This document shows positions 1 through 35,997 of a stretch of DNA of 35,997 bases, one piece after another. Origin of the DNA: Treponemataceae bacterium (GTDB lineage Bacteria; Spirochaetota; Spirochaetia; Treponematales; Treponemataceae); NCBI GenBank assembly GCA_024680915.1, contig JAILBN010000094.1:1-35997 (forward strand). The letters run 5' to 3'. Under the pieces are notes generated by a model. It ran no database searches and was not told the origin of the DNA. It saw only the letters and a list, made by a program, of their open reading frames with translations. Within the stretch, counting starts at the first letter, position 1. Each line of letters begins with the position of its first letter. The translations under genes and the position numbers were made by a program.

Positions 1-480
1 TCGTTGTTGTTCCGCGCATTCTCTACAATCTGATATTCAGTACGAACATCCGCATCATTTACCGCATACTTTCCGTTATAGGAATAAGCAATCGATTTAT
101 CGAGCGACTTAACGCTCACAGGCCAGCCTTTTGGTATCGACTCGGCATCGAACGTACCGAACATGACAAGCACACTGTTTCCCTGTAGCACGAACGTTAT
201 GTTCTGAAGCTCCTCTATAAGTTTATCGCGCTGAATCGCAACCTGCTTGGACTGGTTATCGTAGTTTATCCCGATAGAATCACTTACGCCGGAAAGCTCC
301 GCATCGCGTCTTTTCTCAATTTCAGCAATGGCGTTATTCACACGCGCATCATACTCAGACGAACTTTCCCATGGTTCTTTTTGAAGTGTGCGGGCGGCAT
401 TTATCTGTTCCTGATACTCTGGAAAAAGCCGGGACGTTTGGTTTTGAATCGCCTTTGATTTATCTTTTTCTATGGCTGTT
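1..480 (-). CDS. 3' part of an unrecognised gene (runs off the left edge)
   Basis: The minus strand is open in one frame from base 1 up to about base 640. Below about 480 the translation looks like real protein: it is charged and Gln/Glu/Lys-rich, with helix-forming stretches such as EIEKRRDAELSGVSDSIG, KQVAIQRDKLIEELQNI and FGTFDAESIPKGWPVSVKS. I do not recognise the family. No ATG start was found; a GTG lies in frame at 618-620, but the residues between it and about 480 look non-native. The C-terminus lies outside the window. The lack of a clear start next to the GC-rich hairpin stretch at 643-774 may mean the 5' end was altered, or that a non-canonical start is used. Coding is fairly likely, function unknown. 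Confidence 0.5.
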
Positions 481-642
481 ATTTTTTTCTGGCACCGATA
501 TGTAGGTGCGCGGAGCTGTATGCCTTCCGCAAACGTGGCAGTTCGACTTGCAAAAGTTCTTGTAAAATTTTCTGAAGATATGAAAGAAAACGGCGAGTAA
601 TTTTCACGAACGATGCGCACAATACGAACAATTCGGGGTTTT

Positions 643-774
643 GGGGCGCAGCCCCAGGAGAAAGGGGTGTGGTGAAAACCGCGAAGGTTGAGTTTACGAA
701 ACCGTGCGGGTTGAACCCAGGGGAAAGGCTTTTCCCCTCACGCATTGAAACGTTCCCCTGGCAATGTACAGGGG
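643..774. repeat. Cluster of three GC-rich inverted repeats
   Basis: Three hairpins follow one another in the 340-bp gap before serS. The first is GGGGC/GCCCC with a 3-nt loop (643-655). The second is AGGGGAAA/TTTCCCCT with a 4-nt loop (719-738). The third is CCCCTG/CAGGGG with an 8-nt loop (755-774). The stretch is richer in G/C than its surroundings. It can be read as a 104-codon minus-strand frame at 479-793, but that lacks protein character. It may be a dispersed intergenic repeat of this genome; that would need other copies, which the window does not show. Confidence 0.45.
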
Positions 775-785
775 CGCTCCCTAAC

Positions 786-814
786 TTGAACAAAAATCTT
801 TATATGATTATTAT
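786..814 (+). promoter_or_regulatory. Predicted serS promoter, leaderless
   Basis: TTGAAC (786-791), a 17-bp spacer and TATTAT (809-814) form a sigma-70-type promoter. The expected transcription start is about 820-822, almost on the serS ATG at 824, and no Shine-Dalgarno sequence precedes that ATG. A leaderless mRNA is predicted. Confidence 0.6.
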
Positions 815-823
815 ACATACATT

Positions 824-2098
824 ATGTTAGACTATAAGTTTATTAAGGATAACCTTGATGCGGTCAAGGCAAACATAAAAAACCGCAACATGACTGCCGA
901 CGCAGACGAAGTTGTGCGCCTTTACAACAAACGCACGGAGCTTGTTACTGCTTTGCAGGAGCTTCAGACAAAACGCAACGAAAACGCGAAATCGATGAAG
1001 GGAAAACTCCCGGATGACGAGCGCAAACGTCTTATAGAAGAAGGAAAGGCTCTTAAAGAGAAAATCGCTGGTTCCGAAAAAGAGCTTGCGGACACAGAAG
1101 CCGCGCTCGAAACAGCAGGCCGCCAGATTCCTAACATGGCGCACCCGGACGCACCTGTCGGAAAGGTTGACTCCGAGAACCTTGAGGTTAAGAAAGTCGG
1201 AACCCCTAGAAAGTTCGATTTTGAGCCGAAAGACCACGTTCAGCTTATGCAGGATCTTGATCTTATTGATTTTGACGAGGCTACAAAGGTTGCAGGTCCT
1301 AAGTTCTACTACCTTAAGAATGAGGCTGTTTTCCTTGAGCAGGCTATGGTAATGTACGCACTCAACATTCTGCGCAAGCACGGATTCACACCTTTCATCA
1401 CACCGGATGTGGCAAAGGCAGAGATTCTTCAGGGAATTGGATTCAACCCGCGCGGAAACGAATCGAACGTGTACTGCATTGAAGAAGAAGGTACATGCCT
1501 TGTTGCAACTGCAGAAATTACACTTGGCGGTTACCACTCTGGCGAGATTCTTGATAAATCAAAGCTCCCTCTCAAATACTGCGGACTTTCCCACTGTTTC
1601 CGCCGAGAAGCAGGTGCAGCCGGTCAGTTCTCAAAGGGGCTTTACAGAGTTCATCAGTTCACAAAGCTGGAAATGTTCGTATATTGTCTGCCTGAGGAAA
1701 GTGATGCCCTGCACGAACAGCTCCGCCTTATTGAGGAGGAGATTTTCACTGGACTTGGCCTTCCCTTCCGTGTAGTTGATACCTGTACAGGCGACCTGGG
1801 AGCCCCAGCTTATAGGAAATGGGACCTGGAAGCTTGGATGCCAGGAAGAAACGGTGGAGAATACGGAGAGGTAACAAGTACCTCTAACTGTACTGACTTC
1901 CAGTCAAGAAGGCTGAATGTACGCTACAAGGATGACGATGGAAAGAACAAGTATGTCCACATGCTTAACGGAACTGCAGTTGCAGTTTCACGCGCTATGG
2001 TAGCAGTTATTGAGAACTACCAGAATGCGGACGGTTCTATCACAGTTCCTGAGGCCTTAAGACCCTTCTGCGGCTTCGACCTGATTCAGAAGAAATAA
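824..2098 (+). CDS. serS: Serine--tRNA ligase
   Basis: Cytoplasmic class II aminoacyl-tRNA synthetase that charges tRNA-Ser (and tRNA-Sec where present) with serine. At 424 residues it has normal family length. The N-terminal long coiled-coil arm that grips the tRNA variable arm covers roughly residues 28-105 (repeated Lys/Glu heptads). Class II motif 2 is seen as FRREAGAAG near residue 260, followed by GLYRVHQFTKLEMF. Motif 3 is NGTAVAVSRAMVAVIEN near 382-398, followed by the usual C-terminal PEALRPF. Seven bases separate the predicted -35/-10 promoter from the expected start of transcription next to the ATG, so translation is probably leaderless. A strong terminator follows. There is no T-box leader. 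Confidence 0.97.
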   Translation: MLDYKFIKDNLDAVKANIKNRNMTADADEVVRLYNKRTELVTALQELQTKRNENAKSMKGKLPDDERKRLIEEGKALKEKIAGSEKELADTEAALETAGRQIPNMAHPDAPVGKVDSENLEVKKVGTPRKFDFEPKDHVQLMQDLDLIDFDEATKVAGPKFYYLKNEAVFLEQAMVMYALNILRKHGFTPFITPDVAKAEILQGIGFNPRGNESNVYCIEEEGTCLVATAEITLGGYHSGEILDKSKLPLKYCGLSHCFRREAGAAGQFSKGLYRVHQFTKLEMFVYCLPEESDALHEQLRLIEEEIFTGLGLPFRVVDTCTGDLGAPAYRKWDLEAWMPGRNGGEYGEVTSTSNCTDFQSRRLNVRYKDDDGKNKYVHMLNGTAVAVSRAMVAVIENYQNADGSITVPEALRPFCGFDLIQKK

Positions 2099-2125
2099 AT
2101 AAAAGGAATTCCTGTTTGGAAATGA

Positions 2126-2168
2126 GCCGGTGTTATGAAGAGCTTTTCTTCAACGCCGGCTTTTTTTT
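2126..2168 (+). terminator. Intrinsic terminator of serS
   Basis: GCCGGTGTT...GAAGA pairs with TCTTC-AACGCCGGC (one G-T pair and a 2-nt bulge), ending at 2160, and is followed by eight T (2161-2168). It overlaps the stop codon of the convergent gene at 2167. Confidence 0.85.
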
Positions 2169-2655
2169 ACACGGAATGCTCATAGGCTCGCAGACGCTGA
2201 AGGATGACAGGAGCCTTGACCAGTGACTGCAGCTGCACCACGGCATTATCTATCACATCCCCTCTCTGTTTTGAGACAGAGAGAGTAAAAAGATGCTTGT
2301 TTGCGAAAATGCTCAGGAACGAGGGACGAACTACAGGTACAGAAAAGGAAAGAGTCTGAAAATCAGAAAGACATACAAGCTGCTCCTTTATTTTAAGCTC
2401 TTTCGAGTCTTTTTTTATAATGCCCATATAGCTGTATTCTGTGGGATGTATATAGAAGAAGAGCTTTTCCTCGCAGTAAAGAAGCAGGCCCCATAAATCC
2501 TTTTGGAAAATCGGCAGCTCAAGCCCCAGGACATTCAGGGCAGCTTTAGTACCTTCAAGGGAAACCAGATCCATTCCATTCGGCCGGAAACCAGTTTTTT
2601 CCTCGAAAAAATCAAAAAACTCCTTTTGCTCTTCTGTTAAGCTTGCTTTTTTCAT
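2167..2655 (-). CDS. Conserved-looking hypothetical protein (162 aa)
   Basis: I do not recognise this protein. It is cytoplasmic in character: no signal peptide or membrane segment, mixed alpha/beta composition, an acidic N-terminus (EEQKEFFDFFEEKTGF), and several aromatic-rich strands such as KLFFYIHPTEYSYMG. It is the last gene of a three-gene minus operon. Its start ATG overlaps the stop of the upstream 378-residue gene in an ATGA (2652-2655), which implies translational coupling and a shared role. Its stop lies inside the serS terminator T-tract, so the two convergent units abut. Possibly a spirochaete-specific partner of the two proteins upstream; nothing in the sequence fixes a function. 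Confidence 0.75.
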   Translation of the reverse strand: MKKASLTEEQKEFFDFFEEKTGFRPNGMDLVSLEGTKAALNVLGLELPIFQKDLWGLLLYCEEKLFFYIHPTEYSYMGIIKKDSKELKIKEQLVCLSDFQTLSFSVPVVRPSFLSIFANKHLFTLSVSKQRGDVIDNAVVQLQSLVKAPVILQRLRAYEHSV

Positions 2656-3788
2656 AAAAACCTCGTTCCGTAATATCTTTCATATAAAAATCTTCTGTCT
2701 TCTTCCCTGATGACATTATACCTAAGAACAGCACAAGCCTCACCTTTTTTCCCGGAATAAAGCCTTACGACAGTGGCAGTAACGAAAACCTCCCTAACAC
2801 CAACCTTAAGCGGCAGGAAAATAGACATAGGATATTCCATCCCCATTTTCAGCAGCAGGTCCTTCTCGTTCGTACCAAAAATAATCTGAATCTCGTTTAT
2901 GAAAAGAATCTTCATAGGAACGACTCTCCCCTGAATATCCTTGGGAACCTCCGGGATATGTGACTCCAGATAGCGGCATACAGGCAGCATGGCCACTGAA
3001 TCATTTATTTCAAGGGGAGTCACTGGAACCCGTGAATCAATGGCGAAAATGGAATGAGCAGGAAGCTCAGGAGTCTCAGACAGGGGTATATAAGCTCCGA
3101 AGGGGAGAGATTCCAACGGAGTTTTCAAGGGCAGCGAGGCTATCGTCCTGTATATCTTGACATCATTTTCGGTCAGGGAGGCATCAAATGAAAAATAATT
3201 TTTCTCCGGCAATTTGCCTTCAGGAAGATAAAGTATCTTATGATGATACTGAAGCATTTTTTGAACATCCTCCGGCAGATTCCCCTTTACTAAATCCGCT
3301 ACAGAAAATAAATCTCCGGAACAGGCCTCCACTTCCTTTTCCGGGAAATAACACCACAGGTTATTCTTAAAAAGAGGATAAAAAGGATCCTCGACTCCAT
3401 CTACAGTCTGTCCTTTTTTTACGTTTCCCGAACAAAAGACCTTTGCTCTTATTCCTTTTCCGTTTTTTTCTTCATCCTCGGGCTGTTTATAAAGGATTTT
3501 TGGAATAACGAAAGCATAGCCATTTTTCACTTGTTTTGATTCAGTCTGGAAAAAGATTCCCCTTCCCCTGTAAAAAAAACACAGCTTGACGATTTCGCCT
3601 GGATCAGCAGTCCCGGCTGCCAATACAGAATGGGGAACGAATAGTATTCCCTGCTTCAAAACCCGGTACATTGATTTTTTTATCACAATGTTCTTCAAAG
3701 GATGCAGTTGAATTATCAGATCTGAACCAGATGCAAGAAGTTCTTCAATAATGACATCCCGCTCAATACCTATAATCGCACTGCTCAT
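2652..3788 (-). CDS. Hypothetical protein, possibly PilZ/YcgR-like at the C-terminus
   Basis: 378 residues, soluble, no signal peptide. It is rich in beta-strand patterns. The last 60 residues (LPLKVGVREVFVTATVVR ... GEACAVLRYNVIREEDRRFL) resemble the end of PilZ domains, where a strand pair is followed by an EEDRR helix. However, the RxxxR and DxSxxG residues that bind c-di-GMP in PilZ are not visible, so this is a weak suggestion only. Middle gene of a three-gene operon: its start overlaps the lipoprotein stop (3785-3788, ATGA), and its stop overlaps the next start (2652-2655). It may be a spirochaete-specific protein. The coding call is firm, the family call is not. Confidence 0.72.
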   Translation of the reverse strand: MSSAIIGIERDVIIEELLASGSDLIIQLHPLKNIVIKKSMYRVLKQGILFVPHSVLAAGTADPGEIVKLCFFYRGRGIFFQTESKQVKNGYAFVIPKILYKQPEDEEKNGKGIRAKVFCSGNVKKGQTVDGVEDPFYPLFKNNLWCYFPEKEVEACSGDLFSVADLVKGNLPEDVQKMLQYHHKILYLPEGKLPEKNYFSFDASLTENDVKIYRTIASLPLKTPLESLPFGAYIPLSETPELPAHSIFAIDSRVPVTPLEINDSVAMLPVCRYLESHIPEVPKDIQGRVVPMKILFINEIQIIFGTNEKDLLLKMGMEYPMSIFLPLKVGVREVFVTATVVRLYSGKKGEACAVLRYNVIREEDRRFLYERYYGTRFL

Positions 3789-4438
3789 GACAAGGCTCCC
3801 AGCGTGACTTGCTTTACAAGGAACTCATTTGCAGAGGCTTTTTCCCCGTCAATCGATATCCAGCAATTGAATTTTCCATTTTTAGTGAGTATAAGAAGGG
3901 GAATCTCATATACATTCCCCGTATTATTCCCCTGCTCCTGTGAAATAAAAGGAGTCCCTATATACCATGAATTTATATCCGGATAAAAGCTCAGCTCATA
4001 TAAAAGAATGACACCCACATATTTCTCTGCGAACACAGCATCATCGCTTTTAATGCTTTTTGCTTTCAAGCCTGTAAGGAAACTTGTAAGCTTTGTGTAT
4101 AGAGTATTTGACATTTTGGAAATATCCATATTCCCTAAGTTTGGCATTGAAGGATAAATTAAGCTTTCATCAGGACCTATACTAATTTTTAGGGTTTCCG
4201 AGAAATAAACACCAGGCTCAGAAGCTTCTGTCTCCTCCACAGCTTCCTCCGGCTTTCTCAATTCCTCTGTCCATTCAAGATTGTTTTTCCTTGCCAGGGC
4301 TTCTTTTTTTATTGTATGGATCTCATCTTCCGCAACAGCAGTGATAGGAGCAGACTCGGTCTGAGGAGTACATGAATAAAAAAGACAAAGAAGCAGGGGA
4401 AAACAAAGGGCAAAGGCCTTACGGATATTACATCTCAT
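3785..4438 (-). CDS. Predicted lipoprotein, first gene of a three-gene operon
   Basis: 217 residues. The N-terminus is a lipoprotein signal: basic MRCNIRK, a hydrophobic stretch (AFALCFPLLLCLF), and a lipobox FYSC with the lipidated cysteine near residue 23; spirochaetes tolerate such relaxed lipoboxes. The mature part starts with an acidic, low-order linker to about residue 75. It continues as a mixed domain with GVILLYELSFYPDINSWYIG and ends ...FLVKQVTLGALS. The function is unknown; it should be membrane-anchored in the periplasm or at the surface. It heads the operon with the 378- and 162-residue genes, coupled by ATGA overlaps. Its promoter -10 box lies only 6 bp from the ATG and no Shine-Dalgarno sequence is present, so a leaderless mRNA is predicted. 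Confidence 0.85.
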   Translation of the reverse strand: MRCNIRKAFALCFPLLLCLFYSCTPQTESAPITAVAEDEIHTIKKEALARKNNLEWTEELRKPEEAVEETEASEPGVYFSETLKISIGPDESLIYPSMPNLGNMDISKMSNTLYTKLTSFLTGLKAKSIKSDDAVFAEKYVGVILLYELSFYPDINSWYIGTPFISQEQGNNTGNVYEIPLLILTKNGKFNCWISIDGEKASANEFLVKQVTLGALS

Positions 4439-4444
4439 AATATT

Positions 4445-4473
4445 ATTCTAGCATAAGTCGAGGAATGTCTCAA
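4445..4473 (-). promoter_or_regulatory. Promoter of the lipoprotein operon, leaderless
   Basis: On the minus strand TTGAGA (4468-4473), a 17-bp spacer and TGC-TAGAAT (extended -10, hexamer at 4445-4450). Transcription is expected to begin at about 4438, which is the first base of the ATG. Confidence 0.7.
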
Positions 4474-4564
4474 TGCAAGGTAAATAAAAAAAGATTCTTG
4501 GATAGTTTTTCTGAATTTTTTCCTTTTTATCATCTGTATTTCAGATTCAAAAACAAGAAATGAA

Positions 4565-4593
4565 TTGATGATTAAGAAATATCGTTATATAAT
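4565..4593 (+). promoter_or_regulatory. Predicted comFB promoter
   Basis: TTGATG (4565-4570), a 17-bp spacer and a perfect TATAAT (4588-4593). The expected start near 4600 gives a leader of about 125 nt before the GTG at 4725. I found no known riboswitch pattern in that leader. Confidence 0.65.
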
Positions 4594-4724
4594 TTCAAGA
4601 AGAGGGATGTTATCCGGCGCAGAACCAATTATCTTGGAGAAGTCTGAGTCTGATAGAATATTAAATACCCAGTTTCAAGATTCATGGGAATTTTGAAATC
4701 TTTATATATATTACGGAGGAAATT

Positions 4725-5441
4725 GTGAAAGTTCATAATATCATGGAAGAGCTTGTTTTTGATCGTGTCGATCAAATGTACAATCAGGTGAAAGAACTGA
4801 ATGCGACATGGCTCACCTGTTCCTGCGAACATTGCAGGTTAGATACAGCCAGTTACGTCCTTAATAGAATTCCTCCTAAATATATAGTTTCAGGAAGAGG
4901 TGTGAATCATGCCATGTCTTCAGAAAGCAAACAGCTTATGATAGATATTGATTCACTAGTGGTCGAGGGTATGCACGCAGTCAGCAACACAAGACGCACC
5001 TACCATGATAAGAAAAAAGACAATACCTATATGGAGGAAGGCTCCTTCTTCAATTTCCCTGCTTTCATAGGTTCTGTATATGACGGCACCACCTTCGAGC
5101 CACTTTCAGATGCTACCGTAATCCTTAAATATGAATCTAATCCGGCAGTAATGATGGACTATACATGGCAGAACCCCTGTATAACGACCAAGCTTACAAA
5201 AGGAACCTTCTCGTTCTGGGTGAAGCCTGTAAAGACAGAGAAGCCTGGGGAGAACAAACAGTTTCATTTCACGGTCGATGTTTCATGCAAGGGTTTTGAT
5301 CCTGCCTCTTATAATTTTGATGTACCCCTTGTCAGCGAAGATAAACCTCGTGTCGCAATGAACACGACCTACACCATAAAGATTCAGGATTTATGTCTTT
5401 TCCCTAAGGGAACTGAACAAGTTGCAGGTGAAGAATCCTGA
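4725..5441 (+). CDS. ComFB-family protein with a C-terminal beta-rich extension
   Basis: Residues 1-75 match the late-competence ComFB family: MEELVFDRVDQMYNQ, then a cysteine cluster CSCEHC (Cys32, 34, 37) that in this family binds a metal, and LNRIPPKYIVSGRG. ComFB domains are reported to be cyclic-di-nucleotide receptors in some bacteria, so a second-messenger role is plausible. Unlike typical ComFB proteins, this one has about 130 extra residues. That part begins FIGSVYDGTTFEPLSDATV, a G-V-x-DG...PL-x-A-V pattern seen in carboxypeptidase-regulatory-like beta sandwiches. The start is a GTG chosen because GGAGG (4715-4719) lies 5 nt upstream. There is no signal peptide. It is a single gene with its own promoter and terminator. 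Confidence 0.85.
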   Translation: MKVHNIMEELVFDRVDQMYNQVKELNATWLTCSCEHCRLDTASYVLNRIPPKYIVSGRGVNHAMSSESKQLMIDIDSLVVEGMHAVSNTRRTYHDKKKDNTYMEEGSFFNFPAFIGSVYDGTTFEPLSDATVILKYESNPAVMMDYTWQNPCITTKLTKGTFSFWVKPVKTEKPGENKQFHFTVDVSCKGFDPASYNFDVPLVSEDKPRVAMNTTYTIKIQDLCLFPKGTEQVAGEES

Positions 5442-5469
5442 TAACGGTGATAAATGGATATAATCAGAG

Positions 5470-5501
5470 GACATCAGTTTTCATGGCTGATGTCTTTTTT
5501 T
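5470..5501 (+). terminator. Intrinsic terminator of the comFB gene
   Basis: GACATCAG (5470-5477) pairs perfectly with CTGATGTC (5487-5494), followed by seven T. Confidence 0.85.
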
Positions 5502-5554
5502 ATGGCGGATTGTATTTTACTTATTACCCTTCCCCCTACATTCCTTCTATACTC

Positions 5555-5584
5555 TTGACATATTTTGCCCTTTTCTGTTATTAT
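5555..5584 (+). promoter_or_regulatory. Strong promoter of the tRNA operon
   Basis: Consensus TTGACA (5555-5560), an 18-bp spacer and TATTAT (5579-5584), about 20 bp ahead of the first tRNA. Confidence 0.75.
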
Positions 5585-5603
5585 CTGCCACGTAGTTATA
5601 CAT

Positions 5604-5676
5604 GGTGCCTGTAGTTCAGGGGTAGAGCGCCAGATTGTGGATCTGGTTGTCGTGGGTTCAAATCCCACCAGGCACC
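5604..5676 (+). tRNA. tRNA-His (GTG)
   Basis: Cloverleaf with acceptor stem GGTGCCTG/CAGGCACC, including the G(-1):C73 pair diagnostic of tRNA-His. The anticodon stem is CCAGA/TCTGG around TTGTGGA, anticodon GTG. The T arm is GTGGG-TTCAAAT-CCCAC. CCA is not encoded. It is co-transcribed with the tRNA-Arg 7 bp downstream. Confidence 0.96.
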
Positions 5677-5683
5677 CTAATAT

Positions 5684-5757
5684 GCGTTCGTAGCTCAGCT
5701 GGATAGAGCAACGGACTTCGAATCCGTAGGTCGCACGTTCGAGCCGTGTCGGACGCA
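5684..5757 (+). tRNA. tRNA-Arg (TCG)
   Basis: Acceptor stem GCGTTCG/CGGACGC (one T-G pair). D arm GCTC...GAGC. Anticodon stem ACGGA/TCCGT around CTTCGAA, giving anticodon TCG (reads CGA). CCA is not encoded. Second gene of the tRNA operon, followed by a terminator. Confidence 0.95.
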
Positions 5758-5773
5758 ATGATTTACGAAAGAG

Positions 5774-5807
5774 AAACTGATTTGTTGATTCAAATCAGTT
5801 TTTTTTT
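5774..5807. terminator. Terminator after the tRNAs, probably bidirectional
   Basis: CTGATTTG (5777-5784) pairs with CAAATCAG (5791-5798) over a 6-nt loop, followed by nine T. Three A precede it. The stop codon of the convergent minus-strand gene lies only 10 bp away, so it may also serve that operon. Confidence 0.85.
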
Positions 5808-5816
5808 GCCCAAAGC

Positions 5817-6425
5817 TCAAAAATAATCGTTGACGTTTATAAGGTAATTTCCTTTCTCCAGATTATGCCTACGCTCATAAATCTCCCTGTAAATGGCAAG
5901 AACCGTAGCCTTATGCTGAACGAAGTTCTGTTCATGGCTGAGACAGAAATATCTACAATCAAGGGATTCCAAGAAAGCTATCATAGAAGCCAGAAGCTGG
6001 ACATTATAAAGATGATCAGAACCTTTATACATACAGAAGGCTCCGTCACCTAAAAAGGCATAGTCACCAGCCACTAATACAAGGCAGCCCTTAGCATGGC
6101 TTGATGGCATAGGAAGAATGCGGATTCCATCGAAGTCAGTTGCTTTTTCTATGATGCTTCCGCATTTTGTATATTTTTTTGTGTTGGAGCTTACATAAAG
6201 CTCATCGTAGGTTACGAAGGGGAGGTTGCCGATATGATCAGGATGAAAATGAGACAGAAGGATTTTCTTAGGTCCCTGCAGGCTGTTTATAGCCTTTGCG
6301 GCGTTTTCTCCCACTCCCACATCAAAAACCCAAGTACAGTCTGGACCTTTTATAAAGCCTATATCACATGAAAAGGGTTCTGTGGAAGCGGGAAGATAAG
6401 AAATAGCATCGGTTAAATTAATCAT
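5817..6425 (-). CDS. Metallo-beta-lactamase-fold hydrolase
   Basis: 202 residues, soluble. It has the metal-binding signature HFHPDH (His59, His61, Asp63, His64), followed by a histidine in SSH (His110), Asp127 in FLGDGAF and His164 in CLSHE: a full set of ligands for a dinuclear metal site. Members hydrolyse thioesters, phosphodiesters or lactams, or act as redox enzymes; the substrate here cannot be read from the sequence. It is translationally coupled to the FeoB-associated/HMA gene (ATGA overlap 6422-6425). It therefore sits under the GTTAG-N6-CTAAC operator at 6811 and downstream of an ABC pair under the same operator, which points to a role linked to metal or chelate handling. Confidence 0.85.
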   Translation of the reverse strand: MINLTDAISYLPASTEPFSCDIGFIKGPDCTWVFDVGVGENAAKAINSLQGPKKILLSHFHPDHIGNLPFVTYDELYVSSNTKKYTKCGSIIEKATDFDGIRILPMPSSHAKGCLVLVAGDYAFLGDGAFCMYKGSDHLYNVQLLASMIAFLESLDCRYFCLSHEQNFVQHKATVLAIYREIYERRHNLEKGNYLINVNDYF

Positions 6426-6799
6426 ACAATGTCTTTTACATCATCGACAGTGTATCCAGCATTACGTACAATTTCTTTCATATTCTCTGAATCAATAGCT
6501 TTTTTAGAAAGAACGAAGGCACATTTTTTCTCAAGGTTGACCTTTGCCCACAATCCTTCCTGAGAATTGAAAGCATTCTCTACATGGCGTGAACAGTTGG
6601 AACAATGCATTCCGTCAATGTATACCGTACAAGAAAAGGGATAATTCGCCTTATTCTTGTCATTGACTTTTACTTTCTTTTCTGGTGCATCACGTGTTCC
6701 GCAGCAGGCAGATCCGTGGCGGGCCCTGTTTACCGCACTTCTTATCGCAAAAAATATAATAAGAAGAAGAATCGCAGATATTATAATCGTTGACTGCAT
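6422..6799 (-). CDS. FeoB-associated Cys-rich membrane segment fused to a heavy-metal-associated (HMA) domain
   Basis: 125 residues from the ATG at 6799, chosen over one 11 codons upstream because GGAGG lies 5 nt before it. Residues 4-19 are one transmembrane helix, followed by RSAVNRARHGSACCG with a Cys-Cys pair at 32-33. That is the layout of the small FeoB-associated Cys-rich membrane proteins normally found behind feoAB. Residues about 55-125 form an HMA domain with the metal site GMHCSNC (63-69), as in copper and other soft-metal chaperones. No feoA or feoB is visible nearby. The gene lies 63 bp downstream of an ABC pair and has its own copy of the regulon palindrome 12 bp upstream. It may hand metal at the membrane to a partner; which metal is not decided. 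Confidence 0.85.
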   Translation of the reverse strand: MQSTIIISAILLLIIFFAIRSAVNRARHGSACCGTRDAPEKKVKVNDKNKANYPFSCTVYIDGMHCSNCSRHVENAFNSQEGLWAKVNLEKKCAFVLSKKAIDSENMKEIVRNAGYTVDDVKDIV

Positions 6800-6810
6800 G
6801 TTTCCTCCAA

Positions 6811-6834
6811 AGATGTTAGCTAATGCTAACATCT
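6811..6834 (-). promoter_or_regulatory. Regulon operator A (GTTAG-N6-CTAAC) upstream of the HMA gene
   Basis: AGATGTTAGC (6811-6820) and GCTAACATCT (6825-6834) are perfect 10-bp arms around TAAT. It sits between the ABC gene end (6863) and the Shine-Dalgarno sequence of the HMA gene. A minus-strand TTGACA at 6837-6842 with TAACAT 18 bp downstream could be a promoter overlapped by the operator. The same palindrome recurs at 10439, 11940, 20617, 24548 and 29007. Confidence 0.75.
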
Positions 6835-6862
6835 TTTGTCAAATCCATCAATCCCCGAAAGG

Positions 6863-8611
6863 CTAAAGCTTCCAGCTGACAGCTTCCTTTCTAGAATCAA
6901 TGAAACGGGAATAGATTCCTCCCATTTTCATAAGCTCCTCATGCTTTCCCTGCTCCACTATGCGGCCCTTATCGATTACTACTATCTGATCCGCATTACG
7001 TACAGTCTTAAGACGATGGGCTATCATTATGACCGTTTTCTCATGGGTAAGCTCCGCCACGGCCTTCATCAGATCCCTTTCATTCTCAGGATCCACATTT
7101 GCCGTGGCCTCATCAAGAATGATAATGGGGGAATCCTTCATTATTGCCCGGGCTATGGAGATACGTTGTCTTTCTCCACCAGAAAGGCTGGCGCCGCCCT
7201 CACCTATCACAGTCTCATATCCATTCGGAAGGGCAGAGATAAAGTCATGGCAGCAGGCCTTTTTAGCAGCCTCAATAACCTTGTCCATTGAAGCCTCAGG
7301 ATTTCCGAAACGGATATTATTGGCGATAGTATCATGGAAAAGATATACGTGCTGGAAAACAAAGCTGTAATTCTGCATCAAGCTGTCCATGCTGAAATCC
7401 TTAACATTCTTACCGTCAAGGGTAACACTTCCCTTGTCCACATCCCAGAAACGGGAAAGGAGATGGCAGAAGGTGGTTTTTCCTCCACCAGAAGGTCCCA
7501 CAATGGCAGTAGTAGAATGCTCCGGTATTTTAAGGGAAATACCATCGATTATCTTTTTCTTGTCGTAGGCAAAATCTATAGAGCAAGCTTCAATATCACT
7601 CTTCTCAGGGATAATCTCAGAGCCCTCAATGTCCATAGTGGGCAGAGCAAGAACTGTGTTAGCCTTTGTGACACAAATATCTATAGTACGCAGAAGGGCT
7701 GAATAGTTTCCACCGGCCTCCAGGGCATTGAAAAGCATGAAGGAACAGATGATCATGACAGCACAGTCGGCCAGGACCATGGAGCCGTTGAGGAAGAAGA
7801 AGATAGAGGCCATAAGGATGACCACTCCGCTAAGCTTGGCTACGAAGGACTGGATATTGGCTACTGGAATACAACGCATCTCCATCTTGATAAGAGTCTT
7901 AAGACGTCTCTCCATGACCTTGTTAAGCTCGGACTGCCTCTGACCAGCAAGATTATAAGCCTTTACCTCAGCGATTCCCTGAATGAACTCAAGCACCTTC
8001 CCTATTTCAAGGGTATCATAGTAATTCTTCTCTGCTGATACGGTCTTCACGGCTACACGCATAAAAAGGTTCACGAACTCAAAGAGGCCGAAACCTGCAA
8101 GAGCGATTAGGGCAATTCTCCAGTCGAAGAAGACCATCATTACAATGATGAGCGCAGTATCCAGAAGTCCCTGAAGAACCATCATGACTGCCCTGGTTGC
8201 CACATCACTCAAGGACTCCATGGTATTAGTCGTAATGGAGGTGATGTCTCCAAGGCTATTGGTATTGAAGTAACCCATAGGAAGATAGCGAAGATGCTCT
8301 GCTATCTCTATACGTTTTTTCGCACAGGCACGGTAGCCGCCCTCACACTGCCACATGGATGTTATTTTTTTTGTTATTATGGCTCCTACCACACTGACGA
8401 TCATAATGGCGAAGGAAAGCCATACAGTTTTAGCTTCAAAGGGAAGTCCGTCTATGGCAGTGCCTATAAGGCCACGGAGCATCACTGCAATGGCGCCGAT
8501 TCTTAGAGCCATAAAGAAAGAGTTAATTATACCTACGATAATAGAACCGTAGAATTTTTTCCGGTTCTCTTTGTCACAGAATTTGAAAAATTTTGATAAA
8601 GTCTCGAACAT
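6863..8611 (-). CDS. ABC exporter-fold half-transporter, partner B of pair 1 (YbtQ/IrtB-like)
   Basis: 582 residues: a six-helix transmembrane domain (about 20-310) fused to an ATPase domain. Walker A is GPSGGGKTT (372-380), the signature LSGGE (476-480), Walker B IIILDE (496-501), and the H-loop is IAHR. It forms a heterodimer with the gene upstream, to which it is coupled by a TAATG overlap at 8611. Exporter-fold heterodimers such as YbtPQ and IrtAB import iron-siderophore complexes, whereas most relatives export drugs or lipids. Direction cannot be read from the sequence. Control by the shared operator and the metal-binding gene downstream favour import of a metal chelate or heme; multidrug export is the main alternative. 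Confidence 0.88.
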   Translation of the reverse strand: MFETLSKFFKFCDKENRKKFYGSIIVGIINSFFMALRIGAIAVMLRGLIGTAIDGLPFEAKTVWLSFAIMIVSVVGAIITKKITSMWQCEGGYRACAKKRIEIAEHLRYLPMGYFNTNSLGDITSITTNTMESLSDVATRAVMMVLQGLLDTALIIVMMVFFDWRIALIALAGFGLFEFVNLFMRVAVKTVSAEKNYYDTLEIGKVLEFIQGIAEVKAYNLAGQRQSELNKVMERRLKTLIKMEMRCIPVANIQSFVAKLSGVVILMASIFFFLNGSMVLADCAVMIICSFMLFNALEAGGNYSALLRTIDICVTKANTVLALPTMDIEGSEIIPEKSDIEACSIDFAYDKKKIIDGISLKIPEHSTTAIVGPSGGGKTTFCHLLSRFWDVDKGSVTLDGKNVKDFSMDSLMQNYSFVFQHVYLFHDTIANNIRFGNPEASMDKVIEAAKKACCHDFISALPNGYETVIGEGGASLSGGERQRISIARAIMKDSPIIILDEATANVDPENERDLMKAVAELTHEKTVIMIAHRLKTVRNADQIVVIDKGRIVEQGKHEELMKMGGIYSRFIDSRKEAVSWKL

Positions 8612-10425
8612 TATTCTCCGTCCTTAGCACTTATATGCGCATCCCACATTGATTTATAAAGACCATTCAGAGCAAGGAGCTCCTGGTGGGTACCGCAGGA
8701 ATCAATCATTCCGTCATTAATAACGTAGAGCTTATCCGCATCTGCCACTGTAGAAAGTCGGTGAGCAATAACTATCAGGGTCTTTCCCTTGACCAGCTTA
8801 GCCACTGACTTCTGAATGACGGCCTCATTCTCAGGATCTGTATAGGCTGTAGCCTCATCAAGAATCACGATAGGGGCATTTTTCATCATAGCCCTGGCTA
8901 TGGCGATACGCTGACGCTCACCTCCGCTTAAGTGGGCGCCGCTACCCCCCACAACCGTATCAAAGCCCTTTTCCAAGGTCATAATGAAGTCATAGCAGCC
9001 GCTCTGCCTGGCTACCTCCTCAACCTCAGCATCGCCGGCCTCTGGTCGGCCCAAGCGGATATTCTCGCGCACACTAAGATCAAAAAGGAAATTGTCCTGG
9101 GACACGTAGGCCACACGTCGGTTGTATTCTTCCAAAGACAAATCCTTTATATTGACACCGCCGATTTCTATGGAGCCTGAATCCACATCCCAAAGAGAAG
9201 CTATAAGCCGCGCAATGGTAGATTTACCACTGCCGCTTGGGCCGACGAAAGCGGTGCAGCTTCCCTGTGGTAGAGTCATGTTAATTCCACGCAGAACCTG
9301 ACCGTCACCTTCAGCAGCTTCAGCGCCGCCGTCTGAAGTTGAAGCATCACCTTCTGCCTTGTGGTAGCTGAATTTAACATCCTTAAGAAGGATTGAATTA
9401 TCCACCGGCTCCTTTTTATTAGCCGCCGGCCTGTTAAGCTCCGGCAAGGTCATGACAGAGCCCACCTCTCCAAAGATTACCTGAGCTTTCGCTATATCAT
9501 CATGATAGGAGAAAGCCGTGATGATAGGTTGTATGGAGCTTACCGCCATGATAATGACCGTAATGAACAAGGCGGCATCAATGCTGCCATTAAGAAACAT
9601 AAAACCACCGATGGGAAGAAGTCCCAGCAAGGAAGCAGGCATAATCACCATAGCCACAGTGAAGGACCAAATAGTGCTTCTCATCCATTCCACGAAACAG
9701 TCTGAACCATCTTTAGCAGCAGTAACAAAGCGTTCGTAGGAGGATTTTGATTTTCCGAAGGCCTTGATAACCTCAATACCATTTATATACTCAACGGCAG
9801 TATCGTTGAGTATTTTTGTCTTATCTACGGCATTCTGGAACATACGGGCAGAATCCTTGAACATAAGGCACATAGCCAGCAGGCCCACAGGAAGAGTGGC
9901 AAGGCAGCTCAGGCCAAGCTTCCAATTCAAGGTGAAAAGATAAATTATAAGAGCAATGGACAGAATGATATTTGAAGTATATTCCGGTACAATATGGGCA
10001 AGGGTTGTCTCCATACTGTCGATACGCTCGATCATAATATTCTTCAGGGAACCAGAAGGCATATCCTGCACAGTTCCAAGAGGAACCCTGGAAAGCTTTG
10101 CGCACATCCTCTTTCTTATATTTCCCAAAAGATTGAAGGTAGCCACATGACTCACAGTCGTGGAAACCGCATGGAAAAAAACGTTTCCGAACCAGAACAG
10201 AAGTATTATCCCCCCTTCTTTCAGATATAGGTTCCAATCACCTACACCATTCAGAAGCTGCCTGACGATTCTTGCTACCATAAAATATGGAGCTATGCAG
10301 CAAGCCACACTGAGAAGGGCGAAGAAAACACTTACTATGTAAGAAGCCTTTTTCTCACCTGCGAATTCGGCAATCCAGCTTAAAAGCCCTCTTTTTGCCA
10401 TCCTCGCATTTTGTTTTTTTGACAT
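8611..10425 (-). CDS. ABC exporter-fold half-transporter, partner A of pair 1 (YbtP/IrtA-like)
   Basis: 604 residues: membrane domain (about 25-310), then an ATPase domain with Walker A GPSGSGKST (395-403), LSGGERQ and IVILDEAT. Residues about 356-376 are an unusual Gly/Ala/Ser/Glu-rich insertion placed between the first two strands of the ATPase domain, also seen in the second pair. First gene of the operon. The ATG is preceded by AGGGAG, by the operator GTTAG-N6-CTAAC 14 bp upstream, and by a near-consensus promoter. Expressed with the 582-residue partner (1-bp overlap). A role in iron-chelate or heme uptake is inferred from regulation and context; the fold alone would also fit export. Confidence 0.88.
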   Translation of the reverse strand: MSKKQNARMAKRGLLSWIAEFAGEKKASYIVSVFFALLSVACCIAPYFMVARIVRQLLNGVGDWNLYLKEGGIILLFWFGNVFFHAVSTTVSHVATFNLLGNIRKRMCAKLSRVPLGTVQDMPSGSLKNIMIERIDSMETTLAHIVPEYTSNIILSIALIIYLFTLNWKLGLSCLATLPVGLLAMCLMFKDSARMFQNAVDKTKILNDTAVEYINGIEVIKAFGKSKSSYERFVTAAKDGSDCFVEWMRSTIWSFTVAMVIMPASLLGLLPIGGFMFLNGSIDAALFITVIIMAVSSIQPIITAFSYHDDIAKAQVIFGEVGSVMTLPELNRPAANKKEPVDNSILLKDVKFSYHKAEGDASTSDGGAEAAEGDGQVLRGINMTLPQGSCTAFVGPSGSGKSTIARLIASLWDVDSGSIEIGGVNIKDLSLEEYNRRVAYVSQDNFLFDLSVRENIRLGRPEAGDAEVEEVARQSGCYDFIMTLEKGFDTVVGGSGAHLSGGERQRIAIARAMMKNAPIVILDEATAYTDPENEAVIQKSVAKLVKGKTLIVIAHRLSTVADADKLYVINDGMIDSCGTHQELLALNGLYKSMWDAHISAKDGE

Positions 10426-10438
10426 ATAACACTCCCTA

Positions 10439-10454
10439 GTTAGCTATCACTAAC
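10439..10454 (-). promoter_or_regulatory. Regulon operator B upstream of ABC pair 1
   Basis: GTTAG-CTATCA-CTAAC. It begins 10 bp downstream of the -10 box and ends just before the Shine-Dalgarno sequence, so a bound protein would block initiation or early elongation. Confidence 0.8.
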
Positions 10455-10464
10455 AACTGGATAG

Positions 10465-10493
10465 ATATTATATAACACTGTTATATTAGTCAA
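10465..10493 (-). promoter_or_regulatory. Promoter of ABC pair 1 with a palindromic spacer
   Basis: On the minus strand TTGACT (10488-10493), a 17-bp spacer and TAATAT (10465-10470). The spacer is almost entirely the perfect palindrome ATATAACA-C-TGTTATAT (10470-10486). This 8-1-8 inverted repeat has the geometry of Fur/PerR-type boxes and may be a second operator. Confidence 0.7.
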
Positions 10494-10526
10494 TAACCTT
10501 CTTCTGTGCTTAAAAAAAATTGATAC

Positions 10527-10556
10527 TTGACCATTATCCAAATTTTAAAGTAGAAT
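10527..10556 (+). promoter_or_regulatory. Promoter of the mntP riboswitch transcript
   Basis: TTGACC (10527-10532), an 18-bp spacer and TAGAAT (10551-10556), placing the start just before the aptamer. It is divergent from the ABC pair 1 promoter, with -35 boxes about 33 bp apart. Confidence 0.65.
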
Positions 10557-10573
10557 ATGCTCCTTAAAACTTC

Positions 10574-10655
10574 CATGAGGGAGTAGCGAGCGTTTTTACG
10601 TGGCAAGTCAACATACTGGTTTTTACCTGGCTTGTGTTAAATTGCGAGACTCATG
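10574..10655 (+). promoter_or_regulatory. yybP-ykoY (Mn2+) riboswitch aptamer
   Basis: The closing stem CATGAG (10574-10579) / CTCATG (10650-10655) flanks the hallmark GGAGTAGC on the 5' side and GCGAGAC on the 3' side, as in the yybP-ykoY family. The internal arms include GGCAAGTCA...TACCTGGC. This class senses Mn2+ and typically turns on manganese exporters, which fits the mntP gene downstream. Confidence 0.9.
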
Positions 10656-10684
10656 TATGGCATAGAATTAATACGATTCAAAAC

Positions 10685-10742
10685 TGTACATGGTGAATGA
10701 GTATTTATGAACCGAGTACAATTTTGTATTCGGTTTTTTTTT
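10685..10742 (+). terminator. Riboswitch expression platform: terminator with competing antiterminator
   Basis: ACCGAGTACA (10711-10720) pairs with TGTATTCGGT (10725-10734), followed by a run of nine T: an intrinsic terminator. The upstream segment TGTACATGGT (10685-10694) can pair instead with ACCGAGTACA at 8 of 10 positions, which would break the terminator. The expected logic is antitermination when Mn2+ is bound; which state favours which helix is inferred. Confidence 0.8.
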
Positions 10743-10773
10743 GCCGATATCCTGACAGACAGAGAGCTTTTTT

Positions 10774-11370
10774 ATGGAATGGAATTTTGTGTTTTTTGCT
10801 AACAGCATCCTTTTGGGAATAGGACTCGCAATGGACGCCTTTTCAGTTTCAATGGCAAACGGCCTTAATGAATCAAACATGAGAAAAAGACGTATGTGCC
10901 TGATCGCTGGTATTTACGGACTATTTCAATTCTCCATGCCAATGATCGGTTGGATATGCGTCCACACCATAGTAGAGTATTTCAACTCCTTCAATATGTT
11001 CATCCCTTGGATTTCTCTGGTGCTGCTTTGCTTTATCGGTGGTAAAACCATTTTCGAATCACTGCAAAAAAAAGAAGAAGAGGAAGAGGCTTTTATAAAG
11101 GCAGGAATAGGCACCCTCTTATTCCAGGGTATAGCGACCTCCATAGACGCCCTTTCTGTGGGCTTCACGACAGCAGACTACGGTCTAGGCATGGCTTTAA
11201 TTTCCTCTTTTATAATATGCGTAGTAACATTCTTTTTATGTCTGACCGGCCTTTTAATAGGCAAAAAAGCAGGAAACCACCTGAAGACAAAAGCATCTGT
11301 CTTCGGTGGAATTATTCTGATAGCGATCGGTATAGAGATTTTTATCAAAGGCTTTTTCTTCGGCAATTAA
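10774..11370 (+). CDS. mntP: Manganese efflux pump MntP
   Basis: 198 residues, six transmembrane helices, inner membrane. The two inverted repeats carry the family motifs GLAMDAFSVSMANG (Asp21) and GIATSIDALSVGF (Asp125), whose aspartates are needed for Mn2+ export in characterised homologues. An acidic Lys/Glu-rich loop (about 99-106) separates the halves. The start ATG follows AGAGAG with a 7-nt gap. The gene is preceded by a manganese riboswitch with a terminator/antiterminator platform, so the exporter should be made when cytoplasmic Mn2+ is high. It sits back-to-back with an ABC pair under the putative iron operator, consistent with the need to balance Mn and Fe. Confidence 0.96.
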   Translation: MEWNFVFFANSILLGIGLAMDAFSVSMANGLNESNMRKRRMCLIAGIYGLFQFSMPMIGWICVHTIVEYFNSFNMFIPWISLVLLCFIGGKTIFESLQKKEEEEEAFIKAGIGTLLFQGIATSIDALSVGFTTADYGLGMALISSFIICVVTFFLCLTGLLIGKKAGNHLKTKASVFGGIILIAIGIEIFIKGFFFGN

Positions 11371-11405
11371 AAATCTTCCAAGAGACTGAAGGCTTTTTTA
11401 ATTCT

Positions 11406-11924
11406 TTACCTCTCTTTATAGAATCTCCTGGTAATAACGCCTATAAGCTTCTGAGCCAAGCGTAAATTTACAAATACCCCTGCCATTCCCATACAAATGA
11501 AAGCAACTGTATACAAAGAGGGAGCCTCTATTGCCTTAAGGCATTTACAAATGATCAGGGTGTTTATGGGTAAGCAGATAATACTGGTTATTGAGGATGG
11601 AATATACTTTCTATAAATGCTCACCTGTACAAGATGAACAAAAAAATGGAAATCACAGCCCAGGAAGGCTCCCAACCAAATATACCACAGCCAGTCATAA
11701 TCAAGGAAATTCGCAAGAAAGCATATAATGACACACAAAATCAATTCCTCATAAACAGCCACGGCAAAGCCTTCCGTTGAGAAGTCTTTATATCTACGGG
11801 CCAAACGAGGAAAAAGCTCTTCTATCTCATCCTTATTTTTTTTAAGAAAGAAATTGAAGCCAACAATCTCTTCCATTTCATGAAACATAAAAATAACTGG
11901 AAACAACCAGACAAAAGGTCTCAT
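11406..11924 (-). CDS. HXXEE-domain membrane protein of unknown function
   Basis: About 172 residues with four to five hydrophobic helices. Near the N-terminus lies FHEMEEIVGFNFF, the H-x-x-E-E motif that names the HXXEE family; its function is not established, though the His/Glu pattern could bind a metal. A second conserved-looking stretch is GCDFHFFVHLVQ. I prefer the ATG at 11924 to the one four codons upstream because GGAG lies 6 nt before it. Its promoter region holds the best DtxR/IdeR-like box of the window (11941-11959), so it is probably iron- or metal-regulated. It is a monocistronic gene convergent with mntP. A metal-related membrane function is inferred only from regulation. Confidence 0.82.
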   Translation of the reverse strand: MRPFVWLFPVIFMFHEMEEIVGFNFFLKKNKDEIEELFPRLARRYKDFSTEGFAVAVYEELILCVIICFLANFLDYDWLWYIWLGAFLGCDFHFFVHLVQVSIYRKYIPSSITSIICLPINTLIICKCLKAIEAPSLYTVAFICMGMAGVFVNLRLAQKLIGVITRRFYKER

Positions 11925-11939
11925 AAGCAGCTCCATATA

Positions 11940-11959
11940 GTTAGCTTAGGCTAACCTAA
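11940..11959 (-). promoter_or_regulatory. Regulon operator C, near-perfect DtxR/IdeR-type box
   Basis: Contains GTTAG-CTTAGG-CTAAC (11940-11955). The 19-mer TTAGCTTAGGCTAACCTAA (11941-11959) matches the known consensus TTAGGTTAGSCTAACCTAA at 18 of 19 positions. It begins 4 bp downstream of the predicted -10 box. Confidence 0.8.
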
Positions 11960-11962
11960 TGT

Positions 11963-11991
11963 ACTATAGCACTTTTTATATAAAATGAAAA
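11963..11991 (-). promoter_or_regulatory. Predicted promoter of the HXXEE gene
   Basis: TTTTCA (11986-11991), a 17-bp spacer and TATAGT (11963-11968) on the minus strand. The expected start falls inside operator C. Confidence 0.5.
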
Positions 11992-12032
11992 CAGTAAAAT
12001 GAAAAAGCTTGTGTATTTTTTTATTTTCTGGA

Positions 12033-12656
12033 TTATTGCTTTTCTTTCATAAGGCAGTTTCCACCTGCCTTGAAGAATTCATGCATTTGATTCAGGGTCC
12101 ATAAGGCTTTTTCCTTCGTTATATCCTCAAAAATAATGTTGAACAAAGAAGTGAACATGCCAGTCATAAGAAGCCTTTCCACAAGAGGGTCCAAGTGTTT
12201 TATGTAAATTCCCTGACTCTCCAGTATTTTATTAAACTGTCTGTTTGAATCAGTATCAAGCTGAGCCAGAGCTTGGATATAATGCTCATAGCGGGTACCC
12301 CCAGAGGATTTCAATATAAGCCTGAAGGATTCCTTGTGATCCCAGACATAAGAGAACATCTGCTCCAGTCCGAATTTTGAATAGTTGTCTATTTTTTTCT
12401 TCTGCTCGTCAAAAGAAAGCTTCTCAAAATCAAAAAGCACCGATTTATAAAGCTCTATCAGATAATCAGAATCCTTCTTCACCAGCGCGTCAAAAAGCTC
12501 TTCCTTGCTTTTGAAGTAACCATAGAAAGCGCCCGTGGTCACCCCAGCCTTTTTAACTATAGCTCGCAAAGAGGCACCTCTGAAACCATATTCTAAAAAC
12601 TCATCCGCGGAGACCTTAAGGATTTTTCTTAAGGTCTCCGACTCCTTTTCTTCCAT
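12033..12656 (-). CDS. TetR-family transcriptional regulator
   Basis: 207 residues. The N-terminal DNA-binding domain (about 8-58) has the TetR pattern: ILKVSADEFLEYGFRGASLR, then IVKKAGVTTGAFYGYFKSKEE with the recognition helix. The C-terminal ligand and dimer domain is divergent, so the inducer is unknown. It is divergently transcribed from the short-chain dehydrogenase at 12781. The 124-bp gap carries an interrupted inverted repeat (ATGAAC ... GTTCAT), a candidate operator for both genes. The GTTAG-N6-CTAAC palindrome is not found in that gap, so this TetR is unlikely to be the regulon repressor. The first codons contain a perfect 13-bp inverted repeat (12608-12640). Confidence 0.9.
   Translation of the reverse strand: MEEKESETLRKILKVSADEFLEYGFRGASLRAIVKKAGVTTGAFYGYFKSKEELFDALVKKDSDYLIELYKSVLFDFEKLSFDEQKKKIDNYSKFGLEQMFSYVWDHKESFRLILKSSGGTRYEHYIQALAQLDTDSNRQFNKILESQGIYIKHLDPLVERLLMTGMFTSLFNIIFEDITKEKALWTLNQMHEFFKAGGNCLMKEKQ
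12608..12640 (-). repeat. 13-bp perfect inverted repeat inside the tetR 5' coding region
   Basis: CGGAGACCTTAAG (12608-12620) and CTTAAGGTCTCCG (12628-12640) with a 7-nt loop. In the mRNA it would form a stable hairpin 17-49 nt after the first base of the start codon. No T-run follows, so it is not an ordinary terminator. Confidence 0.7.
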
Positions 12657-12667
12657 CCCTACATCCT

Positions 12668-12716
12668 ATGAACACTATATACTAATCAATTAATCTGAAA
12701 AGTATTATTAGTTCAT
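12668..12716. promoter_or_regulatory. Candidate TetR operator in the tetR/SDR divergent region
   Basis: ATGAAC (12668-12673) mirrors GTTCAT (12711-12716), and inside them ACTAAT (12681-12686) mirrors ATTAGT (12707-12712). The repeat is interrupted and imperfect. A possible SDR promoter lies next to it: TTGTCA at 12721-12726, 17 bp, TGATAT at 12744-12749. Confidence 0.4.
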
Positions 12717-12780
12717 AAATTTGTCAACCTCTTTATTTGAATATGATATATTATAGTCAAGTGAAAAAAGGGGTTTCTAT

Positions 12781-13620
12781 ATGTCTCTATTGGAAAAGAA
12801 AACAGCGATTGTAACAGGTGCCAATTCAGGAATGGGTATGGCCACCACTAAAGCCCTGCTCAAGGAAGGAGCCAGGGTTATTATGCTATGCCGAAGTGAA
12901 AAGCGAGGACAGGAAGCCTATAAAACTCTCCTCCAGTATGGGAAGGACAGGTTGTTTTTAGTTCTTTGCGACCTGGGGGACTATGACTCCATCAAAGCCT
13001 TTGCCAAGGAGATAAAAGAAAAATTCGGCCACCTGGATATACTCGTGAATAATGCGGGCTTCATATCACTGGACAGGCAGGAGACCAAGGAAGGCCTTGA
13101 AAGACAGTTCGGTATAAATCACATAGGACACTTCCTGCTCACCACAGAGCTGCTGGATATAATGCCTGAAGGCTCAAGGATAGTTAATGTCGCCTCCGGA
13201 GCCCATAAGGCAGGGAAAATCCATTTCGAGGATATTAACCTTCACAGGGGCTTCAATGTAATCAAAGCCTATTCCCAGAGCAAGCTTGCCAATGTCCTTT
13301 TCACCAGGGAACTTGCCAGAAGGCTGACAGATAAGGGTATTACGGTCAATTGCTGTCATCCTGGAGCCGTAGCCACTAATATGGGAGTAAACCGGGACAC
13401 AGGCTTCGGTAAGACTGTCATGCGTATACTCAAGCCCTTCTTTCTGACTCCTGAGCAAGGAGCCAGGACCGCCATATTCCTTGCCACGGACCCATCGGTC
13501 AAGGATATTTCCGGGGAATATTTCTATAAATGCAGAATCGCAGGGTCCTCAAAACGCTCCAAGGATTTGGAGCTTGCAAAAAGACTGTATGAGCTGAGCG
13601 AGCAGCTTGTAAAGGGCTGA
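12781..13620 (+). CDS. Short-chain dehydrogenase/reductase (SDR)
   Basis: 279 residues, Rossmann-fold NAD(P)-dependent oxidoreductase. The nucleotide motif is TGANSGMG (12-19), with NNAG at 90-93 and the catalytic Ser139 (NVASG), Tyr164 and Lys168 (YSQSK). HPGAVATNM follows, as in classical SDRs. An arginine after the second beta strand (CRS) suggests NADPH. Sequence style is like the retinol dehydrogenase/WWOX-like group, but the substrate is unknown. It is divergent from the TetR gene and probably controlled by it, as in small-molecule-inducible detoxification pairs. GGGG about 8 nt before the ATG is the likely ribosome site. Confidence 0.92.
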   Translation: MSLLEKKTAIVTGANSGMGMATTKALLKEGARVIMLCRSEKRGQEAYKTLLQYGKDRLFLVLCDLGDYDSIKAFAKEIKEKFGHLDILVNNAGFISLDRQETKEGLERQFGINHIGHFLLTTELLDIMPEGSRIVNVASGAHKAGKIHFEDINLHRGFNVIKAYSQSKLANVLFTRELARRLTDKGITVNCCHPGAVATNMGVNRDTGFGKTVMRILKPFFLTPEQGARTAIFLATDPSVKDISGEYFYKCRIAGSSKRSKDLELAKRLYELSEQLVKG

Positions 13621-13660
13621 TTTGTACAGATACCTCGGAGCTTTCCTTTTATGATTTTCT

Positions 13661-14101
13661 TTAGATCTCCTTACTCATTCTGATGCAATCAAAGTCTCCG
13701 CTTTTTATAACTTCTTTGTCTGTTATGGAGAAGCCAAGCTTTTCATAGAATTTTACAGCCACAGTCCTACTGTCTATCACAATCCTCTTATAACCGATTT
13801 CTTTTATCCAGCGTTCTGCCTCCTGGATCACCAAACGGCCTAAATTCCTTCCCCGGTACTCAGGTAGAACCACTACCCTTCCCAGAGAGACACAGGAAGT
13901 GCTCAAGGGATAAAAACGGCAGGTCGCTATGGGATATCCTTCATCAAGAAGGACTATATATTTTGTTCCGTCGCAATCATGCTCATCAAATTCATCTCTT
14001 AATGAAATGTGATACTGACGGTTCATTCCTTGGATTCTGACAGAATAGGCACCTGCACGCTGCCATTCTTCCTCTGCCCTTATAATCTCTATTTTCTCCA
14101 T
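13661..14101 (-). CDS. GNAT-family N-acetyltransferase
   Basis: 146 residues from the ATG at 14101. An ATG nine codons upstream overlaps the T-run of the terminator of the preceding gene and is unlikely to be used. The acetyl-CoA-binding motif A is seen as RVVVLPEYRGRNLGRLVIQ, followed by an ERW helix, and motif B as FYEKLGF. The acceptor cannot be predicted. It lies downstream of the chemotaxis receptor gene but behind its terminator, so it is probably a separate unit or read by partial read-through. Confidence 0.88.
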   Translation of the reverse strand: MEKIEIIRAEEEWQRAGAYSVRIQGMNRQYHISLRDEFDEHDCDGTKYIVLLDEGYPIATCRFYPLSTSCVSLGRVVVLPEYRGRNLGRLVIQEAERWIKEIGYKRIVIDSRTVAVKFYEKLGFSITDKEVIKSGDFDCIRMSKEI

Positions 14102-14112
14102 TGTTTTTCCAT

Positions 14113-14143
14113 AAAAAAAGCCGGACAAAGATAATCATCCGGC
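14113..14143 (-). terminator. Intrinsic terminator of the chemotaxis receptor gene
   Basis: On the minus strand GCCGGA (14143-14138), a 12-nt loop and TCCGGC (14125-14120), followed by seven T (14119-14113). Confidence 0.8.
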
Positions 14144-14171
14144 ACCTATAAGAAATAAGTCGTATCAGGTA

Positions 14172-16061
14172 TTAAAGCTTGAAGGTTCCTATTTCCTCGT
14201 CAATCTTGTTGATACCTAACATGTTCTTATCTGAAGACTCCGCGACATCCTTCATTGCTCCTACTATACCAGAAATTCCTTCAGTCATAAGAGACATGCT
14301 CTCACCTATGCGGCTCGTGATTTCAGAAAGACTGTTCATCTCTTTAGCAACCTGGGTAGCACCATCCAGCATCTCTTTGGCACTGTCCTTCACGACTAGG
14401 GAAGAATCATTTATATTGTGCATAGCTTCAAGAATCTGCTGGTTACCGGCAGACTGCTCATCCATAGCATTCTTAACGGTATTCTCCTGGGTCCGGACCG
14501 TCTGGGAAATATCATAGATTGCTTCGAATTTCTTTTGAACCTCAGTAATTGTCGATGTAATAAGAGAAATTGACTCCGACAAGGACTTAAGGTTCTCATT
14601 TATGGCTTTACCTTGGGCATTTGACTGCTCAGCAAGCTTACGAATCTCGTCAGCCACCACGGCGAAGCCTTTTCCCGATTCACCGGCATGAGCAGCTTCT
14701 ATCGCGGCATTCATAGCAAGAAGATTTGTCTGGCTGGCTATGTTCTGTATAATTTTTGTAGCTTCCATAACACCGGAAGATTTTTCCATAATGGCATTTG
14801 AGACTTCCACGGCGTTGGATACACTCACACGCCCTTCTGAGGCTGCCTTGTCAAGCTCCTCAACAGAAATTGTGTTATTATCCAGGATTCTGGATACAGA
14901 TTCGATATTAGCCACCATCTCATCCACAGCTGCTGAAGACTGATTTACTGAGGAAACCTGTTCCTCTATGCTGGCATTAAGATCCTTAAGGCGGGATAGA
15001 ATCTGTGTAACCGCAGCATCAGACTCCTCTACACCTGCAGACTGAGAATTCATATCGTTCTGAACAATATTTATACTGTCAGTTATTTTTTTGATATTAT
15101 TATTCGCAGAAGACAAATTCTCCAATAAACCATGGGCAGTCACAGATGAAGCCTTCGTAGATTCAGCCATATCAGAAAGAAGACTTCTTGTGGTCTCCTT
15201 TAATACATTGACATTGTTCACCAAATCACCAATCTCGCAACGGCAGGTCACAGGGAGAGGTGACATATCATACTCACGAACAGACAGCTTTCTGGTATAT
15301 TCCTGAACATCGGTTATGCTTGAGATAATCGATTTTGCAGTAACGATCAAATTCATTATGATAAAAAATGTCCATATAAGAGATACAGGCATTATATATT
15401 TTGCAAGCAGATCCATTCTATCTATCCTTAAATTGATAGGAACATCAACTACAGCTTCAATAGCCAGAACCAGCCCAAGCACATTAAATAAGGTAGGTAT
15501 AAGAATCCTGTTCAAAAAAGGCATAAGCTGGTATTTCTTGTCATGGGGAAGCCAGGTTAGTGAAAATTCCAGCTTTTTCATTAAAACTATGAAAGATAAG
15601 GGAGCGATGGTGAATGTCGTTCCCAGGAAAATGCACAAAAGCTCATACATCACCGAGTTTCCCTCGAAGGAGGTGAAGAGAATTCCCCTTTGAAGGCTTC
15701 TAAAATTTATCAAAATAGAGAATAATAGGGAAAACACTATAACAAGAGCGATACTGCTCATATACCACCTTTTAGTGAAAAGATTGAATTTTTTTATATC
15801 TTCTTCAGTCTCTCCGCATGTATAAAATCTTTTAGAATAGATTTTGTATAGACAAAAGGGGATTGCCATATGAAACAATAGGAAAAAGAGGATTACAGCC
15901 CAGTCCGACATGACTGCGGCATACTCACTCAGAGTCATTGCCCTGACAAAAATACTAACCGGAAATACCAATAAAACAGGTAGGATAAAACCTCCCATAA
16001 GACAAATCGGTACAATTTCGCTTATTTTTCTTTGCTTCTCAGTCGCTATAGATGAATTCAA
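14172..16061 (-). CDS. Methyl-accepting chemotaxis protein with a multi-TM N-terminal domain
   Basis: 629 residues. About six hydrophobic helices fill the N-terminal part (near 15-38, 52-75, 101-121, 138-161, 187-206, 222-247) with only short loops, so there is no large periplasmic sensor domain. A HAMP-like linker follows (about 248-300, with [10 protein letters not shown]), and then the long cytoplasmic coiled coil. The conserved hairpin tip that binds CheA and CheW is at about 437-480 ([37 protein letters not shown]). Its signal is unknown; sensing within the membrane or from the membrane state is likely. The start is a TTG at 16061 with GGGAG 7 nt upstream. It is transcribed alone and ends at the terminator at 14113-14143. 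Confidence 0.92.
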
Positions 16062-16237
16062 AATAATACTCCCTCATTTTTTTACCCTCTCTTATTACAC
16101 CTAATTTATTATATTCCAAAAATACAAAAATCTCCAATAAAAAATATACATAAATAAGGATTTTTTTGGGGTCTGACTTATTGCTTGCGAAAAAAAAAGT
16201 ATGACCTTATATTGGGCAGAAGGCTTCAAAAGGCTAT

Positions 16238-17710
16238 CTAAGCCTGGCTTAGCAGATTATAAGCCTTCAAATCGATGACTTCATCGCAGCATTCTTGTAT
16301 AAGCTCCCTGTCATGGGTCACGACGATGACCGTTTTTCCCATAGACTTAAGCTGCCTGAGTATTTTTCCTATCTGCTGCATATGGGTATAATCAAGACCG
16401 CTGGTGGGTTCATCAAAAAGCATGAATTCCCGGCCACTGGCAATTGCGCAGGCAACAGCCACACGCTGCTTCTGGCCTCCGGAAAGAGACATAGGATGTC
16501 TGTCCGTAAGGTCTGATAAATCCAGTGTGGCAAGAATGCTACGGGCTTCCTCTTCATCTGCCTTCGGCTGGCTGATGAGGACTTCATCAAGCACGCTTTC
16601 CGAGAACAACTGGTGATTCACATCCTGCATTACAAGATAGAAGAGCTGCTGCCGGGCCCGGTGCTTATAAGCTTTCCCTTTATAAACTACAGTTCCCTTA
16701 GAATGAGGTAAAAGTCCGCATATACAATTCAAGAAAGTGGTCTTTCCCTCCCCGTTCTTTCCTATGATTGCGGTGATTACTCCTGAAGGAATATCCATAC
16801 TTGGGATATTCAAGGCTTGGTAACCATTTTTATATTTGTAGCGGAAATTCTGAAGGCTGATAGGGTTATTCTCCCTATTCTCAGCTGCAGGGCTTGTCCC
16901 AGCTTCCTTATTTTTCAGTAGGCGGCTATCCACCACTGAGTTTTTATTAGTCCGAAGACCAAGGGCATGGAGCTCATCCTCACCAATATTATCCATATCG
17001 GAGCGGGAAAGTTCCTTTGCTATCTGTCCACCGTCAAGGATAATCGTACGGTCCGCAAGGCTCCAAAGGTAGGAAATACGATGCTCAGCGACCACAATAG
17101 TCTTTCCTTCTCCCTTCCATTTAGCCAAAAGCTCCTGGAGCTCATCGATGGTTTTCAAGTCAAGATTGGCACTCGGCTCATCAAGAAGAATCACCTTGTT
17201 CCTAGAAACTGCGACAGAGGCACAGGCTATCTTTTGTTTCTGGCCCCCACTCAGGCAAAAAAGGCTTCTGTTCATAAGTGGCTCCAGCTTCAAATCCCTG
17301 ACTGTCTCATCTATACGCTTCAAGATCTCATTCTCTGGCATACCACGGTTCTCACAGGCGAAGGCCAGCTCGCTTGTGGTATCCACATTAAAAAACTGAG
17401 AGCGGGGATTCTGAAAGACCGTACTGACAAGCTTGGCCGTGTCATACAGCTCTGCATGGGAAATGTTCTTTCCCTCCACAAGAACCTTTCCCTCAAGCTT
17501 TCCACTATAAAAATTAGGGATAAGGCCATTTATCAAACGAAGGATGGTGGTCTTCCCGCAACCGGAGCCTCCTGTCAAAAGAATAAATTCCCCATCCTTT
17601 ATCGAAATATCTATATTTTTCAGGCTGCCATTTGAAGTGACTTCTACAACTTCGTCATTATCAGCATTTCCTGCTACATAACAGAAGGACACATTTTTCA
17701 GTTCAATCAT
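16238..17710 (-). CDS. ECF transporter ATPase, two fused ATP-binding domains
   Basis: 490 residues made of two CbiO/EcfA-type ATPase domains in one chain. The first has Walker A GGSGCGKTT (47-55), signature LSGGQKQK and Walker B VILLDEPS. The second has GKNGEGKTT (317-325), LSGGQKQR and MLFDEPTSGLD. A Ser/Asn/Glu-rich linker (about 250-285) joins them. It drives the energy-coupling-factor importer together with the EcfT and S components upstream. Its ATG overlaps the stop of the EamA gene (ATGA, 17707-17710). It is the last gene of the operon starting at 20595. A 15-bp palindrome, CTAAGCC-T-GGCTTAG (16238-16252), covers its stop codon. The following 176 bp to 16061 hold no gene and no clear terminator. 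Confidence 0.92.
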   Translation of the reverse strand: MIELKNVSFCYVAGNADNDEVVEVTSNGSLKNIDISIKDGEFILLTGGSGCGKTTILRLINGLIPNFYSGKLEGKVLVEGKNISHAELYDTAKLVSTVFQNPRSQFFNVDTTSELAFACENRGMPENEILKRIDETVRDLKLEPLMNRSLFCLSGGQKQKIACASVAVSRNKVILLDEPSANLDLKTIDELQELLAKWKGEGKTIVVAEHRISYLWSLADRTIILDGGQIAKELSRSDMDNIGEDELHALGLRTNKNSVVDSRLLKNKEAGTSPAAENRENNPISLQNFRYKYKNGYQALNIPSMDIPSGVITAIIGKNGEGKTTFLNCICGLLPHSKGTVVYKGKAYKHRARQQLFYLVMQDVNHQLFSESVLDEVLISQPKADEEEARSILATLDLSDLTDRHPMSLSGGQKQRVAVACAIASGREFMLFDEPTSGLDYTHMQQIGKILRQLKSMGKTVIVVTHDRELIQECCDEVIDLKAYNLLSQA

Positions 17711-18669
17711 TTAACAAACTTCTCCTTTTCCAAGGTATCAGCAACAACAAAATAGGTTCCTAGAATCATAATCAAGAGGGCAAGCAAAAACTGCCAGGTC
17801 AATTTTTCACCCACAAAGACAAAGGACAAAAAAGAGCCCACAAAGGGTGCAACAGCATAGAAGGCGCTGGTCTTAGCCGCCCCCAAATCCCTTTGAGCCC
17901 TGACATAAGTGAAAATACTTAATCCATAGGCAACAAAGCCTAAAAGAAGAACCAGGGGTATAAAGGCAGGAACAAAGACCAAGGCTTGCTCCTGTCCTGC
18001 TTTCTGAAGGCTTGTCTCTAATCCAGCTGTGCTTTTTGACAGGGCAGCGAATTCTCCAGAAATAAAGGCCACAAGCATAGAGCCAAAGCCACTTCCCAGC
18101 CCCTTGATTGTGACTATCTGGTATGTACTTTTCTCTGAGATACGTCTGGTGCAATTGTTTTCCAGCCCCCAACAGACTGTAGCTCCAAGAACAAAAAGAG
18201 AGCCAATAGATAAAGAAAAGCTTTCCGCAGACTCAAAGGAGAGAATAATACTTGCGGCTGTAATGAAAAGTATGGCAGACCATAACCGCCCGCTTACCTT
18301 CTCCTTGAAGATGGCAAGAGCTATTAGGGTGGTGGCGACAATCTCAAAATTTCCAAGAAGAGAAACCTCAGAGGAATTGCCCTTTCTTATTCCCAGCATC
18401 AGGAGTATGGGAGCTATAACATCAAGGGCAACCATGAGGATGGCATAAGGAAGATCAGCTTTTGAAAGCCTTTCCTCTTTTGCCTCCTTTTTGATTTTGA
18501 AGAGGTAGAAAAATCCCACACCAAGACCAGCCCCCAGATACAAAAGACCTGCCATAGTCACAGGAGGAATTTTCTGCATGAGCAGCTTTGAGAAGGGTAC
18601 ATTCAAAGCATAAAAGACCGCCGCCAGGAATGCATATATAATCGCTTTAATTTTCTTACTGTCAGACAT
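17707..18669 (-). CDS. EamA/DMT-family transporter inside the ECF operon
   Basis: 320 residues with about ten hydrophobic helices in two repeats, each with EamA features (AFLAAVFYALNVPFSKLL at the start, PFVGSFLSFVFVGEKLTW in the second half). The family contains exporters and importers of amino acids, metabolites and nucleotide sugars. The gene starts 9 bp after the EcfT stop and overlaps the ATPase start by 4 bp, so it is made with the ECF system. Placement between EcfT and EcfA is unusual. It may export the ligand, or a breakdown product, after the metal is removed, but this is inference. Confidence 0.88.
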   Translation of the reverse strand: MSDSKKIKAIIYAFLAAVFYALNVPFSKLLMQKIPPVTMAGLLYLGAGLGVGFFYLFKIKKEAKEERLSKADLPYAILMVALDVIAPILLMLGIRKGNSSEVSLLGNFEIVATTLIALAIFKEKVSGRLWSAILFITAASIILSFESAESFSLSIGSLFVLGATVCWGLENNCTRRISEKSTYQIVTIKGLGSGFGSMLVAFISGEFAALSKSTAGLETSLQKAGQEQALVFVPAFIPLVLLLGFVAYGLSIFTYVRAQRDLGAAKTSAFYAVAPFVGSFLSFVFVGEKLTWQFLLALLIMILGTYFVVADTLEKEKFVK

Positions 18670-18678
18670 ATTGATATT

Positions 18679-19404
18679 TTATATCACTTTAAAAGCACCA
18701 AGAATAGTAAAAGCAAGGCCTCCGGCCAAAAGCAAGAGCACAATAAAATCTGCCCAACCAAAACCAATTTTGCAAATGTTTGTACGTTTGTCAGGCCCGC
18801 CAAGTCCCCGGGTAAGGCTGGCGGCAGAAAGCTCCTGTCCTATCCTCACAGAGCAGGTAATCATTGGTATCAAACGGTATTCAATCATTTTGAAGGCCTT
18901 CTTTCCTCCGAACTTTATATCCCTCATAGCCATAGCTTTATTAATGCTGGAAGCCTCTTCAGCAACGGTGGGGAAAAACCTGAACATTACCGAAAGCGGT
19001 ATGGTAACCTGCTGGGGAATGTGCATTCTCTCCATGGCACAAACGAACTCGCTGACCGTAGTGGTAGAAACCACATACAGGCCTGTGAGGATTCCCGGCA
19101 GGAAGCGTAGTACAATTCCCATAAAGGCAAGTAGAAGAAAACCTAGAGTACCATGAATATAAGGTGCCACGAAGAACTGTAGAAGATACCCAATGGAATA
19201 TAGGATAAAGCCCTTCAGAAAGCTTTTGATACGTCCCGAAAGCAACAGCAGTATAAGAGGAATATAATTCAAGACATAACGGAATTCCATTGCATGCTCT
19301 CCCCCTGCGTTACCAAGAACAAAGATAGAGACAAAGGTAAGCAGAAGCATTTTTGTACGCGGATCAAGCAAAGATTTTTTGGAAGTAGATTTCATCAGCT
19401 CCAT
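18679..19404 (-). CDS. ECF transporter T component (CbiQ/EcfT family)
   Basis: 241 residues, about five membrane helices. It is the scaffold that couples ATPase movement to the S component. The two short Arg motifs of the coupling helices are visible as AMAMRDIKFGG (about 154-165) and AASLTRGLGG (about 202-211). The N-terminus KSLLDPRTKMLLL is typical of the family. Third gene of the operon after two S components. SD AGAGG lies upstream of the chosen ATG. Confidence 0.9.
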   Translation of the reverse strand: MELMKSTSKKSLLDPRTKMLLLTFVSIFVLGNAGGEHAMEFRYVLNYIPLILLLLSGRIKSFLKGFILYSIGYLLQFFVAPYIHGTLGFLLLAFMGIVLRFLPGILTGLYVVSTTTVSEFVCAMERMHIPQQVTIPLSVMFRFFPTVAEEASSINKAMAMRDIKFGGKKAFKMIEYRLIPMITCSVRIGQELSAASLTRGLGGPDKRTNICKIGFGWADFIVLLLLAGGLAFTILGAFKVI

Positions 19405-19429
19405 TTTTACATTCCTCTAAGAGAAAAAA

Positions 19430-20011
19430 CTAAACTATACCGGCCTTGGCAAAATGCTTTTTCAGTATTGTCCGTCCAAGAAGTCCGCCCAGAAGTCCGA
19501 AAACGAAACAGGAAACAAGCAGAATAGGACACATCCAGAGGGGAAGCAGCCTGCCGATTGCCTGTACATACTCTTCACTGAAGGAGCGGGTTGAAAAATA
19601 GGCTTCAGGAGAAAAGAACAATGGAAGATAATTGCTCCAAACCCAGATAGAGAAAACAGCGTTTGTAAGCACTGCTTTTTTTGCACTTTTGTATTGCCCT
19701 CTTTTATAGATCAGTTCAGAAATAAGGCCTGTAATAGACCCGACAATCAGAGCATAAAAGGACATTCCTGTTAAAATCATCAGAATGCCCAGCAGAATGC
19801 TCATAATCAAAATCATTCCGAATTTCTTTACCTTCGTCAGAAAGAGCATAAAAACAATTCCCGAGATAAGTGGAATAAAAACTGTATACAGGGGTAAGAA
19901 AACCGGGATAAAGCCAAGCATGAAAACACCAATGGATGCAAGACAATAAATTGCGGTAAAGATTCCCACATTGATTAAATCTTTACCATTTATCCTTTTT
20001 GTGTTGTCCAT
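19430..20011 (-). CDS. Trep_Strep-family ECF substrate-binding (S) component, copy 2
   Basis: 193 residues, about six membrane helices, Trep_Strep integral membrane family. The N-terminus INGKDLINVGIFTAIYC and C-terminus ILKKHFAKAGIV are nearly the same as in the adjacent copy 1, showing a tandem duplication. Differences gather in the middle, where S components bind substrate, so the two may take different ligands. Its ATG overlaps the copy 1 stop by one base (TAATG at 20011). Trep_Strep proteins occur beside CbiQ and CbiO genes, and in some streptococci such clusters are linked to iron-siderophore or heme uptake (from memory of the family, not proven here). Confidence 0.88.
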   Translation of the reverse strand: MDNTKRINGKDLINVGIFTAIYCLASIGVFMLGFIPVFLPLYTVFIPLISGIVFMLFLTKVKKFGMILIMSILLGILMILTGMSFYALIVGSITGLISELIYKRGQYKSAKKAVLTNAVFSIWVWSNYLPLFFSPEAYFSTRSFSEEYVQAIGRLLPLWMCPILLVSCFVFGLLGGLLGRTILKKHFAKAGIV

Positions 20012-20595
20012 TATACAATACCAGCCTTTGCAAAATGCTTTTTCAGAATCTTAAGACCTAGCCAGCCGCCTAAAATACCACCGATAAAGCAGGCAACAAA
20101 AAGAACAGGACACATCCACATGGGCATAAGGCTCTGAAGCTTTGTGATATATTCTTCTCCAAATTCCTGTCTGGTTGACCAGTATTGTTCAGGACAGAAA
20201 AAAAGAGGGAAATAGTTTGTCCAAACCCAGATAGAGAAAACGCCGTGAGCAAGAACAGCCTTTTTAGCACTCTTGTATTCGCCACTCTTATAAATAAATT
20301 CAGCTATCAAACCTGCAACAGTTCCAAGAGCAAGAGCATACCAGGACATACCTGTAAGCCACATAATAATTCCCATGAGCACACTCATAAGAAGAATCAT
20401 TCCGAACTTCTTTACCTTTGTAAGATAAAGCATGAAAACAATTCCACCAAAAAGTGGCATGAGGATTGAAAAAAGCGGCATAAAAATTGGAACATAGCCA
20501 AGCATAGCCAGGGCCATAATTACGACTGTGTAGATTGCGGTAAAAACACCTACATTGATCAGGTCCTTACCTTTTAACTTTTTGGAACTATCCAT
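20011..20595 (-). CDS. Trep_Strep-family ECF substrate-binding (S) component, copy 1
   Basis: 194 residues, about six membrane helices. Features shared with copy 2: KLKGKDLINVGVFTAIY at the start, LTKVKKFGMILLMSVLMGI in the middle, YKSGEYKSAKKAVLAHGVFS and the end ILKKHFAKAGIV. First gene of the five-gene ECF operon (S-S-T-EamA-A). The ATG has AAAGGAGAG upstream and lies 21 bp downstream of the regulon operator D. The predicted job is to capture the ECF substrate in the membrane; metal chelate or heme is favoured by the operator. Confidence 0.9.
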   Translation of the reverse strand: MDSSKKLKGKDLINVGVFTAIYTVVIMALAMLGYVPIFMPLFSILMPLFGGIVFMLYLTKVKKFGMILLMSVLMGIIMWLTGMSWYALALGTVAGLIAEFIYKSGEYKSAKKAVLAHGVFSIWVWTNYFPLFFCPEQYWSTRQEFGEEYITKLQSLMPMWMCPVLFVACFIGGILGGWLGLKILKKHFAKAGIV

Positions 20596-20610
20596 AAAAG
20601 CTCTCCTTTT

Positions 20611-20638
20611 ATTATAGTTAGTCTTTGCTAACTATAAT
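20611..20638 (-). promoter_or_regulatory. Regulon operator D upstream of the ECF operon
   Basis: ATTATAGTTAG (20611-20621) and CTAACTATAAT (20628-20638) are perfect 11-bp arms around TCTTTG, the longest copy of the palindrome. Confidence 0.82.
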
Positions 20639-20645
20639 AAAAAGA

Positions 20646-20674
20646 ATACTAGCACTTTCCTTGATTTTCTTCAA
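20646..20674 (-). promoter_or_regulatory. Predicted ECF operon promoter
   Basis: Minus strand TTGAAG (20669-20674), a 17-bp spacer and TAGTAT (20646-20651). The operator core starts 13 bp downstream of the -10 box, so it covers the start region. Confidence 0.6.
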
Positions 20675-20719
20675 TACAAAGCTAATCAGACAAATCCTGC
20701 CTAGGTACAGCCTGCGCCA

Positions 20720-23700
20720 TTAAGTAAGAGTAAGCTTGAGAAAAGCCTGCAGCTTCTGGAAAAGCTCCTTCTCTTCATTTCCGTCAAACTGGGCACAAAA
20801 GCAAGGAAGAGAGGCTTTTCCCTTCATGTTCAGAATGGTCTGAGCATTTTCATAAACAGAAGAAAGCTCAATAATGGCCCGGAGCTTTTCAGAGACATAG
20901 CATCGCCTAGCAAAACGATAACGTATATTAGCACCCACCAGCAAAGGACAGCTTGAATCCGCAAGCCGCCTTATTTTTTTAAGATCAGGCAGCTCTTTGC
21001 TGATTCTGTTTATTCTTTTACGGGCAAGACCTAATTCAGCCCGCCCTACTTTACTTTTATCCCGGATTCTGTCCTGCCAAAGGAAAAGCATATATTCCCT
21101 AAGGGAAGACAATCGGTAGTAAAAAGGCAATTCCTTAATATATTCGAAGAAAGCTCCCCTTATACCCTTATTTAAATAGATTAGTGGATCTCCGGTAATA
21201 AGAATATAAGAGTCTTTTTCACCTTCATATTCCTCCTTATGACTGAATTCCTTCTCAAAAGCCTCATCTGTCTTGGCAAGAACCTGCCAGAAGGCCTGGA
21301 ATTCCCTGTCCTGAGCAAAAATAAGCTCCTCTATCTTCGGAGCAATAATCACAATATCATCCCGGCCAAGCATATTCAGCTTAGACCTGATTACCATGGC
21401 ATAAAAACCATCGCTTTCACCACCTTCTGTCTGGAACAAAAGCAGCTGCTTTATTTCAGAAGATTTCGGATTGTCCCTTGCAAATTTCAAAACATCGCCC
21501 AAGAGGGCAATAAAGCTTACATATTCCTTGGAAGTAGTATTATCCTTTCCTATAGCAAGGCTTTCCTCATTTGTGGGAGGAAGCAGAAAAGCCTTATATC
21601 CCTGTTTTTCCAGTGTCTTGCAAAGATACTCCACAAGCTTGTCGTAAGAAGGGATATAGAGGGGATATTCTTTCTTGACTTGACCAAGGCTCTCATAAAC
21701 GAGATTTACAGGCAAGGGAGCCCTCTTCTTTTCATTTTGAATTTTATTAAGATTGAGGAGGAAGGCCTCGATTCTTGTAATCAGCCCCACCTTCGAATAA
21801 TGCTCGTCAACCTCAATCTGAAGATAAGGCTTGTCTCCCATAATCTCCGCAAAAAGATGATTCACCATTGCATCAGGACCACAGCCATGATTAGTCAGAT
21901 AGAGGGCATAAAGATTAGGAGTATTCTTTATAATCTGAGCCCCGCTTAGGATGTGCTGGCTGAAGGGCCAGTAGAGGTTCTTATAATATTCAGAAATATT
22001 AACATCATGTCCCTCAAGGTTCCCCAAGGTAATGATCTTGCAGCCCCTTTCAAGCAGAAGCTGGGGAAGGCCCATGTTGAGCACAGAATCAATAAGGCCA
22101 TAAGTCCTGGTAATAAGAACAAGAACCTTATCCTGGGAGGAGACTCTTTGCAGGAACTTCTTGCCATCTTCCTCCTGTAATTTCTGAGCTTTTTTCAGGG
22201 CCATCCCTGATTTTACAAGAGCCCTCTGACAGAGCAAGGGATTTTTTTCAAGGCTGAGGCCTATTTTCAGCATAGTCTTAGCCATATGGGGAGCTCCCAT
22301 ATCCATCTGAAGTACAGGATTTATAAGCTTAACGCCTTTTTTTTCCAGTTCAAGATTCTCAGCAATACAAGAAACCGCAGTCTGCATATAAAGGCAGCCA
22401 TAATTGTTTTTCAAATTGGAATTCTTATGCATAAGGCTATAGACAGAAGGAAGGAAAATATAATCACAGCCTTCCTCCAACAGCTCCTGGATATGCCCAT
22501 AAATCAACTTGACGGGAAAGCATGTTTCTTCCTTTACCAGCTGCTGGCTTTTTCTCACTGTTTCCTCACAGCTCTCTCCTGAAAGCTTCACATTGAAGCC
22601 CAGGCTGGTAAAGTAGGTATAGGCAAAGGGGAAAAGCTTATAAATCATCAGGGAACGGGGAATTCCTATCGTTTTTTTGCCCGGGTTATGCTCTCCTGTA
22701 TAAAGTCCGAAGGTTGTCTTCTGGATATTGTCAAAAAGCTTTTTATTCAGCTCCAAGATTTCCTTGTCCACCTCTTTTTTTTGGAGCTTCCGGCTTTCCT
22801 CCTTTGCCAGAAGAGCCATTCCCAAGGCTCCTGTCACACTAAAGTAAGGGGTGATGGAAAAAGCCTGGCCGAAATAGGATTTAAAAGCCGCAACAATTCC
22901 CTGATTGTAGGCGAGACCACCCTGAAAGCAGATTTTTTTCCCTATTTTTTTATTTGCCACCACCTTGTGGAGATAATTGTTTACAACGGCATAACAGAGT
23001 CCAGCCGCAACATCTTCCAAGGCTTGGCCCAAGGCAAGCTTGTTTTCTATACTGGTCTTCATAAAAACAGTACAACGCTGCTCCAGCAAGGAAGGAGACT
23101 CAGACCTCAAGGCCAGTTGACCAAGTTCAGAAGCAGTCATGCCCAGAAGCTCAGCCTGATCTTCAACAAAGGAACCGGTTCCAGCGGAACAAACCTTATT
23201 CATAGTAAAGTCTGTCACAATGCCGTTTTTACAGCTGATGAACTTTGCGTCCTGTCCTCCGATCTCAAATATAGTATCGCAATCAGGCACGAGGAAAAGC
23301 GTCCCCTGGGACTGGGCTGTAATCTCATCATGGACGAACTGTATATTAAATTTTTCAGCAATATGAATTCTTCCGGAGCCTGTAACCCCGGAGCTGACTA
23401 TATTGAGTTTGCCGAACCGTTTTTCAAGGGAATCAAAGCCTCTCTTAACGGCAGAGGTAGTATTTCCCAGAGTCTTAAAATACTGAATATCCACCACCTC
23501 ATTTTTCTCGTTCAAGAGAACAAAATTCGTACTGGTAGACCCCACATCAATACCAAGATAAAGAGCTTCACTGGCTGAAAAAGGAGTCAATGGATGAAGG
23601 TTTTCTGAAGGATAATCATTTTTCAGGGGAGCAAGCTTCACAGAGCCCTTCAGAACAGGTGCCTTTCCATCAATCCTCTCTTTTCCTTTCTCAAGCAGAT

Positions 23701-24505
23701 AAGCTTCCATAGTCTTCCAGGAACGCTTATTCTCAAGAGCAAAAAGACTGCATCCAAAGGCTTGAAGTATGGAGCTTTCTGGGCCATAAATAAAATCAGA
23801 ATCCTCAAGAGCAAGTATATCCTTGAAGGCAGCTATAAGGCCAGCATTCTTACTGCAGGCCCCGGCCAAAAGCAGCGGCTTCTCGATAGGAAGATGCTGT
23901 ATAATTGTTCCCTTGAAATTATTCACAACGGAATAAGCAAGCCCCTTGAGGATATTCTCAACCCTTTCGCCTTCCTGCTGAAGATGGATTATATCTGTCT
24001 TTGCAAAAACCGAGCAGCGACCGGCAATCCTGGGAATAGAATCCGCTTTCTCGACAAAAGCTGAATAATCCTCTATTTTCGTTCCAAGGCGGGCGATTTG
24101 TTCCTCAAAAAAAGAGCCTGTCCCTGATGCACAGTTTTTATTGGCTGAAAGCTGGATGGAAGCGCTTTTTAGTCCGGCAATGAATTGTGAATTCTGACTC
24201 CCAATTTCTGCAATGGAGGCAGCTTGAGGATAAAGAGCCCTGGCTCCCTTCACAAGGCATTCCGTTTGGTTTTCTTCCTTGGGGGAAAACAAAGAGGCAA
24301 AAGCACCAGAAGCAGCCGCATAAATAATATTACTTTTTATTTCAGGCTCCAGTTCAGACAAAAGACTTTTATAAGTATCCAGAATTTTGTTTTTATGAAG
24401 CTTATAAGCAGAATATATAAGCTTTTTATTTGTATCTGCCACAGCTATCTTAACAGAAGCGTTACCAGCATCTATTCCTATACTAAAAGGTCCTTCCAAT
24501 GTCAT
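20720..24505 (-). CDS. Double activase plus 2-hydroxyacyl-CoA dehydratase-like protein (BadF/BcrA + DUF2229 type)
   Basis: 1261 residues, soluble. Residues 1-255 and 315-570 are two BadF/BcrA/HgdC-type activase domains, ATPases that bridge a [4Fe-4S] cluster and pump an electron to very low potential. The cluster cysteines are present in both: Cys125 (NCASGTGS) and Cys164, Cys439 (CSAGTGS) and Cys478. Phosphate loops are GIDAGNAS (10-17) and GIDVGSTS (318-325). The second has the canonical FEIGGQDAKF (413-422); in the first this is degenerate (AEIGSQNSQF). Residues about 610-840 are the DUF2229 region with ETCFPVKL (Cys662), and about 840-1000 is a dehydratase-subunit-like part with NHGCGPD (Cys875). 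The remainder is unassigned. No acyl-CoA pathway genes are nearby. The promoter region carries the regulon operator, so a reductive step in iron-chelate, heme or corrinoid use is a possible role. Confidence 0.9.
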   Translation of the reverse strand: MTLEGPFSIGIDAGNASVKIAVADTNKKLIYSAYKLHKNKILDTYKSLLSELEPEIKSNIIYAAASGAFASLFSPKEENQTECLVKGARALYPQAASIAEIGSQNSQFIAGLKSASIQLSANKNCASGTGSFFEEQIARLGTKIEDYSAFVEKADSIPRIAGRCSVFAKTDIIHLQQEGERVENILKGLAYSVVNNFKGTIIQHLPIEKPLLLAGACSKNAGLIAAFKDILALEDSDFIYGPESSILQAFGCSLFALENKRSWKTMEAYLLEKGKERIDGKAPVLKGSVKLAPLKNDYPSENLHPLTPFSASEALYLGIDVGSTSTNFVLLNEKNEVVDIQYFKTLGNTTSAVKRGFDSLEKRFGKLNIVSSGVTGSGRIHIAEKFNIQFVHDEITAQSQGTLFLVPDCDTIFEIGGQDAKFISCKNGIVTDFTMNKVCSAGTGSFVEDQAELLGMTASELGQLALRSESPSLLEQRCTVFMKTSIENKLALGQALEDVAAGLCYAVVNNYLHKVVANKKIGKKICFQGGLAYNQGIVAAFKSYFGQAFSITPYFSVTGALGMALLAKEESRKLQKKEVDKEILELNKKLFDNIQKTTFGLYTGEHNPGKKTIGIPRSLMIYKLFPFAYTYFTSLGFNVKLSGESCEETVRKSQQLVKEETCFPVKLIYGHIQELLEEGCDYIFLPSVYSLMHKNSNLKNNYGCLYMQTAVSCIAENLELEKKGVKLINPVLQMDMGAPHMAKTMLKIGLSLEKNPLLCQRALVKSGMALKKAQKLQEEDGKKFLQRVSSQDKVLVLITRTYGLIDSVLNMGLPQLLLERGCKIITLGNLEGHDVNISEYYKNLYWPFSQHILSGAQIIKNTPNLYALYLTNHGCGPDAMVNHLFAEIMGDKPYLQIEVDEHYSKVGLITRIEAFLLNLNKIQNEKKRAPLPVNLVYESLGQVKKEYPLYIPSYDKLVEYLCKTLEKQGYKAFLLPPTNEESLAIGKDNTTSKEYVSFIALLGDVLKFARDNPKSSEIKQLLLFQTEGGESDGFYAMVIRSKLNMLGRDDIVIIAPKIEELIFAQDREFQAFWQVLAKTDEAFEKEFSHKEEYEGEKDSYILITGDPLIYLNKGIRGAFFEYIKELPFYYRLSSLREYMLFLWQDRIRDKSKVGRAELGLARKRINRISKELPDLKKIRRLADSSCPLLVGANIRYRFARRCYVSEKLRAIIELSSVYENAQTILNMKGKASLPCFCAQFDGNEEKELFQKLQAFLKLTLT

Positions 24506-24544
24506 TTTTCAACTCCTGTGAAAAGCAAGGTATTGTGTACCAAT

Positions 24545-24581
24545 AAAGTTAGCCTTTACTAACTTTCTATTTTAGGTTAGC
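24545..24581. promoter_or_regulatory. Regulon operator E between the activase and crp genes
   Basis: AAAGTTAG (24545-24552) and CTAACTTT (24559-24566) around CCTTTA. A further half-site TTAGGTTAGC lies at 24572-24581. It is placed to control both divergent genes. A weak minus-strand -10, TAAAAT (24569-24574), sits 5 bp from it. Confidence 0.75.
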
Positions 24582-24600
24582 ATATTTGAGATCACAGAAC

Positions 24601-24616
24601 TGTTGCCATGGCAACA
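24601..24616. promoter_or_regulatory. 16-bp palindrome spanning the crp start codon
   Basis: TGTTGCC-AT-GGCAACA is a perfect palindrome; the ATG at 24608 lies in its centre. No Shine-Dalgarno sequence precedes it. It may be an autoregulatory operator or an mRNA structure that hides the start. Confidence 0.55.
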
Positions 24617-25309
24617 AAAATTATTTTTATGGAAGAAGATTGTTATTTAAATTTAGACCAGCTCTCAAGCTGCAAGCTTTTTGAGAGGATTCCTGCGGAG
24701 GAGCTCCCCAAAGCCCTTCAAAGCTTAGCCGCCTATAAGAAAAAATACAGAGCCGGAGAAAGCGTCTATACACCAGGAGCACAAGCCCTGCTCCCCGGTC
24801 TTGTCCTAGAAGGTGCTATCCATATACATCAGATTTTTCCTGATGGAAGCACCCTTTTCTTAAGAACAGTGAAAAAAGGAGAGCTCTTTGGTTTTTCAAT
24901 GACCTTAGGTCTTGATGAAAATATTTACGCCGACTGCTCTATCGATTCTGAAATTTTATTTATGCATTTAAGGCCAAGAAACGATGGAGATAATAGAGAT
25001 AATAAACACAGGCTTATTATTCTGGAAAACCTTGTTTATATACTGGCACGAAACAATATAATTCTTAACAAAAAAATCCAGATTCTATCCCGCACAAGTC
25101 TTCGTCAAAAGCTGGTTCTTTTTCTTTCCCAGCAAGAAAGCTTACAAAAGAAAAAGGAAGTCAAGCTGGGAATGACAAGGGAAGAAATAGCCCAATATAT
25201 AAATGCAGACCGTAGTGCAGTCTCCCGGGAACTGAACAGAATGCAAAAGGACGGACTTATAAAGATAAAGAATAAGTCCGTCCTTATAATTAATCTCAGG
25301 GATAATTAA
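24608..25309 (+). CDS. Crp/Fnr-family transcriptional regulator
   Basis: 233 residues. The N-terminal cyclic-nucleotide-binding-like barrel (about 15-130) has KLFERIPAEELPKALQSLA, AGESVYTPG and LFLRTVKKGELFGFS. The canonical cAMP-binding residues are not evident, so the signal is unknown. The C-terminal winged helix has TREEIAQYINADRSAVSREL as the HTH, with Arg-Ser-x-x-Ser-Arg at the DNA-reading positions. No Fnr-type cysteine cluster is seen. The start is uncertain: ATG 24608 lacks a Shine-Dalgarno sequence, and a second ATG (24629) is in frame. It is divergent from the activase gene over the shared operator E. The 5-6-5 layout of GTTAG-N6-CTAAC is like Crp operators, so this protein is one candidate regulator of the whole set. 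Confidence 0.9.
   Translation: MATKIIFMEEDCYLNLDQLSSCKLFERIPAEELPKALQSLAAYKKKYRAGESVYTPGAQALLPGLVLEGAIHIHQIFPDGSTLFLRTVKKGELFGFSMTLGLDENIYADCSIDSEILFMHLRPRNDGDNRDNKHRLIILENLVYILARNNIILNKKIQILSRTSLRQKLVLFLSQQESLQKKKEVKLGMTREEIAQYINADRSAVSRELNRMQKDGLIKIKNKSVLIINLRDN
25247..25285. terminator. 14-bp perfect hairpin in the crp 3' coding end, probable terminator for the convergent ABC operon
   Basis: AAGGACGGACTTAT (25247-25260) and ATAAGTCCGTCCTT (25272-25285) with an 11-nt loop. Read on the minus strand its 3' arm ends in a run of four T, as for an intrinsic terminator of the ABC operon whose stop is at 25313. On the plus strand the tail is poor in T. Only 3 bp separate the two stop codons. Confidence 0.7.
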
Positions 25310-25312
25310 TTT

Positions 25313-27121
25313 TTAACTATTCTGTTTATTTACCATAGTCGCATACTGACCGCCCTTGGCCATCAGCTCTTTATGATTACCACTTTCTACTATCTGCCCA
25401 TTTTTAATTACAAGAATCTTATCCGCATTACGTATGGTATTTAAGCGGTGAGCAATAACAATCAGGGTCTTGCCCCGACAGAGCTCAGAAATCGCTTCCT
25501 GAATGAAGTGCTCATTATCAGCATCAACACTGGCGGTAGCCTCGTCAAGAATTACGATGGGAGCATCCTTAAGCATACAGCGGGCAATAGAGATTCTCTG
25601 CTGCTCTCCGCCTGAAAGGCTGGCCCCACCCTCTCCTATCACGGTGTCGAAGCCCTGAGGCAGCTGCATGATGAAGTCATAGCAACGGGCCTTTTTCGCT
25701 ACATCAATAACCTCTTCCCGAGTGGCATCTGTTTTTCCCATGGCTATATTGTTGAAGATAGTATCCTGGAAAAGATAGACTCTCTGGAAAACCATGGAGA
25801 TATTATCCATAAGATTTGCTACAGGCACCTCCCGGATATCCTTTCCGCGGATTTTTATACTGCCTTCCTTCACATCCCAGAAACGGGCAAGAAGGTTAGC
25901 GATGGTAGATTTACCGCCACCGCTGGGTCCTACTAGGGCCAGCATCTGTCCCTTCTCCACGTCAAAAGATATATCCTTCAGGGCATTGCGTTCATCACTT
26001 CTCTCATCATTACCCAGTGGGCTCTTCGAAGAGGCTCCACCATAAGAGAAGGTCACATTCTCATAGGAAATCTCAGGCAGGGCTTTTCCATCGGCAGCCC
26101 TGGCAACCTGACTTTCAGGAGGCAGCTGATCAGTACCCTGGCTTTCCATCTCTGCCTCATCGAAAACGCTCTCAATTCTGTCCAGACAGGCATTGGTAAC
26201 TGTAAGACGGGCAATCTGGGAATAATAAGACTTGATTCCGATAAAGGTATCGAAGAGGAAGAGGATCATACCCACCATGTAGACATTGCTGATGACTCCC
26301 TTTTTCATAAGCCATGCAGCAAGAAAAAGAATGATTGTAGAACCTATTCCATAAGTCAGCAGAAGTGCTGCAGACCAAGGAGAATAATCCTTCTCAAAGG
26401 AAATACTGTCCTCGCAGCTCTTCTCAAACTGACCTGTCAGCTCTTTGGATTTCTCACCCATCATATTATAGGTTTTTATGATTCCGATTCCCTCGGCGAA
26501 TTCCAAGACAGCTGAGGTAAGAGACTGGGCGCATTCCTGTTTTTGGACAGAATGGCGGAGGGTATTTCCCATCATAAGACGGCCAAGAATCAGGAAGACA
26601 AGGACCACCACGCAAGCAGCAAGGCCAAGTCTCCAGTCCAGATAGAACATGAAGGCTACCATCATAAGCTGAGAAATCATGAAGCTCACCAGCATCTCAA
26701 GGACACCCATACAGTTCTCTTCGATAAAGTTCATGTCAGTGGAAAGAACGGAGCTGACCTTACCGATGTTCCCGTCCGTGAAGTAGCCCATGGAAAGCTT
26801 ACGGAAATGATCACCCAGCTCCATCCTCTTATCCGCGAAAACCATAAAGCCAGCCGCGGACTGAAGCCTGTCCGAAGCATTCTGCAGCACAGCCTGAAGA
26901 GCAACGAAAACAAGGAGGGCAAGACCATAAAGCAGGCAGGTCTTAGTGGTCATATTGCCGGCCATAAAGCCCGAAACCATAAAGAAACAGAGCATGAGGG
27001 GAGCCTTCATGAACATGCCCTTGAAAAAGCCGGTGACATAGGAGGCCCGGATTCTTGACTTATATTTACCGCAGGACTCCACCAGGCGGTGCATCATACT
27101 TATCATTGATTTATATTTCAT
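25313..27121 (-). CDS. ABC exporter-fold half-transporter, partner B of pair 2 (YbtQ/IrtB-like)
   Basis: 602 residues: membrane domain (about 25-315) and ATPase domain with Walker A GPSGGGKST (398-406), LSGGEQQ (a variant of LSGGERQ) and IVILDEATASVD. Paralogous to the 582-residue partner of pair 1: the motifs GYFxxxxxGDI/GKVxS, GEGGASLSGGE and QHVYLF/QRVYLF-DTI correspond. A short Ser/Asp/Glu insertion (about 361-378) follows the first ATPase strand. It overlaps the upstream gene in TGATG at 27121. Expected to form a heterodimer with it; substrate unknown, iron chelate or heme import favoured by regulation. Confidence 0.88.
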   Translation of the reverse strand: MKYKSMISMMHRLVESCGKYKSRIRASYVTGFFKGMFMKAPLMLCFFMVSGFMAGNMTTKTCLLYGLALLVFVALQAVLQNASDRLQSAAGFMVFADKRMELGDHFRKLSMGYFTDGNIGKVSSVLSTDMNFIEENCMGVLEMLVSFMISQLMMVAFMFYLDWRLGLAACVVVLVFLILGRLMMGNTLRHSVQKQECAQSLTSAVLEFAEGIGIIKTYNMMGEKSKELTGQFEKSCEDSISFEKDYSPWSAALLLTYGIGSTIILFLAAWLMKKGVISNVYMVGMILFLFDTFIGIKSYYSQIARLTVTNACLDRIESVFDEAEMESQGTDQLPPESQVARAADGKALPEISYENVTFSYGGASSKSPLGNDERSDERNALKDISFDVEKGQMLALVGPSGGGKSTIANLLARFWDVKEGSIKIRGKDIREVPVANLMDNISMVFQRVYLFQDTIFNNIAMGKTDATREEVIDVAKKARCYDFIMQLPQGFDTVIGEGGASLSGGEQQRISIARCMLKDAPIVILDEATASVDADNEHFIQEAISELCRGKTLIVIAHRLNTIRNADKILVIKNGQIVESGNHKELMAKGGQYATMVNKQNS

Positions 27122-28953
27122 CAGTTAATCCTCCACTCAGCGGCAGCAGTAGTCGCCTTCCACAGGGTCTGATACTCCTCAGAGGATTTTATCAATTCCT
27201 CGTGATTACCCTGGGCAATTACATTACCGGCCTTGAGCACGCAGATTTTATCCGCATTTTTGATTGAAGAAAGCCTGTGAGCAATGACGATTACAGTTTT
27301 ATCCTTGATTATCTCATTGATTGCAGCGTTCATCTTCTCTTCATTCTCAGGATCCATAAAAGCCGTTGCTTCATCCAAAACTATTACCGGTGCGTTTTTC
27401 AAAATTGCCCTGGCAAGAGATATACGCTGACGCTCACCACCGGAAAGCTGCTTGCCGCTGTCTCCGGCCATAGTATCAATACCCTTTGGGAAGCGGGCAA
27501 GGAACTCATTACACTGAGCCCTGCAGGCGGCATCCAGAACTTCTTCCCTGGTGGCATCAGGCCGGCCTATGAGGATATTCTCATAAAGGGATGTATTGAA
27601 AAGGAACTGCTCCTGGGCCACATAGGAAATCTGATTGTTCAGGGCTTCCAGCGACATGTCTGTAATATCCTGGCCGCCCAAGGAGATGCTTCCTCCATCC
27701 ACATCATAAAAATGCACAAGAAGCCTTGCCAGTGTTGACTTACCACTTCCAGACTCACCTATAAGAGCTGTGGTGGTTCCTTGCTTCATGGTCAGGTTTA
27801 TGCCGTGAAGCACCTGGAGATTCTTAGCTCCGGCCTTGTCTGATCCCTGGCTGCCGGCCGGATCCTGAGTCTCAGAGCCCTGGCTTGACTGCTGTTCAGG
27901 AGCGGCCCCGGACTCCGGCTCACCTTTATTGTATGCGAATTCAACGTTCTTGAACTCGATATCGTAGCCCTTGCCCTCAAAGCCGTGGGTCCCCTGCTTT
28001 ACAGGCTCGTGCTTCATCATTTTTTCCAGCTCTGCGATTTTATAATTCAACTGAGGGATTTTTCCACCAAAGTTCAGGGCATGCAAAAGAGCAGGTCCAA
28101 TGGCAAAGGACATACACAAAACCAGGATCAGCTGACTAAGACTTACAACCCCGGTCAGGACGAGAATGCCTCCAAAGGGTAATGTAAAGAGAGCAAAGCA
28201 AGGTGTTACGCTGTTGTAAACCGCCATCCAAGGCCAGCAGACCCTATACCAGTCCAGGGTGAAATCACGATAAGCCCGGACAGCCTCACCGAAGCGGCGG
28301 AAGGAATCACCGTCCTTGTTAAAGACCTTGATAGCCTCCATTCCGTTCACATACTCAATAATAGTGTTGTTCATTTTTTTCGCGGAGTCGTAATAAGCTC
28401 CCATCTTTGCCATTCCAGCCTTCATCATCATGGACATACCGAAAACCCCGAAGGGCAAGGTGGCAATGGTAAGAAGAGCCAGCCGCCAGTCCACGAAAAA
28501 GAGGGCGATGATCACTATGATCGGAATAGCAAGATTCGCGATTCCCTCTGGTATAGCATGGGCAAGGAGAAGCTCAATCTGATCTATGTCATCGGTGAAA
28601 ACCCTCTTCAACTGACCTGTACCATACTCCTTGATATTTCCCAGGGGCTGATTCTCCAGCTTTCTCTGAAGGGCAATACGGATATTTTTCAAGGTGTTGT
28701 AAGCACTGATATGTGAGAAAACAAGGCCTCTTGTGTAAAGAATACCATACAGCACCTCACACAAAAGAATAAGGCCGACACGTATAAGAATAAAATCAAA
28801 ATCTAAGGCCTGTCCCGTAGTCAAGGGCTCAAGCAACTGATACAAAAACAAATACGGAAGCACACTGGCGATAATTCCAAGACTTGCAAGCAGAGCCGCA
28901 ATCACCGTGTACTTCTTATACTTCCCCATATAGGGAGCTACAGCAGAAACCAT
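27121..28953 (-). CDS. ABC exporter-fold half-transporter, partner A of pair 2 (YbtP/IrtA-like)
   Basis: 610 residues: membrane domain (about 15-300) and ATPase domain with Walker A GESGSGKST (399-407), LSGGERQ and VIVLDEATAFMDPENE. Between the first two ATPase strands is a 35-residue Gln/Ser/Gly/Pro-rich low-complexity insertion (about 344-378), longer than in pair 1. The start ATG has AAGGAGG 5 nt upstream. Operator F lies about 54-69 bp upstream of the start codon. First gene of a two-gene operon with the 602-residue partner. Role as for pair 1; two copies may serve different chelates. Confidence 0.88.
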   Translation of the reverse strand: MVSAVAPYMGKYKKYTVIAALLASLGIIASVLPYLFLYQLLEPLTTGQALDFDFILIRVGLILLCEVLYGILYTRGLVFSHISAYNTLKNIRIALQRKLENQPLGNIKEYGTGQLKRVFTDDIDQIELLLAHAIPEGIANLAIPIIVIIALFFVDWRLALLTIATLPFGVFGMSMMMKAGMAKMGAYYDSAKKMNNTIIEYVNGMEAIKVFNKDGDSFRRFGEAVRAYRDFTLDWYRVCWPWMAVYNSVTPCFALFTLPFGGILVLTGVVSLSQLILVLCMSFAIGPALLHALNFGGKIPQLNYKIAELEKMMKHEPVKQGTHGFEGKGYDIEFKNVEFAYNKGEPESGAAPEQQSSQGSETQDPAGSQGSDKAGAKNLQVLHGINLTMKQGTTTALIGESGSGKSTLARLLVHFYDVDGGSISLGGQDITDMSLEALNNQISYVAQEQFLFNTSLYENILIGRPDATREEVLDAACRAQCNEFLARFPKGIDTMAGDSGKQLSGGERQRISLARAILKNAPVIVLDEATAFMDPENEEKMNAAINEIIKDKTVIVIAHRLSSIKNADKICVLKAGNVIAQGNHEELIKSSEEYQTLWKATTAAAEWRIN

Positions 28954-29005
28954 TTTACCTCCTTGATATTACCTGTGAACAGCTGCTTCATTCCTGCCGG
29001 AAAGA

Positions 29006-29038
29006 AGTTAGCCTACACTAACTAATATAAGGAGTATA
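29006..29038 (-). promoter_or_regulatory. Regulon operator F and -10 box upstream of ABC pair 2
   Basis: AGTTAG-CCTACA-CTAACT (29006-29023). A minus-strand TATACT (29033-29038) lies 10 bp upstream of the core as a likely -10; the -35 is weak. The stretch upstream resembles the ECF promoter (shared AAATCAAG-CAAAG/GAAAG). Confidence 0.78.
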
Positions 29039-29126
29039 CTTTTCTTCTTTGCTTGATTTCCACTAGAAAAAAGGATTTTTTTAACACTTTTCAGGCATTT
29101 TTCTGCTGACAGTAAAGTCCCGCACC

Positions 29127-31022
29127 CTAATCTTCTTTTTCATAAGTGCGCTGTTTGTTTCTGTACATCAAACTGTCCGCTTTATTGACATAATCTATCA
29201 GACTTGACTCGCTCGAAGGATCTGAAAGTATATATCCTATACTGACGGTAAGAGGATAAGTAAGCTTCATAGAAGCTACATGCTTCTCAAGATTATCCTG
29301 TATATCCTTTACTATTGTCTTTACCCTGTCCTCTTCCTCACAAGCCCCCACCGCAAGGAATTCATCGCCTCCGTAGCGGATACCGACCCATTCCTTGGGA
29401 ATACTGCCCAGAAGCTCAGAGGCCACAGTCCTGATGGCCAGATCCCCCTGCAGATGACCAAAGTTGTCATTGATATACTTCATCCTGTTTATATCAACGA
29501 ACACCACAGCACAGGGAATTCCCTTCTTATGAGAAGACTCCAGGATAGGAAGGGCGTTCTGATTCATTCCGAAACGATTGTTCAAGCCTGTAAGCTGATC
29601 CGTGTTGGATATGTTCAGAAGGGTTCTGTTCATTTCATCCAGACGACAATTCTTGCGATATTGCTCTATGTTATAATTCATCTGGATCATATACATATTA
29701 AGGGTTCTGTCCCGTATGTTCTCTATGGAATCACTGGTGACCACGTAGCCGAAAAGGTACTCATCGAAATGCATGGAAGAGAATGTGTACACCACGGGTT
29801 TATCGTCTTTAGTATAACCAGGTATAAGCTCTTTCCTGGGGAATTCTCCAGGAGCAGAGACTTGTCCTTTTTTTCTGGCAACCAGACAGTGCATTTTGTC
29901 AGAGTATTGGGTTTTTATTGGTGAAGAGGATTGGATCAGATTCTTTCTTGTGTTCTCATCGATGATAAAATAAAACTCATCACCTTGGAATGTGCTGTTG
30001 TTTGAATAGAACTGGAAAAGATTACTCCGGAACTGATCATAGGTGGAACAATTGAAGATGGAGGTCGTCATCTCAACCTCCTGAGCCTGGAAAATGATAT
30101 TATCCATTTCCTTCTTATATGAATCTATACAAAAACGATGCCGGCGTGGTTCCCCTTCAGCAATCTTTTTGCATCCGCAGCTCTCATTTTTCACGAAGGA
30201 AGAAGAAACAACGATATGATCCGAATGGGAGGTTCCATTCAGCTTCTCTATAAGCTGCCAAGCCGCTATGTATCCGATTTTCTCGTAATCTTGATAAACG
30301 GTCGTTATAGAGGGGAAAAAAGTCTCCGCATAGGATATATTATCGAAACCAGTTACTATAAAATCATCAGGAACGGAATATCCCATACTATTAAGACCGA
30401 TGCAGACAGCAATAGCATTATGATCATTCGCGCAGATAAAGGCATCAGGTGGATCAGGACGCTTGCAGAACTCTACAGCATACTCAATTCCTGTCAGATA
30501 TTCCCAGTTAGTATAGCAAATATTCTCACTCTTAAGCTCTATTCCGTTCAGATTAAGAGCTTCCTTAGTAGCAGCCAGACGCTCCTGGGAATCGGGATGT
30601 TCCTTTGCCCCTGCAAAAAAAGCCGGATTCTTTATATGATGCTCTTTCACAAGGTGGTCGACCATGTCATACATGCCCTTGTAGTTATCTATGCCTACGA
30701 AACTCAATCCTTCGTAGGGTATTCCTACGCTTACTCCGCACAGCTTTTTCTCGGCTATTCTTTGGGCAAGACGCCTGGGCGTTGCCTCTGAATTAAGCAT
30801 ATTGGCAAAAAGGATAACTCCGTCAAATTCTGTATAATCCGATAAATCAAAGATAGAATCGTCACCCTTGTTGCGTGCTTCTGAATGGGCAAAGGCAGCA
30901 AAGCTCAAGAAAAGGAAAATGTCTATATTCAGCTTATCAGTAACAGAACGAATTCCCTTCAAGGCTTGTGAAATACTAATATTATTCCAACCATTAGCAA
31001 GAACAGCAATTTTTCTTTTCAT
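29127..31022 (-). CDS. Ligand-binding (LacI/periplasmic-binding-like) and GGDEF diguanylate cyclase protein
   Basis: 631 residues. Residues 1-275 match the sugar-binding core of LacI-type proteins (VLANGWNNIS, DGVILFAN, FVGIDNYKGM, DAFICANDHNAIA, VTGFDNISYAETFFPSITT) but without the DNA-binding headpiece and without a signal peptide, so it acts in the cytoplasm. Residues about 300-460 are a linker/sensor region with CGCKK. The C-terminal 160 residues are a GGDEF domain with intact active site YGGDEF (550-555) and VFVDINRMKYINDNFGH. The product-inhibition RxxD motif is not visible. It probably makes c-di-GMP in response to a bound small molecule, perhaps a sugar. A promoter 12 bp from the ATG and the absence of a Shine-Dalgarno sequence suggest a leaderless mRNA. 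Confidence 0.9.
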   Translation of the reverse strand: MKRKIAVLANGWNNISISQALKGIRSVTDKLNIDIFLFLSFAAFAHSEARNKGDDSIFDLSDYTEFDGVILFANMLNSEATPRRLAQRIAEKKLCGVSVGIPYEGLSFVGIDNYKGMYDMVDHLVKEHHIKNPAFFAGAKEHPDSQERLAATKEALNLNGIELKSENICYTNWEYLTGIEYAVEFCKRPDPPDAFICANDHNAIAVCIGLNSMGYSVPDDFIVTGFDNISYAETFFPSITTVYQDYEKIGYIAAWQLIEKLNGTSHSDHIVVSSSFVKNESCGCKKIAEGEPRRHRFCIDSYKKEMDNIIFQAQEVEMTTSIFNCSTYDQFRSNLFQFYSNNSTFQGDEFYFIIDENTRKNLIQSSSPIKTQYSDKMHCLVARKKGQVSAPGEFPRKELIPGYTKDDKPVVYTFSSMHFDEYLFGYVVTSDSIENIRDRTLNMYMIQMNYNIEQYRKNCRLDEMNRTLLNISNTDQLTGLNNRFGMNQNALPILESSHKKGIPCAVVFVDINRMKYINDNFGHLQGDLAIRTVASELLGSIPKEWVGIRYGGDEFLAVGACEEEDRVKTIVKDIQDNLEKHVASMKLTYPLTVSIGYILSDPSSESSLIDYVNKADSLMYRNKQRTYEKED

Positions 31023-31034
31023 AAGCAGACTTTT

Positions 31035-31063
31035 ATTATAGCACAGCCATAAAAAAAAGAAAA
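31035..31063 (-). promoter_or_regulatory. Extended -10 promoter of the GGDEF gene
   Basis: TGC-TATAAT (-10 hexamer 31035-31040) with a weak TTTTCT (31058-31063) 17 bp away. Transcription should begin about 6 nt before the ATG at 31022. Confidence 0.6.
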
Positions 31064-31107
31064 ATATTTTTACGATAAATAGAAATCATTTAAGTAAAAA
31101 ACAAATA

Positions 31108-32064
31108 TTATGCTTTCAACGAAAATTTCTTAGGTGAAATTCCGAATTTTTTTTGGAATTCCTTAGAAAAATGACTCATATTAGTGTATCCGCTTTTTAT
31201 CGCAGCCTCTGAAATATTAACGCCTCCATCCACAAGTATGGAGGCCGCTTTCTCCAACCTTTTGTTCTGGACATAACGATGCAGGGAAGTACCGTATAAA
31301 GAACGGAAAAGCCGGGTCATCTTGCTCTCGCTCATGGATAAATCCTTGGCTATGTCACAAGCCCGGTATTCCTCCTGAGGAAAAAACTGAATGCGGCGAC
31401 GAAGTGATTCCAATCTTTTGATATCATCCTGGCAAACATTCATAAAAGCTTTGCAGGGGCTATATTCTGTCTTATTGTATGAAATACCGTAAAGAACCAT
31501 TGCTATAAGCTCAATCATCTTTCCCTCTACAAAAACACCCTTGAATTCCTGATATTTCTCAGAGCTGTCTATTTCAGAAAGAACACGGTACATATCCTTT
31601 GTTATCAAGGTTTTTGTCACGTGGGTCAGGAAAAAGGATTTGCAGGTCTCTATCTGATCAGAGGGGAAATATTTGATAAGAAGCTCCTCAAAATAAGAGG
31701 TACTCATCTGAAGGCTTTTGAACAAAAACTCAACGGAGGGGCTATAATTCATGGAAGTCTGGTAATCATTATTCCTGAATACACAGACTTCTCCAGGCAT
31801 CATGTTTACAACTTCACGACCACCGTCTATCTGCCATTCTATAGTCTGATTCAGGTTGAAAATAAGCTGTATCTCGTCCTTGCCGAAATTATCAGGACGC
31901 ATAGCAAAAATCTCTTTTTTGAAATTAAGATTCCAGTCGTAATAGGTTATTTTGTCCCTGCATCTCTGACTAAGAAGAACAAGCTCCCCCACATCATCAG
32001 GAAGCTTCATTGTACCATCAATTATCCTTCCTAAAGAAATATTACACATATCAGGTATCCTCAT
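31108..32064 (-). CDS. AraC-family transcriptional regulator
   Basis: 318 residues. The C-terminal AraC DNA-binding domain (about 225-315) shows both helix-turn-helix units: ACDIAKDLSMSESKMTRLF and ISEAAIKSGYTNMSHFSKEF, ending KKFGISPKKF. The N-terminal part (IQLIFNLNQTIEWQIDGG ... MMPGEVCVFR) resembles the sensor half of PchR/YbtA-type regulators that respond to siderophores; this is a suggestion from pattern only. It has GGGGA before the ATG. A degenerate copy of the regulon palindrome lies about 125 bp upstream. It stands between the GGDEF gene and the CydDC-like operon on the same strand, with its own gap on both sides. A local activator of one of the ABC operons is a reasonable guess. 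Confidence 0.88.
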   Translation of the reverse strand: MRIPDMCNISLGRIIDGTMKLPDDVGELVLLSQRCRDKITYYDWNLNFKKEIFAMRPDNFGKDEIQLIFNLNQTIEWQIDGGREVVNMMPGEVCVFRNNDYQTSMNYSPSVEFLFKSLQMSTSYFEELLIKYFPSDQIETCKSFFLTHVTKTLITKDMYRVLSEIDSSEKYQEFKGVFVEGKMIELIAMVLYGISYNKTEYSPCKAFMNVCQDDIKRLESLRRRIQFFPQEEYRACDIAKDLSMSESKMTRLFRSLYGTSLHRYVQNKRLEKAASILVDGGVNISEAAIKSGYTNMSHFSKEFQKKFGISPKKFSLKA

Positions 32065-32188
32065 TTTTCCCCAAGCATAACCGAAAACCCTATTTTATGA
32101 GTCACCAAGTAGATACAGGTGAGACACAAGAAAAATCCTTTTTTCCGACAATCCTCCTATAAAAGAACGGAAAAAATATCCCCAATCA

Positions 32189-32204
32189 GTTAGCACTGTA
32201 CAAC
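32189..32204 (-). promoter_or_regulatory. Degenerate regulon operator G upstream of araC
   Basis: GTTAG-CACTGT-ACAAC: one perfect half, the other with two mismatches. On the minus strand it lies inside a possible promoter (TTGTAC, 17 bp, GATATT). Confidence 0.35.
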
Positions 32205-32232
32205 TTTTATGAGAAAATGACAATATTACAGA

Positions 32233-33906
32233 CTACTGAAACTGAAATATTTCATCAGCGGAAGCTAGGGTTGATTTTCTGTGAGAAACAAGAACCATGG
32301 TCTTTGAAGAGTCTTTTTCCCTCTCTTCTTTCAGTGACTTAAGGATTACTGCCTCATTGAGAGAATCAAGATTGCTGGTCGGTTCATCAAGCAGCATAAA
32401 GGGTGCGTCATACAGGAAAGCCCTGGCAAGGCCGATTCTTTGCCTTTCCCCGCCGCTGAGACTGCTTCCCAGCTCTCCGGTTTTCGTATCATAGCCCTTG
32501 GGAAGAGAGACCACAAAGTCGTGGAGTGAAGCTTTTTTCGCGGCCTCCTCAACCTGCGCCTGAGTAAAGCAGTCTGCTCCTAGAGAAATATTCTGGGCGA
32601 TCGTTCCATTGAAAATATATGTATCCTGGGTGATATAAGACTGCATTGCCCTAAGATTCTCGGTTCTCAGTGTTTTTATATCTTCTCCGCCTATCCTTAT
32701 ACTACCCTTGTCCACATCCCAGAAACGCATCAAAAGCTTAAGCAGGGTGGATTTTCCGGAACCGCTTTCTCCATGAATACCGATAAGCTTTCCCTTAGAG
32801 AAGGCCGCACTGAAATCCTTAAGAATATCAGCCTTGTCATAGGCAAAGCTCACATTTTCCACCGAGGCACCGTTGAACTCAACTGTCCGTCCCTCAAGAA
32901 GCTCCTCAACCACAGGCTTTTCTTCCAGCAGGTTAAGAACACGGTTCCCACTGGCTATAGTCTGATTCAGATTATTGGAAAGATTTGAAAGGGCAATCAC
33001 AGGACCGAAGGAGCCCATCATAGCCACGCTTCCAAGCACTAGCTCTGGCAACCCTATCCGGCCGGCCGAGAAAGCCTGGAAAAGGAAAAAGAAGTTACCC
33101 ATGCTGAACAAAAGAATAGCCCCGGTGGTAAAGGCTCTCTGCAAAGCCTCGAACCTGTTCAATTCGCCTTGAATGCGGCCCAGATAAGTGGATTTTTCTT
33201 CCATCTGCTTCTGACGCTTTGCTCCGTATCCATACTGTATAGTCTCGTCCAAGCCCCGGAGGGAAGCCAGCACAAAGCTGTTAAGATCCCCGAATTCATT
33301 GCGGAAGGTAAAGCCCCTGGAGGAGCCCAAGCGGCTGTTGACAAGAGGAATCAGAAGTCCTACGACAAGGTAGGCACAGGCGGCTATAAGAGCAGCAGGT
33401 CCATAAAGATTACCCAAAAAGGCACACATTATCACAGAGACAATAAGTGCAATGGCCACAGGTGAAATGGTATGGGCGTAAAAAACCTCCAAAAGCTCTA
33501 TATCACTGGTTATTACGGAAATCAGGTTACCCTTGTCACGGCCTTCCAGCTTTGCAGGGCAAAGACGACGTAAAGCGGCAAAGACCTTGTGGCGTATAAT
33601 GGCAAGCAGCTTGAAGGCAATAAAATGATTGCAATATTGCTCTCCATAATGGAGTATTCCCCTGGAGACAGCAAGAATTATCAGAAGAGGGAAAATAAAA
33701 GCTTTTCCCCAGAAAAGGAAGTCTGTCTGGACAAAGGATACAAGCTCAGCTGCCGCAAAAACCGTAAGAAAGATGGCGCATAAGAAGCCCGCCACACCAA
33801 GAATGATGGCCAGAAGCATAACAGGGAGGAGAGGCTTTATAATAACGATAAGCTTTGCCATTACGACAGGCGCACTTCTACGTTTTTCTCTTTTAGATAT
33901 TTCCAT
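32233..33906 (-). CDS. CydC-like ABC transporter half
   Basis: About 557 residues from the ATG at 33906, chosen because AAGGAG lies 7 nt upstream and because it overlaps the upstream stop by 14 bp; an ATG 50 codons further out falls inside the upstream gene. It has a six-helix membrane domain and an ATPase domain with GESGSGKST, SLSGGERQR and FMLLDEPTSNLD. Order and style fit CydC of the CydDC family, which moves thiols or heme-related compounds across the inner membrane and supports cytochrome bd assembly in other bacteria. No cydAB is visible here, and generic heterodimeric transporters look alike, so the name is tentative. Last gene of the ygbA-cydD-cydC-like operon. Confidence 0.82.
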   Translation of the reverse strand: MEISKREKRRSAPVVMAKLIVIIKPLLPVMLLAIILGVAGFLCAIFLTVFAAAELVSFVQTDFLFWGKAFIFPLLIILAVSRGILHYGEQYCNHFIAFKLLAIIRHKVFAALRRLCPAKLEGRDKGNLISVITSDIELLEVFYAHTISPVAIALIVSVIMCAFLGNLYGPAALIAACAYLVVGLLIPLVNSRLGSSRGFTFRNEFGDLNSFVLASLRGLDETIQYGYGAKRQKQMEEKSTYLGRIQGELNRFEALQRAFTTGAILLFSMGNFFFLFQAFSAGRIGLPELVLGSVAMMGSFGPVIALSNLSNNLNQTIASGNRVLNLLEEKPVVEELLEGRTVEFNGASVENVSFAYDKADILKDFSAAFSKGKLIGIHGESGSGKSTLLKLLMRFWDVDKGSIRIGGEDIKTLRTENLRAMQSYITQDTYIFNGTIAQNISLGADCFTQAQVEEAAKKASLHDFVVSLPKGYDTKTGELGSSLSGGERQRIGLARAFLYDAPFMLLDEPTSNLDSLNEAVILKSLKEEREKDSSKTMVLVSHRKSTLASADEIFQFQ

Positions 33907-35701
33907 AACCTTCTCCTTTTGCAAAGCTCTCAAGCTCTTTCTGCTTTTTGAAAAGCTTTGCATACTCGCCATCCCTCTCCAGCAGCTGGGAATGACTGCC
34001 ACTCTCTGTGATATTTCCTTCCTGCAGGAAATATATTTTATTTGCGGAGGTAACATTTGCCAGCCTGTGAGAAATCAATATGACGATTTTTTCAGAAGCC
34101 AGCTCATGGATAACCCTCATAATTTCTTCTTCGCTTTCCACGTCAATATTTGAGGTTGCCTCATCGAATATATATACCTTAGGATTCAGTAAAAGTGCCC
34201 TGGCCAAGGCAAGCCTCTGCTTCTGTCCTCCAGAAAGGTTTGAGGCAGCCTCCTCAAGCATATAATCAAGGCCTTCTCCGGCAAAGTCAGACAGATTAAC
34301 CTTCTCCAAGGCTTTATTCAACTCCTGGTCACTTGCCTCCGGCTTTGCCATAAGAAGATTGTCCCGTATACTTCCCTTGAAAAGATAACTCTCATGATTT
34401 ACAAGAACAATATTCTCCATAAGTGAAGCTCCACTTATCTGTCGGAGCTCTACAGAAGCTCTATCAGCTGAGCTTCCTTCTCCCTCAAAGAGCAGCTGTC
34501 CTTCATAGCTCCTGTTCCTACCTACCAGGATTCCGGCAAGGGTACTTTTTCCGCAGCCTGAAAGCCCGACAAAGGAGGTTATTCCACAGGAGCAGTCAAT
34601 GTTCACGTCATGGAGGATCTGGCGGGAATCCTTTCCTCCATAGGAGAAATCCAGATTGCAAAAACGGATACTGCTCAGCTTGTCCGGCATCCTGCCTCTT
34701 TTTTCCTCCGGCTCAGGCAGATCCAGAAGGGCAAAAATCTTGTCGCTGGCAGCCATGCCGTTCATGGCTATATGAAAGAAGGAGCCCAGCAGACGCAAGG
34801 GAATAAAAAACTCTGCCGCCAGCAGAATAATCATAAGAGCCCCCTGAAGGTCCACATTCCCAGCCCTAAGCTGAAGGAGAGTCACGATCATTCCCACGGC
34901 GGCTCCTCCATAGGCCATTATGTCCATCACAGAAGTGCTGTTGAGCTGCATGGTAAGAACCTTCATGGTCACATGACGGAACTTCTGGGCTTCCTCGTCC
35001 ATCTCCAGGGATTTTCTTTTTTCGGCCCGGTAGATTTTCAAGGTGGTAAGGCCCTGTAGGTTCTCAAGGAAGCTGTCTCCCAGCTCCGCGTATAAGCCCC
35101 AGTATTTATTCAGAAGCCTTTTTGCTATTTTCATCACCACAACTATGGACATGGGGATGAGAGGGACACAGACAAGAAGGACAGCTGCCGCTTTGATGTT
35201 CACGAAGGAGAGAATGGCAAAAAGAGTAAGGGGACAAAGGAGGCTGTAAAAGAATTGAGAAAGATATTTTCCGAAATAGATTTCCAGCTGCTCCACTCCC
35301 TCGCTGGCAAGCTGGACCACCTCGGCTGTACGGACATTATCCCGGTAGGAGCTGCCCAGGCGCAAAAGCTTTTCGCAGATGCGGGTCCTGAGTATTCTCT
35401 TCACATCCACGCTGGCCCGGAAGGATGTACGGGAGGTAAGCCAGTCCATACAAAAACGGATAAGGATGCACAGTCCTATAATAATAAGGCGGGTCAAAGG
35501 GGTATTCCTGCCCATGGTGGGGAAAAGCCCCTCTGCCATATAACTGCCCTTTGTGAGGTAAGACGCTGCATCAGGCACAAAGCTTGTCAGACAGTAAATA
35601 AGCAGGACCTGGGCAATAAGGGAAATCCACTGGAAAACAACCTGAAGCCATACATATTTTTTTGCATGGGAAAGGAGCTTAATCAGCCTGACTTTTATCA
35701 T
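33893..35701 (-). CDS. CydD-like ABC transporter half
   Basis: 602 residues: membrane domain (about 20-310) and ATPase domain with Walker A GLSGCGKST, signature NLSGGQKQR, Walker B VYIFDEATSNID and H-loop ISHR. The ATG follows AGGAGG with a 6-nt gap. Its first 23 bp overlap the end of the ygbA gene, and its end overlaps the CydC-like start, so the three genes are translationally coupled. The pair probably forms a heterodimer. The substrate is unknown; thiols or heme are suggested by family, and a link to nitrosative stress by the ygbA neighbour. Confidence 0.84.
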   Translation of the reverse strand: MIKVRLIKLLSHAKKYVWLQVVFQWISLIAQVLLIYCLTSFVPDAASYLTKGSYMAEGLFPTMGRNTPLTRLIIIGLCILIRFCMDWLTSRTSFRASVDVKRILRTRICEKLLRLGSSYRDNVRTAEVVQLASEGVEQLEIYFGKYLSQFFYSLLCPLTLFAILSFVNIKAAAVLLVCVPLIPMSIVVVMKIAKRLLNKYWGLYAELGDSFLENLQGLTTLKIYRAEKRKSLEMDEEAQKFRHVTMKVLTMQLNSTSVMDIMAYGGAAVGMIVTLLQLRAGNVDLQGALMIILLAAEFFIPLRLLGSFFHIAMNGMAASDKIFALLDLPEPEEKRGRMPDKLSSIRFCNLDFSYGGKDSRQILHDVNIDCSCGITSFVGLSGCGKSTLAGILVGRNRSYEGQLLFEGEGSSADRASVELRQISGASLMENIVLVNHESYLFKGSIRDNLLMAKPEASDQELNKALEKVNLSDFAGEGLDYMLEEAASNLSGGQKQRLALARALLLNPKVYIFDEATSNIDVESEEEIMRVIHELASEKIVILISHRLANVTSANKIYFLQEGNITESGSHSQLLERDGEYAKLFKKQKELESFAKGEGYGNI

Positions 35702-35997
35702 GGGAAGCCTCCTGAACCTTTTCTTTTCCGATTTTTTTCATAGCCCTCTTCTGTTCCTGGGAACACAAGACATGCCAGATTGCAAGCAGGGGATGATAAT
35801 GCATGATACGGGGCCCAGAAAAACGCATGACACACCTTATTCTATCACGCATCTCTGGCTTATAACAGTGACTGGTACAGTTTGAGCAGAAGGTTTTCTC
35901 CTGCATACGGGGACATTTCTCGCTGCATAAAACAGCATAAGAAGCAAGCTCCTGACATTCAGGACACATTTTTTTCCCTGCCCGGTCATATAAAGTC
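35679..35997 (-). CDS. YgbA-family (nitrous oxide-stimulated promoter) protein, 5' end outside the window
   Basis: The frame is open to the right edge; at least 106 residues are visible. It has the family pattern of paired cysteines: MCPECQELASYA, EKCPRMQEKTFCSNC, HCYKPEMRDRIR, then VMRFSGPRIMHYHPLLAIWH. This matches E. coli YgbA, an NO-responsive protein that supports growth under nitrosative stress; its biochemistry is unsettled. An internal ATG at 35969 is probably not the start, because the family has about 20-30 residues before MCPEC, and the upstream frame (YDRAGKK) continues. The cysteines could bind a metal or Fe-S cluster. It overlaps the CydD-like gene by 23 bp. Confidence 0.88.
   Translation of the reverse strand, partial: TLYDRAGKKMCPECQELASYAVLCSEKCPRMQEKTFCSNCTSHCYKPEMRDRIRCVMRFSGPRIMHYHPLLAIWHVLCSQEQKRAMKKIGKEKVQEASHDKSQAD

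Follow-up and report, generated by a model that had tools for sequence, protein, structure and literature searches.

A giant activase/DUF2229 protein with an iron-box operator in a Treponemataceae bacterium, and its small clade without the cysteine triad of the second reductase half

We describe here a new four-member clade within the already known family of giant activase/DUF2229 proteins, in which the cluster triad of the second reductase half is missing. One member is encoded in the stretch of 35,997 nucleotides from a Treponemataceae bacterium that we analysed (hereafter the window; Table 1), and an iron-box operator lies at the giant gene, at its operon or adjoining it in all four cases (window, G060, G080 and G270). 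The explanation that we prefer, with a probability of roughly 0.4, is that the giant is a one-chain, ATP-driven, low-potential reductase made in iron starvation, whose substrate would be a metal chelate, or the ligand of one, brought in by a co-regulated importer. Its architecture and regulation are well supported, and the metal-chelate substrate is the part that we infer.

Table 1. Coordinates of the giant gene, its domains and the surrounding features of the window
Feature	Position	Strand	Remarks
Giant double-activase/DUF2229 reductase	20720..24505	-	1261 aa, ATG start; ORF, Pfam, NCBIfam
Activase domain 1, residues ~7-255	23741..24487	-	C125 and C164 kept; alignment of 78 giants
Activase domain 2, residues ~315-570	22796..23563	-	C439 and C478 kept; Pfam best stretch 317-567
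Reductase half 1, residues 607-927, HgdB/HadC/DCCP fold	21725..22687	-	AF2 model, VIA-align, alignment
Reductase half 2, residues 942-1261, homologous to half 1	20723..21682	-	hhalign, VIA-align, alignment
Iron-box palindrome GTTAGCCTTTACTAAC	24548..24563	.	43 bp upstream of giant, 45 bp upstream of divergent CRP-like gene
CRP/FNR-family regulator, divergent from giant	24608..25309	+	Pfam HTH_Crp_2 and cNMP_binding
Iron-box palindrome ahead of Trep_Strep ECF operon	20617..20632	.	
ECF operon	16238..20595	-	five genes
Two Trep_Strep/MptD S components	20011-20595, 19430-20011	-	
CbiQ-like T component	18679-19404	-	
EamA transporter in ECF operon	17707-18669	-	
Double ECF ATPase	16238-17710	-	
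ABC half-transporter pair	25313..28953	-	27121-28953, 25313-27121
Iron box upstream of ABC pair 27121-28953/25313-27121	29007..29022	.	
Iron box at FeoB-associated Cys-rich/HMA gene	6815..6830	.	gene at 6422-6832
Iron box upstream of ABC half-transporter pair	10439..10454	.	pair at 8611-10425/6863-8611
Iron box upstream of HXXEE-motif membrane protein gene	11940..11955	.	gene at 11406-11936

The earlier note on this DNA had recognised a giant double-activase reading frame with all four activase cluster cysteines intact and the architecture of an ATP-driven low-potential reductase, and the domains and fold of the protein bear this out. Pfam placed two BcrAD_BadFG domains (213 bits, cut-off 31.5) and then DUF2229 (180.8 bits, cut-off 29.4) along the chain, and NCBIfam identified the acyl-CoA dehydratase activase domain CoA_E_activ (256 bits). 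The closest solved structure of the activase part was 4eht, the activator of 2-hydroxyisocaproyl-CoA dehydratase (E 3.7e-34), followed by the activases of benzoyl-CoA reductase and DCCP. In an alignment of 78 giants the four cluster cysteines (C125, C164, C439 and C478) were present, which give the fused activase pair one complete [4Fe-4S] ligand set. The GGQD motif of activase domain 2 is intact; the ASKHA nucleotide motif of domain 1 is degenerate, with GSQN in place of GGED at phosphate-2.

The reductase region was examined with an AF2 model of residues 583-1261 (pLDDT 81, pTM 0.86), which in Foldseek matched only chains of benzoyl-CoA reductase (BCR, BzdNO) and DCCP at E<0.001, and on which VIA-align placed HadBC, BzdO and DCCP at residues ~602-922 with Z of about 14-15. 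For half 1 the top ten VIA-align entries were all HadBC, BCR or DCCP (Z 11.5-15.4, with 3o3n_B at 15.4; other rows 7.2 or below). Half 2, modelled alone (pLDDT 74), gave no Foldseek match below E 0.001, and its top ten VIA-align entries were again exclusively HadBC, DCCP or BCR (Z 8.0-11.0, with 3o3n_B and 6eno at 11.0; other rows at most 7.2). A profile comparison by hhalign revealed that the two halves form an internal repeat (probability 96.6, E 6.3e-10), pairing C662, C704 and C875 of half 1 with C995, C1030 and C1219 of half 2 in the family numbering. The repeat and the common HadBC/DCCP/BCR fold indicate that the giant consists of two fused units, an activase pair and a HadBC-like pair. 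Half 1 keeps the triad C662, C704 and C875, a putative three-Cys [4Fe-4S] site. Half 2 has Y995, E1030 and E1219 in its place, residues which, judging from the alignment with the half-1 triad, would converge at one site.

What the earlier note had missed is that half of the cysteines conserved in the family are gone from this protein. The full set of 14 was found in 74 of the 78 aligned giants, among them the common 1471-aa giant of the same genome (C49), which is only 22% identical to the window protein. The four exceptions (window, G060, G080 and G270) retain seven, four in the activases and three in the half-1 triad; missing are the four-Cys insert between activase domain 2 and DUF2229 and the half-2 triad. 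Since the far more distant C49 paralogue has the complete set, the loss must be derived. The triad positions of half 2 read Y, E, E in all four members, although their pairwise identity falls to 40%, and F873, beside C875, has become His and F1032 Asp; the invariant new residues of the clade are H873, Y995, E1030, D1032 and E1219. The four proteins form a single, fully supported clade on a long stem of the tree. A search of 274 genomes of the same family detected close homologues only in G060 (61% identity), G080 (60%) and G270 (42%), and a scan of named species yielded distant homologues only. The retention of 7 of the 14 cysteines by every member marks them as a divergent clade rather than as typical giants.

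The operator GTTAG-N6-CTAAC is present in six exact copies in the window and in 20 in the 3.15-Mb genome, compared with one for the pattern read backwards. An ORF begins no more than about 250 bp downstream of each of the 20 boxes, and for most of them within 90 bp; the extended consensus is TAGTTAGC-N4-GCTAACTA. Taken by itself, the shorter core TAGC-N4-GCTA shows no enrichment (32 versus 44 in the control), which indicates that the flanking bases matter. The boxed genes comprise feoA-feoB, DUF3793-flavodoxin, Fe/Mn superoxide dismutase, a Dps/ferritin-like gene, Trep_Strep ECF operons, ABC half-transporter pairs and the FeoB-associated protein. The operator form resembles the E. coli MntR box (a literature search on this found nothing), and together with the gene content it points to an iron regulon of the DtxR/MntR type. 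The likeliest candidate regulator is a 119-aa protein with both DtxR Pfam domains, encoded next to a feoAB pair (G000:C10:15807); DtxR homologues occur in nearly all genomes examined, so their distribution alone is no proof of this role. The CRP-like protein was also considered, since the spacing of the 16-bp palindrome is CRP-like. From genome to genome, however, the number of sites does not follow the occurrence of CRP homologues, and this candidate was rejected in favour of the DtxR family, a member of which adjoins feoAB.

Boxes also precede genes for a BPG-type phosphoglycerate mutase, an enolase and a xylose-isomerase-like protein (L137:5067, L011:1501, L012:1501; G000:C10, C18, C21), and lie near the enolase and xylose-isomerase-like genes in G087 and near the enolase gene in G005. 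The boxed enolase and phosphoglycerate mutase make manganese a further possibility for the sensed metal. In two genomes a DUF3793-type gene stands directly ahead of the boxed flavodoxin gene (L003:1509-2521; G080:C1:333794-334808, L135), which suggests a role of DUF3793 in iron starvation.

The regulon and the cysteine census bear on the main rival explanation, in which the clade protein is an iron-sparing isoenzyme that catalyses the reaction of the C49 giant with a smaller number of clusters and takes its place under iron shortage, much as flavodoxin replaces ferredoxin. It would account for the loss of 7 of the 14 cluster-type cysteines with retention of the others, for the presence of flavodoxin in the same regulon, and for the box at the clade gene, the C49 giant not being among the 20 boxed genes. 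We regard it as a serious competitor but less likely than the preferred explanation, because the two proteins share so little sequence, because dedicated importer and cupin genes travel with the clade giant (see below), and because the invariant H873, Y995, E1030, D1032 and E1219 point to a new site, not to plain loss.

It had been claimed that the giant has an operator in common with ECF and ABC importers. The motif is real and argues for iron-type co-regulation with metal transporters; however, one copy belongs to the giant and another to the ECF operon. The ABC genes beside the giant are indeed boxed, but they encode MsbA-like half-transporters (NCBIfam), for which import is a putative direction. 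Elsewhere in the window, the boxed gene at 6422-6832 specifies a small protein in which a heavy-metal-associated domain is fused to a Cys-rich, FeoB-associated membrane segment; its translation probably begins at the ATG near 6799, immediately past the box. The region 31108-35969 contains a third pair of ABC half-transporters, accompanied by an AraC-type regulator and a YgbA_NO-domain gene, and has no iron box.

The boxed Trep_Strep ECF operon adjoining the giant could be taken as a sign of anaerobic heme processing, with the ECF system importing heme or porphyrin and the reductase attacking the ring or the iron; staphylococci are known to have such a system for heme. This we consider very improbable, given that neither an ECF gene nor a heme gene lies next to the giant in any of the three close relatives. 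The survey of homologue neighbourhoods proposed in the earlier note thus gave no ECF partner (0/3), but it did uncover an iron box, an NMT1-like ABC importer and a cupin alongside the giant in all three. In G060 and G080 the iron box is followed by the genes for an NMT1-like substrate-binding protein (SBP), permease, ATPase, double-cupin protein and giant, in this order; G080 has in addition a flavodoxin operon that diverges from the giant operon and starts from a separate iron box. In G270 a divergent SBP gene is followed by a CRP-like gene, the iron box, the giant and the cupin.

At the window locus the NMT1-like ABC genes are absent from the vicinity of the giant. The CRP-like protein encoded there is 40% identical to its G270 homologue and 32-40% identical to the CRP-like proteins of NMT1-like ABC modules, and its homologues flank NMT1-like ABC genes elsewhere among related genomes. 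This homology connects the window locus with these modules despite the missing transporter. SBP orthologues (63% or more) were found in ten genomes; where the giant is missing, the modules retain the ABC genes, in most cases together with the CRP-like gene and the cupin, and some sister modules also contain a methyltransferase and a protein with DUF364 ('putative heavy-metal chelation'; PMC2954201). A paralogous module (CRP-like gene, NMT1-like SBP, permease and ATPase) without an iron box lies immediately ahead of a HydE-like radical SAM gene and HydF (L193:6921-12388, G000:C118:39920-45387; also L194, G005:C150), linking such an importer with [FeFe]-hydrogenase maturation. Around typical giants (80 loci) none of the partners found at the close homologues was detected, except for one weak permease match. 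The neighbourhood survey thus gives a divided result: the three close homologues are clear of acyl-CoA genes and have the importer, cupin and iron box but no ECF genes, and the distant ones lack these partners.

The fold common to benzoyl-CoA reductase and HadBC, and an SBP of the NMT1/SsuA group, would also suit a reductive dehydratase, dearomatase or desulfidase acting on an imported aromatic, sulfonated or thio compound, with iron control reflecting only the cofactor or the conditions of use. We find this doubtful. Enzymes with iron cofactors are normally turned down in iron starvation, not kept in an uptake regulon, and no CoA-ligase or catabolic gene is nearby: as the earlier note had it, acyl-CoA genes are missing, and CoA-transferase, CoA-ligase and acyl-CoA pathway genes were detected neither in the window (Pfam, NCBIfam) nor around the three close homologues.

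According to the preferred explanation, a reductase for metal chelates or their ligands, loss of metal by a DtxR/MntR-like repressor would lead to expression of the giant operon. The co-regulated flavodoxin, a plausible electron donor, may reduce the activase cluster, and ATP, bound and hydrolysed probably in activase domain 2 in view of the degenerate motif of domain 1, would drive the electron on to the cluster of half 1, in which the fourth iron may be open to substrate. By analogy with the three-Cys open-iron cluster of BzdO, catalysis likely takes place in half 1, with half 2 as a partner that has no cluster but an acidic/tyrosine site. The regulon and gene partners suggest that the target enters through an importer made in iron starvation, the NMT1-like ABC system in the relatives and possibly the Trep_Strep ECF system at the window locus. 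In the least certain step, reduction of the imported chelate or organic ligand would free iron.

Several observations count against this explanation: the SBP of the giant modules falls in the NMT1/SsuA-like family, for which we know of no iron-chelate cargo, the window copy has no ABC importer beside it, the relatives have no ECF partner, and the clade has only four members. It is conceivable, though rather improbable, that the remodelled site (Tyr995, Glu1030, Asp1032 and Glu1219) holds an imported Fe(III) chelate, or its iron, near the low-potential [4Fe-4S] cluster and strips the iron by a reduction that NAD(P)H or flavodoxin alone could not achieve, which would represent a new type of iron-acquisition enzyme.

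The family of the giant powers some of the hardest reductions in biology, and to our knowledge most ATP-driven reductases of the DCCP/DUF2229 type have no known physiological role; literature searches on DUF2229, on Trep_Strep with iron or heme and on BadF with iron limitation found nothing on function. The regulation and gene partners of the clade point to metal acquisition, and the replacement of a cluster site by invariant oxygen ligands offers a defined structural test. If the explanation is true, iron uptake would be added to the roles of ATP-powered electron transfer of the type known from benzoyl-CoA reductase, possibly where a chelate is too stable for ordinary reductases.

Compared with known systems, the window protein resembles the typical giants (BcrAD_BadFG x2 plus DUF2229; ~1400-1500 aa) in domain order, activase cysteines and half-1 triad at 22-33% identity, whereas its clade has lost 7 of the 14 family cysteines, is ~150-200 aa shorter, and is iron-boxed with importer and cupin partners. 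DCCP with DCCP-R has the same fold (Z ~14 for half 1, 11 for half 2) and an ATP-driven activase partner, but the six-Cys double-cubane [8Fe-9S] site is found in neither half of the giant, half 1 keeping three family cysteines and half 2 none; a double-cubane cofactor was dropped after this cysteine count. HgdAB/HadBC with the activators HgdC/HadI have the activase fold and cluster cysteines in common with the giant, both halves of which match 3o3n_B; in contrast, the giant unites everything in one chain, has no CoA genes nearby and lacks the triad in half 2. Finally, unlike the class I benzoyl-CoA reductases BzdNO/MbdON, the giant has no [8Fe-9S] six-Cys subunit like BzdN and no aromatic-degradation context, but its half 1 displays the three-Cys pattern of BzdO, with two cysteines from the N domain and one from the C domain; in BzdO, these three (Cys95/128/380) are the ligands of a [4Fe-4S] cluster in which one iron is open (PMC11971306).
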